Shown: piece by piece, positions 1-64,000 of the stretch
Layout of the letters: every line of letters starts with the position of its first letter
How positions within the stretch are numbered: the first letter of the stretch is position 1
NCBI GenBank assembly: GCA_037783545.1
Contig: JBBELK010000064.1
Coordinates: 2,356,001-2,420,000 of the forward strand
Length of the DNA: 64,000 nt
From: Henricia sp. BOLD:AAB3569
Lineage: Eukaryota; Echinodermata; Asteroidea; Spinulosida; Echinasteridae
Reading direction: 5' to 3'
Made by a program: the position numbers and the translations under genes
Notes under the pieces: model-generated
Told to the model about the DNA's origin: nothing
Database searches by the model: none
The model's input: only the letters and a program-made list of their open reading frames with translations

Positions 1-27
1 CATTGCTGACGAGCCTCTGCCTTTAAA
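1..27. repeat. Right end of a TTAA MITE (family of 5285-5425)
   Basis: CATTGCTGACGAGCCTCTGC then CTTTAA matches the right terminus of the element at 5285-5425; the rest lies outside the window. Confidence 0.65.
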
Positions 28-303
28 TTTGTTTCATGAGCTAAGTAGGCTCATGCAGCCAGTACCCATCATCGACTTCCATGGCATAGCGCGACTACCG
101 GTAAAAGCATTACTACTTCCCCTGGATAGGATGCCAGTCCATCGCAAGGGTGGATTGCAATATAACCGTCCCAAGTCTAAGACACATTTAATGTCATAAC
201 TGAATTTAGTAGGTGTCTTAAGTTTGTGTCTCAAGATAGAAGTTATGACACATACAATTTTATTGCAACTTAATCTACATGTCAGAGTTAAGACATCTTA
301 ACT

Positions 304-630
304 TTCTTTAGTGGGTATACAGCCGTGCTCGTACTAGAAGGTTTATGGGTTCGAGCCTCACTTGTGCCAACGTGTTTGTGTCCGTGGGCAAGACACTTAA
401 TCTCAATTGCCTCGTCAACCCAAGCGATATATGGGGAGCTGTTAGGGGAAATGCTACAGTCTAACTGCTGATAGGGTTGTGCGCCTTGGCCAGGTTGCCA
501 CCTTAGTTGAAGCGAAATGGTTCTGGTGATTTCCTGATGGCAGCGGTAATAATGGCAACAGCGCCAGGAGCACCCCCGTGGGGCGGACATGTACGCTATA
601 TAATCCACCATTATTATTTTTATTTATAGT
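304..630 (+). repeat. tRNA-derived SINE (family A)
   Basis: Same body as the SINEs in the 5-kb foldback (GGTTCGAGCC box B, TCGTCAACCCAAGCGATAT, AGTTGAAGCGAAATGGTTCT) and an ATT-rich tail. Independent copy. Confidence 0.8.
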
Positions 631-645
631 CCGTGTACATGTAAG

Positions 646-722
646 TTGATTCGAACCCGCAACCCCAAGTTTTCACTCGTGATTGCGAGTTGATGGCCCT
701 AACCATCGGCCACGGTACCCCA
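646..722 (-). repeat. tRNA-derived SINE (family B) head fragment
   Basis: Minus-strand tRNA-like head with GGTACCGTGGCCGATGGTTA box A region and GGTTCGAATC box B, matching family B heads at 44.8, 46.95 and 58.9 kb. Body missing. Confidence 0.7.
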
Positions 723-816
723 TCTACTAAAAAAACCAACCACGGTATAACCATCTACATGTACTCTAACTTGCTAGCTTTGATGCTACCATGAAAGCTG
801 TGAGTCAAAAAACGTC

Positions 817-1588
817 TAAGGCCTTTTCCCACTACCCACCTCCGACCCGGGTAACTTTTCTACCCGGGTAGTGGTAAATAACCCGGGTTACATTTAACCC
901 GGAGTTTTTTTTCACACGACAAGCGTTAACCCAGGGAGGAGCACTTACCCGTGTCGTCTCTTACACAGGTACAACAGCGACCCTTTTCCCACGGCATTTC
1001 TGCATGCGCAAGTACCCGGGTACACCAATCAGCACAAATACCCAGAAACCATTGCGTGTGGAAAATCGATCGATCGATCAGGCTGCGCGCGCACACACAA
1101 ACATAACGGACGACACAGAAACATCACTGGCAATTTTGCTGTTAATATTTCGCATGTTTAATAATATTTATCTATGTGTGCTTTCACTGGCCTCACGGGT
1201 ATTTTGTTGTACTCCACCTTCAGAAGAGTACCAGTTTGACAGTGCCATTCAAGCGCGGGCGCACTTGCAACATTTGACTCAATCACAAGAATTTAACTCG
1301 CTAAATAGCCTACCCGGGTAGGCTATTGTCGTCGTTTCCCACGACAAACGTTAACCCGGAGAATCGTCTCAAGGTCGCCGTTAACCCCGAGATTGGTGGG
1401 TTAACCCACCTCCCGAGCAGGGCTAGAAATTACCCGGGTTAAGTGGCATTTTTGGCCAGATAACCCGGGTAATTCGTAACCCCGAGATTTGCCGTGGGAA
1501 ACGAACCCTTAACCCGGGTAATCTCGGGGTTAAATTTTTCTGTTACCCGGGTTATCTCGGGGTTAAAGTGCCGTGGGAAAAGGCCTCT
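817..1588. mobile_element. Foldback/MITE rich in CCCGGGTTA motifs
   Basis: Ends AGGCCTTTTCCCAC and GTGGGAAAAGGCCT. The interior repeats TAACCCGGGTTA-type blocks many times in both directions (820-960 and 1310-1570), with a more ordinary core in between that includes CGATCGATCGATCGATCAGG. No gene. Confidence 0.7.
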
Positions 1589-2130
1589 AGTTACAAAGTT
1601 GACTTTTTACAGGCTACATGTACATGTACATATATGTATTACACTACACTGTTGCAAAACTTTCAGTAACTGTACATGTACTACCCACATGCACAGTAGA
1701 ATGAGTCATCATGGTACTGTGTTTACTAAACTATGAAATCACGTGCACCTAATTCTGGATATTGTAAAATTACAATTTCAAGAGATTATCAAAATGTTTA
1801 ATGAGCAAAAAAGTATGGATTTAAGGAAGTGAATACAAATTTTACATGTACTGTACTGACACAGTACTTGTAGTCATTTTGATAATAGTCCACTTTCAAA
1901 ATCCAATGTGCAATTAAAAACACACCACATACATACATGTGGGCAGATTATAAACAAAAAAACAACTAGATGTGCAATAAGAATACTCAGACTTTAGAGA
2001 GAAAATAATTTTACCTTTTCGCTAATAAAGATTATTTCATTCACTTTCAAAGACATGGCTGCTATTTTACTACAAAGCAAAACAGTGAAGAAGATTGAAA
2101 TTTGAAGTTTGTACCGGCCCCACACTGATG
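1589..2130. other. Intergenic, nothing recognised
   Basis: AT-rich with several TACATGTA runs; no coding exon, RNA gene or element ends recognised. Confidence 0.4.
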
Positions 2131-2912
2131 TTAAAGGTACACACCGGCCTACTGTTTACATGATTTAGTGATGTAGCAGCATTGACAATACTTTTTTAAT
2201 GGTCGTTGTAAAGAAAAGACCATCAAAATATCCCGTAATTTACTAAAGAAGTGCAAAATTAACCAAAACGGTCAAAAGACGTGTTATACATGTACATGTA
2301 TGTACATGTATGCTTTATCAGCCGTTGCAACTACGCGCAAGCCTCACGACTTTGTCACAAACGATTAGCTCTTTTCCTACACATGATATCTCCAATTTTC
2401 TGCTTACGATTTCACTGATCAAGACAGCCCGGACAAACGAATAGGAATTTCCGTTTTCTTTGGAGGAGTTGGCATCATGTTTTTTCTTTACGAATGTACA
2501 CGTGTACACCGGAGCACACCAACCCGGCCGTGTGTGCACTCAGGCTATTTGCCGTGCTGCGCGGGGCAAATAGCCTGCCGTATAGCACGCGCTCACTCTC
2601 CCGTTCTCGAAACAAACATTTATGTTCAAATTTTCATACTTGTGTTTAACTTTGTTTCATACCTGTATAAATAGTCTCTCTTTTGTCAATTACTTATAGT
2701 TATAAATATTGGGGGGAAATCAGAGTTGAATTTGGTGCAGTTCTGCAGTAAGAATTGCTAAAAATTCTGCAGTAAATTGCTAAAAAACGGCAAAATTTTG
2801 TGGTTTCTTTTCAGGACATGTTCAGTTTATTTCAGAAGGGCATGAAAAATCTTGTATGGGTCAATTTCGAGCCCAAAATAGCCGAATTAACAAAGCCAGT
2901 GTGTACCTTTAA
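2131..2912. mobile_element. TTAA MITE (AGG.ACACACCGGC ends)
   Basis: Bounded by TTAA at both ends, with inverted AGGTACACACCGGC / GCCAGTGTGTACCT; interior related to 34189-34962. Confidence 0.7.
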
Positions 2913-3820
2913 ACTACATGTACAAGCCGTGGTGTAATGCTATACATTTTATGTACCGTACATGTAAGTGTACATTTTATGTACCGTACCGTACCGTAAG
3001 TCATGACAGTGTATGTATGCACAAATCGAATCGTGCAGTTCTGACATCATTTGTAAAAACATGAAACTCTTGAAGTTGAAATACATGTAGGCCTACAGTA
3101 CAGTATGAACATCAATTGGCGCTGCACGTTATGAAACTTGTGAAGTATAAATAACTGTGTGTAATTGGCACACAGCACATATAACTGAAAGTACACAAAC
3201 GTGTGTACACACAACCCATGTAACTGATCATGGAGCTATAGCTCCATGAACTGATCAAACAAGCTTGACTTTAGAACTTTGAAATATGAGAAGTAACAAA
3301 GATCCAGAAAAGATATATGATACAAACATCATGATAATGCAGTTACACAATGAAAAAGAGTCATTGGAAAAAATATGGGAAACATTTTTTTTATAATCTG
3401 TCTTTCCTGACATCAGGGACCAAAACTGTGACATTTAAAACCATTTTTTTTCTAATGAATTTTTTGCAATTTAAATAAAAGTTTGTTAAAACAGTTGGCA
3501 CAAGTATATAAACACCTCAACAAAAGTGTTAAAGTTCCCCCTAAATAATTGCTTAATATAATCTCCCAAAGTAAATTCCAGAATTACACGGAACTATTCC
3601 AGTCAGCGACAGGCAAGGGTCTTCTGTGGTAGTGATAATCATCCCAAATTGGAAACATTATCGATGATGGTACTTGAAAATATTGACGTTGACTTTATGA
3701 AAACAGACGATGAACGTGTTCGAACAAAACAGACGACAGCGTTGCGAGCGCACTCTCTACGCGCACTTAGAACAACAAGCTTTATGAAATTGGCCCCAGG
3801 CCTATCAGGTTCGAGTCAAA
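2913..3820. other. Intergenic, TACATGTA-rich, nothing coding recognised
   Basis: Contains GTACCGTACCGTACCG-type micro-repeats near 2990 and a GGAGCTATAGCTCC palindrome at 3231-3246; a TGAAATTGGCCCC repeat end lies at 3784-3796. Confidence 0.4.
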
Positions 3821-4314
3821 CACCCCGTTTACACTCGATTCGCCTTTGCCGAATCGAACTCCGCAATTTCCAAAAAGGGGAGTTGAAGCCGGGTAGGCAC
3901 TAAGTGTAAACGCAAAAGGTGAATTGAAAAAGGCCGATCAGACCCGGGTCTGATTCGCCTTTTTCAAGTCACCTTTGGGGTAGGGTTGAACCCCGCAATT
4001 GCGGGGTTGAACCCTGCAATCGTCAAGGTCGCTTGTAGTGTAAACGCTACCCGAATACAGATTCGGCAATTTGAGTGTCCTTGAGGCGGTGCCCGCAGTG
4101 TAGTAGATTTAATTGACCAATCTGGCACGAGTGCAGCAACACCTAACAGCTCACGCATGCGCTGCAGTTACATTTAGTGGTGACTTTTGCGGTTTCTGAA
4201 GCGAGTTGAAGCGATTTGGGGTGTAGTGTAAACGCGGCAAATGTTCAGTTTTGTGGTCTCAATAAAAATGCTGGATCTGTATCCACCTTTGCCGATTCGA
4301 GTGTAAACGCGGTG
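3821..4314. mobile_element. MITE with CACCCCGTTTACACTCGA ends
   Basis: Left CACCCCGTTTACACTCGA, right TCGAGTGTAAACGCGGTG; internal copies of the GTGTAAACGC motif at 3901, 4030 and 4207. No gene. Confidence 0.65.
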
Positions 4315-4721
4315 AAAGATTGTGACGTATGTTATTTAGATTTTCCAAAGGGGCGTTCGTCCAATTTTGCCAAGAATAGATTTATTTATTCTGGATTTCT
4401 GCACAACAAAACATTCACACAATGTACAAAATGTACAGCAATCACAATGACACAATGTACATATTTACATGTATGTACAATACTAATGCAAGTACTGTAG
4501 CTTACATGCACAACAAAATGTTCTTTCGACAACAGTCAAAAGAAGGGAAATTTTGTGTTTTATTGTGATACATGTACTTGATTGTACAGGACGATCATGG
4601 GGAAGTCCCAGCGTGGTATCGGTAGGTTTTCATTCAAACGTACATGTTTGTATGTTTACTTATGGAGGAAAGAAAACAACTCTTTTCTCCATGGTTTACT
4701 CAAACAGTGTACAGGTTCTCC

Positions 4722-4850
4722 TGCAGCCGATTTCACGAAACATTGCGCAACTTGCACCATGGCGTAAGGCTTACGCCATAACTTTATGGCGTAGCTGCAC
4801 AATAAACCCAAGATCAATTTCACGAAACACTCCTGTAGCTGTGCAACGTT
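4722..4850. repeat. Partial GCAGCCGATTTCACGAAA MITE
   Basis: Left terminus CTGCAGCCGATTTCACGAAA with a degraded right side; relative of 5577-5743. Contains an internal GGCGTAAG/CTTACGCC palindrome. Confidence 0.6.
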
Positions 4851-5284
4851 CATTTATTCACTTTAGCACTTGTAACTTCTAGGACTGGACGAGAATAATT
4901 TCTAGTTTTATCAACGACTATTTTATGTTTGTGCTTGAAAAAATAGTCATACATAAAACATACATGTACGTCATTGTTTTTCACAAATTTTGCACTGTCA
5001 TGGCTGCCATCACTCATGTCGCACTCACTCATCATGTGTCGCAACCAAACAAAACCGGTCAAAACCAGTTACAGTTTGGATGTGATGTACATGTATAATT
5101 TGCTTAATGTGCTTATACATGTACTTTCCCCAAAAAGAACTATTTGAATACCAAATGTTCTTAAGTATTTTTCTGAAGTAAAAACTTAGCCACTTACATG
5201 TACGAATTGAATACCGATTTTGGCTGAGAATTTTGCTTGAGCCAAATACTACCGGTATTAAAGTAAAATTCATATATATTCGGT

Positions 5285-5425
5285 TTAAAGGCACAGGCTC
5301 ATCAGCAATGCACCCGCGCCAAATTCGTGCCACAAAATATGCAGCTCCATAGCAAAGACATAGAGCTGCATATTTTGTGGCACGAATTTGGCGCGTGTGC
5401 ATTGCTGATGAGCCTGTCCCTTTAA
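5285..5425. mobile_element. 141-bp palindromic TTAA MITE
   Basis: Arms AGGCACAGGCTCATCAGCAA... pair almost perfectly across the whole element; TTAA on both sides. A truncated relative is at 1-27. Confidence 0.85.
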
Positions 5426-5576
5426 TAAAGTATTGAATTGAATACATGTACAATGTACCACCCCTGGTCCCTCTGCTTGAAACTCAAATTGTAAACAAAG
5501 TCAAACCGTGATCTCAAATCAAGTCATTCAACATCCAATTTTGTCAAGACAAGTCAAGCATGTTGGTCAAGTGGGT

Positions 5577-5743
5577 CTGCAGCCGATTTCACGAAAGAGT
5601 GCGCAGCTTGCGCAACTTTTGCAAAATGGCGCAAGCCCCATAGCTTGCGTGTAATTTTCACAGGAATGTTGCGCAGCCTACGCAATAAAATGTTGCGCAA
5701 GCGGAGTTACGCAGTGCGTAAGGATTCGTGAAATCGGCTGCAG
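5577..5743. mobile_element. 167-bp MITE with CTGCAGCCGATTTCACGAA ends
   Basis: Perfect 19-bp terminal inverted repeats; the interior is rich in TTGCGCA palindromes. Confidence 0.85.
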
Positions 5744-6198
5744 GTCAAGTACATGTACATGTAGTCACAGCAGCAACATTTATTTTAGGCAATTTTAGCT
5801 TACTTGCAGCTATACAAATGGCCAAAATCAGACAATGCTTTGCAATTATAAAGTCACATCTGGGTCACATTACTCAAGTCCAAGTCATGTGCAACAGTAA
5901 TTCGTCATTTGAGGTTGGAGACGCAAGTCAAATACATGAAAGAAACAAGTCACTCATTTCTGTAACCGAATCAAAATCCAGTGCAAACAGTTTATCAGTA
6001 GAAACGGTTAATCTTGCAAAAAAATTGCATACATGTATTATGTACACATACATGTTGGCTGTGCTTTACTAACATGACTAAGTAGATGTGTACACATGAT
6101 TGGTACCGTATCTCGAAGAATCAGAAATGTTCACAGATTTACACATAACTTACACGTATATAAACATGATGTCGGCAGAAAACTTGAAACCTCAAATG

Positions 6199-6612
6199 GT
6201 TTTGTCTGAAGTGCTATGAGAAATTAGCAAAACAACTATTTTTCGTCTCGCGAGACGTAAATTCAATTCCCCCATAAATAAAACCATTTCACCCTGAACC
6301 ACTTCGCCCAAGTGCCATTTCGCACCCAAACCACTTCGTTCAAACACTACTTTGCCCAAAATCCACTTCACCCCAAAACAACTTCATGCACAGGCCGTGG
6401 TTCAGGGCAAAATGGGTCAGGGCGAAGTGGTTTTAGGGTGAAGTGGTTTTTGGGCGAAATGTCTGTAAACCCTTTTTTGACTGTTTTCTCAAAAGTTAGA
6501 CAAAGTACGGAGCTGGTTTTTGCTCAGGTTGGTTTTTATCATGAATATCTTCAATCACACAGGGTGATAAAACTATTTGTTTACCAATCATGTACCGGTA
6601 TACTATCTTTAA
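6199..6612 (+). repeat. Dispersed repeat with degenerate CACTTCGCCC ladder
   Basis: Shared with 42644-43066 (reverse) and 59648-59895 (partial). Central part is a run of ~14-15 bp units of the type CCACTTCGCCCAAG, flipping to the complementary GGGCGAAGTGG after a GCACAGGCCGTGGTTCAGGG core. Confidence 0.75.
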
Positions 6613-6679
6613 CCACTGTCTCAAGTAAAAGTATTAAAATGCAACCAGCTCAATTTTGTTCCCTTTACAGAAATGTTTC

Positions 6680-6847
6680 TACAGTGAAACCTGCTAATAA
6701 GGCCACCTGCATATAGTGGCCACCCACCTTTGGTCCCAAATGCCATGTGTCTAATGCTTAAGAAACCTCTACAAAGAGGCCACCTCTTTATAGTGGCCAG
6801 TTTTTTTACAGTCCTGAGGGTGGCCACTATAGACAAGTTTCACTGTA
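6680..6847. mobile_element. 168-bp MITE with TACAGTGAAACYTG ends
   Basis: Left TACAGTGAAACCTG, right CAAGTTTCACTGTA; internal TATAGTGGCCAC pairs. TA-dinucleotide ends suggest a Tc1/mariner-type target. Confidence 0.75.
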
Positions 6848-7004
6848 CATGTACAATATCAGCATCTTAGTATAATCTGCCTAGAAACAAATCCAACATA
6901 GGCATGGCTCAACAAACATTTACTACACTAAACATTTTTCTCAATCCCTCAAAATTATCCATTGCGCATTACATTTCCACTTTTCATTCTGAGAGTTAGG
7001 CTTG

Positions 7005-7235
7005 ATTCACATTGACCCTTTTTGCGCAAAATGTGATGCCCATCGCTTTGATCAAAAGTGGTGTGGAGGGACTTCGGAGTGAAACGACACACTGAAAATC
7101 ACAGAACCAACTTGGGTAGAAATTGTTTTTGTGATTCTGTGATTTTCAGTGCATCTAAATCCCCTTCACACCGCTTTTTCTCAAAGCAACGCACGTCAAC
7201 CTTTTTTTTACACGTGAAAAGACCCAGCCTCACAC
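7005..7235. mobile_element. Imperfect foldback related to 55258-55592
   Basis: Inverted CACTGAAAATCACAGAA / TTCTGTGATTTTCAGTG centre and AAAAGCGG..GGGGATTT flanks; shares the core with 55258-55592. Confidence 0.55.
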
Positions 7236-7265
7236 ACCACACAAAGAAGTGGCAGTGTCATATCA

Positions 7266-7507
7266 TCTGTAATAGACCTGTTCGGGGGTTTTTCGCAAAC
7301 AATGGAATTAGCATACTCATTTATTTTTGGTACAGCGGACCTTTGACATACTATGGACCGGTTCCTAATCTTATCGCTTATTGCGGAATGCCATCTACTC
7401 GGGAACCAAACTATACATGTCAAAGGTCCGCTGTACCAGAATATGCATGAGTATGCTAATTCCATAGTGTGCGAAAAAGTGAGAAAAACCCCAAACAGGT
7501 CTATTAT
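7266..7507. mobile_element. Foldback MITE with AATAGACCTGTT ends
   Basis: Inverted arms AATAGACCTGTTCGGGG... and ...CCCCAAACAGGTCTATT; arms also share GGTACAGCGGACCTTTGACA. Confidence 0.75.
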
Positions 7508-8199
7508 GCAATACATGTACAAGGAAAATTTTGAAATATTGAGAATGTAGTTAAAAGTTTACTTGCTGAAAAACAACTCTCATTTTGGTCCAGATTCACC
7601 ATTTAAGCTCACAGGCTGGTACATGTAGGTAATGGCACAACACGATGGGAGTAAACAAAACAAAAAATGAGGTGAGTGTTGTCTCGCAGCAGTACATCAT
7701 AGACCATGGAGGAAAAAACAGACTCATCATACAGTAAACGTTACCATTTTATAGTGCTTGAGTGTGTACATATTCCATAAAATGGCGTACTTCCCAAAGG
7801 ACGACGATAATAAAGCACTTGGGACAGCAGTTACTTTGACCTTTGAAATGGAAACTACAGTGGATCTTGATTTGTTCAAAGTATTTGCACAAATATGAAA
7901 TTGATAAAACTGTGTTTGTGCATGTTCAGTTCAACTGCCAAATATACACTGGCATACATGTACGTGTATCTGTACAAGGTACATATTCACCATGTACCGT
8001 ACAAATATACACTATCAGTATGTTTCCACAGAACAATCCACTAACATGACTAAACCCGGAATTTTCTAACCCGGAATAAAATACCGGGTTAACGCTGACA
8101 CAGCACGTTTCCACACAGGGTGGAATATCCCCAACATGGAATCAGAAAACAATCCCATCCATCTTTTACACATTGAACTTTAAGTGGATGGGGAGAAGT

Positions 8200-8280
8200 G
8201 ATGCAGTTTTGGAAAGCACTGCTTGGCCTGTTGACCAGCGTGAAATTCAAGTTAATTTGGACGGTCCCTGAAAGGGATCA
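8200..8280. repeat. Fragment of the ATATCAGGGGTC MITE family
   Basis: TTGACCAGCGTGAAATTCAAGTTAATTTGGAC matches (in part) the right end of 55987-56452; quoted pieces TGAAATTCA and GTTAATTT are shared. Confidence 0.45.
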
Positions 8281-9404
8281 AAGGCAGCCGTGGAGGCATC
8301 GACATCAGCTGGAGGGGCACCTGCCACTCCCCCTCCTCCTCCAAATTTTCTTGGTACAAGAACATTCCATATTTTATTAAGGAAATAAAAGTGGGTTTGG
8401 CCAGTTTTAAACATGTTTAAAACCGGCTAGGGGCTCTGGATGAGAAATAATGGCCCGAGCCGCAGGGTCGGACGAGTGATAGTGGCTCGAGCCGTAGTGC
8501 ATTAACTCGAATACTAAATTACCAGTAGACGGGATGATCCTGTCAATTGACTAAACAACAAGAAACATCTCCCAATCGAAATCGGCGAATGCCTGTTTTT
8601 TTCCTAAAATCTGTGTGATATCGTCCTAGTGGATTCCTTGTCATCTATCGTGTCTCCCATAGTCAATCATGAAGAAGGAACCATACATGCAAATGACATT
8701 TTTGTGCAAAATTGTGATCATGAGGTTAACCCACCAAAAGAAGAAGTCTTGATGTAACAAACACGCCCAAAAATCACTCGAGCGTAGGAAGCATTAGACA
8801 GGTTCCTGTACCTCATATTCTACACACGACGAAGGAATAGTCGGAATCTTTAGGTCTGGGAACCAGACAAGGGCAGCATGGCCTACTGCGCCACCACACG
8901 TCCATGGTGGGTTATCCGATTTCTGATCTGTGACCGGACATTGGCATAATCCAAAAATCGGTCGGCAACGTAAACTGCACATTTTAAAAATAGGATGACT
9001 GGCCGAGGGACCAACGGCGTTTTAGTCTTGTGTTTTAATGCACAATGTAGGTATGTGGCAAAATTTATACTACTTTAACGAAATCAATGTTAACTATTGA
9101 ACAGAACACAAAAATAACCAAACAATACCAAGAAGAGCATGTTTCGTCCAGTACGGAAAAGAAAGGTGAACATTTCGGCACGGAATCTCCACACACAGTT
9201 AATGGGATTTTCCAACTTGTGACCGGGCCAAGCACCGCCGCATTGCATTTAATGTTCCGCCAGAGAGACCATTGTGCCAACAAACTAGGCATGAAAGAAA
9301 ACCGCGAATGTTTTCTGTCACTTTTCCTTGACTTCTGTATTTTAATTTTTGCAAAAGTCAGTGCGCTCAATTAACGACGGTGTTTAACAGTCAATTTGTT
9401 TTTT
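8281..9404. other. Intergenic; one open C-terminus-like frame at 8611-8756
   Basis: After an AG at 8639, the plus strand is open to TAA at about 8754, encoding a hydrophilic acidic peptide (VNHEEGTIHANDIFVQNCDH...). It could be a last exon, but nothing upstream supports it. The rest shows no recognisable feature. Confidence 0.2.
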
Positions 9405-10235
9405 TGATTCGGGGTTTCGATCAGGCCTGATTTCATACGGGCCAGTTTTCTTGGGGTCTCCTTGTTTCTCACGTGACTTAGTCCTGGGATGGGTGAACAG
9501 AATCTTGGAGGATGCCATTTCTCGCGGGGTATAATCTTTCTCGCGTGACTCTGCACCGATGTGGGTACGTCCTGGGACCTTGGAGGATGTTTTTGAAAAA
9601 GGAAACTCTTCGACGAAATTTCACTCGCTCCAATTTCTCGCGGGACCGCATTTTTCTCGCGTGATTATTCGGGAGCTTAAAATGGAAACATGGAAGCAGC
9701 TTCTTTCACTTGAGTCAGTTCTTGCATGATTTTGCGTTAGCGGCCTCCACTTTCCCAAACACTCCCTTCTCGTCCACTCTCGGCTCATTTCCTTTGGCGC
9801 TCGAATGGGTATCTCGCAGCCTAAAAGGCATTTTAACAAGGAACAATCGGTGCCGATTACATACGGGCAAGTTCTCGCGGGGTCTCGATTTTTCTCGCGT
9901 GACTTTGCCCCGAGATAGGTACTTTGGATATTGAAGGATGTTTTTGAAAAAGGAAGGTCCCCAACGAATTTCACTCGCTCCAATTTATGGCGGGACCGCA
10001 ATTTTCTCGGGGTCTTGATCGGGCACGGTTTTATTTGGGCGAGTTCTCTCGGGGTCTCCTTGTTTCTCGCGTGACTTGGTCCCGGGATGGGTGAACAGAA
10101 TCATTGAGGATGTCTTTCAAAAATAGAAACATGGCGTCCAGTTGTATTCGTGCCATTTCTTGCGGGGTTTAATATTTCTCGCCTGACTCTGCACCGAGGT
10201 GGGGACCTGGGATCTCGGAGGATGTTTTGTAGGCT
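9405..10235. repeat. Diverged tandem array of TTCTCGCG-type units
   Basis: At least four copies of a block containing TCTCGCGGG(G)T..., TTTTCTCGCGTGACTT, a CCGAG/GATGGGT segment and GGAGGATGTTTTTGAAAAA, at about 9460, 9530, 9890 and 10060. GC- and CpG-richer than its surroundings. Two larger units (9541-9690 and 9895-10010) share CAACGAATTTCACTCGCTCC-like text. Confidence 0.7.
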
Positions 10236-10294
10236 ATCAAAGAAAGTGGTGGGAGGTTGATTCTTGAATTTATTATGGTTTTCATGAGTAAAAA

Positions 10295-10612
10295 AGTTAC
10301 CGGTGTGAAGTTGGTTACTTATTCGAAGTTCGACGTTCAATATTCAATAAGGAGCTGTTACTTTAATTCAACATTCAATAAGGAGCTGTTACTTATTTGA
10401 CATACATGTACCATGGAGATAGGAAAAAAAATAATAATGCACAGACAATTTTATTTCAGAGGGTCAAATGCCCCACCCTGGGGCATGAAAAACGTGACCA
10501 TAAGTAACAGCTCCTCATTGAATGTCGAATAAGTAACAGCTCCTTATTAAACATGTTGAATATTGAACGTCGAACGTCGAATAAGTAACCAACTTCACAC
10601 CGGTAAAAAAGT
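10295..10612. mobile_element. Foldback with TTACCGGTGTGAAGTTGGTT ends
   Basis: Arms of ~110 bp contain AATAAGGAGCTGTTACTT repeated twice each; the loop (10438-10500) holds a fragment of the CCCCACCCTGGGGCATGAAA repeat also seen at 15030. Confidence 0.8.
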
Positions 10613-12090
10613 TGCCAAGTTGGTGTCTGCCTCATACTTATAGGGCCTACTAGGTTTGCACACACAATTTTGTCATCCAATCCCATAATGCATCAAGAAC
10701 TTCGATAAGCATAAGATTAAGATTTATTGTCAAAATCTTCTTAGCCTACCGGTAGGCTATATAGTATCCTGCAAGCACCTAAATTCGCGCGCACGTCATT
10801 TCGCGCGCTGCTGCTTTCCTCGGCATATCTTCTCAACAAAATCACGCACTGACGTCAAATTTTTCTTGAAAGTTGTTTGTCTTTCAATTTGCATTCAAAT
10901 GAGAAAAATTAAGGGCTTCTCAGTAAGTAATTGAATAACTGTTAATTCAGGTGACAAAATTCTACCGTATAGTTATAGACTAGGTACAAAATACTACAAT
11001 CAAAACGGTTCTGAGATTGAGAAATCTTTAAAATTCACGAAAACTTTTACCACCGATCGTCTGCTCAGTCTCCAGGCACTAAAAAATAATATTGATTAGG
11101 TTTTACTTTCCAAAAGAGGGCGCTTTGAAAGGTACGGGGCTTAAGGAAAGACACGTGTGTTATAGCTTTTCAATTCGAAATTATACTCCTTAAGAAATTT
11201 GAGTCAATCATAATAATTTACTTATAATTTACAATTTCGTGTTTTTTTCTCATTCCACAAGGGAGACAGACCGAGAGAATACAAATAATAAAACATGATA
11301 AAAAAAACAAAAAAACAGAAGGCTTCACATTAAAATGAAATCAACGGCAATATAGCCCATTCCGCCCTCCATTAGTCAACTTCACTGCTGGTTTTGGTAA
11401 TAGATGTCCCAGAAAAAGCGTGCAGTTTCAGACTTAATCATCTCCAAAACTCAAATAATCTTTCAATTATGTCCTTAAGTAATGTACTGGATCATAGTTA
11501 TTAGAAAGCACTTCTTCTAGAAGCATACTTTTCAGATACTGGGCACAACAGGGACACTGTAGTGTGACATGTGACTAGGGAGCGAATTAACGTCACGTAA
11601 CTTTGGCAAGTCTACTTTTGCATGTGTTTGCAAAAACAAAGCTAGCGTCGTACGGCGACGTTGCTCTTTCTTGAAATTTTACTCCCAGGTAGGATTGGAC
11701 ATAAGGAATCTGACAAAGGTTCTTTTTGGTTGCTTGATTGTGATCAAAACAGTAACAAGTCTTATGTGCGTGAAATATGGTAGATGGGTAGCCCGAGGAT
11801 ATGTGATGTGTATCCGTCATGTGTCCGTGTTCTGCTATTCTTGCTAAAACTAAGTAAAAACACAAGTCGACATACAATTTTTATTATTAACCCATTTTTA
11901 TGAAATTTATCTGCTAAATCCCTTTATGAAATCCATGATGAAATTAATTGGCCCCTGGCTGAGCATGAAAGCCCTGCTTTCTCCATGTGCTACGCCTACG
12001 GTAACTTACCATCATGACCATGCTTACCATGTCACTTGTCAGTTCATGGACATGGTTCTTCTTCATGCATGAGTTTACGGCCCAATCTAC
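10613..12090. other. Intergenic, nothing recognised
   Basis: AT-rich, no element ends, no coding similarity on either strand. Any second exon of the divergent candidate gene would be expected here or further left. Confidence 0.4.
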
Positions 12091-12094
12091 TTAC

Positions 12095-12193
12095 CGTGTA
12101 ATTTTCAATGAGCTTTGCATTAAGGACCCGAACTTTTCGAGTGAGCGAATTCTGATCCCGTGAACTTGGAAGGGCACTAGGTGAATACGCCAT
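12095..12193 (-). CDS. Candidate first coding exon of an unidentified divergent gene (33 codons)
   Basis: ATG at 12193-12191 in strong context (A at -3, G at +4), 33 open codons ending at a strong donor ACG|gtaagt, phase 0. The peptide (MAYSPSALPSSRDQNSLTRK, then VRVLNAKLIENYT) looks protein-like: polar start, then an amphipathic helix. I do not recognise it and could not find a second exon to the left. It sits 310 bp from the EFCAB10 ATG in divergent orientation. Confidence 0.4.
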
Positions 12194-12502
12194 ACTTTGG
12201 TTTCACTTTTGCCAGGACTTTTGCAAATGATCAACGGATCTGACTGACGCGTGATCATTTGACGGAAACGGTTTTCCAATATCATCGAATGAGCGGTGTG
12301 ATGTGATGTGGTGGTCATGCATGTGCATTTTAGATGCAGACTAGACGTGGCTGAACAACAGAGGGCGCTATTTACAGAATTCTGCACTTGGCAACGTGAT
12401 CAACAACCTGGCACCTGCACCATGTAAACTAAAAACACGATCGAGTTGATCTTTATGATGAGCTGAATCCGCTAAACTATTTATTAATTATAAATAACAG
12501 AA
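12194..12502. promoter_or_regulatory. Presumptive EFCAB10 promoter, possibly bidirectional
   Basis: The 309 bp between the EFCAB10 ATG and the divergent candidate ATG is free of recognisable repeats, unusual in this window. It contains a GGCAAC half-site resembling half of an RFX X-box near 12391. No TATA box stands out. Inference from position only. Confidence 0.35.
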
Positions 12503-12605
12503 ATGGCTGTGCCAAGGCAAGAAGGAGCAAATGAATATTTGGAGAAGGAGAGGGTGCTGGAACTGTTTGATAACATCACGTCACAACTTGTTTTTCATCG
12601 ACCAG
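12503..12605 (+). CDS. EFCAB10: EFCAB10 exon 1 (residues 1-34)
   Basis: ATG at 12503 and donor CCAG|gtcggc. Encodes the first RIIa-like helices, ending FHRP, which exon 2 continues as DDPRAF. Confidence 0.88.
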
Positions 12606-15600
12606 GTCGGCGGACGTTTCATGATCACCGTGACCATGATGGAGGAAGAAACATTTCTTCCTTCATGCTGTGACACAGTGACACGCTAACCCCCCTGGGA
12701 CTCACCCAAACCTTGTCGGGCATAACCACTACGCAGGTCCTTGACTTGCGAGGGAAATAACAAGCCACGATAAATATTTAGCCTACAATTGCAGCGAAAA
12801 AAGGCATGCTGGGTTGTCGGTTTGCTCGGGACGACGCTCATTGCTTTGTGCACAGTACTGGTGTGCACACTTATCTGCACCCGCACCGCGTACGTCCGAG
12901 ACGTCGGGTGTGCGCTAACAGTCGGATGGTCGGACGTACGCGGTGCGGGTGCGGATAAGTGTGCACACCAGGGGCCAATTTCATGGCGTTGCTTAGCACG
13001 AAAATTTGCTTAGCACAGGATTTGTTTGCTTTATTTTGCAAAAATGGATTGCCAGCCAAAACCGTAAGTGATGTATATTGAAAGGTATTCTCCTACTCTT
13101 GCGAAGAACACAAGTTGGTGTATAATTTTGGCTTCTGATCCATTTTATAAAGCAAATAAATCCTGTGCTAAGCAAATTTTCGTGCTAAACAACGCCATGA
13201 AATTGGCCCCAGTCTGTGCACAAAGCAATGAGCGTCGTCCCGAGCGAACCGACAACCCAGCATGCCTCCATTTTTCGCTGCAATTGTAGGCTAAATCTTC
13301 ATCGTGGATTATTTCCCTCAAGGACCTGCTTAGTGGTTATGCATGACAAGGTTGGGGTGAGTCCCAGGGGGAATTAGTGTGTCACAGGGAGAAAATTACA
13401 CATTTTGGATTTCAATTTTTTGAGATGTCGTGTTCATGTTGATAAGTATCCTCAGCTCTACACAGAAAACCACATGATGAAGTTAGAGCTGAGGTAACCT
13501 CAGCTATAAGTATAAATGATCACAGTAGAGACTGACCATGGTGACACTGGCATGAGCTGGGTACTATATTTTACTTTAGGTAACAACTGGAATTTAAGCA
13601 AATTAATTGTTGGAATCGATAGCTCAGACGATTTTTAAATACCTTTACCACGTACATTTCCATCGCAAAAGTTGCATTTTCAAGAAAATTTGGTGTTTTT
13701 GTCAATATGATCTGATATTAAAACAGACAAAAATAAGATACCATATTGATACCATATCAATTGTCATATTTTTCTTAATAGGTTAGAACGAAATCCATTT
13801 TCTAGAAAAATCTGAGCACGCTCCTTTAAAACCAGAGACTGGGATACATTGAGTTTTACATTCCAACAAAAAGTGCAATGTGAATCAATCCTGAGAGACC
13901 TTCTGTGTCACAAAGTATAAACTGTAGAAATCATACCCATATTACTAGTAAATTTAATTCCTTCAAATCCTTTGTTATTAGGCCTATATATAATTGGGTC
14001 TTTCCACAATAAAGGGGGCATTTTGGCATCACCGACCATATTTTTGAGGAAATAACTTTGTCTAGTCTCAAAATAAAAGAAATGTTTCAGTTGTTCTGAA
14101 GAGATAACTTAGGCCCAAAAAGGGTTACAAATAGTGTGACAACATGCCTTTCTAAAAACCCTGTGTACAAATTTCCAATATACGCTTGTAACCCGGGACG
14201 GACACTTGTGTTACATTTTAGGCCGTCCCGGTTACAAGCGTATATTGGAAATTTGTACACAGGGTTTTTAGAAAGGCATGTTGTTACACTATTTGTAACC
14301 CTTTTTGGGCCTAAGTTATCTCTTCAGAACAACTGAAACTTATTTCTTTTATTTTTAGACCAGACAAAGGTATTTTCTGGAAAATATGGTCTGTGTTGCC
14401 AAAATGCCCCCTTTACTGTGGAAAGACTCCATCACATTTGTTCTCTCTTCCAAAATATACAGATGATCCAAGGGCCTTCATGATCAACTACATTGAGAAA
14501 CTCAAACAGGCCAGGATGACACAGCTTGACTTCCCCTGTTTGTTTGACGAGTCCAACACAGACTCAGTCTTTGGTATGCTTGATCCCACCAAAAAGGGCT
14601 TCATAACGCTGGAGCAGTACAGACAAGGTGGGTGTTGAAGCCTGCTATAATAGCAGCTGATGACAAGCCAATCTTGAAAGCATTTTTATAAAGTTGATTC
14701 ACGAACAGCTTTAATACTTAGGGGCCGTCCAAAGTTGTCAACATTTTCATAGTTTTACAAAGAGTAGGAAGGGGGGGTTGGGGGGGGGGGGGGGGGGGGG
14801 AAGGGAGGTAGTATTTTGGGGAGGGATACTACTCTCTGTAGAACTGTGAAAATTTTGACAACTTTGGATGATAATGCATGACTGATATGCTAGGAGCAAT
14901 ATGGCTCGAGCTTTGCTCATTCTCCCAGACAGGGATTATTCACCTATCAATTGTTTCCCCCACCCCTCCCCCCCCCCCACCCCCCGCGCTACCCCACCCC
15001 ATAGGTGGGGGTTTGGTCACATTTTTCATGCCCCAGGGTGGGGCATTTGGCCCATTATCTGTGCATTTTTGTGCATTTTTGCGCATGTTTTGCACCCGAG
15101 GGTGGGGATTTTTGTCACCTAAATGTTGCCCCAGGGGTGGGGATTTTGTCACGCAAAAAGTGACAATCCCCAGGGGGGGGTGGGGGGGGGGGGAAGGGGT
15201 GGGGGAAACAATTGATAGGTGCATTACTTCCAGATAGCTGAAAGTATAGCCCCTTTTTTAACTGGAAGGTCATTCTAATGGGCCTATACTTTCAGGAAAA
15301 TACAATTTTTCTCTCATTCCATTTGTGGCTCCAAACAGAATCTTTAACCAAGTCCTATTACATGTACATCATGACTCTGTGATTTTAGGTTAGAAATCAA
15401 AGTCTCCACACATTTTACATACAGTAGTCATTTTCATAGTACTCTAAAAATTTGCGTACTATCCTTCATTTTTCTTTAAACAAGGAACTCCCCTCGCCCC
15501 GAGCAGATCATCCACGTGTTTTCTTCTGAAATAGAAAATCTAAGATGGCTGCTACCACGAGGGGGCGCTACATGTCTACAATCAATGGTCGAGTTTGGGC

Positions 15601-16369
15601 GGTCTGTTCTTGATGCAAGGTGTTCCTGCCGTTCGTGCGAGAGACATTGTTTAAAGAAAAACCAAGGATGGTATGCAAATTTTGAGAGTCTCAAGCCCTC
15701 AAATTGTTGTTTTACAAGACAAAGAAATTCTGTGCTAAGCAAATCTTTGTGCTAAACAGCGCCATGAAATTGGCCCCTGGTCAACTACTCAACTATTTTC
15801 ATTGCAACACTGCTCCGTTGTAAGGTTTCTGAACAGAGCTATTATTAGAGTGTCCTTTAATTAACGATCAACTGTTTTCTCTGCAGCAACAGAAACACTT
15901 GGATGTAAAAGTGCAGATTCAAAGCCAGCTGGTGCAGACATTGACAACATCACACTGGAAACGTTCACCAGAGAAGTGTAAGTCTCACACCTATGTATGG
16001 GCACCAAAGCAGCCAAATTTATTACTAAGACGATACCTTGGCAAGTGCTTAGCCAGAATTTGACATCTCGGACATTGCTTTTTCAAACAGATAGCCAAAC
16101 AAGTCACTTGTATTCATGAAGCATTTTTCTACTTTTTGAGCATCTTTTCACATTGATAATTTTATATTTTTATCCCTCAGAATCACAAAATTTTGGGCAG
16201 AATGTACCTGCATGTACAAAGACCAGTTAAATTTCATTTGCTTTCATGACCTGTAACCTGTGGCAAAATCTTTCATTTTTATACTGCTTGGCCTGGATTT
16301 CTTTATTCCATTTTCTCCCACAGAAAAACTGCCTTGAAGAAAGCTTCAGCAACCTTTGGGCATGCATAA
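12503..16369 (+). CDS. EFCAB10: EF-hand calcium-binding domain protein 10 (EFCAB10-like), complete, 4 coding exons
   Basis: Exons 12503-12605, 14463-14627, 15887-15977 and 16324-16369 give 405 nt (134 aa plus stop) with matching phases and GT-AG introns. Residues 10-50 form an RIIa/DPY-30-like dimerisation helix pair (EYLEKERVLELFDNIT..LVFHRP..PRAFMINYIEKLK). Residues 57-66 (DFPCLFDESN) and 71-90 hold the EF-hand. The loop D75-PTKKGFITLE-Q86 lacks acidic residues at positions 3, 5 and 12, so calcium binding is doubtful, as in the vertebrate family. The C-terminus (TLETFTREVK...KKASATF) also matches. Members are small proteins expressed mainly in ciliated cells; exact function is not established. 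AATAAA at 16472 follows the stop. Start has good context and is the family-like N-terminus. Confidence 0.92.
12860..12969. repeat. Inner GC-rich hairpin
   Basis: GGTGTGCACACTTATCTGCA...TACGTCCGA pairs with its near-exact complement ending GTGTGCACACC. Confidence 0.85.
12971..13210. mobile_element. Inner MITE with GGGGCCAATTTCATGGC ends
   Basis: Arms GGGGCCAATTTCATGGCGTT and ...CCATGAAATTGGCCCC with GCTTAGCACGAAAATTTGCT text. Half-copies occur at 15700-15777 and 3784-3796. Confidence 0.85.
13996..14429. mobile_element. Palindromic MITE (GGGTCTTTCCAC family), EFCAB10 intron 1
   Basis: About 434 bp, both ~200 bp arms near-complementary (GGCATTTTGGCA, GGTTACAAATAGTGTGACAA, TTTCCAATATACGCTTGTAA). 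Other copies: 19850-20269, 49871-50305, half at 57090-57262. Its right end is 33 bp before the exon 2 acceptor boundary. Confidence 0.9.
14463..14627 (+). CDS. EFCAB10: EFCAB10 exon 2 (residues 35-90)
   Basis: Acceptor atatacag at 14462, donor CAAG|gtgggt. Encodes YIEKLKQAR, FPCLFDESN and the degenerate EF-hand. A palindromic MITE ends only 33 bp before the exon, so the pyrimidine tract region is partly element-adjacent. Confidence 0.94.
14705..14872. repeat. Foldback with a long G-tract
   Basis: Inverted CCAAAGTTGTCAACATTTTC / GAAAATTTTGACAACTTTGG around a near-continuous G run at about 14770-14800. EFCAB10 intron 2. Confidence 0.75.
14938..15229. mobile_element. MITE with CACCTATCAATTGTTTCCCC ends and C/G homopolymers
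   Basis: Inverted ends; interior is C-rich on the left and G-rich on the right, with repeated CCCCAGGGTGGGG-type blocks. The long proline/glycine frames here are compositional artefacts. EFCAB10 intron 2. Confidence 0.8.
15700..15777. repeat. Half-copy of GGGGCCAATTTCATGGC MITE
   Basis: TGTGCTAAGCAAATCTTTGT and CGCCATGAAATTGGCCCC match the right arm of 12971-13210. Confidence 0.7.
15887..15977 (+). CDS. EFCAB10: EFCAB10 exon 3 (residues 90-120)
   Basis: Acceptor tctctgcag, donor GAAGT|gtaagt. Encodes ATETLGCK...DIDNITLETFTRE, matching the vertebrate EALKTLG ... ITLDTF segment. Confidence 0.92.
16324..16369 (+). CDS. EFCAB10: EFCAB10 exon 4, C-terminus (residues 120-134)
   Basis: Acceptor tcccacag, stop TAA at 16367-16369. 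Encodes VKTALKKASATFGHA, matching the short basic C-terminal tail of the family. Confidence 0.85.
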
Positions 16370-16471
16370 CCCCACCAGGAAGTGTTGAGCGATCTGACAG
16401 GAAGGAGGTTGATTTTAGCAAGTGTCTAGACTGTTTCCAGTAGGAGATGTACTTGCTTTGGTTGCAGGTCA

Positions 16472-16477
16472 AATAAA
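16472..16477 (+). other. Polyadenylation signal AATAAA, EFCAB10
   Basis: Canonical AATAAA 103 bp after the EFCAB10 stop codon, just before a TTAA-type MITE starts at 16494. A short 3' UTR is implied. Confidence 0.55.
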
Positions 16478-16491
16478 TACCAGGCACCCAT

Positions 16492-16637
16492 CTTAAAGGG
16501 TCTTTCCTTTGGTCCGTTTTCATCCATTTTGCGTGCGTATGCGCTGTGCTCGTTCGTCTGTAATCAGTCTATGGAGCGATTCAAACGCAAAATCAACGCA
16601 CGCACGAAAAAACGGACCAAAGGAAAAGGTGCCTTAA
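16492..16637. mobile_element. 146-bp palindromic TTAA MITE after EFCAB10
   Basis: Arms CTTTGGTCCGTTTT and AAAACGGACCAAAGG; TTAA at both borders (16494 and 16634 areas). Begins about 20 bp after the EFCAB10 poly(A) signal. Confidence 0.75.
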
Positions 16638-17369
16638 GGGTGGATTCACACCGAGCCTTTTCACCGTGAAAGAGGTTTCCTTAAAATAAGGGAAGGTGAT
16701 TTAGCTTGCGTTGGGGGAATGAATGTTAATTAGGGTTTGTTTTGCCCTTACCCGATGTAACTTGATTAGCACTGTATACTATTTCCTTGAAGTTTGCAGA
16801 AGTTTATTTTTTCTTTGATATAAATGATTAAAACAGTCAAACCTCTGATAATGAGCACAGTTGATACAATATTATTTATAACGAGGAACATTTTAGGTCT
16901 TAAGAGGCATTGAGACTATCGCGGAAAAACCACACAGCCACGCTGCGCTCACCACATTGCATGAGGCCCCAATCGCCGATCTTTCCAAAATAGAAAATTC
17001 CACTCAGGTAACTTCCCTGAAACCTTATTGGCTGCACATTGGAAAGGTCAGTGCACTGCGGTCAAAGTTCAACAGATTTGAACTTTGACCCAGCTAAAAC
17101 GTGTCGCGATAGGCCGCGCACAAGCGGCAAACCAGTTTCTGTACAAACCTATGGCACAGCCGCGCGCAAAGCCATTTTTCCGCGATAGTGTGAATGCCAC
17201 TTTATTCCTTCATTCTTGATGATACATGATTTCTGTTATGATCCAAAACGTTAATCTCCTAATCCTAAGGATCTTTTATTACAGAGGTTTGAATGTAGGT
17301 GCAAAGAAAGTGGACATAAGCAAAAGCTAATGGTTGTTTTTCTGTTCAATACTCATCACCTTGTCAAAC
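16638..17369. other. Intergenic, nothing coding recognised
   Basis: Between the convergent EFCAB10 and MTMR14 genes; a possible imperfect foldback (CGCGGAAAAA..., 16920 and 17180) but no clear ends. Confidence 0.35.
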
Positions 17370-17487
17370 TGAAAACAGTAGAGTCCAAGTCCCAGCCATT
17401 ATTCTCTGCATTGTGTATATCGCTCTCTGGATATAAAGCTCAAATTATTTCGGTCCCTTGAAGAGTGCTATAATGAGAGTTTACTAA

Positions 17488-17918
17488 GTTCGGAAAGTCA
17501 AGTTTGACTGACGATTTCTCTCTTGTTGCAAAATAATTTTCCTTGAATTTTATATCATTGGAAAGCCCTATTATTCCTCTTTACGATGATGTGTCATTTG
17601 TTATGATTAAGCAATTGGGGGATGTGCAGCACAGCTGAATACGGGGGCGGGTGTACAGTGAAATGTCAAAAAGTGCATTGACACATCCTCCAAGCAAAAG
17701 GGGAATACACTGCATGACAATAGCAGTGAATTTTGTGACATTTCACTTTCCACCCACCCCTGTATTCCGCTATACTGTACATCCCCCAATTGATTAATCA
17801 TAATGAATGACACATCACTGTAAAGAGGATAACAGGGCTTTCCAATGATACCAAATTCAAGGGAAATGATTCAGTAACAAGAGAAATCGTCGGTCAAACT
17901 TGACTTTCCAAACTTTTT
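17488..17918. mobile_element. 430-bp foldback MITE
   Basis: Arms GGAAAGTCAAGTTTGACTGA... and ...TCAAACTTGACTTTCC pair through ATTGGAAAGCCCTAT, TGATGTGTCATT and CAATTGGGGGATGT blocks. A fragment of the 42003-42393 family (TATAATGAGAGTTTACT) abuts it at 17370-17486. Confidence 0.8.
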
Positions 17919-18594
17919 TTGAGGAGTTTATATTACTTTTTCGCTGGGGGGAAAACTATTGAGTCCAAAGAAACAATTCCTTAGAGGTTTGCCTTAATTG
18001 CTCACTTCATTTTTATAGTATTTATTTTACCATACCTCATACATATTCACAATCACAACAACCACAATTCTCATAAGTCCATTCACCATCAGGTGTCAAT
18101 GCCTACATCTGTTGACCCGATGCTGCATGATACGATTCACACCCATATGTTGATTTACTATGCACGGTCGATACTGCATGCAAATGCAAACTTGATGTTA
18201 TAAATTGTGGTGGTGAACATTCACACAAGTTCAATTAAATGTTGTGCGAGTATATTGTGTTCGGCATCAAACTAGAAATATTAATTTTGGCCGAATTTTT
18301 TTTGTGGAAAAAGTCAATGCCTCAAAGACCTCAATACAGGATGTTTATCGTCAGTGTAGTACTCAACTGTACGATGACAACCCAGGTGCATGCTTCTACT
18401 GATGATTGCTGGGCAATTTGAGTGGTCGGGAAACATGACTACATGTTGTCCCCCTACTTTAACCCCAACACTTCTCAATCCTTCAATATGATTTGTCATA
18501 CTCAGGAAGACAGCACACCCGAGGAAAGACTACGATTCAAAACAAAAATATTTACGTTGGGGCAAATTGTGACAGTGTGATCTACAATGTAGGC

Positions 18595-19149
18595 TTAAAG
18601 GGACACATTGCTTTGGATTGGGCGCTTTTGGGCTACAAAAATGAAATGGACATGATTGGAAAGATTGTCAAAAAGTAGGATATAAAGATTCACATACAAC
18701 TATACCTTCAAATTGTATGGTTTGTTTAATTTCGTGTCAAAAGAACTTGGGCGATTTTGTAGAACCAAATTTTGGACTCCACAAAATGGCAGAATGTTTC
18801 CCCGAAGTTGTATTTCAGTCGCATCTTGTTGAAGCCAAGCCCCCTGAAACCCGTTCACACGGCTCTCTCTCTCAAGAAGGCGAGTCGGCCAGGGGGAAAA
18901 TTGACCTGATTCCCATGTGGTCATGTTCATCTCGTAGGTCTCCGGCGCCAGCCTGACGACTATTTACAGCACATAGTTTGGACGGTGTATTTACTGCTAA
19001 AATACGTCTACGTCTCGCGGGTCAGATGTTTACAGGTCGGCACATTATACAATGTAGGTGTTTTAATGCATGAACAACTCTTTAATGGTAGAAGGAACAT
19101 TTCCAAACGGCAAAATGGTCAGGAAATTGAAGGCAATGTGTCCCTTTAA
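18595..19149. mobile_element. 555-bp TTAA MITE (AGGGACACATTGC ends)
   Basis: TTAA + AGGGACACATTGCTTT on the left, complementary AGGCAATGTGTCCCT + TTAA on the right. Confidence 0.75.
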
Positions 19150-19849
19150 GCAGCTGCCTGAAATTGGTCCCACCTCTGTTATGTGCAACTGTACATATTG
19201 ACTCACGAGTAAAATAAACTGGTAATTTTGCCACGCAGACCCATATACCGAGAGAACTGCAACACCTTGAATTAATATGCCCCCTCGAGTCTCGGGGGGA
19301 CACTTGCATTCACCCAAAATCTTCCGATGATTGGCCGGAATGTAATTAGCAATCTTTTTTTTATATATTTCTGGTAAAACTACGAAATGGGACCACTTTG
19401 CCAGTATTTGGCCACGTACATCAGTGTTCACCACTACATGTACCTGTCGAATTTGGCGCCCGGACAAACAATTCGGCCACCCAGACAAACATAATAAATT
19501 TTGCCCTCTAAAACACTTCAGAAGTACAGCTGGGTCATTCAAAAATTAGGTGTAAAGTCACCAAACATTTTTCGCTGGTCTCATTTAATAACCACGTGTG
19601 ATCTGCAGTGTTCGCCGCACGAAGGTGCTGCTCATGACGCGCCCAGACAAAATGTTTAGCAGTGGAGAACACTGATACATGTACATGTAGTTTATAATGG
19701 CCCAGTTTGTATAGTGAAATGATGTACAGTAGCTTGCATTGTTCTCAAAACAGCCGATAAATTTATACCAATTTGTTTCCACATCATTTTACATTTACAA
19801 CTCACAATACATGTATATAGCTCCACTTCTGTTAACAATCTTACAAAAG

Positions 19850-20269
19850 GGGTCTTTCCACAGTAAAAGGGGTTGGCAATACAGCCCATATTTTTGAGGA
19901 AATACCTTTGTCTGGTCTCAAAATAACAGAAATAAGTTTAAGTTGTTCTTAGGCCCAAAATAGTTACAAATAGTGTGAGAACATGCCTTTCTAAAAACCC
20001 AGTGTACAAATTTCCAATAAATGCTCGTAACCGGTACGGACACCTGTGTTACATTTTAGGCCGTCCTGGTTACGAGCGTATACTAGAAATTTGTACATAG
20101 GGTTTTTAGAAAGGCATGTTGTCACACTATTTGTAACCCTTTTTGGGGCTAAGTTTTCTCTTCAGAACCACTGAAACTTATCTGTTATATTTTGAGACCA
20201 GACAAAGGTATTTTCTGGAAAATATGGTCTGTGTTGCCAAAATGCCCCCTTTACCGTGGAAAGACTCTT
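19850..20269. mobile_element. Palindromic MITE (GGGTCTTTCCAC family), copy 2
   Basis: Same family as 13996-14429. Flanked by an imperfect ~45 bp direct repeat (19805-19848 and 20279-20325, sharing AATCTTACAAAA and CTCCACTTCTGT-like text), much longer than a normal target duplication. Confidence 0.85.
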
Positions 20270-20581
20270 GTACAACTCTCAATATACATTTGTATGGCTT
20301 CACTCCTGTAAACATAATCTTACAAAAATGAGTAGCAGGGTGCTTTTGAGCAATATTACAATTCTTTCGATGCAGAAATGTCCCCAGTACTAGTCTAGGC
20401 CCTACATGTAGACGTTGTTTTTGTTTTGAACGTGCGTTCGTCCCGAAAACTGATCGCCGGGACAAAATTTGACAAAACGATATGGTGATAGGACTACGAA
20501 CGAGAATTTCGCGTGATTACGCCCTCTCGCGGCAGTCGGGTATCCAACAAATAATGACCGTCTAGGGCCTAGACTACCCCA

Positions 20582-20660
20582 GTACAGATAATAAGAGACT
20601 TCTTTTAACAATGCTAACAAAAATTATTCGACTAAAAACTGAATTGATAAATTTCTGATA
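20582..20660 (+). repeat. Direct repeat, first copy
   Basis: GATAATAAGAGACTTCTTTT...GAATTGATAAATTTCT recurs at 21471-21552 with small differences; the interval between contains two unrelated MITEs. Confidence 0.7.
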
Positions 20661-20781
20661 TATAAACAAGTTTAAAATTTGGGTTTTCATATAATATGTA
20701 CATTCATTGCACCAAACCATTTACACCTCTATTTACAAACAAAAAAAAAGCATCACAAATGCTTTTGACAGGAATTTAATA

Positions 20782-20982
20782 TACTGTAAAAGCCAATATT
20801 TTCGCGTACAGATATTTTCGCGCATTTGAACATCACCGACATTTTTGTTATTTTCGCGGATGGAAATTATGTTTTGTTTCAGGGATCGCCACAATTGTTG
20901 CAAACAATATTTTCGCGGGCTCTGTCTGGTGCGCGAAATGCGCGAAAATAAAACCACCGCGAATATTTCAGCTTTTACAGTA
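20782..20982. mobile_element. 201-bp TA-type MITE with TCGCG repeats
   Basis: Ends TACTGTAAAAGC and GCTTTTACAGTA; the interior repeats ATTTTCGCG many times. Relative at 53689-53906. Confidence 0.85.
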
Positions 20983-20989
20983 CCTCTTT

Positions 20990-21375
20990 CCCAATACCAA
21001 ATCTCTGGGTTATCTCAGGGGGTAACGGCGGGGGGTAACGGCGGGGGGTAACGGCAAGTCGTAACCCTGGGGCAGCGCAACCCTTCCTTTTTCCGCTCCA
21101 AGTTAAGACAACAAATTTGGCTGTTACATGTACCGTGGGGTAAACGGACGAACCCTGGGATAAGCATTGCAATGGGAAACCAAGCAGGGTTAAGTATTCT
21201 ACAGGCAATTTCGGTCCCAACCTCTGTAATGAGTGTCCGCGTGCAGAGGAAAACCACACCGCAGTATCCCGGGGCAAGCTCGCCCCGGGTTTAGCAAAAC
21301 TCCAGGTTAATGAAACACATGAGAACAGAACTCATGGTTGGGGGCGGGGGTTGGCAGTTTGTAGTGGGAAAAGGG
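20990..21375. repeat. GGGGTAACGGC repeat-containing foldback
   Basis: Three tandem GGGGGGTAACGGC units at 21016-21053 and downstream CCCGGGGCAAGCTCGCCCCG palindrome; ends with GTGGGAAAAGGG, similar to the 817-1588 element terminus. Confidence 0.5.
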
Positions 21376-21470
21376 TATTAGTTCAGAGAGTACAACCCCT
21401 TCCGTCCCACAATGAGGATATTTGTTTACAGAATGTGCCATCAATAGTCGTGTTCGAAATAACGCATCTG

Positions 21471-21552
21471 TACCAGATAATAAGAGAGACTTCTTTTAAC
21501 AATTAATGCTAACAAAAATTATTTAACTAAAAACGGAATTGATAAATTTCTA
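21471..21552 (+). repeat. Direct repeat, second copy
   Basis: Partner of 20582-20660, carrying a 4-bp duplication (TTAA) inside. Confidence 0.65.
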
Positions 21553-21916
21553 CAGTGAGGAATCCATACATAACGTGCGGTTTATGTACTAGAAGCACTG
21601 CAGTTATGGCGGATAGGGATAACATTTCATTTTATTTGGTTAAGGCCATTTTCTTTTTAAATCTTGACTTTTTCATGGCTCCCAAATTTTCCCAACTGTC
21701 TGTAAAACTGAACTTGTTTCATTTAGTATATTGAACATATTGACCTCCGACAGAATAGGTTATAAAGTAACAGTCATCTGCAATAGTGTTCATTTTTATA
21801 AATAAAAAAAAGTAAAAAATAAAATGGACAAGCCTTTTTTACTTGACCTAATTAACACAAGCAGCACTTTATGTTAAGCAATGACTTGTACTTAGCAGCT
21901 GCAGGAGACATATTCT

Positions 21917-22577
21917 ATTATATACCTCATGCGTAGAATCCTGTCATCTGATTGGTTAAAAGTGGGGGCATTGAATAGGCTAGACCCGGCGCGTATATGC
22001 CCACCGGGCAATAGTCTTTGCAATGCCCCGGGCATAGTCATTTAGCGGGTTCCGGACGCGCGCATTACATGTGTTAGCATAGCTGTGCACCAACTATACA
22101 GCTGGGCGCTCACGTAAACATTCATCAGGACGGTAATGGCGGAATCTCGACGTCATTTTGTCGTCTGTCGTAGATGATGAAGTCCTTAAGAAAGTAAGAT
22201 AAGTGGCCTACAGTGAAAACTGTCAGGTGAAATGTGCTACTAAAGTGCCAGGTGATTATGCTACAAATGTTTGCTGTAAATATACAACTTTTCCGCCGTA
22301 GACCAGCTACCGAAATCGAAACTCGAAGGACCACTGTCATGACTGTATGATGTATCGTTACTTTTAACCAACCAGATGACAAAAATCTACACATTCGGTA
22401 TATAAAACAAATATTGACTGCTGTTTTTTCGGGTCATGGTTAAGATTATAGGCCCCTGGTGATCTTGAAGCCATGACTATGCCCCTCGGCTTCCGCCTCG
22501 GGGCATAGTCATGGCTTCGAGATCCCCTTGGGCCTATAATCTTAACCATGCCCCTCATTGCAGTCAATATTTGTATA
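21917..22577. mobile_element. Composite foldback region with CGGGGCATAGTC motifs
   Basis: Two palindromes back to back: an imperfect one (21917-22405, inverted TGTCATCTGATTGGTTAAAA) and a near-perfect one (22405-22577) whose centre is GCCCCTCGGCTTCCGCCTCG. Confidence 0.65.
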
Positions 22578-22674
22578 CTATAGACCTTTGTCATGGTGCG
22601 GCCATCTTCCCTTTTCCCCTATTAACATGAAATAACCAAATCAAGGCTTGTGGGAAAAATAGTTTGGCCCTATG

Positions 22675-22855
22675 ATGAAATTGTTAATTGTGTGCATCAC
22701 AATGACACAGGCAATGTGCAATCAAGAAAAATGCGCAGCGTGTACAAGTAATTCTCTCAAAACAACGGGCAGTCGCACAGATGCACTGATCGTGCCCGAC
22801 ACGTACTATGGGGAACAAGACAAAGATGGAAGCATCGTCAATAGACCGATCCAGT
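22675..22855 (+). repeat. Dispersed repeat shared with 43858-44050
   Basis: Both contain GTGTGCATCACAATG, CGCACTGATCGTGCC-like text and CACGTACTAT with the same spacing. Family unknown. Confidence 0.65.
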
Positions 22856-22860
22856 AAGCT

Positions 22861-23304
22861 CCGCCCATTTAGCAATTGCCTTGCATCACGGCACACGTGA
22901 GAGGCACGTGTGCAGTCGCGTAAACACTTTTGAGCCTGGCTCGCAGCCGCGCTTGCGCCCTGGTCAGCGCGTATGGAACACGCACACGCACACAGAAACT
23001 GCACGCTCTTAAAGCAAAATGTGCACTTCGACAAGTATCCGGTCGTGTGCATGTGCGCACAACACGCTTGCTTTAAGCGTTATGCACACGATCAAACAAA
23101 AACAACTAGATGCACAGCTAGCAGTTCACTTACGAACGTGATGTAAAAAAGTGAATACAAAACATGGCAAAACGACAAGCTAATTTTTGTGAGTTTTATC
23201 AATTTACACAAAAAGGTATTTATGAGTTGATTAAAAGTAGGTCTGGGCAGTCTCTGTTTAAAACCGGCTGGGGTCCTAGATCCTGGGTGCTGATAAAAAT
23301 GATG
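22861..23304. other. MTMR14 downstream region, nothing recognised
   Basis: No coding exon or element ends recognised; may include MTMR14 3' UTR. Confidence 0.35.
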
Positions 23305-23310
23305 TTTATT
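23305..23310 (-). other. Candidate polyadenylation signal AATAAA, MTMR14
   Basis: First canonical AATAAA on the minus strand after the MTMR14 stop (260 bp downstream). No transcript evidence; other signals further downstream are possible. Confidence 0.3.
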
Positions 23311-23569
23311 GTGTTTTTGCGTCACTCGTGCTGCAGTTTGCCATATCTCTGTGCACAAAATTTTAAGGACTCTGGTAACCAACATTTTTTGGTTACCTCA
23401 ACATGGGGCTGTGATTGGTCAATTCCAAAATGGGCGGAGCTTACTGGATTGCATCACTATTGCATCACTTCCAGGGTGCGTTTTATCACCCAAACTGCCC
23501 AATCTCGAGCAGAATGTACCTTTAAGACAAATGACAAAGGCTAAAAATAAAATAAACTATAGGCAGCCA

Positions 23570-23756
23570 TTATACAGGTGTCCCACGGGGTGTCCTAAGC
23601 CCTACTTTTGAGACAATGGAATCAATCATACTAGACAGACCGCTGGTTTCGACGGTGTACCGTGTACCCACGATTGCGCAGTAGATTTTGTTGAAGGTTA
23701 TTCGGACATCGTCAAGCTTTCGTTTCCTCTCTGATTCTTCACATATGCTGTCAAAC
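23570..23756 (-). CDS. MTMR14: MTMR14 exon 19, C-terminus and stop (residues 544-605)
   Basis: Acceptor ctaagcag completes Val with exon 18; TAA at 23572-23570. Encodes SERKRKLDDVRITFNKIYC and SSMIDSIVSKVGLRTPRG, equivalent to the family tail RE.RL.EVRSAFL..Y..TVG ... LLEQFARGVGLR. It lies 108 bp beyond the left end of the BEL element. Confidence 0.93.
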
Positions 23757-26700
23757 CTGCTTAGAGACAGAAACCAACAAAATTTTGAGTTATACTCAAC
23801 CACTGCAAAACATTCGCCTAGCTTCAGAGGCAACATTTGTCGAACACAGTGATGCAACGATACCTGTAATGTTCACGATTTACGATCACAGTTTCAGTGT
23901 TCTAGTCTTTACTCAAACGAAAAGCCGAGAAATATTCACTCACAGTTGTCAATCGACGAGTCGCTCAACTTTCTTTAGGTCCAATTTCTGAGTCCAAATT
24001 TCACAAAATTCACGGTTTCACAAGTCTCATAGAAGACGATAAATCTGTTTAATGAACACTCTGGACTTCCAAGTTAACACAACTTTCAGTTAAATCTGAC
24101 AGTGATAAGAATATTCTGTAAACTTCGTCGTTAGGTAAAAGACGGTTTCAGACGTGCGGACTGCTGTATGGAGCACATGCTTTTCTCAGTACGTACTAAT
24201 CGCCCCATAATTCTTTGCGGTCGTACGCTTCGTATGCAAATGATCTCCACTGGTTAAAGGCAATGTCACATGCAAATTCGTACAAGTAAATCAATATGCA
24301 AATCACACAGTTTTAAAGGGAAAATCAGCACAACAACATTCTGGAAACTACATACCGGCCCCGATCGTACTGGTGAAGCGCGATTAATCACTTCAAAAGT
24401 TTCCAACATGTTTGTAGTTTGGCATAAAGATTATTTCCAAAGTCTAATGTTACTTAACGTCACAAAATAGGTTTACAAATCATTTGTTCTGAAATTTCCT
24501 GCAATGTCCAAGAAAGAAATTTGTATAGTTCCGTTTCGTTATAGAAATGGTTTCATTAAAACTGGTTGATGATTAAAGTGTCAAGCTTGTAAGTCTGATC
24601 AATTAATGAAAACAGATCACGAAATGATTGATTAAACTAGCCAACTTGGTCAATTAACTTAAGGAGTAGTTTCCTGCTCCAACAGCATGCACAGCTTGGT
24701 AACAGGTCTCACTAGGGTGGCCGTCTGAGTCTTCACTTTGGCACTTCTGACAACGCCATGCTTGTCTGGGTGAACGTCTAGAACTAGTCCCATCGGCCAT
24801 GAGTTTCTTGGAGCTCGATCATCTACGATGAGGACCACGTCACCGACTTGTAGGTTTCTCTTCAGTTCCATCCACTTCTGTCTCAACTGAAGGGAAGGTA
24901 AGTACTCTTTGACCCACCGTTTCCAAAAGAGGTCGGCCAAATATTGTACTTGTCGCCAACGTCTTCTGGCATATTGGTCTTCCTGGGTAAACTTTCCAGG
25001 TGGCAAGTCTGGGACTGGTTTGAGCTGCAGTAGTGTGTTAGGTGTAATAACATCCAGGTCAGAAGGGTCATCTGAGGATCTGGTAAGAGGCCTACTGTTA
25101 ACAATTGCCTCCACCTCACACATGAATGTGTTCAACTGTTCGTCATTCCTCGCTGTTCGGATGAACTGCTCGTTCAGGATCGAGTTTAGGATCTTACGGA
25201 TGGTACGTATTTGTCTTTCCCAAATTCCTCCCTGATGGGAAGCGCCTGGGGGATTAAAAGTCCACTTAATGCCACGATTGGCAGCAAAGGTGGTGATGTC
25301 ACCTGTGTTCCACTCTTTCGCAGCTTCTTGCAACTCTCTGTTTGCACCGACAAAGTTTGTGCCATTATCTGAGCGTATCTCTCTCACGCATCCCCTTCTG
25401 GCTATGAACCGGCGAAGCGCGTCGATACAAGAACTCGTTTCCAGTGATTCTGCAACTTCAATGTGTATTGCTCGACTTGATAAGCAGGTAAACACTACAC
25501 CGTACCGCTTCAGGACTGAGCGACCACGCTTGATTTCAAACGGTCCAAAGTAGTCAACTCCGGTGTAAGTAAACGCAGGGTGTTCAGGCTGCACCCGGCA
25601 AGCTGGTAAGTCGGCCATCTTTTGGTTACCGACTCTGGGTTGGGTTTTCTTACACAGTACGCAACGCTTCAACACTGTTTTCACTGAAGTACCAGCTTTG
25701 ATAATCCAATATTTCTGCCTTAGTTCTGCAAGAACGTGGTTTCGACCTTGATGGCCAACCTTCTGATGAGTGTGGGTAATTAGCAAGGCAGACACGTGGT
25801 GGTTTTTAGGAAGAATAAGGGGGTGCTTCATATTTCCAGGGATTGGTGCATTTCGGAGCCTTCCTCCGACTCTTAGCAAGCCATCTTGGAACTCTGGATC
25901 GAGGTTACTGAGTGCACTCTCGCGACTGATACAGTATACTCGGGGTCTACTTCCTGGACTTTGCTTTTCTACATTTGCATTCTGGTGTTTCTGGTTTCTT
26001 TGTAGCAGCTTGATCTCTTTCGCAAATGCTTGCTTCTGAACGAATCCAATGATAGCATTCTCTGCATTCTCTAATTCTTTTGCAGAGAGAAATCTGTCTG
26101 GATTCATGACATGACCTGGGATAGCTTTCGCCTTTAACATCTTTTTCAGGCGCAATATCCAGGCCACAGCTCTTCTCAGCTTGGTCCAGTTGGAGTAATG
26201 ACTGAGCAGTGTTTCGACTGCGCAGGTTTCCTTCTGTGTCAGTACAGCTGAGACATTAACTTCTGTAACTTGTTCAGGGACTTCCGAATCTACGGTCTCT
26301 GCTTGAGAAGCTTCATCTGATTCGGGCCAAGTTTCCTCTCGTTGCCAAAGAAACTCTGGTCCTTTCATCCATTCTGTCTTCTGGACAAGGTCCTTGGCAT
26401 CTAAACCTCGAGAAGCATTGTCTGCTGGGTTCAACTTGGAGGGTACGTATTTCCACTGTTCACAGTCCGAGCCATCACGGATTACAGCGATTCTGTTGGC
26501 TACGAATACTGGATATCTAGCGGTCTCGTTTGCGATATATTTCAACACAGTTTGGCTATCTGTCCAAAAGGTTGTCTTATCGATGTTCATGGTGAGCTCT
26601 CTTTGCATCAAGTCATTTTGGCGAACAGCTGATGTGGCTGCAGTGAGCTCTAACTTCACAATCGTGTGCGTTTTCAAGGGAGCTACCCTAGACTTCGCGC

Positions 26701-29700
26701 TCAGGAACTCACAATGGATTTCATCCTTTTCGTTGGTCAATCGAAGGTATGTTACGGTGCCATACCCATCGAGGCTGGCATCTGCGAAATGATGTATCTG
26801 TGCGTCGACGACCTTGCCAAACCCTTGTGGTTTGAGGCATCGGTTAAGCTTTACTTCGTCTATACTTGGTAGTTGTTTCAACCATCTTCGCCATTCTGCT
26901 TCACTCTTTTCTGGTATTGGGTCATCCCAGCCTATTCGCTCTTGACACAGAGACTGGAGGATCATTTTGGCTTTCAGGACGTATGGAGAGGTTACTCCAA
27001 ATGGGTCATACAGTGAACTCATGACAGAAAGGATGTTCCGTCTTGTGGCCTTTGGGTTAACTTCTTTCATCCCAAACTTCAACTGGTCTGTTTCAACACA
27101 CCACTTCACTCCCAAGGCATGTTCTTCTGGTAGATCATCGTTGAGGTCGAGACTTTTCACCTCTTTGGATCGCTCTTCTGGTGGAATTGCTTTGAGAACC
27201 TCTCGGCTGTTGCTAAGCCATTTGGTGAGATGAAATCCACCTTCATCCAAGGCTTGTCTTATTTCCTGTACCAAATTTATGGCGTCACTTTCTGTTGGCA
27301 ATGACTTTAGAAAGTCGTCTACGTAAAAGTTTAGCTGGATGGCTCTAGTGACCTCTTCGCTGTATTTTTCTTTTGTGTCACTTGCTGTCTTCTTCAGTGC
27401 ATAATTTGCACAGCTGGGAGACGAAACAGCTCCAAACAGATGGACTGACATTCTGTATTCTTCTATGTCAGCATTTAAATCACCATCTGGCCACCAGAGA
27501 TAACGCATCATGTCACGGTCTTTGGGGTCAACTCGCACCTGGTAGAACATTGACTCAATGTCTGCGATGACAGCAATTGGCTCTTGACGCCACCGAAGGA
27601 GGACACCGTACAGTAGGTTTGTCATGTCAGGTCCCTGAAGAAGTTGGTCATTGAGAGAGGTACCTTCGACTTTTGCAGGACAGTTGAATACCACTCTGAT
27701 TTTGTCAGGTTTTCGTGGATGGTAGATTCCATGGTGGGGAACGTACCACACAAGGTCATCCTTTCTTGACTTAGCTTCTTGGGGCACCTTTTCTGCATAT
27801 CCTTTGTCTACTAGTTTTGCCATGAAGTCAGTGTACTGGTCTTTCAGTACTTCATTCTTCATCAATCTTTGTCTCAGGCGTCCAGCGTATACTTTTGCCT
27901 GGAGACGGCTGTCGGGCAACTTCACACTTCTGTTACGTAGTGGCAGAGCCATTTGATAATGGCCATTTATCTTGATCACGGATTCATCCATAATCTGAAG
28001 GAATCTCTTGTCTTCTGCTGACAGGTTCTGTTTGCCATCACTTAGCCTTTCAGCAAATTCCATGTTCACATAGGCTTTGAACTGTTGTTCTAGGTTATCC
28101 TGGCCATTCTGAAGAACAACATTATCAATACGGCAGAAGTTAACATTGACTTCATTTTGGTTCTAGTGCAGTAAACTTCTTGCAGTAAAGAATGGAATGG
28201 TTGGTTCCTTCGCCACAATGAAGACATGGCACTTTAGCTGCCCTGTTCTCTACAGTGGTTGAACTCTTGGGTCTTGTTTGTCTATACCTTTCACTGGAGT
28301 GGCTTTCTACTGTAGTTGCCATGACTGTCTTTGCGGTCACTGGCATTACTTTCCGTGACTTTTGGAGGGCTGATGCTGACACAAGTTTGCTTTCTTTGCT
28401 TCTTTGCTGATAACCCAATCCAGCAATTCTTGGATCATTTTCGTTGCGGGACTGTTGACCCACGAACCGCTCAAAATCTTCAAGTGTTGGAGAGCGCAGC
28501 TTTTCTTCTCGGTATTTTCCCACTTGTCGTATCCACTGTTGCTGTAGCGCAGTGGGTAATTTTGAAGCTAGAATTCTGAGAAATTCGTATCCATCCATAC
28601 TGCTCATTTCTGAATTACTACACTTCGCATTGCAACAGTTCACCAAAAAGATGGCAAACTTTCTGAGTGCGACTTTGTCACCAAGTGGGATTTTTGGCCA
28701 TTCTTCAGACTTGGTCTTGTACGCAGCTGCTAAAATGGGTGGCTGCCCATAATCTCTTTTCAGCAGCCATTGCGCTCTCTGATATCCTTTTGCTGGTGGT
28801 TCTATCATAGGACACTCTTTAATCAGCTCATGTGCCTCTCCTTTTGTGTATTTCAACAGCAGCTCTAATCTTCTGGCTGCATCTTTTGTTTTGTCTTCAA
28901 CCACGTATTTGAAATTCTTTATGAAGCTGAGGTAAGACAGTACATTAGTGCCATCAAAGGGGTCTAACTCTGCATTTGGGAGGGCAAATTCTTTCTGGTT
29001 TTGAACTATTTTGTCAAGGATTGATGCCATTGTCGGCTGAGGCAAGGCAGAACTTTGTTCACATGTGGACTGGATGGCATTATTCTTTGGCTTGGAGCTC
29101 TGCCTTTGTGACTCCAACGTGATGTCAACATTATTCACTTCTTTTTTTTCAATATGAAAAGGACTTGCAATAGGATTCAGTGAGCTCTGTGGTTCTTGCG
29201 TGCCTTTCATTATGTCTGCTGACCGGTTGACGTCAAGTGAAATGCCTTTCACTACTTCTTCACAAAGCTTTGCTGATGTTTGTGACAAGACATCAACATT
29301 TTCTTGTTCCAACATTTTGGAAACTGCTCTGGCAGCATGGAGCTCTGCATTTATCTCAATTTCTTCTTGTTCTTGCTCAATTCTCTTAAATTCTTCTTCT
29401 ATTTCTTGCCGGCGTCTTAGGATCATGACCCTTTCTTGTGCTCGGCGGATTTCTTCTTCTGCCTCTTCTAAATGCAATTTTCTCTCAAGGAGGCGTTTGC
29501 GTTGTTCCAATCTATTTCTGTGTTGAATTGCTGCTGACTTTGCAGCCAACTCAACTTCACGCTGTCGGTTTTTGAATGCAAGTGCTGAAGTCGTGGTTCT
29601 AGCAGATACACATGAGGCATTGCTGTTCAAATGTCCGGCTACAGAAACACTGTCATGTGGCTGAATCTCAACTCCGGCCCCGGTATCACTGTGTGCATGT

Positions 29701-32700
29701 AATGACAGCTCTGGCATCGACATGGCTGAACGGGCACTCACAGGGCTTTCATCATGAGAAACTTTATTATCTTTGTGAAAGGTTTCAGAAGTAGCCATCT
29801 TCGAATAGTTTATCTATTAATATGCAACTTTTACTCTGCATAAACTATTTGCAAGTACATGTACTTCTATCTGTTGCACGAAAATACTCTTGCCCAATAT
29901 CCGGACAAACGACTGCTGCACTGTTGACAATTACAACTTGCCCAATATCCGGACAAACTTCCCCGATACTCCTATCTTGTTTTCAGTCACAAAATTTCAC
30001 AATAACTTCTATCGATGTCTGGCGTCTTTTACTATGTAATGTTCACGATTTACGATCACAGTTTCAGTGTTCTAGTCTTTACTCAAACGAAAAGCCGAGA
30101 AATATTCACTCACAGTTGTCAATCGACGAGTCGCTCAACTTTCTTTAGGTCCAATTTCTGAGTCCAAATTTCACAAAATTCACGGTTTCACAAGTCTCAT
30201 AGAAGACGATAAATCTGTTTAATGAACACTCTGGACTTCCAAGTTAACACAACTTTCAGTTAAATCTGACAGTGATAAGAATATTCTGTAAACTTCGTCG
30301 TTAGGTAAAAGACGGTTTCAGACGTGCGGACTGCTGTATGGAGCACATGCTTTTCTCAGTACGTACTAATCGCCCCATAATTCTTTGCGGTCGTACGCTT
30401 CGTATGCAAATGATCTCCACTGGTTAAAGGCAATGTCACATGCAAATTCGTACAAGTAAATCAATATGCAAATCACACAGTTTTAAAGGGAAAATCAGCA
30501 CAACAACATTCTGGAAACTACAATACCCGTTTCTAAGCGTGCACATACTCAAGCACGTTGTTGCCATGAAATAGTGGTAATGTTAGCACAATTTGTTTGC
30601 TACAGTAAGCATGCATTTTCAGCTAACGCAGTGCCATGAAATTGGCTGTAGGTCTTAAAACCACGTATTAATACTCACACTGGTCCACTACTTGCCGTTC
30701 CACTTGAACCGCTTGATACATCGGAATGCACAGTCAGTGGAGAGTCTCTGGATGAGACGCAGCCTTTCATACTACCGGTGCCTGATATCAGCTGCCAGCT
30801 GTGTGATAGTATACAAATATCACATGGTTTGAGGGTGGATAGTCGATATTAGCTCCCCGAGGTATTGGAAGTTGACACGCTAGATCTCGAGGCAGAAGGC
30901 CGAGAGAACTAGTGTGTCAACTAACAATACAGAGGAGAGCTAATATCGACTATCCACCCGAAATGAACCATGTGATATTTGTTTTACCATACCTCATACA
31001 TATTCTTCCCCATTTTGAAATCACTGACTGCAGGAAAACGATAAGTAAAGTTTTGCTTGTGCATATCTTTTTCATTCAGCTGCCGTGCATGCACTCGTGT
31101 TGTACCAGTGCGGTGCTGTCGCCCGGGTGTTTCGTAAAGCGCATGCATAGTGTACTAGTCCCGAGCTGTCAAGAAAGAATGCTTCGCAAAGCGCCTGCGC
31201 AGTGTACTATTTCCCTGCCAGCCGCGAGTAGTTTACTACGCTTGAGCCTTTAGCATGCGCGTGGATAAACAGCAAAAATAATTACTAGCACATGGCGGGA
31301 CATGGACCACTGAGAATGCGACTCTCATTTATGAATATGTATGAGGTATGGTAAAACAGAACATATCGTCGGTCGCATCACGAAGTGGCATATCCGCGAA
31401 CGCGGGGGTAAAACTTTGTTTTGAGAAAATCGCTTTTGAAGTTGGTTACTTTTTAAAACTCCAACTTCGCCGGTTATTCCATGAAAAGTTGTCAGTCTTT
31501 TTAGGGGATACTTTTTAGTATGAGTTAAATGACGTAAAAATATACTTTTATATTGTATTGATTGTCTAATTAAAGAACACTTTAGCTCAAAACATATTCG
31601 TCACTTCGTGAAAAAGCAAAATGCCGACCATGCGTGATTTGCCACAGAATTCGCCCCCTGTCTGTATTTCACTGCGCGCGTAATATTTACAACGTCGCCC
31701 TGGTGCGTGGCATTTTCACGAAGAAAAGCAATTCATGCACATACCATCTTTTTCAATGAGTGGCGTATTGCGATACGCCACTTCGTGAAAAAGTAAATTT
31801 GCATACCATTAGTTACGTGGTTTTAGGCAACTTCTGTAATTAAAATAATACAAATTGTCAAGTCTCGTAACTTTGCATAAATGTTAAGGACACCAAATAA
31901 AGTCAAATTATACCCAAAACAGAAATTGCTAAAACAATGCTTTTTTTTAACGGATACGTCACTTTGTGGTGCACCCGACGATATGAATGCAAGCTGAAAT
32001 ATTGATTTTATTATGTAAACCACAAGGCAATTAAAACTTGAAAATTCAGCTTTTTTGGTAAATTAAACAGTAAAATTGCTTGTAATAAGTTATCAAGGTA
32101 CATGTACATGTACATGTGCATAGGGAAGGATTTTCACCTGCCAGTCGAAGAAGCTGCCGACTTGGCCTGAAAAAAAAAATATCAAAAGTAAGAATGATCA
32201 TTTATATTGGGGAAATTATCAAAAACAAAATGGCAAAACTTTTGAACAAAAGCTCACTCGATGTGTGTGAGATTATACAGACTTTATTCACGCATTAGAA
32301 TGGTTTAATTGTATCTCCTGAATCAGTTCTATGGAACGCAAACGGCCGATTGAAAAGGTTCCAGTTACGTATGCATTCCGAATCTCGCTCTGAAGACAAG
32401 GATTGGAATGCATAAATGTCTGGCACCTTTCCAATTAGTAACTTTGGACTCTATAGAACTGATTCAAAAGGCTCAATTAAAGGCCCGGTAGATGATCTGT
32501 TTTTGAGCGATTCTGCGGATAAAACCATTATAAATTTAAAGAAAGACATCAACAAACTCATCCGAAGAAATTTCAGCTTTTGTCAAATGTACCACGTTTA
32601 AAAAAACAATAAAAATCCATAGGCATTTTCCTGGTCTTGGCGGGGTGTTTCAAATATTCGTTCTCAGTTGATCGGGTACTATATGTGGCTTGCGTCATGC

Positions 32701-35700
32701 ACTCTGTGGCGCACATACTGCGTGTGCGTGCGATCCATTAAAATGCATCGCGTTGGAACACGCACACGGAGTACACATCGCCCATGCATTTTGGACCGCG
32801 TAGATGCGAACCAAAAATAAGTAAATCGTTTGCAAACGATCTAAATAATTTCATCTTTACGGATGATTTTCTGGTAAAATTATATCATTTTGAGCGAAAA
32901 CATTTCATTGAATAGTTGCTATTAATTCAATCTTTACTTTCAGAACTTTTCCCCTGTAAACTCGTCGATTACTTTTTGGGGTCATTGCAAATGATCGACT
33001 GGCCTTTAAACTGTTATAATGTATAAGATTTATTGGCAAACACCATAAAACTGCTGAGGCGGGTGTACTGCGATTCTTATGACAATACTGGGTTTTTTTT
33101 TCCCTTTCGAATCTAACCCAATACATAGTTCCGACCTGTCAATCAAGCCGAACCCGCCGACCAATCACAACAGAGCTAGCAGACAGCACCCACATAGGTC
33201 AAAGTGCATTGCCTCACAACATCACGCGATTTTCTGCACATACAGTTTGTACAGTGTTGTATGCGGCGATCCGGGTGAATGTTTGGTTTCAAGGCAGTTT
33301 AAAGGTAAGAAAGCATGTATTTCATGATATATGACATCCCTGTATTACTGGCCCTTTACTCAGTGTGTTCTATGGTAACTGTCGGCCCTGAAACATTAAT
33401 ACCTTTGAGTTTTCTCCAATGAATCTGTGCTTTCCGTTGAAAGTCCTATTGGTTTGTGCATTGTGTGTCGCCATTTTGACGATAGCGTGCGAGGCATAGC
33501 AACAATATCCAATGGGGCGGGGTTAACTGGGCAAAATCGGAACTATGCATTATAACATGTTTGGAAAGTGACTCGCTGTGATGTGATCATGTACAAGAAT
33601 ATGAATATGCCGTCACTCAAATTACGCTGGTGTGCCTAGAAACTACAGTTAACCTCATTAATAAGAGGTCGTTTCATGGGACTTTGAAAGAGCCTCATTT
33701 TTATCCAAATTAAAAACAGTGAAGAACAAATACAGAGACCCAACTTTTCCTTGTTGTTGCATGGGTAGTCAACAGGGCAAAGTACAAGCACAAGATATTT
33801 TTAGACTTTTTGAATGTAATAAGAAAATATATATCTTCAGACATTTTTAAAAAGACAATCTCATCCCGGAAAATAATCTAAGAAGACGTAATCAGAGTTT
33901 CTCTCACTGTTTCTACAGAAGACCGTCGTATCTGCCGTGGTACTGCGACCGGACTCGTAGCCGAGGTGGACGGTGTCGTGGGTGACCTGGGAGGTTCTCG
34001 CTGGTTGGATGGCCGGGGTTTGCTGCTGTCCCAGGCTGGGGACCTACAATGTATCAATCAAACCCAATGCGAAATGAAACACTTGCATCTATGAACAATT
34101 ACATAAAATACCCTGGTATTAGGGTTTGTAATAATAAGAATTCGGCAAAATACCTCAGGTCATTGTTCATCTGTGTTATAAATGTCCATTAAAGAGACAC
34201 ACCGGCTTACTGTTTACATAATGTAGCAATCTAGCATCCTTGACAATAATTTTTCGATGATCGTTGTGAAATTTTTTTTTCTTCAAAATGTCACGTAATT
34301 AACTAGAAATGTTTAAATGTTGAGCTATACGCTTTACCAGCCGTCACGATGGATTATGTATCATGTGTTTGTAAATAAAGGTGGCGTTCGATATGGGTCG
34401 ACACGTGTTAAACCTCGATTCCTTGTTTTCCCCGAGGTCAGCGCTAACTCGAGGAAGTAACTTGAACGGAACGTTTTGGTGTCTTTAGCGCCCTCAATAG
34501 GCATATGCTGTTTTTTTCTTCGGATATTATTTATTGTCGCGAAAGCGAAGCGAAGACACGAAAATCTGAGATATTCTATCGTCCATATCAACACCCAGAA
34601 ACCCTTCTTATGAAATCTGTTGGCAGATATGTGTACATATTGGAAAATACGGTATGTACATAGTGTTCGTAGGACATTTCCAACAAGAGAAACCAACCAG
34701 GAATGACAAAAACAACTCGCACTTCGCGCTAGTTTCTACGGCTGGAAATACAACTAACTCACAAGACCATGTGACTTTTCGGAACCAGAATCTGGTTCCG
34801 AAAAGTCACGTGACCTTGAATTTTTGAAAAATGCTCAAAAACTGCTAAATTTGACGGCGTCTTTTTAAAATGTACCTAATTTACTCTGGAAAGCGCTTCA
34901 AAATAATGTGTGGGTCTATTTCAAGCCCAAAATAGCCCAACAAAGCCGGTGTGTCCCTTTAACCCTAACACCCTAAGGTGTATGCAAAATCATAATGATT
35001 TTGGAGGATTGAGGAGTGTTAGGGTCAACCTTAGGTTCATTATATAAAAAAAAGTCCTTAGGGAAAAACTCTGAGGGAATATACCACTGCGTTCTGGGTT
35101 TGAATTCTGTTAAAGACTGTGTACATTTTTTTCTCATCCCATGTTTGCCTTTATACATGTACCTTGTTTTCAGTCACTCTGGGCTCAGTTTCATGGTGCT
35201 GCTTAGGCAATTAGGCCAAACAGAATAAATAGTGTGTTGACGGTAACCCACCCGACCGACCTAGAATTTTTGAGGCCAAATTGCCGACCTCAAACTTTTT
35301 ATTGCCAATTTTCAAGTTGATAATTTTAAATGAGCACTTTTTGCAATAATTTTCAACGAACATAACATTTTTTACACTTAATAGCGAGTTTTAAACATTG
35401 CAAAACAACACGCAAATGCATGAACTTAAATGTAAAAACAAAAATGAAATTATTTGTCTACCTACCTACCTGGATTTGTTTAAGCCGTTACCGTAAACGC
35501 ACCATTTATTTTGTTTGGCCTTAGCAGAAATGTAATGGTAGTCAATTCATCATTCAGCAATATGTCCCAGTGGAGTTTTGCGTGCAATACTTTTGCCGGG
35601 ATCAAATCATAGTAAAGCCTTGCAGGACCCTACCAGAGTCCTAGTGGACCCCTAGGGCCACAAGCAGAACCATAGTGCAGGGATGCCAGTGGCTCTTACC

Positions 35701-38700
35701 TTCAGGGCCAGAAAAAAATCCACTATCATAACTGCATGTATGTACGTACGAACTACCCCTAGAACTATGGGGGATATACTCTCCCCCATAGGTAATGTTG
35801 TTTTTTTCCAATATGGCGGCGCCTGAACTTTAAGATCGGACCGATACGGTTTAAGCTAGCGCAATAATCCGCTGCCCAATCGCCACCAAACTCCGTCTGA
35901 TAGTTCTTGAGACACTCACCTTGCGTGTGTCTACGGAATTTCGGTACCATTTGTCCACTAAATTCTCCGAAAATAATGTTGGGAAATGAACGGGAACATG
36001 TGCGATGCATCCACGTGCATGATCGATGCATTCGGTAAAAGCCGGATTCTCCGGAACTCCCGGAGTTGCCGGAACTACTGGGACAAAAAATAAATCCCAG
36101 CAGTTCCGGGAGTTCCGGAGAATCCGGCTTTTACCGAATGCATCGATCATGCACGTGGATGCATCGCACATGTTCCCGTTCATTTCCCAACATTATTTTC
36201 GGAGAATTTAGTGGACAAATGGTACCGAAATTCCGTAGACACACGCAAGGTGAGTGTCTCAAGAACTATCAGACGGAGTTTGGTGTACTCTAGTAGCTCA
36301 TGGTGGTGTTGTATGCAATTTAATGTCCAGACCTAAACTCTTCAAGAATCCACTAATTGAAGGTCCAGGAACAATATTTGGTTGGTAACACATTTCCCAC
36401 TGACGGCGAAATAGCTGAAATGGCCACGCCCTTTTTTTTGGGCCACGCCCTTTTTGAGCGAAGTACTACCCATCGTAGGAGGTTGTCCGACCACTCAAAA
36501 TGTGCGCAATGGCCACATTATGGGGGGTCAGTAATACATTTTCATATCCAAAAGTCAATGGTTTTTAAGATAATTGCCAAAAACCGATTTCAGCATGTTA
36601 CGCACTACAATTGTATAATACCACCAAGGCCACAACATATGTATGACACTTTATCATATTACCTGTTGTACCATTCGTGGGAGCGCGTGTGGTCTAGTGG
36701 GTATGAAGCGGGACTCCCAATCAGAGATTGTGGGTTCTAGCCCCTTATGACTAACGCGCCTGTGTCCCTGGGCAAGGCACCTAATCCCAGTTGCCTCGTC
36801 AACACAAGCGATATTTGGGAAGCTGTTAAGGGGAATGCCACAATCTAACTGCTGGCCAGGCGCTCAACCCTAACAGCAGCCACCTAGTTGAAGCGAAATG
36901 GTTCTGGCGATTCCCTGATGGCAGCGGTAATATTGGTAACAGCGCTAGGAGCACCCCGCAGGGTGGACATGTGCGCTATAAGAAATTAAGAATCCACCGT
37001 TGTTATTATTATTATTATTTTGCATATTGTTCCTATTTTGGAGTATTTGGATTTCTACACTTTTTGCCTTTACTACAGCCACAAAACGTCACACATTTTA
37101 TGTTCCTTTCTCTGCAAGTGCACGTTTTGGTACTCATACATGATGTTGGGCATTTGCATGGAGGGGGCAGGTCATCGGGCCTGCACGATACTGGCGGTAT
37201 CACTGGTGTTATGCCAACATCCGTTGCTTCATACCCATACTGGAGTGGATCTGGTTTGGTGACTGTAGGAGTTGGGGCTTGCAACCACATCTTACACTGC
37301 AGATATGCTCGGTTTATGTGTTCTCGTAGCGTTGATGAACAGCACACAAGCTGGTTGAAATCCAGTTCTTTCTTGAAGTTGTGGTACTGCTCCCATCGAT
37401 ATTCATCGAAAGTGGAACAGTCGGTCTTCTTTAATCTAGACACAAGGAACTTTTTAGCATTGCTTGTTATCTGTGGTGACAGTTCTTCTACACCAAACCC
37501 TTCCAGTAGGGAGAGATCCATAGATGCTTACAGGCCAGACAGCTTTGGACCCATCTTGCTGGTACTGTCGCAAACGCTAACAGCATGAATGGATGGGAGA
37601 CACGACACCAAACCGTTGTCCAGTTGATCAACCAACAGGTGGACTGGTACAGTTCTTTGTTTACCGGTTAGTACCAAGCTTCACGTACAGCTTCTGTAGT
37701 TACCAGGTTTTGTTGAAGTTGAAGTTGAGGTTGACAAAGACATCTGTGTCAGGTGAGTCAACCAAGACTGACTGAACCCCGTGTTTCACAACACCATTGA
37801 TCATTAATATGGAACATGATTCTGTCGTCGGCTTCTTCTTGGTTGCTTGAGAGCTCTGCGATCTGTGTTTCAGTGCCAGCTAACAGTTTCCTGCATTCAC
37901 CCCCATATACTCCTCCAAAGAAGATCTCCTTGTCCGACTCGACATTCTGCAGCATCCACTTGAAGACATGTATACTCCTGCAATCGAACTTTGTTCAACA
38001 TTGAGCTCCAGAGCATATCAAGATCGACAGGGAGTTTCTGATTGTCAGACCTAATGGTGATAGTAATTTGTTCTGAAGAACTTCTCTGTGCCCGTTCCAT
38101 TTGCTTGATTGATGATTTTTGATAAACATCAAAAATAATGTCTATTGTGGTGGACTCGGAGCCTGTAGCAAGAATGCTGTTGGAAAGACTCTCAGCCAAT
38201 TCCCAGAATGTGTGAAGGCCCATCTTTTTCTGAATGTAAAATGGCATCAAATTGAAGAAGCCCGATAAAGCCTCCTTAGCCAGGGAACTTGTCAGTCAAC
38301 CTCCACAGGAGACGAGGAATGTAAAGAGTGACGCTCAGATGACAATAGTGGACTTCATGGCACTTGTGCGTAAACTACCGATGAAAAAGATGGGCCTTCA
38401 CACATTCGGGGAATTGGCTGAGAGTCTTTCCAACAGCATTCTTGCTACAGGCTGCGAGTTCACAAGAATAGACATTATTTTTGATGTTTATCAAAAATCA
38501 TCAATCAAGCATTGAAATGGAACGGGCACAGAGAAGTTCTTCAGAACAAATCACTATCACCATTAGGTCTGACAATCAGAAAATCCCTGTCGATCTTGAT
38601 ATGCTCTAGAGCTCAATGTTGAACAAAGTTCGGTTGCAGGAATATGTCTTCAAGTACAAGTGGATGCTGCAGAATGTCGAGTCGGACAAGGAGATCTTCT

Positions 38701-41700
38701 TTGGAGGAGTATATGGGGGTGAATGCAGGAAACTGTTAGCTGGCACTGAAACACAGATCGCAGAGCTCTCAAGCAACCAAGAAGAAGCCGACGACAGAAT
38801 CATGTTCCATATTAATGATTGTGTTGTGAAACACTGGGTTCAATCAGTCTTTGGTTGACACAGATGTCTTTGTCAACCTCAACTTCAACTTCAACAAAAC
38901 CTGGCAACAACAAAACCTGGCAACTACAAATACTGTACGTGAAGCTTGGTAACCGGAAAACAAAGAACTGTACCAGTCAACCTGTTGGTTGATCAACTGG
39001 ACAACGGTTTGGTGTCGTGTCTCCCAGCCATTCATGCTCTCAGCGCTTGCGACAGTACCAGCAAGGTGGGTCCAAAGCTGTCTGGCCTGAAAGCATCTAT
39101 GGATCTCTCCCTACTGGAAGGGTTTGGTGTAGAAGAACTGTCACCACAGATAACAAGTAATGCTGAAAAGTTCCTTGTGTCTGGATTAAAGAAGACCGAC
39201 TGTTCCACTTTCGATGAATATCGATGGGAGCAGTACCACAACTCCAAGAAAGAACTGGATTTCAACCAGCTTGTGTGCTGTTCACCAACGCTACGAGAAC
39301 ACATAAACCGAGCATATCTGCAGTGTAAGATGTGGGTGCAAGCCCCAACTCATGCAGTCACCAAACCAGATCCACTCCAGTATGGGTATGAAGCAACGGA
39401 TGTTGGCATAACACCAGTGATACTGCCAGTATCGTGCAGGCCCGATGACCTGCCCCCTCCATGCAAATGCCCAACATCATGTATGAGTACCAAAACGTGC
39501 ACTTGCAGAGAAAGACACATAAAATGTGTGACGTTTTGTGGCTGTAGTAAAGGCAAAAAGTGTAGAAATCCAAATACTTCAAAATAGGAACAATATGCAA
39601 AATAATAATAATAATAATAATAAGAACGCTGGATGCGGCAATAGGGCGACATTTCGGGAAACCTTTCCCAAGAGACCACCGAAATTTCGGAAAGAATCAC
39701 TCAAATTGACACCTTATTTTTTTACCTAAAGCTTCCAAAAATGGTTTCAGACCTAAGAGAAATGGTTCTAGACCTAATAAAAATGGTTTTCGACCTTAAA
39801 AAATGGTTTTTAACCTCCACAATACCTCCAAAACATTAGGGCGACACCAAACTGTCGCCCTAATCATCAAAACTAGACATTGTCGCCCTAACATAGCTTT
39901 TTTACACACAAACTGTCGCCCTATTGCGTAATGCAGAGAAATAATGGTGGATTCTTATATAACGCACATGTCCACCCTGCGGGGTGCCCCTGGCACTGTT
40001 ACCAATACTACCGCTGCCATCAGGGAATCACCAGAACCATTTCGCTTCAACTAGGTGGCTGCTGGCCAGGCGCTTAACCCTAACAGCAGTTAGATTGTGG
40101 CATTCCCCTTAACAGCTTCCCAAATATCGCTTGGGTTGACGAGCAACTGGGATTAAGTGCCTTGCCCAGGGACACAGGCGCGTTGGTCATAGTGGGGCTA
40201 GAACCCACAACCTCTGATTAGGAGTCCCGCTTCATACCCACTAGACCACACGCGCTCCTACAAATGGTACAACAGGTAATATGATAAAGTGTTATACATA
40301 TGTTGTGGCCTTGGTGGTACAATGTATTATATACAATTGTAGAGCGTAACATGCTGAAATCGGTTTTTGGCAATTATCTTAAAAACCATTGACTTTTGGA
40401 TATGAAAATGTATTACTGACCCCCCATAATGTGGCCATTGCGCACATTTTGAGTGGTCGGGCAACCTCCTAGGATGGGTAGTACTTCGCTCAAAAAGGGC
40501 GTGGCCCCCAAAAAGGGGCGTGGCCATTTCAGCTATTTCGCCGTCAGTGGGAAATGTGTTACCAACCAAATATTGTTCCTGGACCTTCAATTAGTGGATT
40601 CTTGAAGAGTTTAGGTCTGGACATTAAATTGCATACAACACCACCATGAGCTACTCTAGTAGTGGCGATTGGGCAGCGGATTATTGCGCTAGCTTAAACC
40701 GTATCGGTCCGATCTTAAAGTTCAGGCGCCGCCATATTGGAAAAAAACAACATTACCTATGGGGGAGAGTATATCCCCCATAGTTCTAGGGGTACGTACG
40801 AACGTGTGCACATCGACTTGCCAGCACATGTACAGTATGTACATTGACAGTGTGCAATGTCACTACTGCTGTATTATGGCCGGGATACAGACATACTGCA
40901 TGCAGGCAAATTATGTACATAGGCTGTACACATACATGACATACATGGCAAATGGCATATCTGGACATCGTTGATCAGTGAGACAATTTTCAACGTTTTT
41001 TTGGACTTGAAGAGTTGAAAATAATATTTCCGGCCGTTTATTTTTCCGGCCTGGAAAAAGGCTTTGCCGGATTACTTTGTCCAAAATAAGAAAAAGCTGG
41101 AATTCCGTCTATAGCCGAAAGACTGGCATTCCTGATAGTGGCACGTAGGGGGCCTTTAGTGTCACCTTGCCCAACTTCCCGTGCCCTTCCCGGATTTTCT
41201 TGGTGAGAACATTTGGTTTGGAGCCCAAACCATGATCGATCATAACAGAGAGACACCGGAATGCACTGGGGCCAACCGGGATGCAAAACCAGAAATGTAT
41301 GACAGGGTACTTGCCGAGCCTCACAACCATGGACTTGCCATCTTAAAGTTCAACAAGCTATACACACTGGACTGTATGGCCCTTCTCTCCTATTATTCCA
41401 CCCATCATACCTGAGAGACCCATTGCCATATGACTCGCTGGTTCTACTATCCTCATGACTTCCTCCCGTGCAGATGAGGATGGGTGAGCTAGTACTGCTA
41501 ATACTGGTCACGCTAACGTTACTGTTGAGACTAGAGTTACTGCCTAGGTGCTGCTTGTCAACATCTGCAAGAGGGTGGAGAGTTATGCTCTGTCAAGTCA
41601 CAAATGCGCAAGATGCAATCAAGCTATTCAAATGAAATGCTTGTTAAAGATAGCTGGTTTTTATGTACAGGCCAAAATAGGCAAGTAGTGTTGGAAATTC

Positions 41701-44700
41701 AGGGCATATTCGAAACCCTTTTTTTTGAATACCAAGAACGAACACGCAAACACCGTTTGCGAACAAGAATCTCACTCTCTGATCTGTGGGGAGTGGATGA
41801 AGAACACTGGAGAACAAAGATGGCGGACAAAGAATGGATTGGCTGCGGCTGGAAGTTATTTAGCGCTCTACCTGTAATTAACTCGTAAATTTAGTAAGTT
41901 TACTTCACATTTTTAGTAGCACAGGGGAAAAACAACGGCCTATTAAAAACAACATGATATGTCATATGCTATGGCACTCACTTTGACAGGGATTTGATGC
42001 AGTACAGTAAACTCTCGTTACAACGCGCCCTGATAGTACGCTCTTTCCGATATAAAGCTCAATTTTTTAAGTCCCGGCCGTTCCCCTATTGTTTGTGTAC
42101 ATTTTTCTTTGGTTACAGCGCTCTCGGTTACAGCGCTATTACAGATACAGCGCTCAACATTTCAAGTCCCTGGAACGATAAACTATGTGTAAAATGACTC
42201 CTGTTATAACGCTCCTAACCTGAGAGAGTTTTACAGAGCAGTCCGGTCCTTGTGCATTACGTGTAAATGTATTGTACGTACATGTACATACATGTATGTG
42301 TACATGTATATGCACCGCTTACTGCGCTATCTGGATATAACGCTCACAAAAGTTCGGTCCCTCGAAGAGCGCTATAACGAGAGTTTACTGTATTTTCTCA
42401 ACAGCGTGCCAGAGCATCACCAACTTCCACCATTTTGAGAAAATGATGCAACCATTTGCTCGTTTGCACTTTCGCGTTCGTGACTGTCAACCCAAGAACA
42501 CAGTTCTCAAGTCACTCGAGTGCAGTGTTTCGAATACACCCGTTGTGTTCTCTACTGTCACTTTTAGCAGGGCGGCCTATGTACCCCGTTAAAAATGTTA
42601 GGCCGCCCTATTTAATCACTAGTTTTCAACAAAAGTAGTATTAAAGATAGTATACATGATTGGTAAACGTTACATATAGTTTTATCCCCCCGTGTGATTG
42701 AAGATATGCATGATTAAAACCAACCTGAGCAAAAACCATCTCCGTACTTTGTCTTACTTTTGAGAAAACAGTCAAAAAAGGGTTTGCAGTAATTTCGCCC
42801 CAAAACACTTCGCCCTGAACCATTTCGCCCTGAACCACGGCCTGTGCACGAAGTGGTTTTGGGGCGAAGTGGCATTTGGGCGATGTAGTGTTTGGACGAA
42901 GTAATTTGGGGTGAAATGGCACTCGGGCGAAGTGGTTTGGGGCAAAATGGCACTTGAGCGAAATGGTTTTGGGACGAATTGAATTTTCGTCTCATGAGAC
43001 GAAAACTAATTGTTTTACTCATTTCTCAAAGACTATAGCACTTCAGACAAAACCATTTCAGGGGAAGTTTTCTACGGTCATCATGTTTATATTGTGTAAG
43101 TTAGGCGTAAATCTGTGAACATTTCTGATTTTTGAGATTACCAATGATGTATACTGCCTTTAAATCACGCTTTAACTCCATTTCCACAAAGAGATTATTA
43201 TAATGATGTATCTTTCTTCGAGGCAAGGATAATACAGCAAAGTTAGTAATGTTACTGTTTACTCACCTAATAAAACCATTCCATCCATGTAACTCTCAGA
43301 GTCTGTCCTACTGACGGACCGTTGATTTCTACACAAATGAACCCAACAAAATTAAAAGGTTAAATTATTAAGTCCATTTTGAAGCATTTTGAATTAAGTC
43401 CATTTTGAAATACGGAATATTGAAGTATTCCGTATTTCAAAATGTCATGATTTGCATTCAGAGGATCGCATTAACTGCATAATTTTCCTCATGTTTTGGG
43501 TAATATCAGCAAGACCATTTACTGTTTATATGCTGAAGTTAATCTTTCTCTGAAGCCAGTTATTTATTTTTAAAAAAATAGTGTCACTATTAGGAAGCTA
43601 CCTCCTTTTCAGGTGTGGAAGTGCAATTCGGGCATTTCACAATACATAGTGCCATCAAGCGTTTCTATCGGAGAGAGCATTTTCTGACAGAGCAGTCGAC
43701 ATCGGTGTATTTGTTTATTGCACAAACGATTAAGATTTGATTTGAAAATGAATACTTGATTTAGAGGTCGAAGTTTATTTAGGAAGCCTGGATTATTTAA
43801 ACACGGTTAACGACGTTTGCGAAGAAAAAGTTCAATCTATGCTCTTTTCTCTCGTTTTGAAATTGTTCATCGTGTGCATCACAATGGCACGGGCCTTGCG
43901 CGATCAAGAGAGCACACAACGTGGACAGTAATTCTCAACGAGAGATTACACCCGCTATCACCCGGTCGCACACACGCACTGATCGTGCCTGGCACGTACT
44001 ATTGGGAACGTGATAAAGATGGACGCACCGTGATAAAGGTCTATAGGATGATTGGAATATGAAATATCGCTGAATACTGCAGAGAGGCAGTATGTCAGTG
44101 CACTAAACTGCATAAAGCAAGATATAGCACTAAATAATACCGACATTCTGATATTAAAAATCAATTTATCTTACTGTTTTACAGCAACTGAAAACTCTTC
44201 TGACGTGATGTGCTTCAGGAAGTTGAAACAAAAGAAGAATATCTGAAAAAGAAAATGAGCAGAGTTTAAATTTCATGATTTTTTTGACACTTTGCAACTA
44301 CCATCTAAACACTGGAGATAAACAGAACATTAGCTACATGTACTTGTGGATAAAATGTGCACATGACAACGTATATATATTTTTTTCTCCATGTACAGTT
44401 AATAATAATATGGTATTATTATTATTATTATTATTTCACTCTAGTATTCATACCAAGGATTCCTCAATAGTGCTCATTGCACTGTCACTCGCAAGCGTGA
44501 GGAAACCCATGAAGAATTCTAATTAGAATTAGAAATGGCCAGAGACACCGGGGATGATCCCCCTTGCTCTTTACGAAAGAATGCTCTGGGATCTTTAGAG
44601 TGCGTTTCCATTCAACCTAACACACTGGACCAACGGCTTTACATCCCTTCCGAAGGATGGAGCAAGTGTGGTTGAGTGCCTTGCTCAAGGGCACAGGTAC

Positions 44701-47700
44701 CATAGCCGTGGGGAGGTTCGAACCTGCAACTCCAAGTTTTCACCTATGATTGCGAGTCAATGACCTAAACTGCCCGGCCACGGCCTTTAGGTTGAATTGT
44801 TTTAGCAGGCCATTTCAGAAGCGGGCAGATTGCAATGATCTACAAACTGTATTGATAGTCAAAATACTCCATCAAAGTAGGGCATCTGGGTCTTTCTATA
44901 AATTAGGGGTCCAATGTTGGTGTCCCCCGTTACATTTTACATCTTGTTTTTGTAAATTCAGGACACATTCTTTAAATACTTTCCATCCCAAAGAGCGAGT
45001 ACATAAAGTACAATTCATACAATATGGTTTAACAGACATTTTAATGATTTTTGTACCAAAAATAACACATACATGTATCAGGTGTAACGGGGGGCAACAA
45101 ATGTCACACTCTTGGACCCCTAATTTATAGAAAGACCCGTCTGCACGTTGAGCAGAATCCCAGTGGAGCCAGGTTGTTTTTCACTGCATCCACATTTCCC
45201 AAACTCCTGGACATTTGTCTACATATCTATCGAATCAATTCACCCCGGCAGTCCCTGGGTTATTATCCCTAAAAGAAATCACCTATTCAAAATGTATTTT
45301 CATCAGTTTCATTTGGTGTGCCTAAGAATGCATTTTTAAATCTGGGAAAACAGTCCCACAACAAACGTCTGAATACTGTTTTTCTTTTAAAAAGAAAATA
45401 TAAATATATGCATCCTAATACTTACATCCTCTCCTTTGTCTAACCTGTCAGACAGATTGTGCCTGCAAGACATAGGAAAAATAGAGTATGTCACACGCAC
45501 TGCTTACATGGGGAAAACACGAGGAAACAATTGACTTTTTCCAAGACTGTAAAAACAGACAAAGAAAAAAGAAAAAGCCGGAATTCCGGCTATAGTCGTT
45601 AGACTGGCATCCCTGGGCTCAACAGACTGCCGAAGTGAATACGTCATCTGAACCGTGTCCCTGTGCTTTGCAATGGCCATGATAGTTTAGAGCCAATTGC
45701 CATGGCAACCCACGTCACACTTCGGCTGTCTATTCCAAGTCGGGGACTTCAGTCACGAATAGGATGTGCACAATACAGAGAATCAACATATGTTTCCATG
45801 GACATGCATCATTGCACAACATTGTTCATGCACCTACCCAAACAGCATCCAGTCATAAGCTATGGTGAGATAAATAACTTCAGCTGCACTAAGGTTCCTA
45901 TGGGCCATGCCATCCTGTCAATATGAACAATAACACACTGTGGTCAAATAAGTTATCAGGTACGTACGACACTATTTAATTTTAAAAGTGCCTCAAATGC
46001 CTTACTTTACAGATCATCCGAGTACCAATGAGTTTAAGTTGAGCATTTCCCAAAAATGTTCACATCACAGATGCTGAACCTAATGGAATGCACCACATAG
46101 CAACAAAAATTTAGTCTGGTCAAGTGGATACTAGTACATCTGTACACCAGATGCTGTTCATGCACAACACACAAAGGGCTAATTAGAATCAAGCTTTGAT
46201 CAAAGTCAGTAACTCAATTTTGAAAAGCGAGGAATGAATATGCAGGGATGCCAGTAGCTCTTACCTTCAGGGCCGGAAAAAAATCCACTATCATAACTGC
46301 ATGTATGTGTGCACATGGACTCGCCAGCACAGTATACTGTACAGTATGTACATTGACAGTATCAGCGCAATGCAACGGATGTCAGTACGTATGTGATCTA
46401 ACCACTGCTGTATGGATACAGCGCCCTCTATGTACTTCTGATCGATAGTCTAGTTTCGCAATACATTAGCCGTGAATGATTATGGCCGGGATACAGACAT
46501 ACTGCATGTGTGCAAGTCATTGTGAAAACGTGCTACGTGCGTGTACGTACATGTACATACATGGCATATCCGGACACCGTTGATCAGTAAGTGAGACAAT
46601 TTTCCACGTTTTTTGGGACTTGAAGAGTTGAAAATATATTCTCCTTATATTTCTAGCCGTTTACTTTTCCGGCCTAGAAAAAAAGCTTTGCCGGATTTCT
46701 TTTTCCAAAATAAGGAAAAACCGGAATTCCAGCTATAGCCGGAAGACTGGCATCCCTGGTATATGAAATTCTTAAGGAACTCACCGCCCATAACGTTAAC
46801 CTGAGTAACGAGACAAAGAGTGGTGTGCGATCCCAGCCGGATATACAGTGGATCAGAAGGCCTGTGTCACCTGTATACAAATTTAATCATTTACGGTAAA
46901 GTGACGATTTATTCTGAGCTATGAAACTTGAATTTCATTATTGAAATGTGGGGTACCGTGGCCGAGTGGTTTGGGTCATTGACTCGCAATCATACCTGAA
47001 AACTTGGGGTTGCGGGTTCGAATGTTCCCCCGACTGCGGTACCTGTGCCCTTGAGCAAGGCACTCAACCACACTTGCTCCATCCATTGGAAGGGATGTAA
47101 AGCCGTTGGTCCAGTGTGTTAGGTAACAGGAACGCACTTTAAAGATCTGAGAGCATTCTTTCGTGAAGAGCAAGGGGATTTCCCGGTGTCTCTGGCCATT
47201 TCTAATTTCTAATTCTTTATGGGTTTCCTCACGCTTGCGAGTGACAGTGCAATGGGCACTTTAGAGGAATCCTTGGTATGAATTCCAGAAAGAAATAATA
47301 ACTTGCCGAACCCTTCATAAATTTACGAAGGATTTTAACAGTTGCATTACACAAAACACTTGCGACGGGTACACGTTACATGACAAGCTAGAAATTGACA
47401 ATTTTAACATTTAGGGTCATGTCCACTAATTCATGGAATTGCCATTTAAATAAATAAATAAATACCCAAATGACTTCCTGAACCAAGACATGACTATACC
47501 TTCTTTGACAAGATGGAGGAAGAGTTTTATGTAGTTCTGGGTGAGTGTCACAAGATCCCATGACTGTAAACAAAATCAAATGAAAATCCACATTTTCATT
47601 TCTCACATTTACTCATTTTGGTTAAAATTCTCAATGCATGTTTACAATTTTTACCTATATCTAAAGTTATTAAGGAATTTTAAATTGTCTTCAAAAACGA

Positions 47701-50700
47701 GGGTCTCGGTGCTTTCTTTTGTGGAAAAATTTGCAAATGAAACGACGCGTGGCGTAATGCAATGGCTCAGCATCTGAAACGAGGCTGCCAGTGTCAATTT
47801 GAAATTTGTCAATAGTGTTAACATTTTGAGGGAAAAACTAAGGGCACAAATAATGTCCTTGACAACCGCAGCCGGTAAAACAGCGTATATCAATCTTACC
47901 CTGTAGTTTTTGAAGTCGATTCCTAATCTACTGGAAAGGTTGTTTGGAATGCTTAGACCTGCATCTACAAAATCCTGCAAGATCACATAAGAAAAACAAA
48001 GGTACCGGATACTGTAAGAAAGCTGCATACTTCTACTTCCGATTTGTTTACTGCACAAAAATCGGACAAACATCGAATGTAGCCTTCCCGCGTCAAACGC
48101 CTGTATTGTGAAAAACCCGGGAAAGGATTCCACTTATTCTCCTATATTGACTCAATAACCACCAAAACATGTTAATATTTTAAAGGGAAGAGAATTTAGG
48201 AGTGAAAACATTCAACAATTTCCTTGAAAATACTTAAACTTTTTCTGCCATGTTCTACAGACTTAACACACGCCATCTCAGTGAAGTCATTTGAAAAAAA
48301 CAAATTTCCAAAATTGACAACATACATGTACCAATATCCCAAACTTATTGTGAGTAGTGCAAGTCTGATTCGAGTAAAAAAAGCTCAGCGTGAATCCGCA
48401 CTTAGTGAGGTCTTAACAGCAATGCTAACCTGACTCCAATCATAGTACAGCCCTTCAGCATTGAAGCCATTTTCCCTGTAATCTCGGAAGAACTCACATC
48501 CCGGGTAAGGCACAGAAATCACATTGAAATCGGCATACCTTCGTTCCTTGTCTACTTTCTCTGATGATGTGACACTGAAGAACAAATCAGATATGCAATG
48601 ATTTTATCATAAGTGACCCGCTCTAGAAAAAGGTACCATAACGTCACGGAGGCTTGGTCAAGTTTTGCGACCAGAAGAAGAAATCTGTGGCAGATACAAG
48701 CTCATTAAAATACAAAAACACAAAGGAAATTCCAGGCGGTATCTGGGCACCGCCAGGAATTTCCATTGTGTTGTTGTCTTTCAATGAGTGTGGATTTGCC
48801 GCAGATTTCTTATGGTGACAAAAACTCGATCTAGCCTGCGCGACTTCTGCTACCTTTTTCCAGAGCAGTCCGCCAATAATTTAACTCATGGTAAGGTGTA
48901 GACTTGCCCAAGTTTGACTCCCGTGTTTGGTCCGCAAAGCGCAGTGCACAGCACGCTCTCTGGTCCGGCGGCAGAAGAAAAGAGATTTACCAAACACGGG
49001 AAGTAAGACTTGGGCAAGTCTAGGTAAGGCGCAAAAACGACCGCATAAAAATGACATTTTTCACAGGGTTGCTGATGTCTAAAATACAAAGTATTTTTGT
49101 TGTTGTTAAAATAAATGAAAAAATCGTTCCGAAAAAAAAAAATCAAATTTGCCGAGAACCATGGACAATATAACATTAAAGCCTCATTTTTGATTATTTA
49201 AATCCCGCAGCAAATTCCATACTCACTTCATGCCAAACTTGACCTTCTTGTTTTCCACCATCAGGTCCGAGATGCAGCCTACAGATAGCATCTTAAGTAG
49301 CTTGATGTCCTGGCCACGGACTCGATCAAACAATGCCCAGTCATTACTTCCTGTACCACCGCTGGTTTTAATAAGCAAAGAATGTGTTATAGATAGGTTA
49401 TAATACACACTTGTCATCTATCTCTGTGGCCCTGGGTTGAGTGCCTTCTGGGCCAGTATGTGGATTGGGTTCTTAGTCGCAGCTGTATGTCTTCCTTTAT
49501 GCCGAGTGTTCCGTTACGACACAAGAGATTCATAGATTGATCTTAGGCCGGCTTAGGTTTGCTCAGTTGTGTACCCAGGCAACACCAAGAGGAAAAAAAT
49601 AGGTTTATTGGGAAAACCTGATTGAGTACACCCCTGTGCCTCTTGGCATCTGCCCAAAGTGTCAGAGGTTTGGGTTTCAAGTCCCGACGAGGAGAAAATT
49701 ATTTTTCTCTCAACCGATATTTTGTTGTTGTTTTTCAATGGTGATTAGGCACCATTATCAAATAATGCATTCCTTAGAAGGTGGCGTACTGTTTTCCTCC
49801 CACCTCTAAAACTAATAATTTCTCTTTGCAGATTTCTTTAGGCTTACATTTATGAGCACTACATGTATGTGGGTCTTTCCACAGTAAAGGGGGCATTTTG
49901 GCAACACAGACCATATTTTCGAGGAAATACCTTTGTCTGGTCTCAAAATAAAAGAAATAAGTTTCAGTTGTTCTGAAGAGATTACTTAGGCCCAAAAAGG
50001 GTTACAAATAGTGTGACAACATGCCTTTCTAAAAAGTCTGTGTACAAATTTCCAATATACGCTCGTAACGGGGATGGACACTTGTGTTACATTTTAGGCC
50101 CTCCCGGTTACGAGCGTATATTGGAAATTTGTACACAGGGTTATTAGAAAGGCATGTTGTCACACTATTTGTAACCCTTTTTGGGCCTAAGTTATTTCTT
50201 CAGAACAACTTAAACTTATTTGTTTTATTTTGAGACCAGACAAAGGTATTTTCTGGAAAATATGGTCCGTGTTGCCAAAATGCCCCCTTTACCGTGGAAA
50301 GACTCACGTATGTACAGTGCTATTGTGGAACCCTTTATTTGGTTACTACATTAAACGGTCAATCAGAAGGCGTATGGTCAAATCTACACCGTATACAAGT
50401 CATGGTTTTTAATTTTTCCCAAGATGAGTCCCAAGTTGAAAACAAAAAGCACATGAATACCTTGTAGTTGAATTTTGTCGTGCTAGTATTTCTTCATTAT
50501 TGGTTGCTTGGCTGCCTAAACTCTCCCCACCTGATTGCAAAGGAGAGCAATACTTTAATTGATTTAGCATCAACAGAAAGAAATTACAGTGAGTAAGCTT
50601 ATATTTTGCTCAACCAGCTCAGCTGGTAGAGCATCTGCCCACTATAGTAAGAGGTGAAATCCCGATAAGGTCCATATAATTTTTCTCTCATCCCAAGTTT

Positions 50701-53700
50701 GGTTGTTAAACTTTTAAAGGAACGTGACCAGATCACACTTTTCCCATGGGTGTTGGGATTTTGATGCCATATCATGTGTCATATTTTTCTCATTACCATT
50801 CTGACATTTTGCGCTCTCAATCCGTATATTTTCAAGGATATGGTCAAAAATCCACCTAAGTTTAGTAAACTAATTTATCTGGGGCGCATTCAATAGCACA
50901 ATATGTACCCTGGTATTAGCCATACCGGCATACCGAAAATGTTGAACGCAACAGGTATTCCCAATACGTATTGCATCCCAACAATCCTAACTCGAACGTG
51001 GTACGCTTTCCATACCAAGATGGCGGACGGACAAATTGCGGCTACGAACTCGAGGTTTCAAGTTAATATTTTGTTTCAACATTCGGCGTGCGGAGCAGAA
51101 TTTCAACGTGTTTATTTTTGGACTATGGAAGACCACTGACGGTTGAGTTAGCAGTTTGGATATAGTGTTTAATTTACAATTTAATTGTCAGAATCATTGT
51201 GTTAAAAGCGTGCAGCCGTAGTGCTTTGCAAACTGCGTTGTCTACGGTGGCCATGTTTGATCGTACGTTTTGGGATGCAGTTGTTGAACATGCTATTTCG
51301 GTTGCAGCAATCCAACGCTGCCATACGTATTTCAGTATTGTGCTGTTGAACACGCCTCGGGTTACATAAAGTAGTGCAGTGATTACACCAATCTTTTTGC
51401 TTCCACATCCAAATTGGAGATTACAAATTTCTCGTTTTCTTCCCATGGATAGTATTTTGGGAGGTATTTTATGAGATTGTTAGGTTAGAACAATCATATA
51501 AAATACCTGTTTGAAATACATTTTCTGGAAAAATCTCAACAAGCTCCTTTTACAGTGCGGTAAGTAAACTTTATACGAGTAACTATTAGAAACTCCCAAT
51601 AAAGGACTCAATGTGATCTGCCACAGTTAAATGAGGTCTCGATGTTTGGTTTAGGGACACAAAATTGAAAGTGATCTAAAGAAGCACACTGCAGTGTGTA
51701 CTTGCATTGGTGGCATTATAAAACAAAAAATTCAAAAATTTCAAAAATTATTTCAAAATCAGTTTTCTAGCAGCCAATAGATCTCTCTCAAATGACGTCA
51801 CTTCCGACAGATTGCCACGTACATCAGGATCTTGAGCGTAAATGTGTGTGACGCGCATCGGCTGCGCTGCATTTCGAACAAATTTTGAGCAACACGCGCA
51901 CGAGTTTGGAAAATTTTGCAGGATGTGCGTACGCATACTTGATGGCGTTTAAAACGCAGTTGTATTTTTTCTACAAAGATGGCGTCTTGTGAGAGTGGTC
52001 ACCCATCACGCCAATCACAATGTCAATTGTAAGCCAGTGAATACATACATGTATGTGTAATATACCAAGGTTGGGGAAAATCAATGAAATACCAGCGTAC
52101 CTGAAAAAATATAATCCAGTCCAGACCTCCCGTAGATTTCTGGTCCCCCAGACAAGGTCGATGATCTACAAATATGCTGCAAGAAAGAATGTCAGTTCAA
52201 GATCAAATTATATATTCAAGGTTTACTGCATTGACTTAAGTACATGTAGATTCTTAGCTTTAAGATGCTACCATGCTTTTTACTGGCAATAGTCAAGTCA
52301 AAATATCCTTTCAAAATTGGATTACCTTTTTTAAAAACACCCTGTACTACAATGGTTGTGATTGACTTCAGGGCTGAAGGATGAACTACTCAACCCTGGC
52401 CTGAACAGACTGCATGCTGATTCAAACCTTGTCCCACTGGGGGAACAATGGATCTATTGTTTGCTGCTCAACATACTGATTGTCCCAAAACTGATTGTCC
52501 CAAAACTGTTCTGGCAGTCCTGTCAGTCTATGGCATATAAAATGTTTCATCTTGTTAACTTGAACTATACCGAAAACCACAACTTTACCAGGAAGTGTTT
52601 TTGGTAACAGATTCAATTACCGACTCGGTAATATTAAACACAGTACATTAAAATAAAACTACACCAAATTGACTGCATACAAGTCACGTCAACACTCTTG
52701 TGAGACATGGCATTGTACTATTTCTGAATGTTGCACTTTTCAGTTGTTGTATGTACTTTGCCAAACCTGTTAAATTATAAAACAGGGAATTAAAGCAGGG
52801 AAATATCATTAAAGAGCCTGTGACATCCTAAACAACTTTGTGCCTAATCTTTGCTTCATAATGACGGATTACTTGTTCAGCAAGACATACTATTGTTCGT
52901 TTGGATGTAAAATCAATAAAAGGTGGCCTTTTTCAACTTTGAAGATTTCATTGCAATAAATCACAGACAGAGGGCGCTGTTTTGAGTGCATCACATAAGG
53001 AAGACAGAAGGGAAAAGTTAAGAAAAAACATAAGACTTCAAGTTGGACTTGTGGCAAATTGCTGCAGTTTCTACACCCAGTTTTGTCATGGCTTACAGCA
53101 GGCAACATGTAAAACAAACTCAAACAGCCATGGATTACAAAAGTTTCAGGAAAATTGAGAAAAAAGTGCAATCTTTTGTGCACAGTTGAATGTGATTTTC
53201 CTGTGTTTGCCTCTTGTGACATCGTGACCTTGGTCATGAATATATGCATTAGCATAAAAACTAAAAACCTTTGTTTTAACCTCCAAAGCAAGCTCCAAAT
53301 AGGATTTTTATGACTTTAACCGAGTAGAGTGGTTTTAAAGCATATATTTCATTGATAAAAATCCTAAATAAAGGGGCCCTTTAATTAAAAGTAGAAATAT
53401 TAATAGATTTTATTGCTCTCTACAATGCCAGCAAGTTTTTCCTACGGTACACATGTAATTCTTGCTGGCAGTTTTACCTTTCCCTCATAGAGGATGATGG
53501 GAACCACAAAGCGCTGCCTGCATCGTGCAATGCGGGACTTGAACATCAACTCCCTGATCTTCTCAATGTCATACAGAGATTCCACACTGCAAGATAAAAC
53601 TGGATACCTTGAAAAGTCTGTTGTATCATGTGCAATGAGCTAAAAAAGTATGGATAAGTTGTCGAGAAAAACCTTACTGGAAGCAGTAATACTGTAAAAG

Positions 53701-56700
53701 CTGAAATATTCGCGGTGGTTTTATTTTCGCGCATTTCGCGCACCAGACAGAGCCCGCGAAAATAACACCCCGCGAAAATATGTAATTTTAATGAGGCAAT
53801 TCTGTGAATATAATTTTCATCCGCGAAAATAACAGCTCGCGAAAATGTCAGTGATGTTGAAATGCGCGAAAATATCTGTACGCGAAAATATTGGCTTTTA
53901 CAGTTAAGTAGACAGTGCCAAATGCACTATAAAAAATAAAAAATAAAAAAATATTAAATTTTTTTGAGTAATTTTTTTCCCCAATTTTAATTAGTGAGCA
54001 CACTGATTTTTCCCCCCACAAATTCATTAAGGACTCCTCTCATATGATTACAATGGGTGAGGTCACAATTCTGTTTGTGTTACGTGTTAGTGTTAACAGA
54101 TCTGTTAACTTACATGTAATCAGAATTGTGACCTCAGTACAAACACTGTGTTAACTCGATGTTAAGGACAAGTTAGTCTTGTATAATGTTAGTTCAATAG
54201 GAGCTGTCTATAAAGTATGTAGGCACAAAGGGTCAACTTAGAAACACCCGCCCCCCCCTGTTCCCAAACTTTTGACGTCACCCATACACATGTACTTTAA
54301 CGATAGGTGTACGCATTAGCTCCAACCCCACACCCCGCCCCCTCCCCCCAAACCCCGTGCGTACATACTTTATGGATGGCCCCATACATGTACGTGTAGT
54401 TCCCATTACAAATAGATCTTATAACAAATCTGTTTAGCGTGTTAAGTCTTAAGTGGGCCTCCCACTGTGCGATTTTTGCCACGAATTTCCAATGATTAGC
54501 TACGATTTGGTACGATTGTGTATAGAGTCTATAGACAGTCTCTGGTACATGTAATCTCACCAAATCGAACCTAATCGTTGGAAATTTGTGGTAAAAATCG
54601 CACAGTGGGAGGCCCGCTTTAGATTCTACTCACAACCGAGACAAATTGAGACATTAGTGGTTAATCTTCCTAAATTCTTGTGGAGACCTTTTCATCTATA
54701 GAAATTTCCTTGTGGAGACCCTTTCATCCTTTTGTTCCCTATTGTACCCAGGTCTCCAGAGGGTACCGAGTATCAGAACAGCACATACATGTACATAATA
54801 AGCTGTCAAATAAACTCCACCCACACCTGTTGTGAGAGTGTGGCTTTTAGTTTAAAGTTAAGGATATACCTGTACAAAGTACATAGTGATTTCCTTCCTG
54901 CATATTTGAGAGTAAAACATATGTCATCCTGAGAGATCAAGGTATTACATCCTACCGGTATGTACACTCTGCTGGGCACATTACAATCCCCCGAGCAAAT
55001 TTACCAGCGAAGCTTTGAAGGTAATAAGCGGCTGTTACTGTACGTTTAGCGAATGCACACATGAGTCATTTAATCATGAGTAATTTAGTCAAATTGGTCA
55101 TGTTATGCTGAAAATAAATCATTTCTATAGACCATTCCCATGACGCCTTCTCTGTACATTGTACGTGTCCGCCATAGCAGCTTTTTACAGTGCATTTTGC
55201 ATTAATGTTAAATCGAACAGCATGCATCCATGATGCGCGCTCTTAGCACACACAAATTCACACTGAGTCTCTTTGTGTGTGATTGCCACGCGCGTCACTT
55301 TGAGAAAAAGCGGGTTTGATGGAATTTTTAGTGAAACGATGCACTGAAAATCATTAAATTTTAAAAAGACCTTCAGTCCAAGCTACTTCTGTGGGAGGAA
55401 TTTGGGGTGAAACAACGCACCAAAAACCCCAGAATTAGCTTGGACATGTTGGACGGAAAATGTTTTCATAATTCATTGACTTTCATCAGTGCTTCGTTTC
55501 ACTCAAAATTCCCTTCACATCGCTTTTTCTCAAAGAGACACGCGTCGCAATTACGGGCGAGCGCGCGAAAAGGCTCAGTGTGTATTTACCATTAGAACAA
55601 ACGTGCAAATTGTTCGAAGTGACGACACAATGAGCATCATCACATAATGCATGCACTGACCGTCTCAGCTATGCCAGACTTACAAGGAAGGTTTCCATGG
55701 TAATGGAATGGTCTACATTTCTTAAAATTGGACTGAGGTTTTGTTCTTTATCATGCTCTCCACAGTTTTTCAAATTAACAAGAGCGATGCTGAATGATAT
55801 TTAACGTACATGTAATGGAATGTGATGCCACTGCCAATCGCGGTACGTACATGTACATAGCACATGTACTGTGTTTACAATCTGTACACGTGCACAGTGA
55901 AATTTGACACTGAACAGCCAATGTAACAAGCATCCTGATTGGCCCAAAGCGGCGACAATATTTCTGTTGCCTCTTCAACAGGGGATGGGATATCAGGGGT
56001 CAAAATTAACACTGGTCCTGTGGTCCGAGACCAGTAAAAAAACAGAAAGACCACTGGACGCTAGTCCGATGGACTGCAGTGGAAACATTTACTGACTTAT
56101 GGAAACATTCTCCGATGCTTAATCCACAGTAAACATTTCTTACTCAATGCGAAGAATTCCTGGTTACCACAAACAATTTCCGATTGCTTTTAATAGACAT
56201 TTCCAGGTAACTACTGGTACATTTCTTTCTCCGACGTCCGATCTCTGCAGACATGCCACAGTGTTGGATCAAAAAGCAATTCCATCCATCCTGCACTCAA
56301 TGACCTTATACCAGAAAGTGTTGCAGTATCTCGGTGCCATTTTGAAAAGCACCAGTGGACCACCACATTTTCTGCAGGACCAGTAATGTTCTCTAATCTA
56401 CTGGCCCTTCTGACCAGCATGAAATTCAGGTTAATTTCGACCCCTGGGATATGTACAAGAAGAGAAATGCATTAAAGAGGCCCTGTTGTAAAACAATAAA
56501 CACATGTTTGAAGTACGGGTATTATAGTAATTTGATAAAACTGTTAAGGGAAAAGTGAGGGTACCTTTGATGGTTTTTCTCTCGTATTTCCTGTCCATTT
56601 GGCGACAGTGCATACTCTAGTATAACAATCTTCTCTGGATAGTGGCTACACAGCTCGCCGTTTGAGTTGTAAATAACCTATAAGATAAAATCAACTGGAT

Positions 56701-59700
56701 GAAAGGCATGGCCCAACATTCTTTGCAAAATGTGTTAGAGGGAATTCGCTTTTTGCATGTTTCTTATGAATAATGTTTTGTGTACTGACATACTTCCTTT
56801 CACATGCACACTTGGTATCCACTTGACCAGATGAATTTCTTGTTGCTACGTGGTGCACACTGCAGGTGTGAAGTACATGTACAGAATCAATACCGTGTTC
56901 ACCGAACAGTAGGAGAGAATGGCATTTAACAATTAGATTGTTGGTTGCTAGGCAATGGCGTGTACCATGTATCAACAATAGCATAGTACGATATGCAACA
57001 TTCTAAACTTTGAAGGTGAAGAATTCACAAGGCACCAGCCAATATGCAAATGTTACACGCAAAAGGCTAATTGAGGCCAAGAAACAAGAGATGGGTCCAT
57101 CCCGGTTACGAGGGTACATGTATATTGAAAATTTGTACACAGGGTTTTTAGAAAGGTATGCTGTCACACTATTTGTAACCCTTTATTTTGAGACCAGGTA
57201 AAGATAGTTCCTTGAAAATATGGTCTGTGTTGCCAAAATACCCCTTTACTGTGGAAAGACCCAGATACATGTACCGCTGTGGAATCTCGTAAATTTATAA
57301 AAGTACTGTTTATTCCGCTTTAATATAAGGAACAATTTTGGTTGTACTCCTTTGTCCTTATTTTCACACCTGATAATACAAGATTCTTGTTATAACAAGG
57401 TAATCTGCAAATGCTAGTAAAAACCCAGTTTTAATAATTCAACTCACTGAGTATTTATAGTCTTTTCCAAACAGAGCCAGGCATTTCCTTTCGATAAGTT
57501 CTACCTGAAAGAAAATAGAGAAATAAGAAAACACGCTTAAAGGAAAATATCCAGATCAGATTTTTGAATCCCCACTTTTCCCATGGGTGTTGAGATTTTT
57601 ATACAGTCATATTTTTCACATTAGGGAGGTTTAAATGCACATAACACGCGAACGTGAACACGAAATGGCTTGATCACTTGGTCTAGCTTTGAGTATTATT
57701 ATTATTATTTCTTTCTGGTATTCATACCAAGGATTCCTCAATAGTGCTCATTGCACTGTCACTCGCAAGCGTGAGGAAACTCATGAAGAATTAGAATTAG
57801 AAATGGCCAGAGACACCGGGGATGATCCTCCTTGCTCTTCACGAAAGAATGCTCTGGGATCTTTAGAGTGCGTTCCATTACCTAACACACTGGACCAACG
57901 GCTACTTTTAGAAGGCTAAAAGTGTTGTTTTGGACGTTTTATATTGGGACGTTATCATTTTCTATATACACTTTTAGCCCCTTAACATTTTAACCACCTT
58001 CGATCGTGTGGACCGTTCTTACACGCCCTCAAGAGGCCAGATACACATGTGTAATATCGTACCGTAAATTCCAAATCAGACATTTAAAAACTCACCATCG
58101 GGGTCCTTGTAATCTCAAGACTTTTGTACCCTTGTCGTTCACTGTCCATGATGACTCAAACATCAAAAAAGGATGACAGGGAGCAAAATCTGGAGTAAAA
58201 TCGACAAATTTGGACAGACGGGAGACTTGACACGTCATGCATGCTGACTTCGCTACCCACGTGATCGCGTCAAAAGGAAAGTAGTCCCACCAACGCGGAT
58301 GGATTTTGTTTAGCCTAGATCTGCCCCCTGTCTATGTGCGCTACGCTGCTCTCGCTCATATACAACGCGTGGGGAAGTTAGTATGTGGACAGGGGTCCAG
58401 TCTAGGCTAAACAAAATCCATCCGCGTTGGTGGGACTACTTTCTTTTTGACGCGTCTCAGCATGAAGTCTGTGTACCACGCTGCCTGAAAATTTTCGATT
58501 TTACTCCAGATTTTGCTCCCTGTTATCCTTTTTTGATGTTTGAGTCATCATGGACAGTGAACGACAAGGGTACAAAAGTCTTGAGATTACAAGGACCCCG
58601 ATGGTGAGTTTTTAAATGTCTGATTTGGAATTTACGGTACGATATTACACATGTGTATCTGGCCTCTTGAGGGCGTGTAAGAACGGTCCACACGATCGAA
58701 GGTGGTTAAAATGTTAAGGGGCTAAAAGTGTATATAGAAAATGATAACGTCCCAATATAAAACGTCCAAAACAACACTTTTAGCCTTCTAAAAGTAACCA
58801 ACGGCTTTACATCCCTTCCGAAGGATGGAGCAAGTGTGGTTGAGTGCCTTGCCCAAGGGCACAGGTACCGTAGCCGTAGGGAGGTTCGAACCTGCAACCC
58901 CAAGTTTTCACCTATGATTGCGAGTCAATGACCTAAACCGCTCGGCCACGGTACCCCACGAGTAAATCTTAGAACTGACGAAAACCAAACTCCACAAATG
59001 TGACTTTCGTGGCAAGATAACTCTTTTGCCGTGACCAAAATTCGAACCCGAGTTTTGAGCCCTCCTAAAGATATGACCAGTGTTCCAGCCATTTCGCGTT
59101 AACGTTTGCTTTTTACGTGCATCTACCGGTAAACCTCCCTATTACCATTCTGAAATTTCGTGCTCCCAATCCGTACATGGATATGGTCAAAAATCCACCA
59201 AAGTTTAGTATTAAAACTAATTTTATCCGGTTACATAAAGCAGTGCAGTGATTACACCAAATTTGTTTCTTCCACATCCAAATTGGAGATTACAAAATTC
59301 CTGCCTTCTTTCCATGGATAGTGTTTTAGGGTGGTATTTTATAAGATTGTTAGGTTAGAATGAAATCAGGAAAAATCTGGACAAGCTCCTTTAAAAAAAT
59401 AACAAACGTGTTAAATCAGAAAATGGTGAAAAGAGAATTGTGAAAATAAAAATCAAGCCACACAAAATGGAAAAAAAAGTTAACCTCCTATGCATGCTAG
59501 GCTAGGGACTTGGAAATCTGTGATATCATCTCTTGTGCACTAGAAATATTTATAGGCCTATAAACATGACAAAGATACGCATCATGAAAAATGCACTTTG
59601 AAACATCTTAACATTGTGAAATTCAAAAAAAAATGTCTTAGTACAGTTGGTTTTGTCTGAAGTGCTATGGTCTTTGAGAAATGAGTAAAACAATTAGTTT

Positions 59701-60683
59701 TCGTCTCATGAGACGAAAATTCAATTCGCCCCAAAACCATTTCACCCAAGTGCCATTTTGCCCCCAAACCACTTCGCCAGAGTGCCATTTCGCCCCAAAT
59801 CACTTCATCCAAACACTACATCGCCTAAATGCTACTTCGCCCCAAAACCACTTCATGCACAGGCCGTGGTTCAGGGCGAAATGGTTTAGGGTGGGGCTTT
59901 ATAAACACTGTTATCGTTTAACATACGATTAAAAATGAAGCCATCGCCACGCAGAATTAGTTGCCCTAAAAGTACCACAATAAACAATGTCATTGCCCAC
60001 AGACATCTACTGCTACATGTATATAGGAACATATTTCTAAATTTCTAGACTGGTCCAAGGCCTTTGAATAATCATTTTATTCTTTTACAAAAACTGCATA
60101 ATTACGGTATTTGTGGTCAGACTCTGATGAAGTGGATTAATTCATTCCTTTCATGTCGTAAACAGCGTGTTATTTTCTCGGGTGCCCACTCTCACTGGGC
60201 TCTTGTTTCCTCCGGCGGGGGTACCTCAGCCTAGGCTCGGTTATTGGACATTTTATTTAGGCTAATCTATTTACAGCTGATCTCCCTAGACTTGTGCAGT
60301 CCTATCTCCCACAGTACACCGACAATACCGTGTTATATTGTATTACACGGAATCGCAATGATTGCGTTAGTTTGCAAGAAGTAGTGTGACGAAAATTTAA
60401 TAAAGTTAGGGCTGAGGTAACCTGCTTTCTAAGTGTCGACCGGTATTGGTAAAGTCCAACTCGACTGAAATTGAAGGATTTTACTTTCATCACTTTTTAG
60501 TTTCACCAAAAAATAATTGCATTCACCGCCGCCCATCTCTGCATGATTTGTCCGGAGATCCATCTGTCCATGCTTTACGTTTACCTTGCTCGACGATTCC
60601 CGTGCTTTGTAACCCGCTTTGCAAAAGATGAAAAGCAACTGCCGCAGTTCTGGATCGCTCACTAAACCCTGGTTCTCTCCCAT
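23570..60683 (-). CDS. MTMR14: Myotubularin-related phosphatase MTMR14 (Jumpy), complete, 19 coding exons
   Basis: Joined exons (minus strand): 60683-60585, 57504-57448, 56677-56565, 53586-53478, 52176-52101, 49350-49227, 48574-48430, 47974-47900, 47563-47500, 46870-46785, 45914-45838, 45462-45426, 44242-44175, 43328-43267, 41564-41411, 34043-33908, 32166-32138, 30798-30679, 23756-23570. Every intron is GT-AG, every phase matches and the total is 1818 nt (605 aa plus stop), against about 650 aa in the human protein. MTMR14 is a divergent myotubularin that removes the 3-phosphate from PI3P and PI(3,5)P2 and restrains autophagy. The CX5R catalytic motif HCISGWDRT is seen at residues 295-303 (C296, R302). 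Other family landmarks are VENKKVKFGM, SSEKVD..RYADF, PYPGCEFF, AYDW and the Arg-rich C-terminus. The start has strong context (A at -3, G at +4). Introns 1, 15 and 18 are swollen by transposons. Confidence 0.95.
23865..24352 (-). repeat. BEL/Pao 3' LTR (488 bp)
   Basis: Downstream LTR; TSD copy ATACC at 23860-23864. Identity with the 5' LTR indicates a very recent insertion (or gene conversion). Confidence 0.95.
24353..24658 (-). other. BEL/Pao 3' untranslated segment and polypurine-tract region
   Basis: 306 bp between the pol stop and the 3' LTR. A short GGGGCCGG-type purine-rich run abuts the LTR (plus 24354-24361) and may serve as plus-strand primer. No other gene seen. Confidence 0.5.
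24659..28069 (-). CDS. pol: BEL/Pao Pol: reverse transcriptase, RNase H, integrase (no protease)
   Basis: The 1136-codon frame begins with GTG at 28069; the first ATG is at 28063, and the frame is open back to 28162. RT spans roughly residues 40-350, with catalytic D170 (IADIES) and YVDD at 249-252. RNase H acidic residues are D430, E474, D504 and D550. The integrase zinc site is H768/H773 and C803/C806, the core D839, D901, E951, and the tail DUF5641 at about 1040-1130. All catalytic residues are present and no stop interrupts it. Oddity: no aspartic protease motif precedes RT. The frame is +1 to gag, so expression would need frameshifting, reinitiation or splicing. Confidence 0.95.
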   Translation of the reverse strand: MNMEFAERLSDGKQNLSAEDKRFLQIMDESVIKINGHYQMALPLRNRSVKLPDSRLQAKVYAGRLRQRLMKNEVLKDQYTDFMAKLVDKGYAEKVPQEAKSRKDDLVWYVPHHGIYHPRKPDKIRVVFNCPAKVEGTSLNDQLLQGPDMTNLLYGVLLRWRQEPIAVIADIESMFYQVRVDPKDRDMMRYLWWPDGDLNADIEEYRMSVHLFGAVSSPSCANYALKKTASDTKEKYSEEVTRAIQLNFYVDDFLKSLPTESDAINLVQEIRQALDEGGFHLTKWLSNSREVLKAIPPEERSKEVKSLDLNDDLPEEHALGVKWCVETDQLKFGMKEVNPKATRRNILSVMSSLYDPFGVTSPYVLKAKMILQSLCQERIGWDDPIPEKSEAEWRRWLKQLPSIDEVKLNRCLKPQGFGKVVDAQIHHFADASLDGYGTVTYLRLTNEKDEIHCEFLSAKSRVAPLKTHTIVKLELTAATSAVRQNDLMQRELTMNIDKTTFWTDSQTVLKYIANETARYPVFVANRIAVIRDGSDCEQWKYVPSKLNPADNASRGLDAKDLVQKTEWMKGPEFLWQREETWPESDEASQAETVDSEVPEQVTEVNVSAVLTQKETCAVETLLSHYSNWTKLRRAVAWILRLKKMLKAKAIPGHVMNPDRFLSAKELENAENAIIGFVQKQAFAKEIKLLQRNQKHQNANVEKQSPGSRPRVYCISRESALSNLDPEFQDGLLRVGGRLRNAPIPGNMKHPLILPKNHHVSALLITHTHQKVGHQGRNHVLAELRQKYWIIKAGTSVKTVLKRCVLCKKTQPRVGNQKMADLPACRVQPEHPAFTYTGVDYFGPFEIKRGRSVLKRYGVVFTCLSSRAIHIEVAESLETSSCIDALRRFIARRGCVREIRSDNGTNFVGANRELQEAAKEWNTGDITTFAANRGIKWTFNPPGASHQGGIWERQIRTIRKILNSILNEQFIRTARNDEQLNTFMCEVEAIVNSRPLTRSSDDPSDLDVITPNTLLQLKPVPDLPPGKFTQEDQYARRRWRQVQYLADLFWKRWVKEYLPSLQLRQKWMELKRNLQVGDVVLIVDDRAPRNSWPMGLVLDVHPDKHGVVRSAKVKTQTATLVRPVTKLCMLLEQETTP
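28152..29798 (-). CDS. gag: BEL/Pao Gag polyprotein (548 aa)
   Basis: Capsid/nucleocapsid precursor. Residues about 75-165 form a long charged coiled coil (Arg/Glu-rich, EEAEEEIRRAQERV). Residues about 270-450 match the DUF1759 capsid-like domain (LDPFDGTNVLSYLSFIKNFK...RRLELLLKYTKGEA). The end holds one zinc knuckle, C525-x2-C528-x5-H534-x4-C539, and the frame stops nine residues later, earlier than in usual family members, where more cysteine motifs and the protease follow. Next downstream is pol, in the +1 frame. Confidence 0.93.
   Translation of the reverse strand: MATSETFHKDNKVSHDESPVSARSAMSMPELSLHAHSDTGAGVEIQPHDSVSVAGHLNSNASCVSARTTTSALAFKNRQREVELAAKSAAIQHRNRLEQRKRLLERKLHLEEAEEEIRRAQERVMILRRRQEIEEEFKRIEQEQEEIEINAELHAARAVSKMLEQENVDVLSQTSAKLCEEVVKGISLDVNRSADIMKGTQEPQSSLNPIASPFHIEKKEVNNVDITLESQRQSSKPKNNAIQSTCEQSSALPQPTMASILDKIVQNQKEFALPNAELDPFDGTNVLSYLSFIKNFKYVVEDKTKDAARRLELLLKYTKGEAHELIKECPMIEPPAKGYQRAQWLLKRDYGQPPILAAAYKTKSEEWPKIPLGDKVALRKFAIFLVNCCNAKCSNSEMSSMDGYEFLRILASKLPTALQQQWIRQVGKYREEKLRSPTLEDFERFVGQQSRNENDPRIAGLGYQQRSKESKLVSASALQKSRKVMPVTAKTVMATTVESHSSERYRQTRPKSSTTVENRAAKVPCLHCGEGTNHSILYCKKFTALEPK
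29799..30034 (-). other. BEL/Pao leader with 22-bp direct repeat
   Basis: Region between the 5' LTR and gag. A perfect 22 bp repeat (core TGCCCAATATCCGGACAAAC) occurs at 29889-29910 and 29937-29958, 48 bp apart. No convincing TGG-initial primer-binding site is seen right next to the LTR. Confidence 0.6.
30035..30522 (-). repeat. BEL/Pao 5' LTR (488 bp)
   Basis: Upstream LTR relative to the element's minus-strand reading. TG...CA ends, next to TSD ATACC at 30523-30527. Identical to the other LTR. Contains ATTAAA on the minus strand as a possible poly(A) signal. Confidence 0.95.
30679..30798 (-). CDS. MTMR14: MTMR14 exon 18 (residues 504-544)
   Basis: Acceptor tcacacag, donor CCAGT|gtgagt, ends phase 2. 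Encodes WQLISGTGSMKG, matching the conserved C-terminal WQMVTGCGSI motif, then a Ser/Thr-rich stretch. The BEL/Pao element starts 157 bp beyond this exon. Confidence 0.92.
30812..31356. mobile_element. Two linked foldbacks in MTMR14 intron 17
   Basis: Inner palindrome 30812-30983 (GGGTGGATAGTCGATATTAG arms) adjoins 30984-31356 (GTTTTACCATACCTCATACA and complement). The TTTTACCATACCTCATACAT text also occurs at 18028. Confidence 0.7.
31362..31985. mobile_element. 624-bp MITE with ATATCGTCGG ends
   Basis: Left ACATATCGTCGGTCGCATCA, right TGCACCCGACGATATGA; internal repeats CACTTCGTGAAAAAG at several places. MTMR14 intron 17. Confidence 0.75.
32138..32166 (-). CDS. MTMR14: MTMR14 exon 17 (29-nt microexon, residues 495-504)
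   Basis: Acceptor with a T tract (ttttttcag), donor GGCAG|gtgaaa. Encodes AKSAASSTG, and its last two bases complete the Ser of SWQ in exon 18. It is supported because exon 16 ends in phase 0 and exon 18 needs phase 2, which this 29-nt exon supplies exactly. Confidence 0.8.
32167..33907. other. MTMR14 intron 16, unannotated
   Basis: No element ends or exons recognised. At 33155-33310 on the plus strand a CCAAT motif is followed by an exon-like stretch and AAAG|gtaaga; probably chance. Confidence 0.35.
33908..34043 (-). CDS. MTMR14: MTMR14 exon 16 (residues 449-494)
   Basis: Acceptor ttgtag, donor ACA|gtgaga. Of three frames only the one forced by exon 15 phase stays open with a plausible peptide (SPAWDSSKPRPSNQREPP...), resembling the family SP...W..RP.PS segment. 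Proline/serine rich. Confidence 0.8.
34189..34962. mobile_element. 774-bp TTAA MITE (ACACACCGGC ends)
   Basis: TTAA at both ends, AGAGACACACCGGC / GCCGGTGTGTCCCT; relative of 2131-2912. Contains a perfect palindrome GTGACTTTTCGGAACCAGA and its complement at 34771-34809. MTMR14 intron 15. Confidence 0.8.
35884..36285. mobile_element. 402-bp hairpin element inserted only in the left arm
   Basis: Starts CACCAAACTCCGTCTGATAG and ends with its complement. The two ~190 bp halves pair almost perfectly around a short A-rich loop (near 36086-36096), the left half having one ~9 nt extra. The corresponding place in the right arm (about 40667) is uninterrupted. Confidence 0.85.
36679..37020 (+). repeat. 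tRNA-derived SINE (family A), left arm
   Basis: Head has a box A-like TGGTCTAGTGG and box B-like GGTTCTAGCCC, followed by the shared body (CTGTTAAGGGGAATGCCACA and so on) and an ATT-repeat tail. Present in both arms, so it was inside the unit before the inverted duplication. Confidence 0.8.
37033..38250 (-). pseudogene. CXC-domain protein gene copy, left arm (decayed)
   Basis: Minus-strand reading gives, in order with frame breaks: MGLHTFWELAESLSNSILAT, a DVYQ..SIK segment, FFGGVYGGECRKLL, SSNQEEADDRIMFHI, then after further breaks MDLSLLEGFGVEELSPQITS and a C-terminal cysteine-rich block (CKCPTSC..TKTCTC....KCVTFCGC....CRN) like a tesmin/TSO1 CXC domain. The longest intact piece is the last 162 codons (37033-37521). 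Product and function unknown. The acidic EEADDRI and DTDVFV motifs recall PIN/FEN-like nucleases, but that is speculation. Confidence 0.7.
38252..39587 (+). pseudogene. CXC-domain protein gene copy, right arm (decayed)
   Basis: Mirror copy of the left-arm gene. Pieces: MGLHTFGELAESLSNSILAT (38390 on), a stop in SIKH, then QNVESDKEIFFGGVYGGECR and SSNQEEADDRIMFHI (to about 38820). A DTDVFV motif follows near 38857-38874, then 38946-39587 (213 codons) with LPAIHALSACDSTSKVG, LEGFGVEELSPQITSNAEKF and the CXC-type cysteine block. The stop at 39585-39587 precedes an ATT/AAT tract. Less damaged than the left copy but still frame-broken, so neither arm encodes a whole protein. Confidence 0.7.
39639..39926. 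mobile_element. 288-bp MITE inserted only in the right arm
   Basis: Terminal inverted repeats CAATAGGGCGACA and TGTCGCCCTATTG. Interior has about four ladder-like ~20 bp units (AAATGGTTTTNGACCT type, 39735-39820) and further GTCGCCCTAA repeats. Absent from the left arm. Confidence 0.85.
39944..40259 (-). repeat. tRNA-derived SINE (family A), right arm
   Basis: Mirror copy of 36679-37020; its AAT-rich tail (39599-39622) is now separated by the MITE at 39639-39926. Confidence 0.8.
41411..41564 (-). CDS. MTMR14: MTMR14 exon 15 (residues 398-449)
   Basis: Acceptor ctcttgcag, donor CTCAG|gtatga. Encodes a Ser/Thr/Asn-rich low-complexity stretch with SSPILICTGG, typical of the disordered C-terminal half of MTMR14. 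Called on an open frame, splice sites and phase rather than strong similarity. Confidence 0.8.
42003..42393. mobile_element. 391-bp MITE with ACAGTAAACTCTCGTTA ends
   Basis: Left ACAGTAAACTCTCGTTACAA, right TATAACGAGAGTTTACTGTA; interior repeats CAGCGCT and TATAACGCTC blocks. Fragment at 17370-17486. MTMR14 intron 14. Confidence 0.85.
42644..43066 (-). repeat. Dispersed repeat with CACTTCGCCC ladder, reverse copy
   Basis: Reverse-complement relative of 6199-6612, including the CAACCTGAGCAAAAACCA segment and the degenerate 14-bp ladder. MTMR14 intron 14. Confidence 0.75.
43267..43328 (-). CDS. MTMR14: MTMR14 exon 14 (residues 377-398)
   Basis: Acceptor tgtgtag, donor TTAG|gtgagt. Encodes NQRSVSRTDSESYMDGMVLL, in the position of the human basic/serine segment TQRRKSL...LEDICML. 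Similarity is moderate, but phase and splice sites agree on both sides. Confidence 0.85.
43858..44050 (+). repeat. Dispersed repeat shared with 22675-22855
   Basis: See the partner copy; located in MTMR14 intron 13. Confidence 0.65.
44175..44242 (-). CDS. MTMR14: MTMR14 exon 13 (residues 355-377)
   Basis: Acceptor ctttttcag. Encodes IFFFCFNFLKHITSEEFSV, almost identical to vertebrate MTMR14. Donor ACA|gtaaga was chosen over an earlier gtaaaa because only it gives phase 2, which exon 14 needs. Confidence 0.94.
44412..44784 (-). repeat. tRNA-derived SINE (family B)
   Basis: Minus-strand copy: tRNA Leu/Ser-like head (GGTTCGAACC), body with TTGAGCAAGGCACTCAACC, and an AAT/ATT tail. In MTMR14 intron 12. 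Confidence 0.85.
45426..45462 (-). CDS. MTMR14: MTMR14 exon 12 (37-nt microexon, residues 342-354)
   Basis: Acceptor cttgcag, donor GAT|gtaagt. Encodes HNLSDRLDKGED, matching family GHMLVDRLSKGEE. Phase 2 in, phase 0 out. Confidence 0.92.
45555..45617. repeat. Truncated end of the same CAGGGATGCCAGT MITE
   Basis: Only the right terminus remains (AAAAAGCCGGAATTCCGGCT ... ACTGGCATCCCTG). MTMR14 intron 11. Confidence 0.7.
45838..45914 (-). CDS. MTMR14: MTMR14 exon 11 (residues 317-342)
   Basis: Acceptor ttgacag chosen because it is in phase 0 and gives DGMAH, matching family DGLIH. A second AG (cccatag) 19 nt downstream would break the phase. Continues EVIYLTIAYDWMLFG; donor TTTGG|gtaggt, phase 2. 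Confidence 0.93.
46243..46758. mobile_element. CAGGGATGCCAGT-ended MITE, uninterrupted copy
   Basis: Inverted ends CAGGGATGCCAGT ... ACTGGCATCCCTG. Shows what the copy at 35678-41134 looked like before the 5-kb insertion (GCATGTATGT/GTGCACAT). Flanks GAATATG / GTATATG may be an imperfect 7-bp TSD. Ends 26 bp inside MTMR14 intron 10. Confidence 0.8.
46785..46870 (-). CDS. MTMR14: MTMR14 exon 10, catalytic CX5R exon (residues 288-316)
   Basis: Acceptor gtatacag, donor GCG|gtgagt. Encodes LLIHCISGWDRTPLF, holding the nucleophilic Cys296 and phosphate-binding Arg302 of the CX5R active site, so the enzyme appears catalytically competent. A MITE ends only 26 bp beyond the donor (see 46243-46758). 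Confidence 0.97.
46951..47300 (+). repeat. tRNA-derived SINE (family B), best-preserved head
   Basis: Head reads GTACCGTGGCCGAGTGGTTT ... GCGGGTTCGAAT with box A and box B intervals like tRNA-Leu/Ser. The body is shared with the copies at 44.4 and 57.7 kb. Not a functional tRNA gene: the acceptor stem does not close and the SINE body follows. MTMR14 intron 9. Confidence 0.85.
47500..47563 (-). CDS. MTMR14: MTMR14 exon 9 (residues 267-288)
   Basis: Acceptor gtttacag, donor AAG|gtatag, ends phase 1. Encodes SWDLVTLTQNYIKLFLHLVK, equivalent to the WDLVQQTQNYLKLLLSLV segment preceding the catalytic loop. Confidence 0.94.
47900..47974 (-). CDS. MTMR14: MTMR14 exon 8 (residues 242-266)
   Basis: Acceptor cttgcag, donor AGG|gtaaga, phases 0/0. 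Encodes DFVDAGLSIPNNL..., matching the family pattern DYVDAPLSIP. Confidence 0.94.
48430..48574 (-). CDS. MTMR14: MTMR14 exon 7 (residues 193-241)
   Basis: Acceptor gttcttcag completes Asn (FGMN). Encodes VTSSEKVDKERRYADF followed by VPYPGCEFF and EGLYYDWSQ; donor CAG|gttagc, phase 0. Very strong match to the family. Confidence 0.96.
48613..48878. mobile_element. Foldback MITE with CTCTAGAAAAAGGTA ends
   Basis: Inverted ends plus inner pairs AAATCTGTGGCAGAT/..GCCGCAGATTT and GGAAATTCC...GGAATTTCC. MTMR14 intron 6. Confidence 0.7.
48893..49027. mobile_element. 135-bp MITE with GTAGACTTGCCCAAGT ends
   Basis: Left AGACTTGCCCAAGT, right ACTTGGGCAAGTCT; inner CCCGTGTTTGG/CCAAACACGGG. MTMR14 intron 6. 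Confidence 0.8.
49227..49350 (-). CDS. MTMR14: MTMR14 exon 6 (residues 152-193)
   Basis: Contains LFDRVRGQDIKLL and DLMVENKKVKFGM, both diagnostic of MTMR14. The acceptor was placed at gtacag|GA because it is the only nearby AG keeping phase 1. Its pyrimidine tract is poor, so the exact start, or an extra small upstream exon, remains possible. Donor ATGAA|gtgagt. Confidence 0.88.
49655..49740 (+). repeat. tRNA-derived SINE fragment (family C)
   Basis: GTCAGAGGTTTGGGTTTCAA then GTCCCGACGAGGAG and TTTTTCTC tail; the box B-like part and tail match 50606-50715. Confidence 0.55.
49871..50305. mobile_element. Palindromic MITE (GGGTCTTTCCAC family), copy 3
   Basis: Most complete copy, arms ~200 bp. 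Flanks ATGTATGT / ACGTATGT may be an imperfect 8-bp target duplication. MTMR14 intron 5. Confidence 0.9.
50606..50715 (+). repeat. tRNA-derived SINE fragment (family C)
   Basis: CAGCTCAGCTGGTAGAGCAT is a clear tRNA box A region, followed by GAAATCCCGATAAGG and the shared TTTTTCTCATCCCAAGTTTG tail. MTMR14 intron 5. Confidence 0.65.
50714..51552. mobile_element. TTAA-type MITE (family Z), continuous copy
   Basis: Reference copy for the interrupted one at 57537-59394: shares TTTTCCCATGGGTGTTG, ATATGGTCAAAAATCCACC, TTCCACATCCAAATTGGAGA and AAGCTCCTTTTA. Its uninterrupted CTCATTACCATTCTG gives the empty site. Fragment also at about 13770-13831. Confidence 0.75.
51553..53477. other. MTMR14 introns 4-5, outside exon 5: nothing recognised
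   Basis: Apart from exon 5 (52101-52176) no element ends, exons or RNA genes recognised. A tandem ACTGATTGTCCCAAA pair lies at 52476-52506. Confidence 0.35.
52101..52176 (-). CDS. MTMR14: MTMR14 exon 5 (residues 127-152)
   Basis: Acceptor gctgcag, donor TCAG|gtacgc, ends phase 1. Encodes HICRSSTLSG..EIYGRSG.DYIFS, matching the conserved HICRSATLAGWGELYGRSG block. Confidence 0.94.
53478..53586 (-). CDS. MTMR14: MTMR14 exon 4 (residues 90-126)
   Basis: Acceptor cttgcag completes a Ser codon with exon 3; donor AAAG|gtaaaa, phase 0. Contains KSRIARCRQRFVVPIILYEG, matching the family motif K-ARCR-RFV-PVIL--GK. Confidence 0.95.
53689..53906. mobile_element. TA-type MITE with TCGCG repeats, second copy
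   Basis: TACTGTAAAAGCTG ... GGCTTTTACAGT; reverse-orientation relative of 20782-20982. MTMR14 intron 3. Confidence 0.85.
54057..54135. repeat. Short palindrome
   Basis: TGAGGTCACAATTCTG and complement, around TAACAGATCTGTTA. MTMR14 intron 3. Confidence 0.6.
54200..54382. mobile_element. MITE with TATAAAGTATGTA ends
   Basis: Left GCTGTCTATAAAGTATGTA, right TACATACTTTATGGATGGCC; C-rich interior. MTMR14 intron 3. Confidence 0.65.
54451..54618. mobile_element. 168-bp MITE with GGGCCTCCCACTGTGCGA ends
   Basis: Arms of ~60 bp pair closely. MTMR14 intron 3. Confidence 0.85.
55258..55592. mobile_element. Foldback MITE with CACACTGAG ends
   Basis: Left CACACTGAGTCTCTTTGTGT, right GGCTCAGTGTG; shares CTTTGAGAAAAAGCG core with 7005-7235. 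MTMR14 intron 3. Confidence 0.7.
55987..56452. mobile_element. MITE with ATATCAGGGGTC ends
   Basis: Left ATATCAGGGGTCAAAATTAA, right TTAATTTCGACCCCTGGGATAT. Ends about 110 bp from MTMR14 exon 3. Fragment at 8200-8280. Confidence 0.75.
56565..56677 (-). CDS. MTMR14: MTMR14 exon 3 (residues 53-90)
   Basis: Acceptor cttatag, donor AAAG|gtaccc, ends in phase 2. Encodes the conserved NGELCSHYPEKIVILEY block. The segment after it (LSPNGQEIREKNHQ) is variable between species. Confidence 0.93.
57090..57262. repeat. Half-copy of the GGGTCTTTCCAC palindromic MITE
   Basis: Right arm only (TTGTACACAGGGTTTTTAGA, CAAAATACCCCTTTACTGTG). MTMR14 intron 2. Confidence 0.8.
57448..57504 (-). CDS. MTMR14: MTMR14 exon 2 (residues 34-52)
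   Basis: Acceptor tttcag, donor TCA|gtgagt, phases 0/0. Encodes VELIERKCLALFGKDYKYS, a near copy of the conserved 'SK-VE-IE-RC-LFG-DY-S' block of MTMR14. Confidence 0.93.
57903..58796. mobile_element. 894-bp long-arm hairpin element with 9-bp TSD (level 4)
   Basis: Ends TACTTTTAGAAGGCTAAAAG and its complement, TSD ACCAACGGC (57894-57902, 58797-58805). Arms of ~400 bp pair across a ~90 bp centre. The end itself is a mini-palindrome (CTTTTAG..CTAAAAG). Each arm has the same 54-nt ATG frame with a splice donor (58149-58096 on minus, 58550-58603 on plus). Resembles the 5-kb foldback in TSD length and end structure. Confidence 0.88.
58096..58149 (-). other. Exon-like 18-codon unit in hairpin arm, in phase with MTMR14 exon 2
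   Basis: ATG with strong context (A at -3, G at +4), encodes MDSERQGYKSLEITRTPM, then donor ATG|gtgagt in phase 0. It lies between MTMR14 exons 1 and 2 on the same strand. Mirror copy at 58550-58603 (plus). Could be a captured exon of another gene; not similar to the real exon 1. Confidence 0.35.
59648..59895 (+). repeat. Dispersed repeat with CACTTCGCCC ladder, partial copy
   Basis: Third copy of the 6199-6612 family, lacking the distal segment. MTMR14 intron 1. Confidence 0.75.
60060..60345 (+). pseudogene. LINE reverse-transcriptase remnant
   Basis: Plus-strand reading contains LLQKLHNYGICGQTLMKWIN, SFLSCRKQRVIFSGAHS, VSSG and, after breaks, ADLP.LVQS and YTDNTVLY in place of the catalytic YADDT. 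This is the fingers/palm region of a jockey/CR1-like non-LTR element. Stops and frameshifts show it is a fossil. Confidence 0.6.
60585..60683 (-). CDS. MTMR14: MTMR14 exon 1 (residues 1-33)
   Basis: Starts at ATG 60683-60681 in the context ATCATGG and ends at donor AAG|gtaaac, phase 0. The peptide has the PELRQLL...AGYKAR pattern that matches the family N-terminus (ELLEEF..YRAKD-like) and ends SSSK, which joins directly to VELIERKC in exon 2. An in-frame ATG exists upstream at 60767, but the region between shows no family similarity. Confidence 0.88.
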
Positions 60684-60900
60684 GATGAGCGGGCAAAATG
60701 GAATATTCTGTTTACACCAGTAGAAGGAAACCACGTGACAAAGACTCAGAATGCTATTTTGATACAATTTTCGTCATTTTCTGTGAACTCTCTCGTCGTT
60801 ATTTTAATCGCTCTGCCCACTTCAGTCAGTCTGGCATCACCACATTTTGACAACGAGAACACGTGAATTTGATTCATGGGTTAGGGGTTAAGACTTGGCA
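60684..60900 (-). promoter_or_regulatory. Presumptive MTMR14 5' UTR/promoter region
   Basis: Directly upstream of the MTMR14 start; repeat-poor. No TATA box or clear core element recognised. Boundary is arbitrary. Confidence 0.3.
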
Positions 60901-61049
60901 ACAGAGGCCATGACCAGTCTCAAGCTAGCCGTCATACATTTAATACCCAAGTTGATCCACAGCTGTCGATACAAATGTACAAGTACGTTCAAAAGCTAGA
61001 AACCATACATCACAAGCTAAACTGTATTTAATTTTTAGAATACCCAGGG

Positions 61050-61157
61050 CCTTTTTCCAAATCCCGGCTTCGTCTCCGTCTCCGTCTCCGTCCCCATAGG
61101 GTTTACATTGAGCCGGAGCCTGAGCCTGAGCCCAAGTCGAGATTTAGAAAAAGGCCT
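61050..61157. repeat. Foldback with GTCTCC hexamer repeat
   Basis: Ends GGGCCTTTTTCCAAATC and complement; interior (CGTCTC)n and (GAGCCT)n blocks facing each other. Confidence 0.7.
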
Positions 61158-61887
61158 AGACTTGATATCAAGTCGGTACCACGGTCGTGTTTTGGTCCGT
61201 CTGACGTCTTTTTACTGCACACGATCGATAGTAATTTTTTTTATATGTACAGTATATATTTGGTTTTGACACGTGTACCGACTTGAGAAACATGTTTGCG
61301 CGCCAATATTCATGAATTCATGGCACGTAATACATAAGCACGCTATTGCCATTTAGAACTGTTGTTTTTCTTCTATCCTCCATGAAACTTTGAAAGAGCG
61401 AGCCAATAGAAATTCGTCCATCGTCGTGCCGTGGTAATAACGTCCATTTTTAACAGAGAGGATCTAATGTTTAAATCATTCAGTCAGGGTATTTTTCAGA
61501 CGAACGGTGTTTAGCTTTTAGCAAAATGTAGGTACTAGATCTTCTTTGAGTCATAAGCATTAATTTATGCTGCATATAAATGTACAATAAAATAACACAT
61601 CAAAAGATCTCCCCCGGCCCCCACAAGTATTGTATAATTGTCGCCTCAGCTTCGATTTTGAATTGATTTCTAACAAAAATTCGCGCCAACAGAACGGTCG
61701 AAATATTAGTATGGTCTCCTTTTAGAATTCTGGAGTAATGGATACTATAGGTCCACTGCTTGAGGAAATCTAATTCACAAACACAAGCTTTTGAAAATGT
61801 GATATGAATATTGTAACATGGATGCAAATTGAGAATTACCTATTTTATTGTTATAAATCAATGATCAGTTAAGTACACCGTAGTTTT
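61158..61887. other. Intergenic between MTMR14 and the gypsy-type element
   Basis: No exon or element recognised. Confidence 0.35.
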
Positions 61888-62724
61888 TGACGTCACACTT
61901 GCGAAGTAGCTAGCGAGCATGCGCGAGTGCTTTGCGAGCTAAAGCGCATGCGTGAGCCTGCCGCGAGCGCGCGAGTAGGCAGTTGCAGTTGAGACTTCGA
62001 GCTGAGCGGAGCTAACGTGCAACCGTGGGTCCGTTGGGTGGCGACCCGAGGCAGACCCGACGCCTCCTAGAGAGGACGCCCGCTGTATGAGCGGTTGTGT
62101 CCTGAGGCGTCGGTGTCGCGAGTATTGAGGCGCCGGGGCGGGGAGTTGCAGTTAAGCCTTCGAACTGAGCGGAGCGTGCAACCCGAGGCGGCGCTAACGG
62201 GTAAGCGACGCCCTTACAGGTGAGGCGGCCCGTGTCAGACCCGACGCCCGTATAGGAGGACGCCCGGCCGCTAGGTAAACGGTTGTGTCCTGAGGCGCCG
62301 GGCCGTGCGAGATCAGCGAAGAGGCGCTGGAGTAGCGTAGCTAGGCAGCCGCGAGTGAGGCGCTAGGAGTAGAGCAGCCAAACAGCGAGGTGCCGGTGGT
62401 AGCGCGGCTAAACGCTCGATTAAGTGTGACCCTCTTTGAGACGTAGGAATCAGTGAAGTTTGAGGTCGTTAATAAATCATCACTAATTAAAGGAAAATCA
62501 TAACGCCTGTCATTGTATCAGTCACTTATTTATGAAGACCCTTCTCCCGATTTAATCCCGTGGTTGGTTCTACACACGCGGCGGTATATTTCTGGCCAAA
62601 CGGACTGGCGCTTAGTGAGGCCCTAGACGCTCGTTTTTCGAGACCTTACTTATGTGACCAACTCAGTAGGGGCAAGGAACCGGGTGGTAGAAAACCACTA
62701 CTACCACACGGAATTTCCGCCACA
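61888..62724 (+). repeat. 5' LTR of a Ty3/gypsy-type element (approximate left edge)
   Basis: GC-rich region ending ...CCGCCACA immediately before a primer-binding-like site, TGGTGGCAGCGGTGGGAT at 62727-62744. Contains two tandem units of about 163 bp (from 61981 and 62144) rich in GAGGCGC, and AATAAA near 62470. The left border at TG 61888 is a guess because the matching 3' LTR is outside the window. Confidence 0.5.
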
Positions 62725-62802
62725 AATGGTGGCAGCGGTGGGATAGTGTGTTCAGCCAAACGTCGGTGATCATTTCAAGGAGAACAAAATAAATAGGAGC
62801 AA

Positions 62803-64000
62803 ATGACAGATTCGACTTCAATTGAGGCGTCCGAATTTACAGGAGGCGCACGACGCACAATGAGTGCGGACAAACAAGGAGATTGCATGGGCACCTGCAC
62901 TCGTGAGCGAGCCATGCAGGAATTAAATGAGAGATTTCGCCTCCTACAGAGGGAGACGGAGCAAGCAGAGGCCCAAATGAAACAGCTTCTGGTTGCAACT
63001 TCGAGCTTGACTCACGTTAGGCCTGGTGAGGCCGACAAGGAGATAGAGTTTAAGCGAGGCGCAAGAGGCGCCATGGAAACCACAGGATATGGCTCTGTGT
63101 CAGAACACTCAAGCGTGATGCAGAGGACCAAGTCTGAGGCGCTACAGCAGAGCGCCATTACGCCAGTGAGGGTGAATGAAGATAGAACGTGGAGGCCGCT
63201 GGCGAGGTCCACGGAACAAAGGCAGTCAAAGGATGACAGCGAACTCAATGCTGCGCATCCGACGGACGCAAGAGGCGCAACGAGTACTCCAGATGTGGAG
63301 TTAGCAATTGACGGGATGGAGGACAAGGAGGCCTCTCCCGATGTCCCATGGGAATTAAGGAGGGACGCGATATTTCGTGGAAAGCAGCAATGGAAGGAGA
63401 GCTTCGGTTATGACGTGAGGCGCCCAAGGATTGTTCCAGACAGATTCAATGGAAAGCAACCTAGGGAACACTTCGAGGCCTGTAAGCAGGTAAACGGTTG
63501 GAGCGATGAGGAGGCCGCGGCCTATCTTGCCGCTAGTCTCCAAGGACCGGCCGTGAAAATCTTGACCAGTCGTCAAGGAGAGAAAAGGGATAGACGATTT
63601 AGTTACAAGGAGCTAATGGACTTACTAACTGCGCGTTTTGGTCCGGGACAGATGGCAGAGAATTTTCTCATGGAATTGAGAAACCGTCGCCAAGGCCCAA
63701 AGTAAACGTTGCAAGAACTCGGCGAGGCAGTGCGGGAACTTGCCGCCCTGTCTTACCCGGAACTCTCAGATGAGAGTAGAGACAGATTGGCCCGGGGTCA
63801 TTTTTCTGATGCTACCACCAGACCATAAATGAGGAACAGAAGAATCCAGAGACACCTGCGCCTCCGGAGAGGCGACGGGACACACGGGTCTATAGGCAGC
63901 GTGTGAGGAGAGCTGCAAACCCGGAGGACAAGTGTTATAAGTGCCAGGAAATGGGGCACTTCGCCAGCGCCAGTGATTGCCAAGGAAAAACGCTGCCGGG
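62803..64000 (+). pseudogene. gag: Ty3/gypsy-type Gag, disrupted and cut by window end
   Basis: The first 300 codons (62803-63705) contain an N-terminal coiled coil (residues 33-66) and, from residue ~195, a retrotransposon gag domain (RFNGKQPREHFEACKQVNGW..EEAAAYLAASLQGPAV..L..RFGP). A TAA at 63703 interrupts a still-homologous frame (LQELGEAVRELAALSYPELS), another TAA lies at 63826, and the zinc knuckle near 63933-63980 (CYKCQEMGHF...DC, two residues longer than usual) is in a different frame. Pol would lie beyond the window. This copy is dead for Gag production. Confidence 0.8.

Follow-up and report, generated by a model that had tools for sequence, protein, structure and literature searches.

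A 5-kb near-perfect palindrome in the 64-kb stretch of DNA analyzed here (the window) is very probably made of two nested transposons: a 4376-bp palindrome derived from a ~6-kb transposon sits inside an older, ~665-bp palindromic MITE. Two nested palindromes are thus able to pass for one giant element.

Two nested transposons at one locus

The original prediction described a palindrome at 35754-40794 with inverted ends of at least 41 bp starting with TACCCC, and the palindrome is real. When the halves of 35754-40794 were aligned, 2000 positions matched and 69 did not (96.7% identity, with 962 gap columns); pairing runs to about 38230/38383, leaving a 152-nt center, and the outermost 133 bp of the TACCCC...GGGGTA ends (35754 and 40794) pair without a mismatch. 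A 9-bp direct duplication, CGTACGAAC, is present at 35745-35753 and 40795-40803. Both arms share a tRNA-like repeat and a gene fragment, as had been noticed. An extra 317 bp (39629-39945) is found in the right arm only. The left arm alone has an extra ~400 bp (35884-36285), which begins where the perfect outer 133 bp end, folds on itself into a hairpin with 189-bp arms and 24 nt between them, and has no partner in the right arm; this unpaired, self-folding stretch makes the palindrome ill suited to a single-unit reading. The features of the locus, in the nested reading, are as follows (strand in brackets where one applies).

35745..35753: left 9-bp duplication CGTACGAAC of the outer MITE; other MITE copies have different 9-bp duplications
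35754..36285 (+): outer palindromic MITE, left 532 bp (terminal 133 bp plus hairpin)
35884..36285: MITE internal hairpin, arms 35884-36072 and 36097-36285
36283..36285: left GTG, 3-bp duplication of the inner element
36286..40661: inner palindromic transposon, 4376 bp; there is a family of palindromic copies with the same ends
36286..36303 (+): inner element "CT" tip, TACTCTAGTAGCTCATGG
36286..38230 (+): inner element, left arm
36673..37017 (+): tRNA-like SINE segment, left arm; the relative L079 aligns to 36672 and 37018 without the SINE; related copy at 504-576
37033..38250 (-): 5'-truncated nuclease gene, left copy, broken
38231..38382: palindrome center, single copy, part of the right gene copy; same center in L073 and L072
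38252..39587 (+): 5'-truncated nuclease gene, right copy, broken
38383..40661 (-): inner element, right arm
39629..39945: 317-bp stretch of the right arm only; common to the right arms of L063 and L073
39946..40260 (-): tRNA-like SINE segment, right arm
40644..40661 (-): inner element "AG" tip, reading inward TACTAGAGTAGCTCATGG
40662..40664: right GTG, 3-bp duplication of the inner element
40662..40794 (-): outer MITE, right terminal 133 bp
40795..40803: right 9-bp duplication CGTACGAAC of the outer MITE

Copies of the MITE and of the inner element were sought in the window's own genome assembly (740.7 Mb, 2104 contigs), and other copies with the same ends and duplications were found for both. 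With the first 501 bp as the query, at least 83 matches were returned among the best 40 of 880 candidates, with both strands of the same place often matching. Twenty-five other distinct MITE copies were examined, L007 and L027 having been dropped as repeats of L003 and L006. Most are palindromes of about 630-680 bp, and some are truncated or carry inserts. Scored by a script, 16 of the 25 have TACCCCTA ends with a 9-bp duplication (exact in 13, with a single mismatch in 3); the other 9 have no scored 9-bp duplication, which counts against the nested explanation. L021, L023, L025, and L028 have one common flank repeat, so about 13 independent MITE sites are represented. Joining 35754-36285 to 40665-40794 gives a product that the closest MITE copies match at 98-99%, and 24 of the 25 copies run unbroken across the point at which the window copy is split, the exception being L016, whose sequence is truncated at that point. 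GTG lies on both sides of this split and is the duplication from a second insertion. The 9-bp flank duplication noted in the original prediction is therefore present, but together with the TACCCC ends it belongs to the older MITE and not to the mobile palindrome.

A single 5041-bp TACCCC-ended transposon, inverted-duplicated and then moved whole with its 9-bp duplications, would account for the outer ends being perfectly paired over 133 bp and for the clean 9-bp duplication. However, ~665-bp copies elsewhere have these ends but lack the inner 4376 bp, while the inner part without TACCCC ends has copies of its own with 3-bp duplications, and we regard such a unit as extremely improbable. In the nested reading, these comparisons establish an order of events in which the ~665-bp palindromic MITE inserted first, making the 9-bp duplication, and the 4376-bp palindrome later entered the right half of the MITE at GTG, with a 3-bp duplication.

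The inner element belongs to a family with 3-bp duplications

With the inner end (36286-36660) as the query, at least 41 matches were found among the best 40 of 55 candidates, many of them in inverted pairs 2.2-4.8 kb apart. Twenty stretches with inner-end matches were taken for comparison; the end comparison comprised 20 rows, including the window, with L072 left out. Four 4.77-kb copies, L070, L071, L076, and L077, located on C490 (two), C79, and C1245, have the same flanks and are one insertion multiplied together with its surroundings; counting them as one gives 17 distinct inner insertions. Thirteen of the 17 have 3-bp duplications, namely GTG (window), TCT (L060), GCA (L061), TAG (L062), ATG (L063), TAT (L064), TGT (L066), GTA (L067), TTC (L069), ATG (L070), TTT (L073), TTA (L074), and ATT (L075). 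The 4 without one are L059, L068, L078, and L065, whose left end is lost, and these count against our explanation.

A 10-bp duplication, TACTCTAGTA, which the window contains as a perfect direct repeat, was also considered for the inner element. It was rejected because the same bases, in their CT or AG version, lie inside the ends of nearly all compared rows (the exceptions are L065, with its lost left end, and L068, which begins with AACT), with the 3-bp repeats outside them in 13 of the 17 insertions.

Ten of the 17 insertions are 2.8-3.2 kb long, mostly with ~1.0-1.2-kb arms and a single-copy middle; the arms of the window copy are longer than in these 10. In 16 palindromic copies, the inverted repeat makes up 26-99% of the half, compared to 7% in L079, a two-ended relative.

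The palindrome was already formed when it arrived

We compared the six arms of three copies, the window copy and the two picked as closest-looking to it (L063 and L073), over 1234 shared columns. Within the window copy, 66 sites differ between the two arms. Against L063 and L073, respectively, the window copy shows 15 and 16 differences when left arms are compared and 21 and 23 when right arms are compared; between L063 and L073 there are 19 differing sites for the left arms and 28 for the right arms. At informative sites, grouping of like arms across copies prevailed over grouping of the arms within a copy by 46:0 (L063) and 48:0 (L073). The window's center is common to L073 (99.7% over 310 bp) and L072 (95.5%), and the 317 bp confined to the right arm are also in the right arms of L063 and L073. 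Because left matches left and right matches right across three insertions, the palindrome predates its arrival here and transposed as a unit; on the evidence of the aligned arms, the 4376-bp palindrome existed before its insertion at this locus. The earlier idea that an inverted-duplicated element formed and then transposed is upheld by these matches, and its corollary that the palindrome moved as a unit holds for 36286-40661 but not for 35754-40794.

In a tree built from 330 bp of 34 ends, each window end was nearest to the like end of L063, with 25 of the 31 inner branches open. The clustering of CT and AG ends on this tree took 5 changes, compared to a mean of 11.6 for shuffles, and 1 and 0 of 500 shuffles were as low.

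Were a normal two-ended element to have inserted in the MITE and turned palindromic in place afterwards, both tips and the 3-bp duplication could remain intact, as they are. Yet the same center, the same right-arm insert, and the same left/right differences occur at other insertion sites, which, short of conversion among unlinked copies having recreated every one of these sites, makes conversion in place very unlikely. Inverted duplicates are also a known failure of assemblers, and a mirrored or misjoined read might have made the palindrome. We give this explanation hardly any weight, since substitutions and private insertions distinguish the arms and other contigs have the same palindrome with different flanks and duplications. 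Transposition of a ready-made palindrome into the MITE remains our preferred reading.

A two-ended relative suggests how the palindrome formed

With the homologue P0001 as the query, two copies with the long gene were found in this same assembly, on C118 and C622. The copy on C118, L079, is 6007 bp long, with ends TACTCTAGTAGATCATGG and TACTAGAGTAGCTCATGG, CAA on both sides, and a terminal repeat of ~226 bp; it is about 93-95% identical to the window copy in the larger matches. It has no SINE, and its gene consists of four open pieces of 174, 647, 579, and 148 aa. L079, whose own gene is interrupted, is a relative and at most a candidate parent. A tandem repeat of ~48-bp units (L079:651-796) lies upstream of the gene.

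The one-sided source element envisaged in the original prediction is unsupported, given that this two-ended 6-kb element exists and that the palindromic copies keep its two different tips. Tip scoring, which left out L065 and three duplicate copies, found one CT and one AG tip in all 16 palindromic copies scored, as in L079 (L061 reads GG). The retention of these tips indicates that the source was a two-ended element and that the point of entry of the inverted copy lay within its terminal repeat. Sites at which the two ends of L079 differ were then compared in 13 of the 16 palindromic copies (L059, L068, and L074 were not used). In all 13, the CT end has the bases of the L079 CT end at sites 5-6 and those of the L079 AG end at sites 132 and 203. 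At sites 12, 23, and 27, both ends of the palindromic copies are alike; sites 147-187 are mixed or new; and at sites 227-243, past the L079 repeat, the left half has the right-half sequence, with single odd bases in L062 and L070. This pattern indicates that the tip is original, that the remainder of the half derives in inverted form from the right half, and that the switch lies within the repeat. With L079 as the single two-ended relative, its bases at sites 132 and 203 might be changes private to it, and with the other repeat sites shared, mixed, or new, the switch is placed only somewhere past site 6 but still within the ~226-bp repeat.

We propose an ancestral lineage in which a SINE would have inserted beyond the 3' end of the gene in a two-ended transposon encoding a long FEN/EXO1-like protein. 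An inverted copy of the 3' half would then have taken the place of the 5' half, starting within the terminal repeat and sparing the outermost left-end bases. Retention of the tips is observed directly, and the repair step could have been gap repair with a template switch through the terminal repeat; the authors of the work on Galileo similarly discuss recombination involving inverted repeats that lie close together, such as might follow excision (PMC3573991). Because both of its ends are good, an autonomous relative could mobilize the derivative in trans, and the palindromic family would then have spread, its arm length varying. One copy, L078 (343-3364), is palindromic with shorter arms, its inverted repeat covering 33% of the half, and has no SINE in either arm. 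Palindromes may therefore have formed more than once, and a single origin of the family may be wrong: either L078 represents a separate palindrome formation, or the SINE inserted after an early palindrome and was then copied to the other arm. The proposed route from a whole-gene relative, through SINE insertion and tip-sparing inverted copying, to spread as a unit can be followed within one genome.

The gene, its nuclease fold, and the SINE

The long gene of the 6-kb relative appears to encode a protein with a FEN/EXO1/XRN-like nuclease fold. A protein model gave a fold match to EXO1/FEN1/XRN, a resemblance that by itself confers no membership in Academ; the Foldseek matches were weak (best E, 2.3e-4; TM, 0.25 by query), with 3 of 472 at E <=0.001. 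A single-sequence model of the 647-aa ORF was unusable (pLDDT, 34). Pfam and NCBIfam searches with the gene pieces and relatives gave below-cut-off matches only, and the sole family hint was a weak, below-cut-off match to DUF6589 in 2 of 18 proteins (best E, 0.0049). A sequence search of the PDB returned nothing for query A1 and one chance-level match for query A3 (E, 0.23). Forty-six homologues were found, 11 of them with Nymphon striatum as the named source (71-88% identity across a portion of the query), and distant relatives on C702, C720, C832, C346, and C409 (29-31% identity) have open frames of 1576-1633 aa. No relatives were confirmed in the viral contigs searched. ARAGORN and Rfam detected no tRNA and no RNA family in the window, so the term SINE reflects the appearance of the segment and the related dispersed copy at 504-576.

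Other features of the window

The placement of the palindrome inside an intron of a conserved gene, as first suggested, was not confirmed, no far-side exon having been identified. Two minus-strand ORFs at 46677-46886 and 48388-48603, with HCISGWDRTPLF and PYPGCEFF, resemble by eye exons of MTMR14; a Pfam scan of the ORF at 48388-48603 gave no match. An ORF at 14315-14635 has an EFCAB10 C-terminal EF-hand (Pfam PF24548; E, 6.3e-10), and 12494-12670 is by eye a possible earlier EFCAB10 exon. This ORF is overlapped by the first copy of an inverted-arm repeat family (13975-14427, 19873-20274, and 49855-50321, with a partial fourth copy near 57120-57247). Another foldback, at 57900-58799, has 312-nt arms that are 99% complementary, with 276 nt between them. 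The stretch 23865-30334 is LTR-retrotransposon-like, with two 300-nt repeats (23865-24164 and 30035-30334) reported as 100% identical and two long minus-strand ORFs of 1167 and 553 aa that look BEL/Pao-like by eye. A 302-aa plus-strand ORF at 62797-63702, in the GC-rich last 2 kb, has a subthreshold Retrotrans_gag match (E, 0.011).

Comparison with known systems

The terminal repeats of Drosophila FB elements are internally repetitive. Foldback-type features found in the inner family are long terminal inverted repeats whose length varies between copies and copies at separate sites with target duplications (13 of 17). Academ transposons encode an XPG-type nuclease and make 3-4-bp duplications; as that superfamily is generally described, the inner element resembles it in having 3-bp duplications and, going by the weak fold match, possibly in a FEN/XPG-like fold of its protein. 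The outer MITE copies have a Mutator-like 9-bp target duplication (16 of 25), and the Tm1 Mutator/Foldback elements, in the portion of their description cited here, similarly have inverted-repeat ends, 9-bp duplications, and even a nested insertion (PMC3169594).

Mu killer, a naturally occurring silencer of transposons in maize, in the account drawn on here, comprises a partial inverted duplication of a transposon's own gene plus two terminal-repeat copies and is proposed to give a hairpin RNA of ~4 kb (PMC3440606). The inner element likewise carries a portion of the transposon's own gene duplicated in inverted orientation, along with two terminal repeats, but it belongs to a multicopy mobile family, and the likeness is one of architecture. 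The RNA of 37889-38820 is predicted to fold over nearly its whole length, at -651.9 kcal/mol, compared to a mean of -249.8 for 20 shuffles, as expected of any palindrome. It is conceivable, though we consider it rather unlikely, that the family is a mobile, multicopy counterpart of Mu killer in which copies in transcribed introns would give hairpin RNA (~94-95% identical to the gene of relatives), spreading silencing of the parent. If so, the origin of foldback elements would be tied to transposon self-silencing.

The Galileo "2RT" elements of Drosophila, as described in the sections cited, resemble the inner family in that their TIRs are extended with internal sequence, they are nonautonomous, and their arms vary; the longest arms given are 1,260/1,241 bp, at 95.2% identity (PMC3573991). 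Galileo belongs to the P superfamily and has 7-bp flanking sequences (PMC3573991), whereas the inner element has 3-bp duplications. Unlike Galileo as presented there, the inner element has ~1.95-kb arms that contain a gene fragment and a SINE, and a two-base tip difference marks its retained end. The closest known systems to the inner element are TIR extension of the Galileo type and, in architecture, Mu killer.
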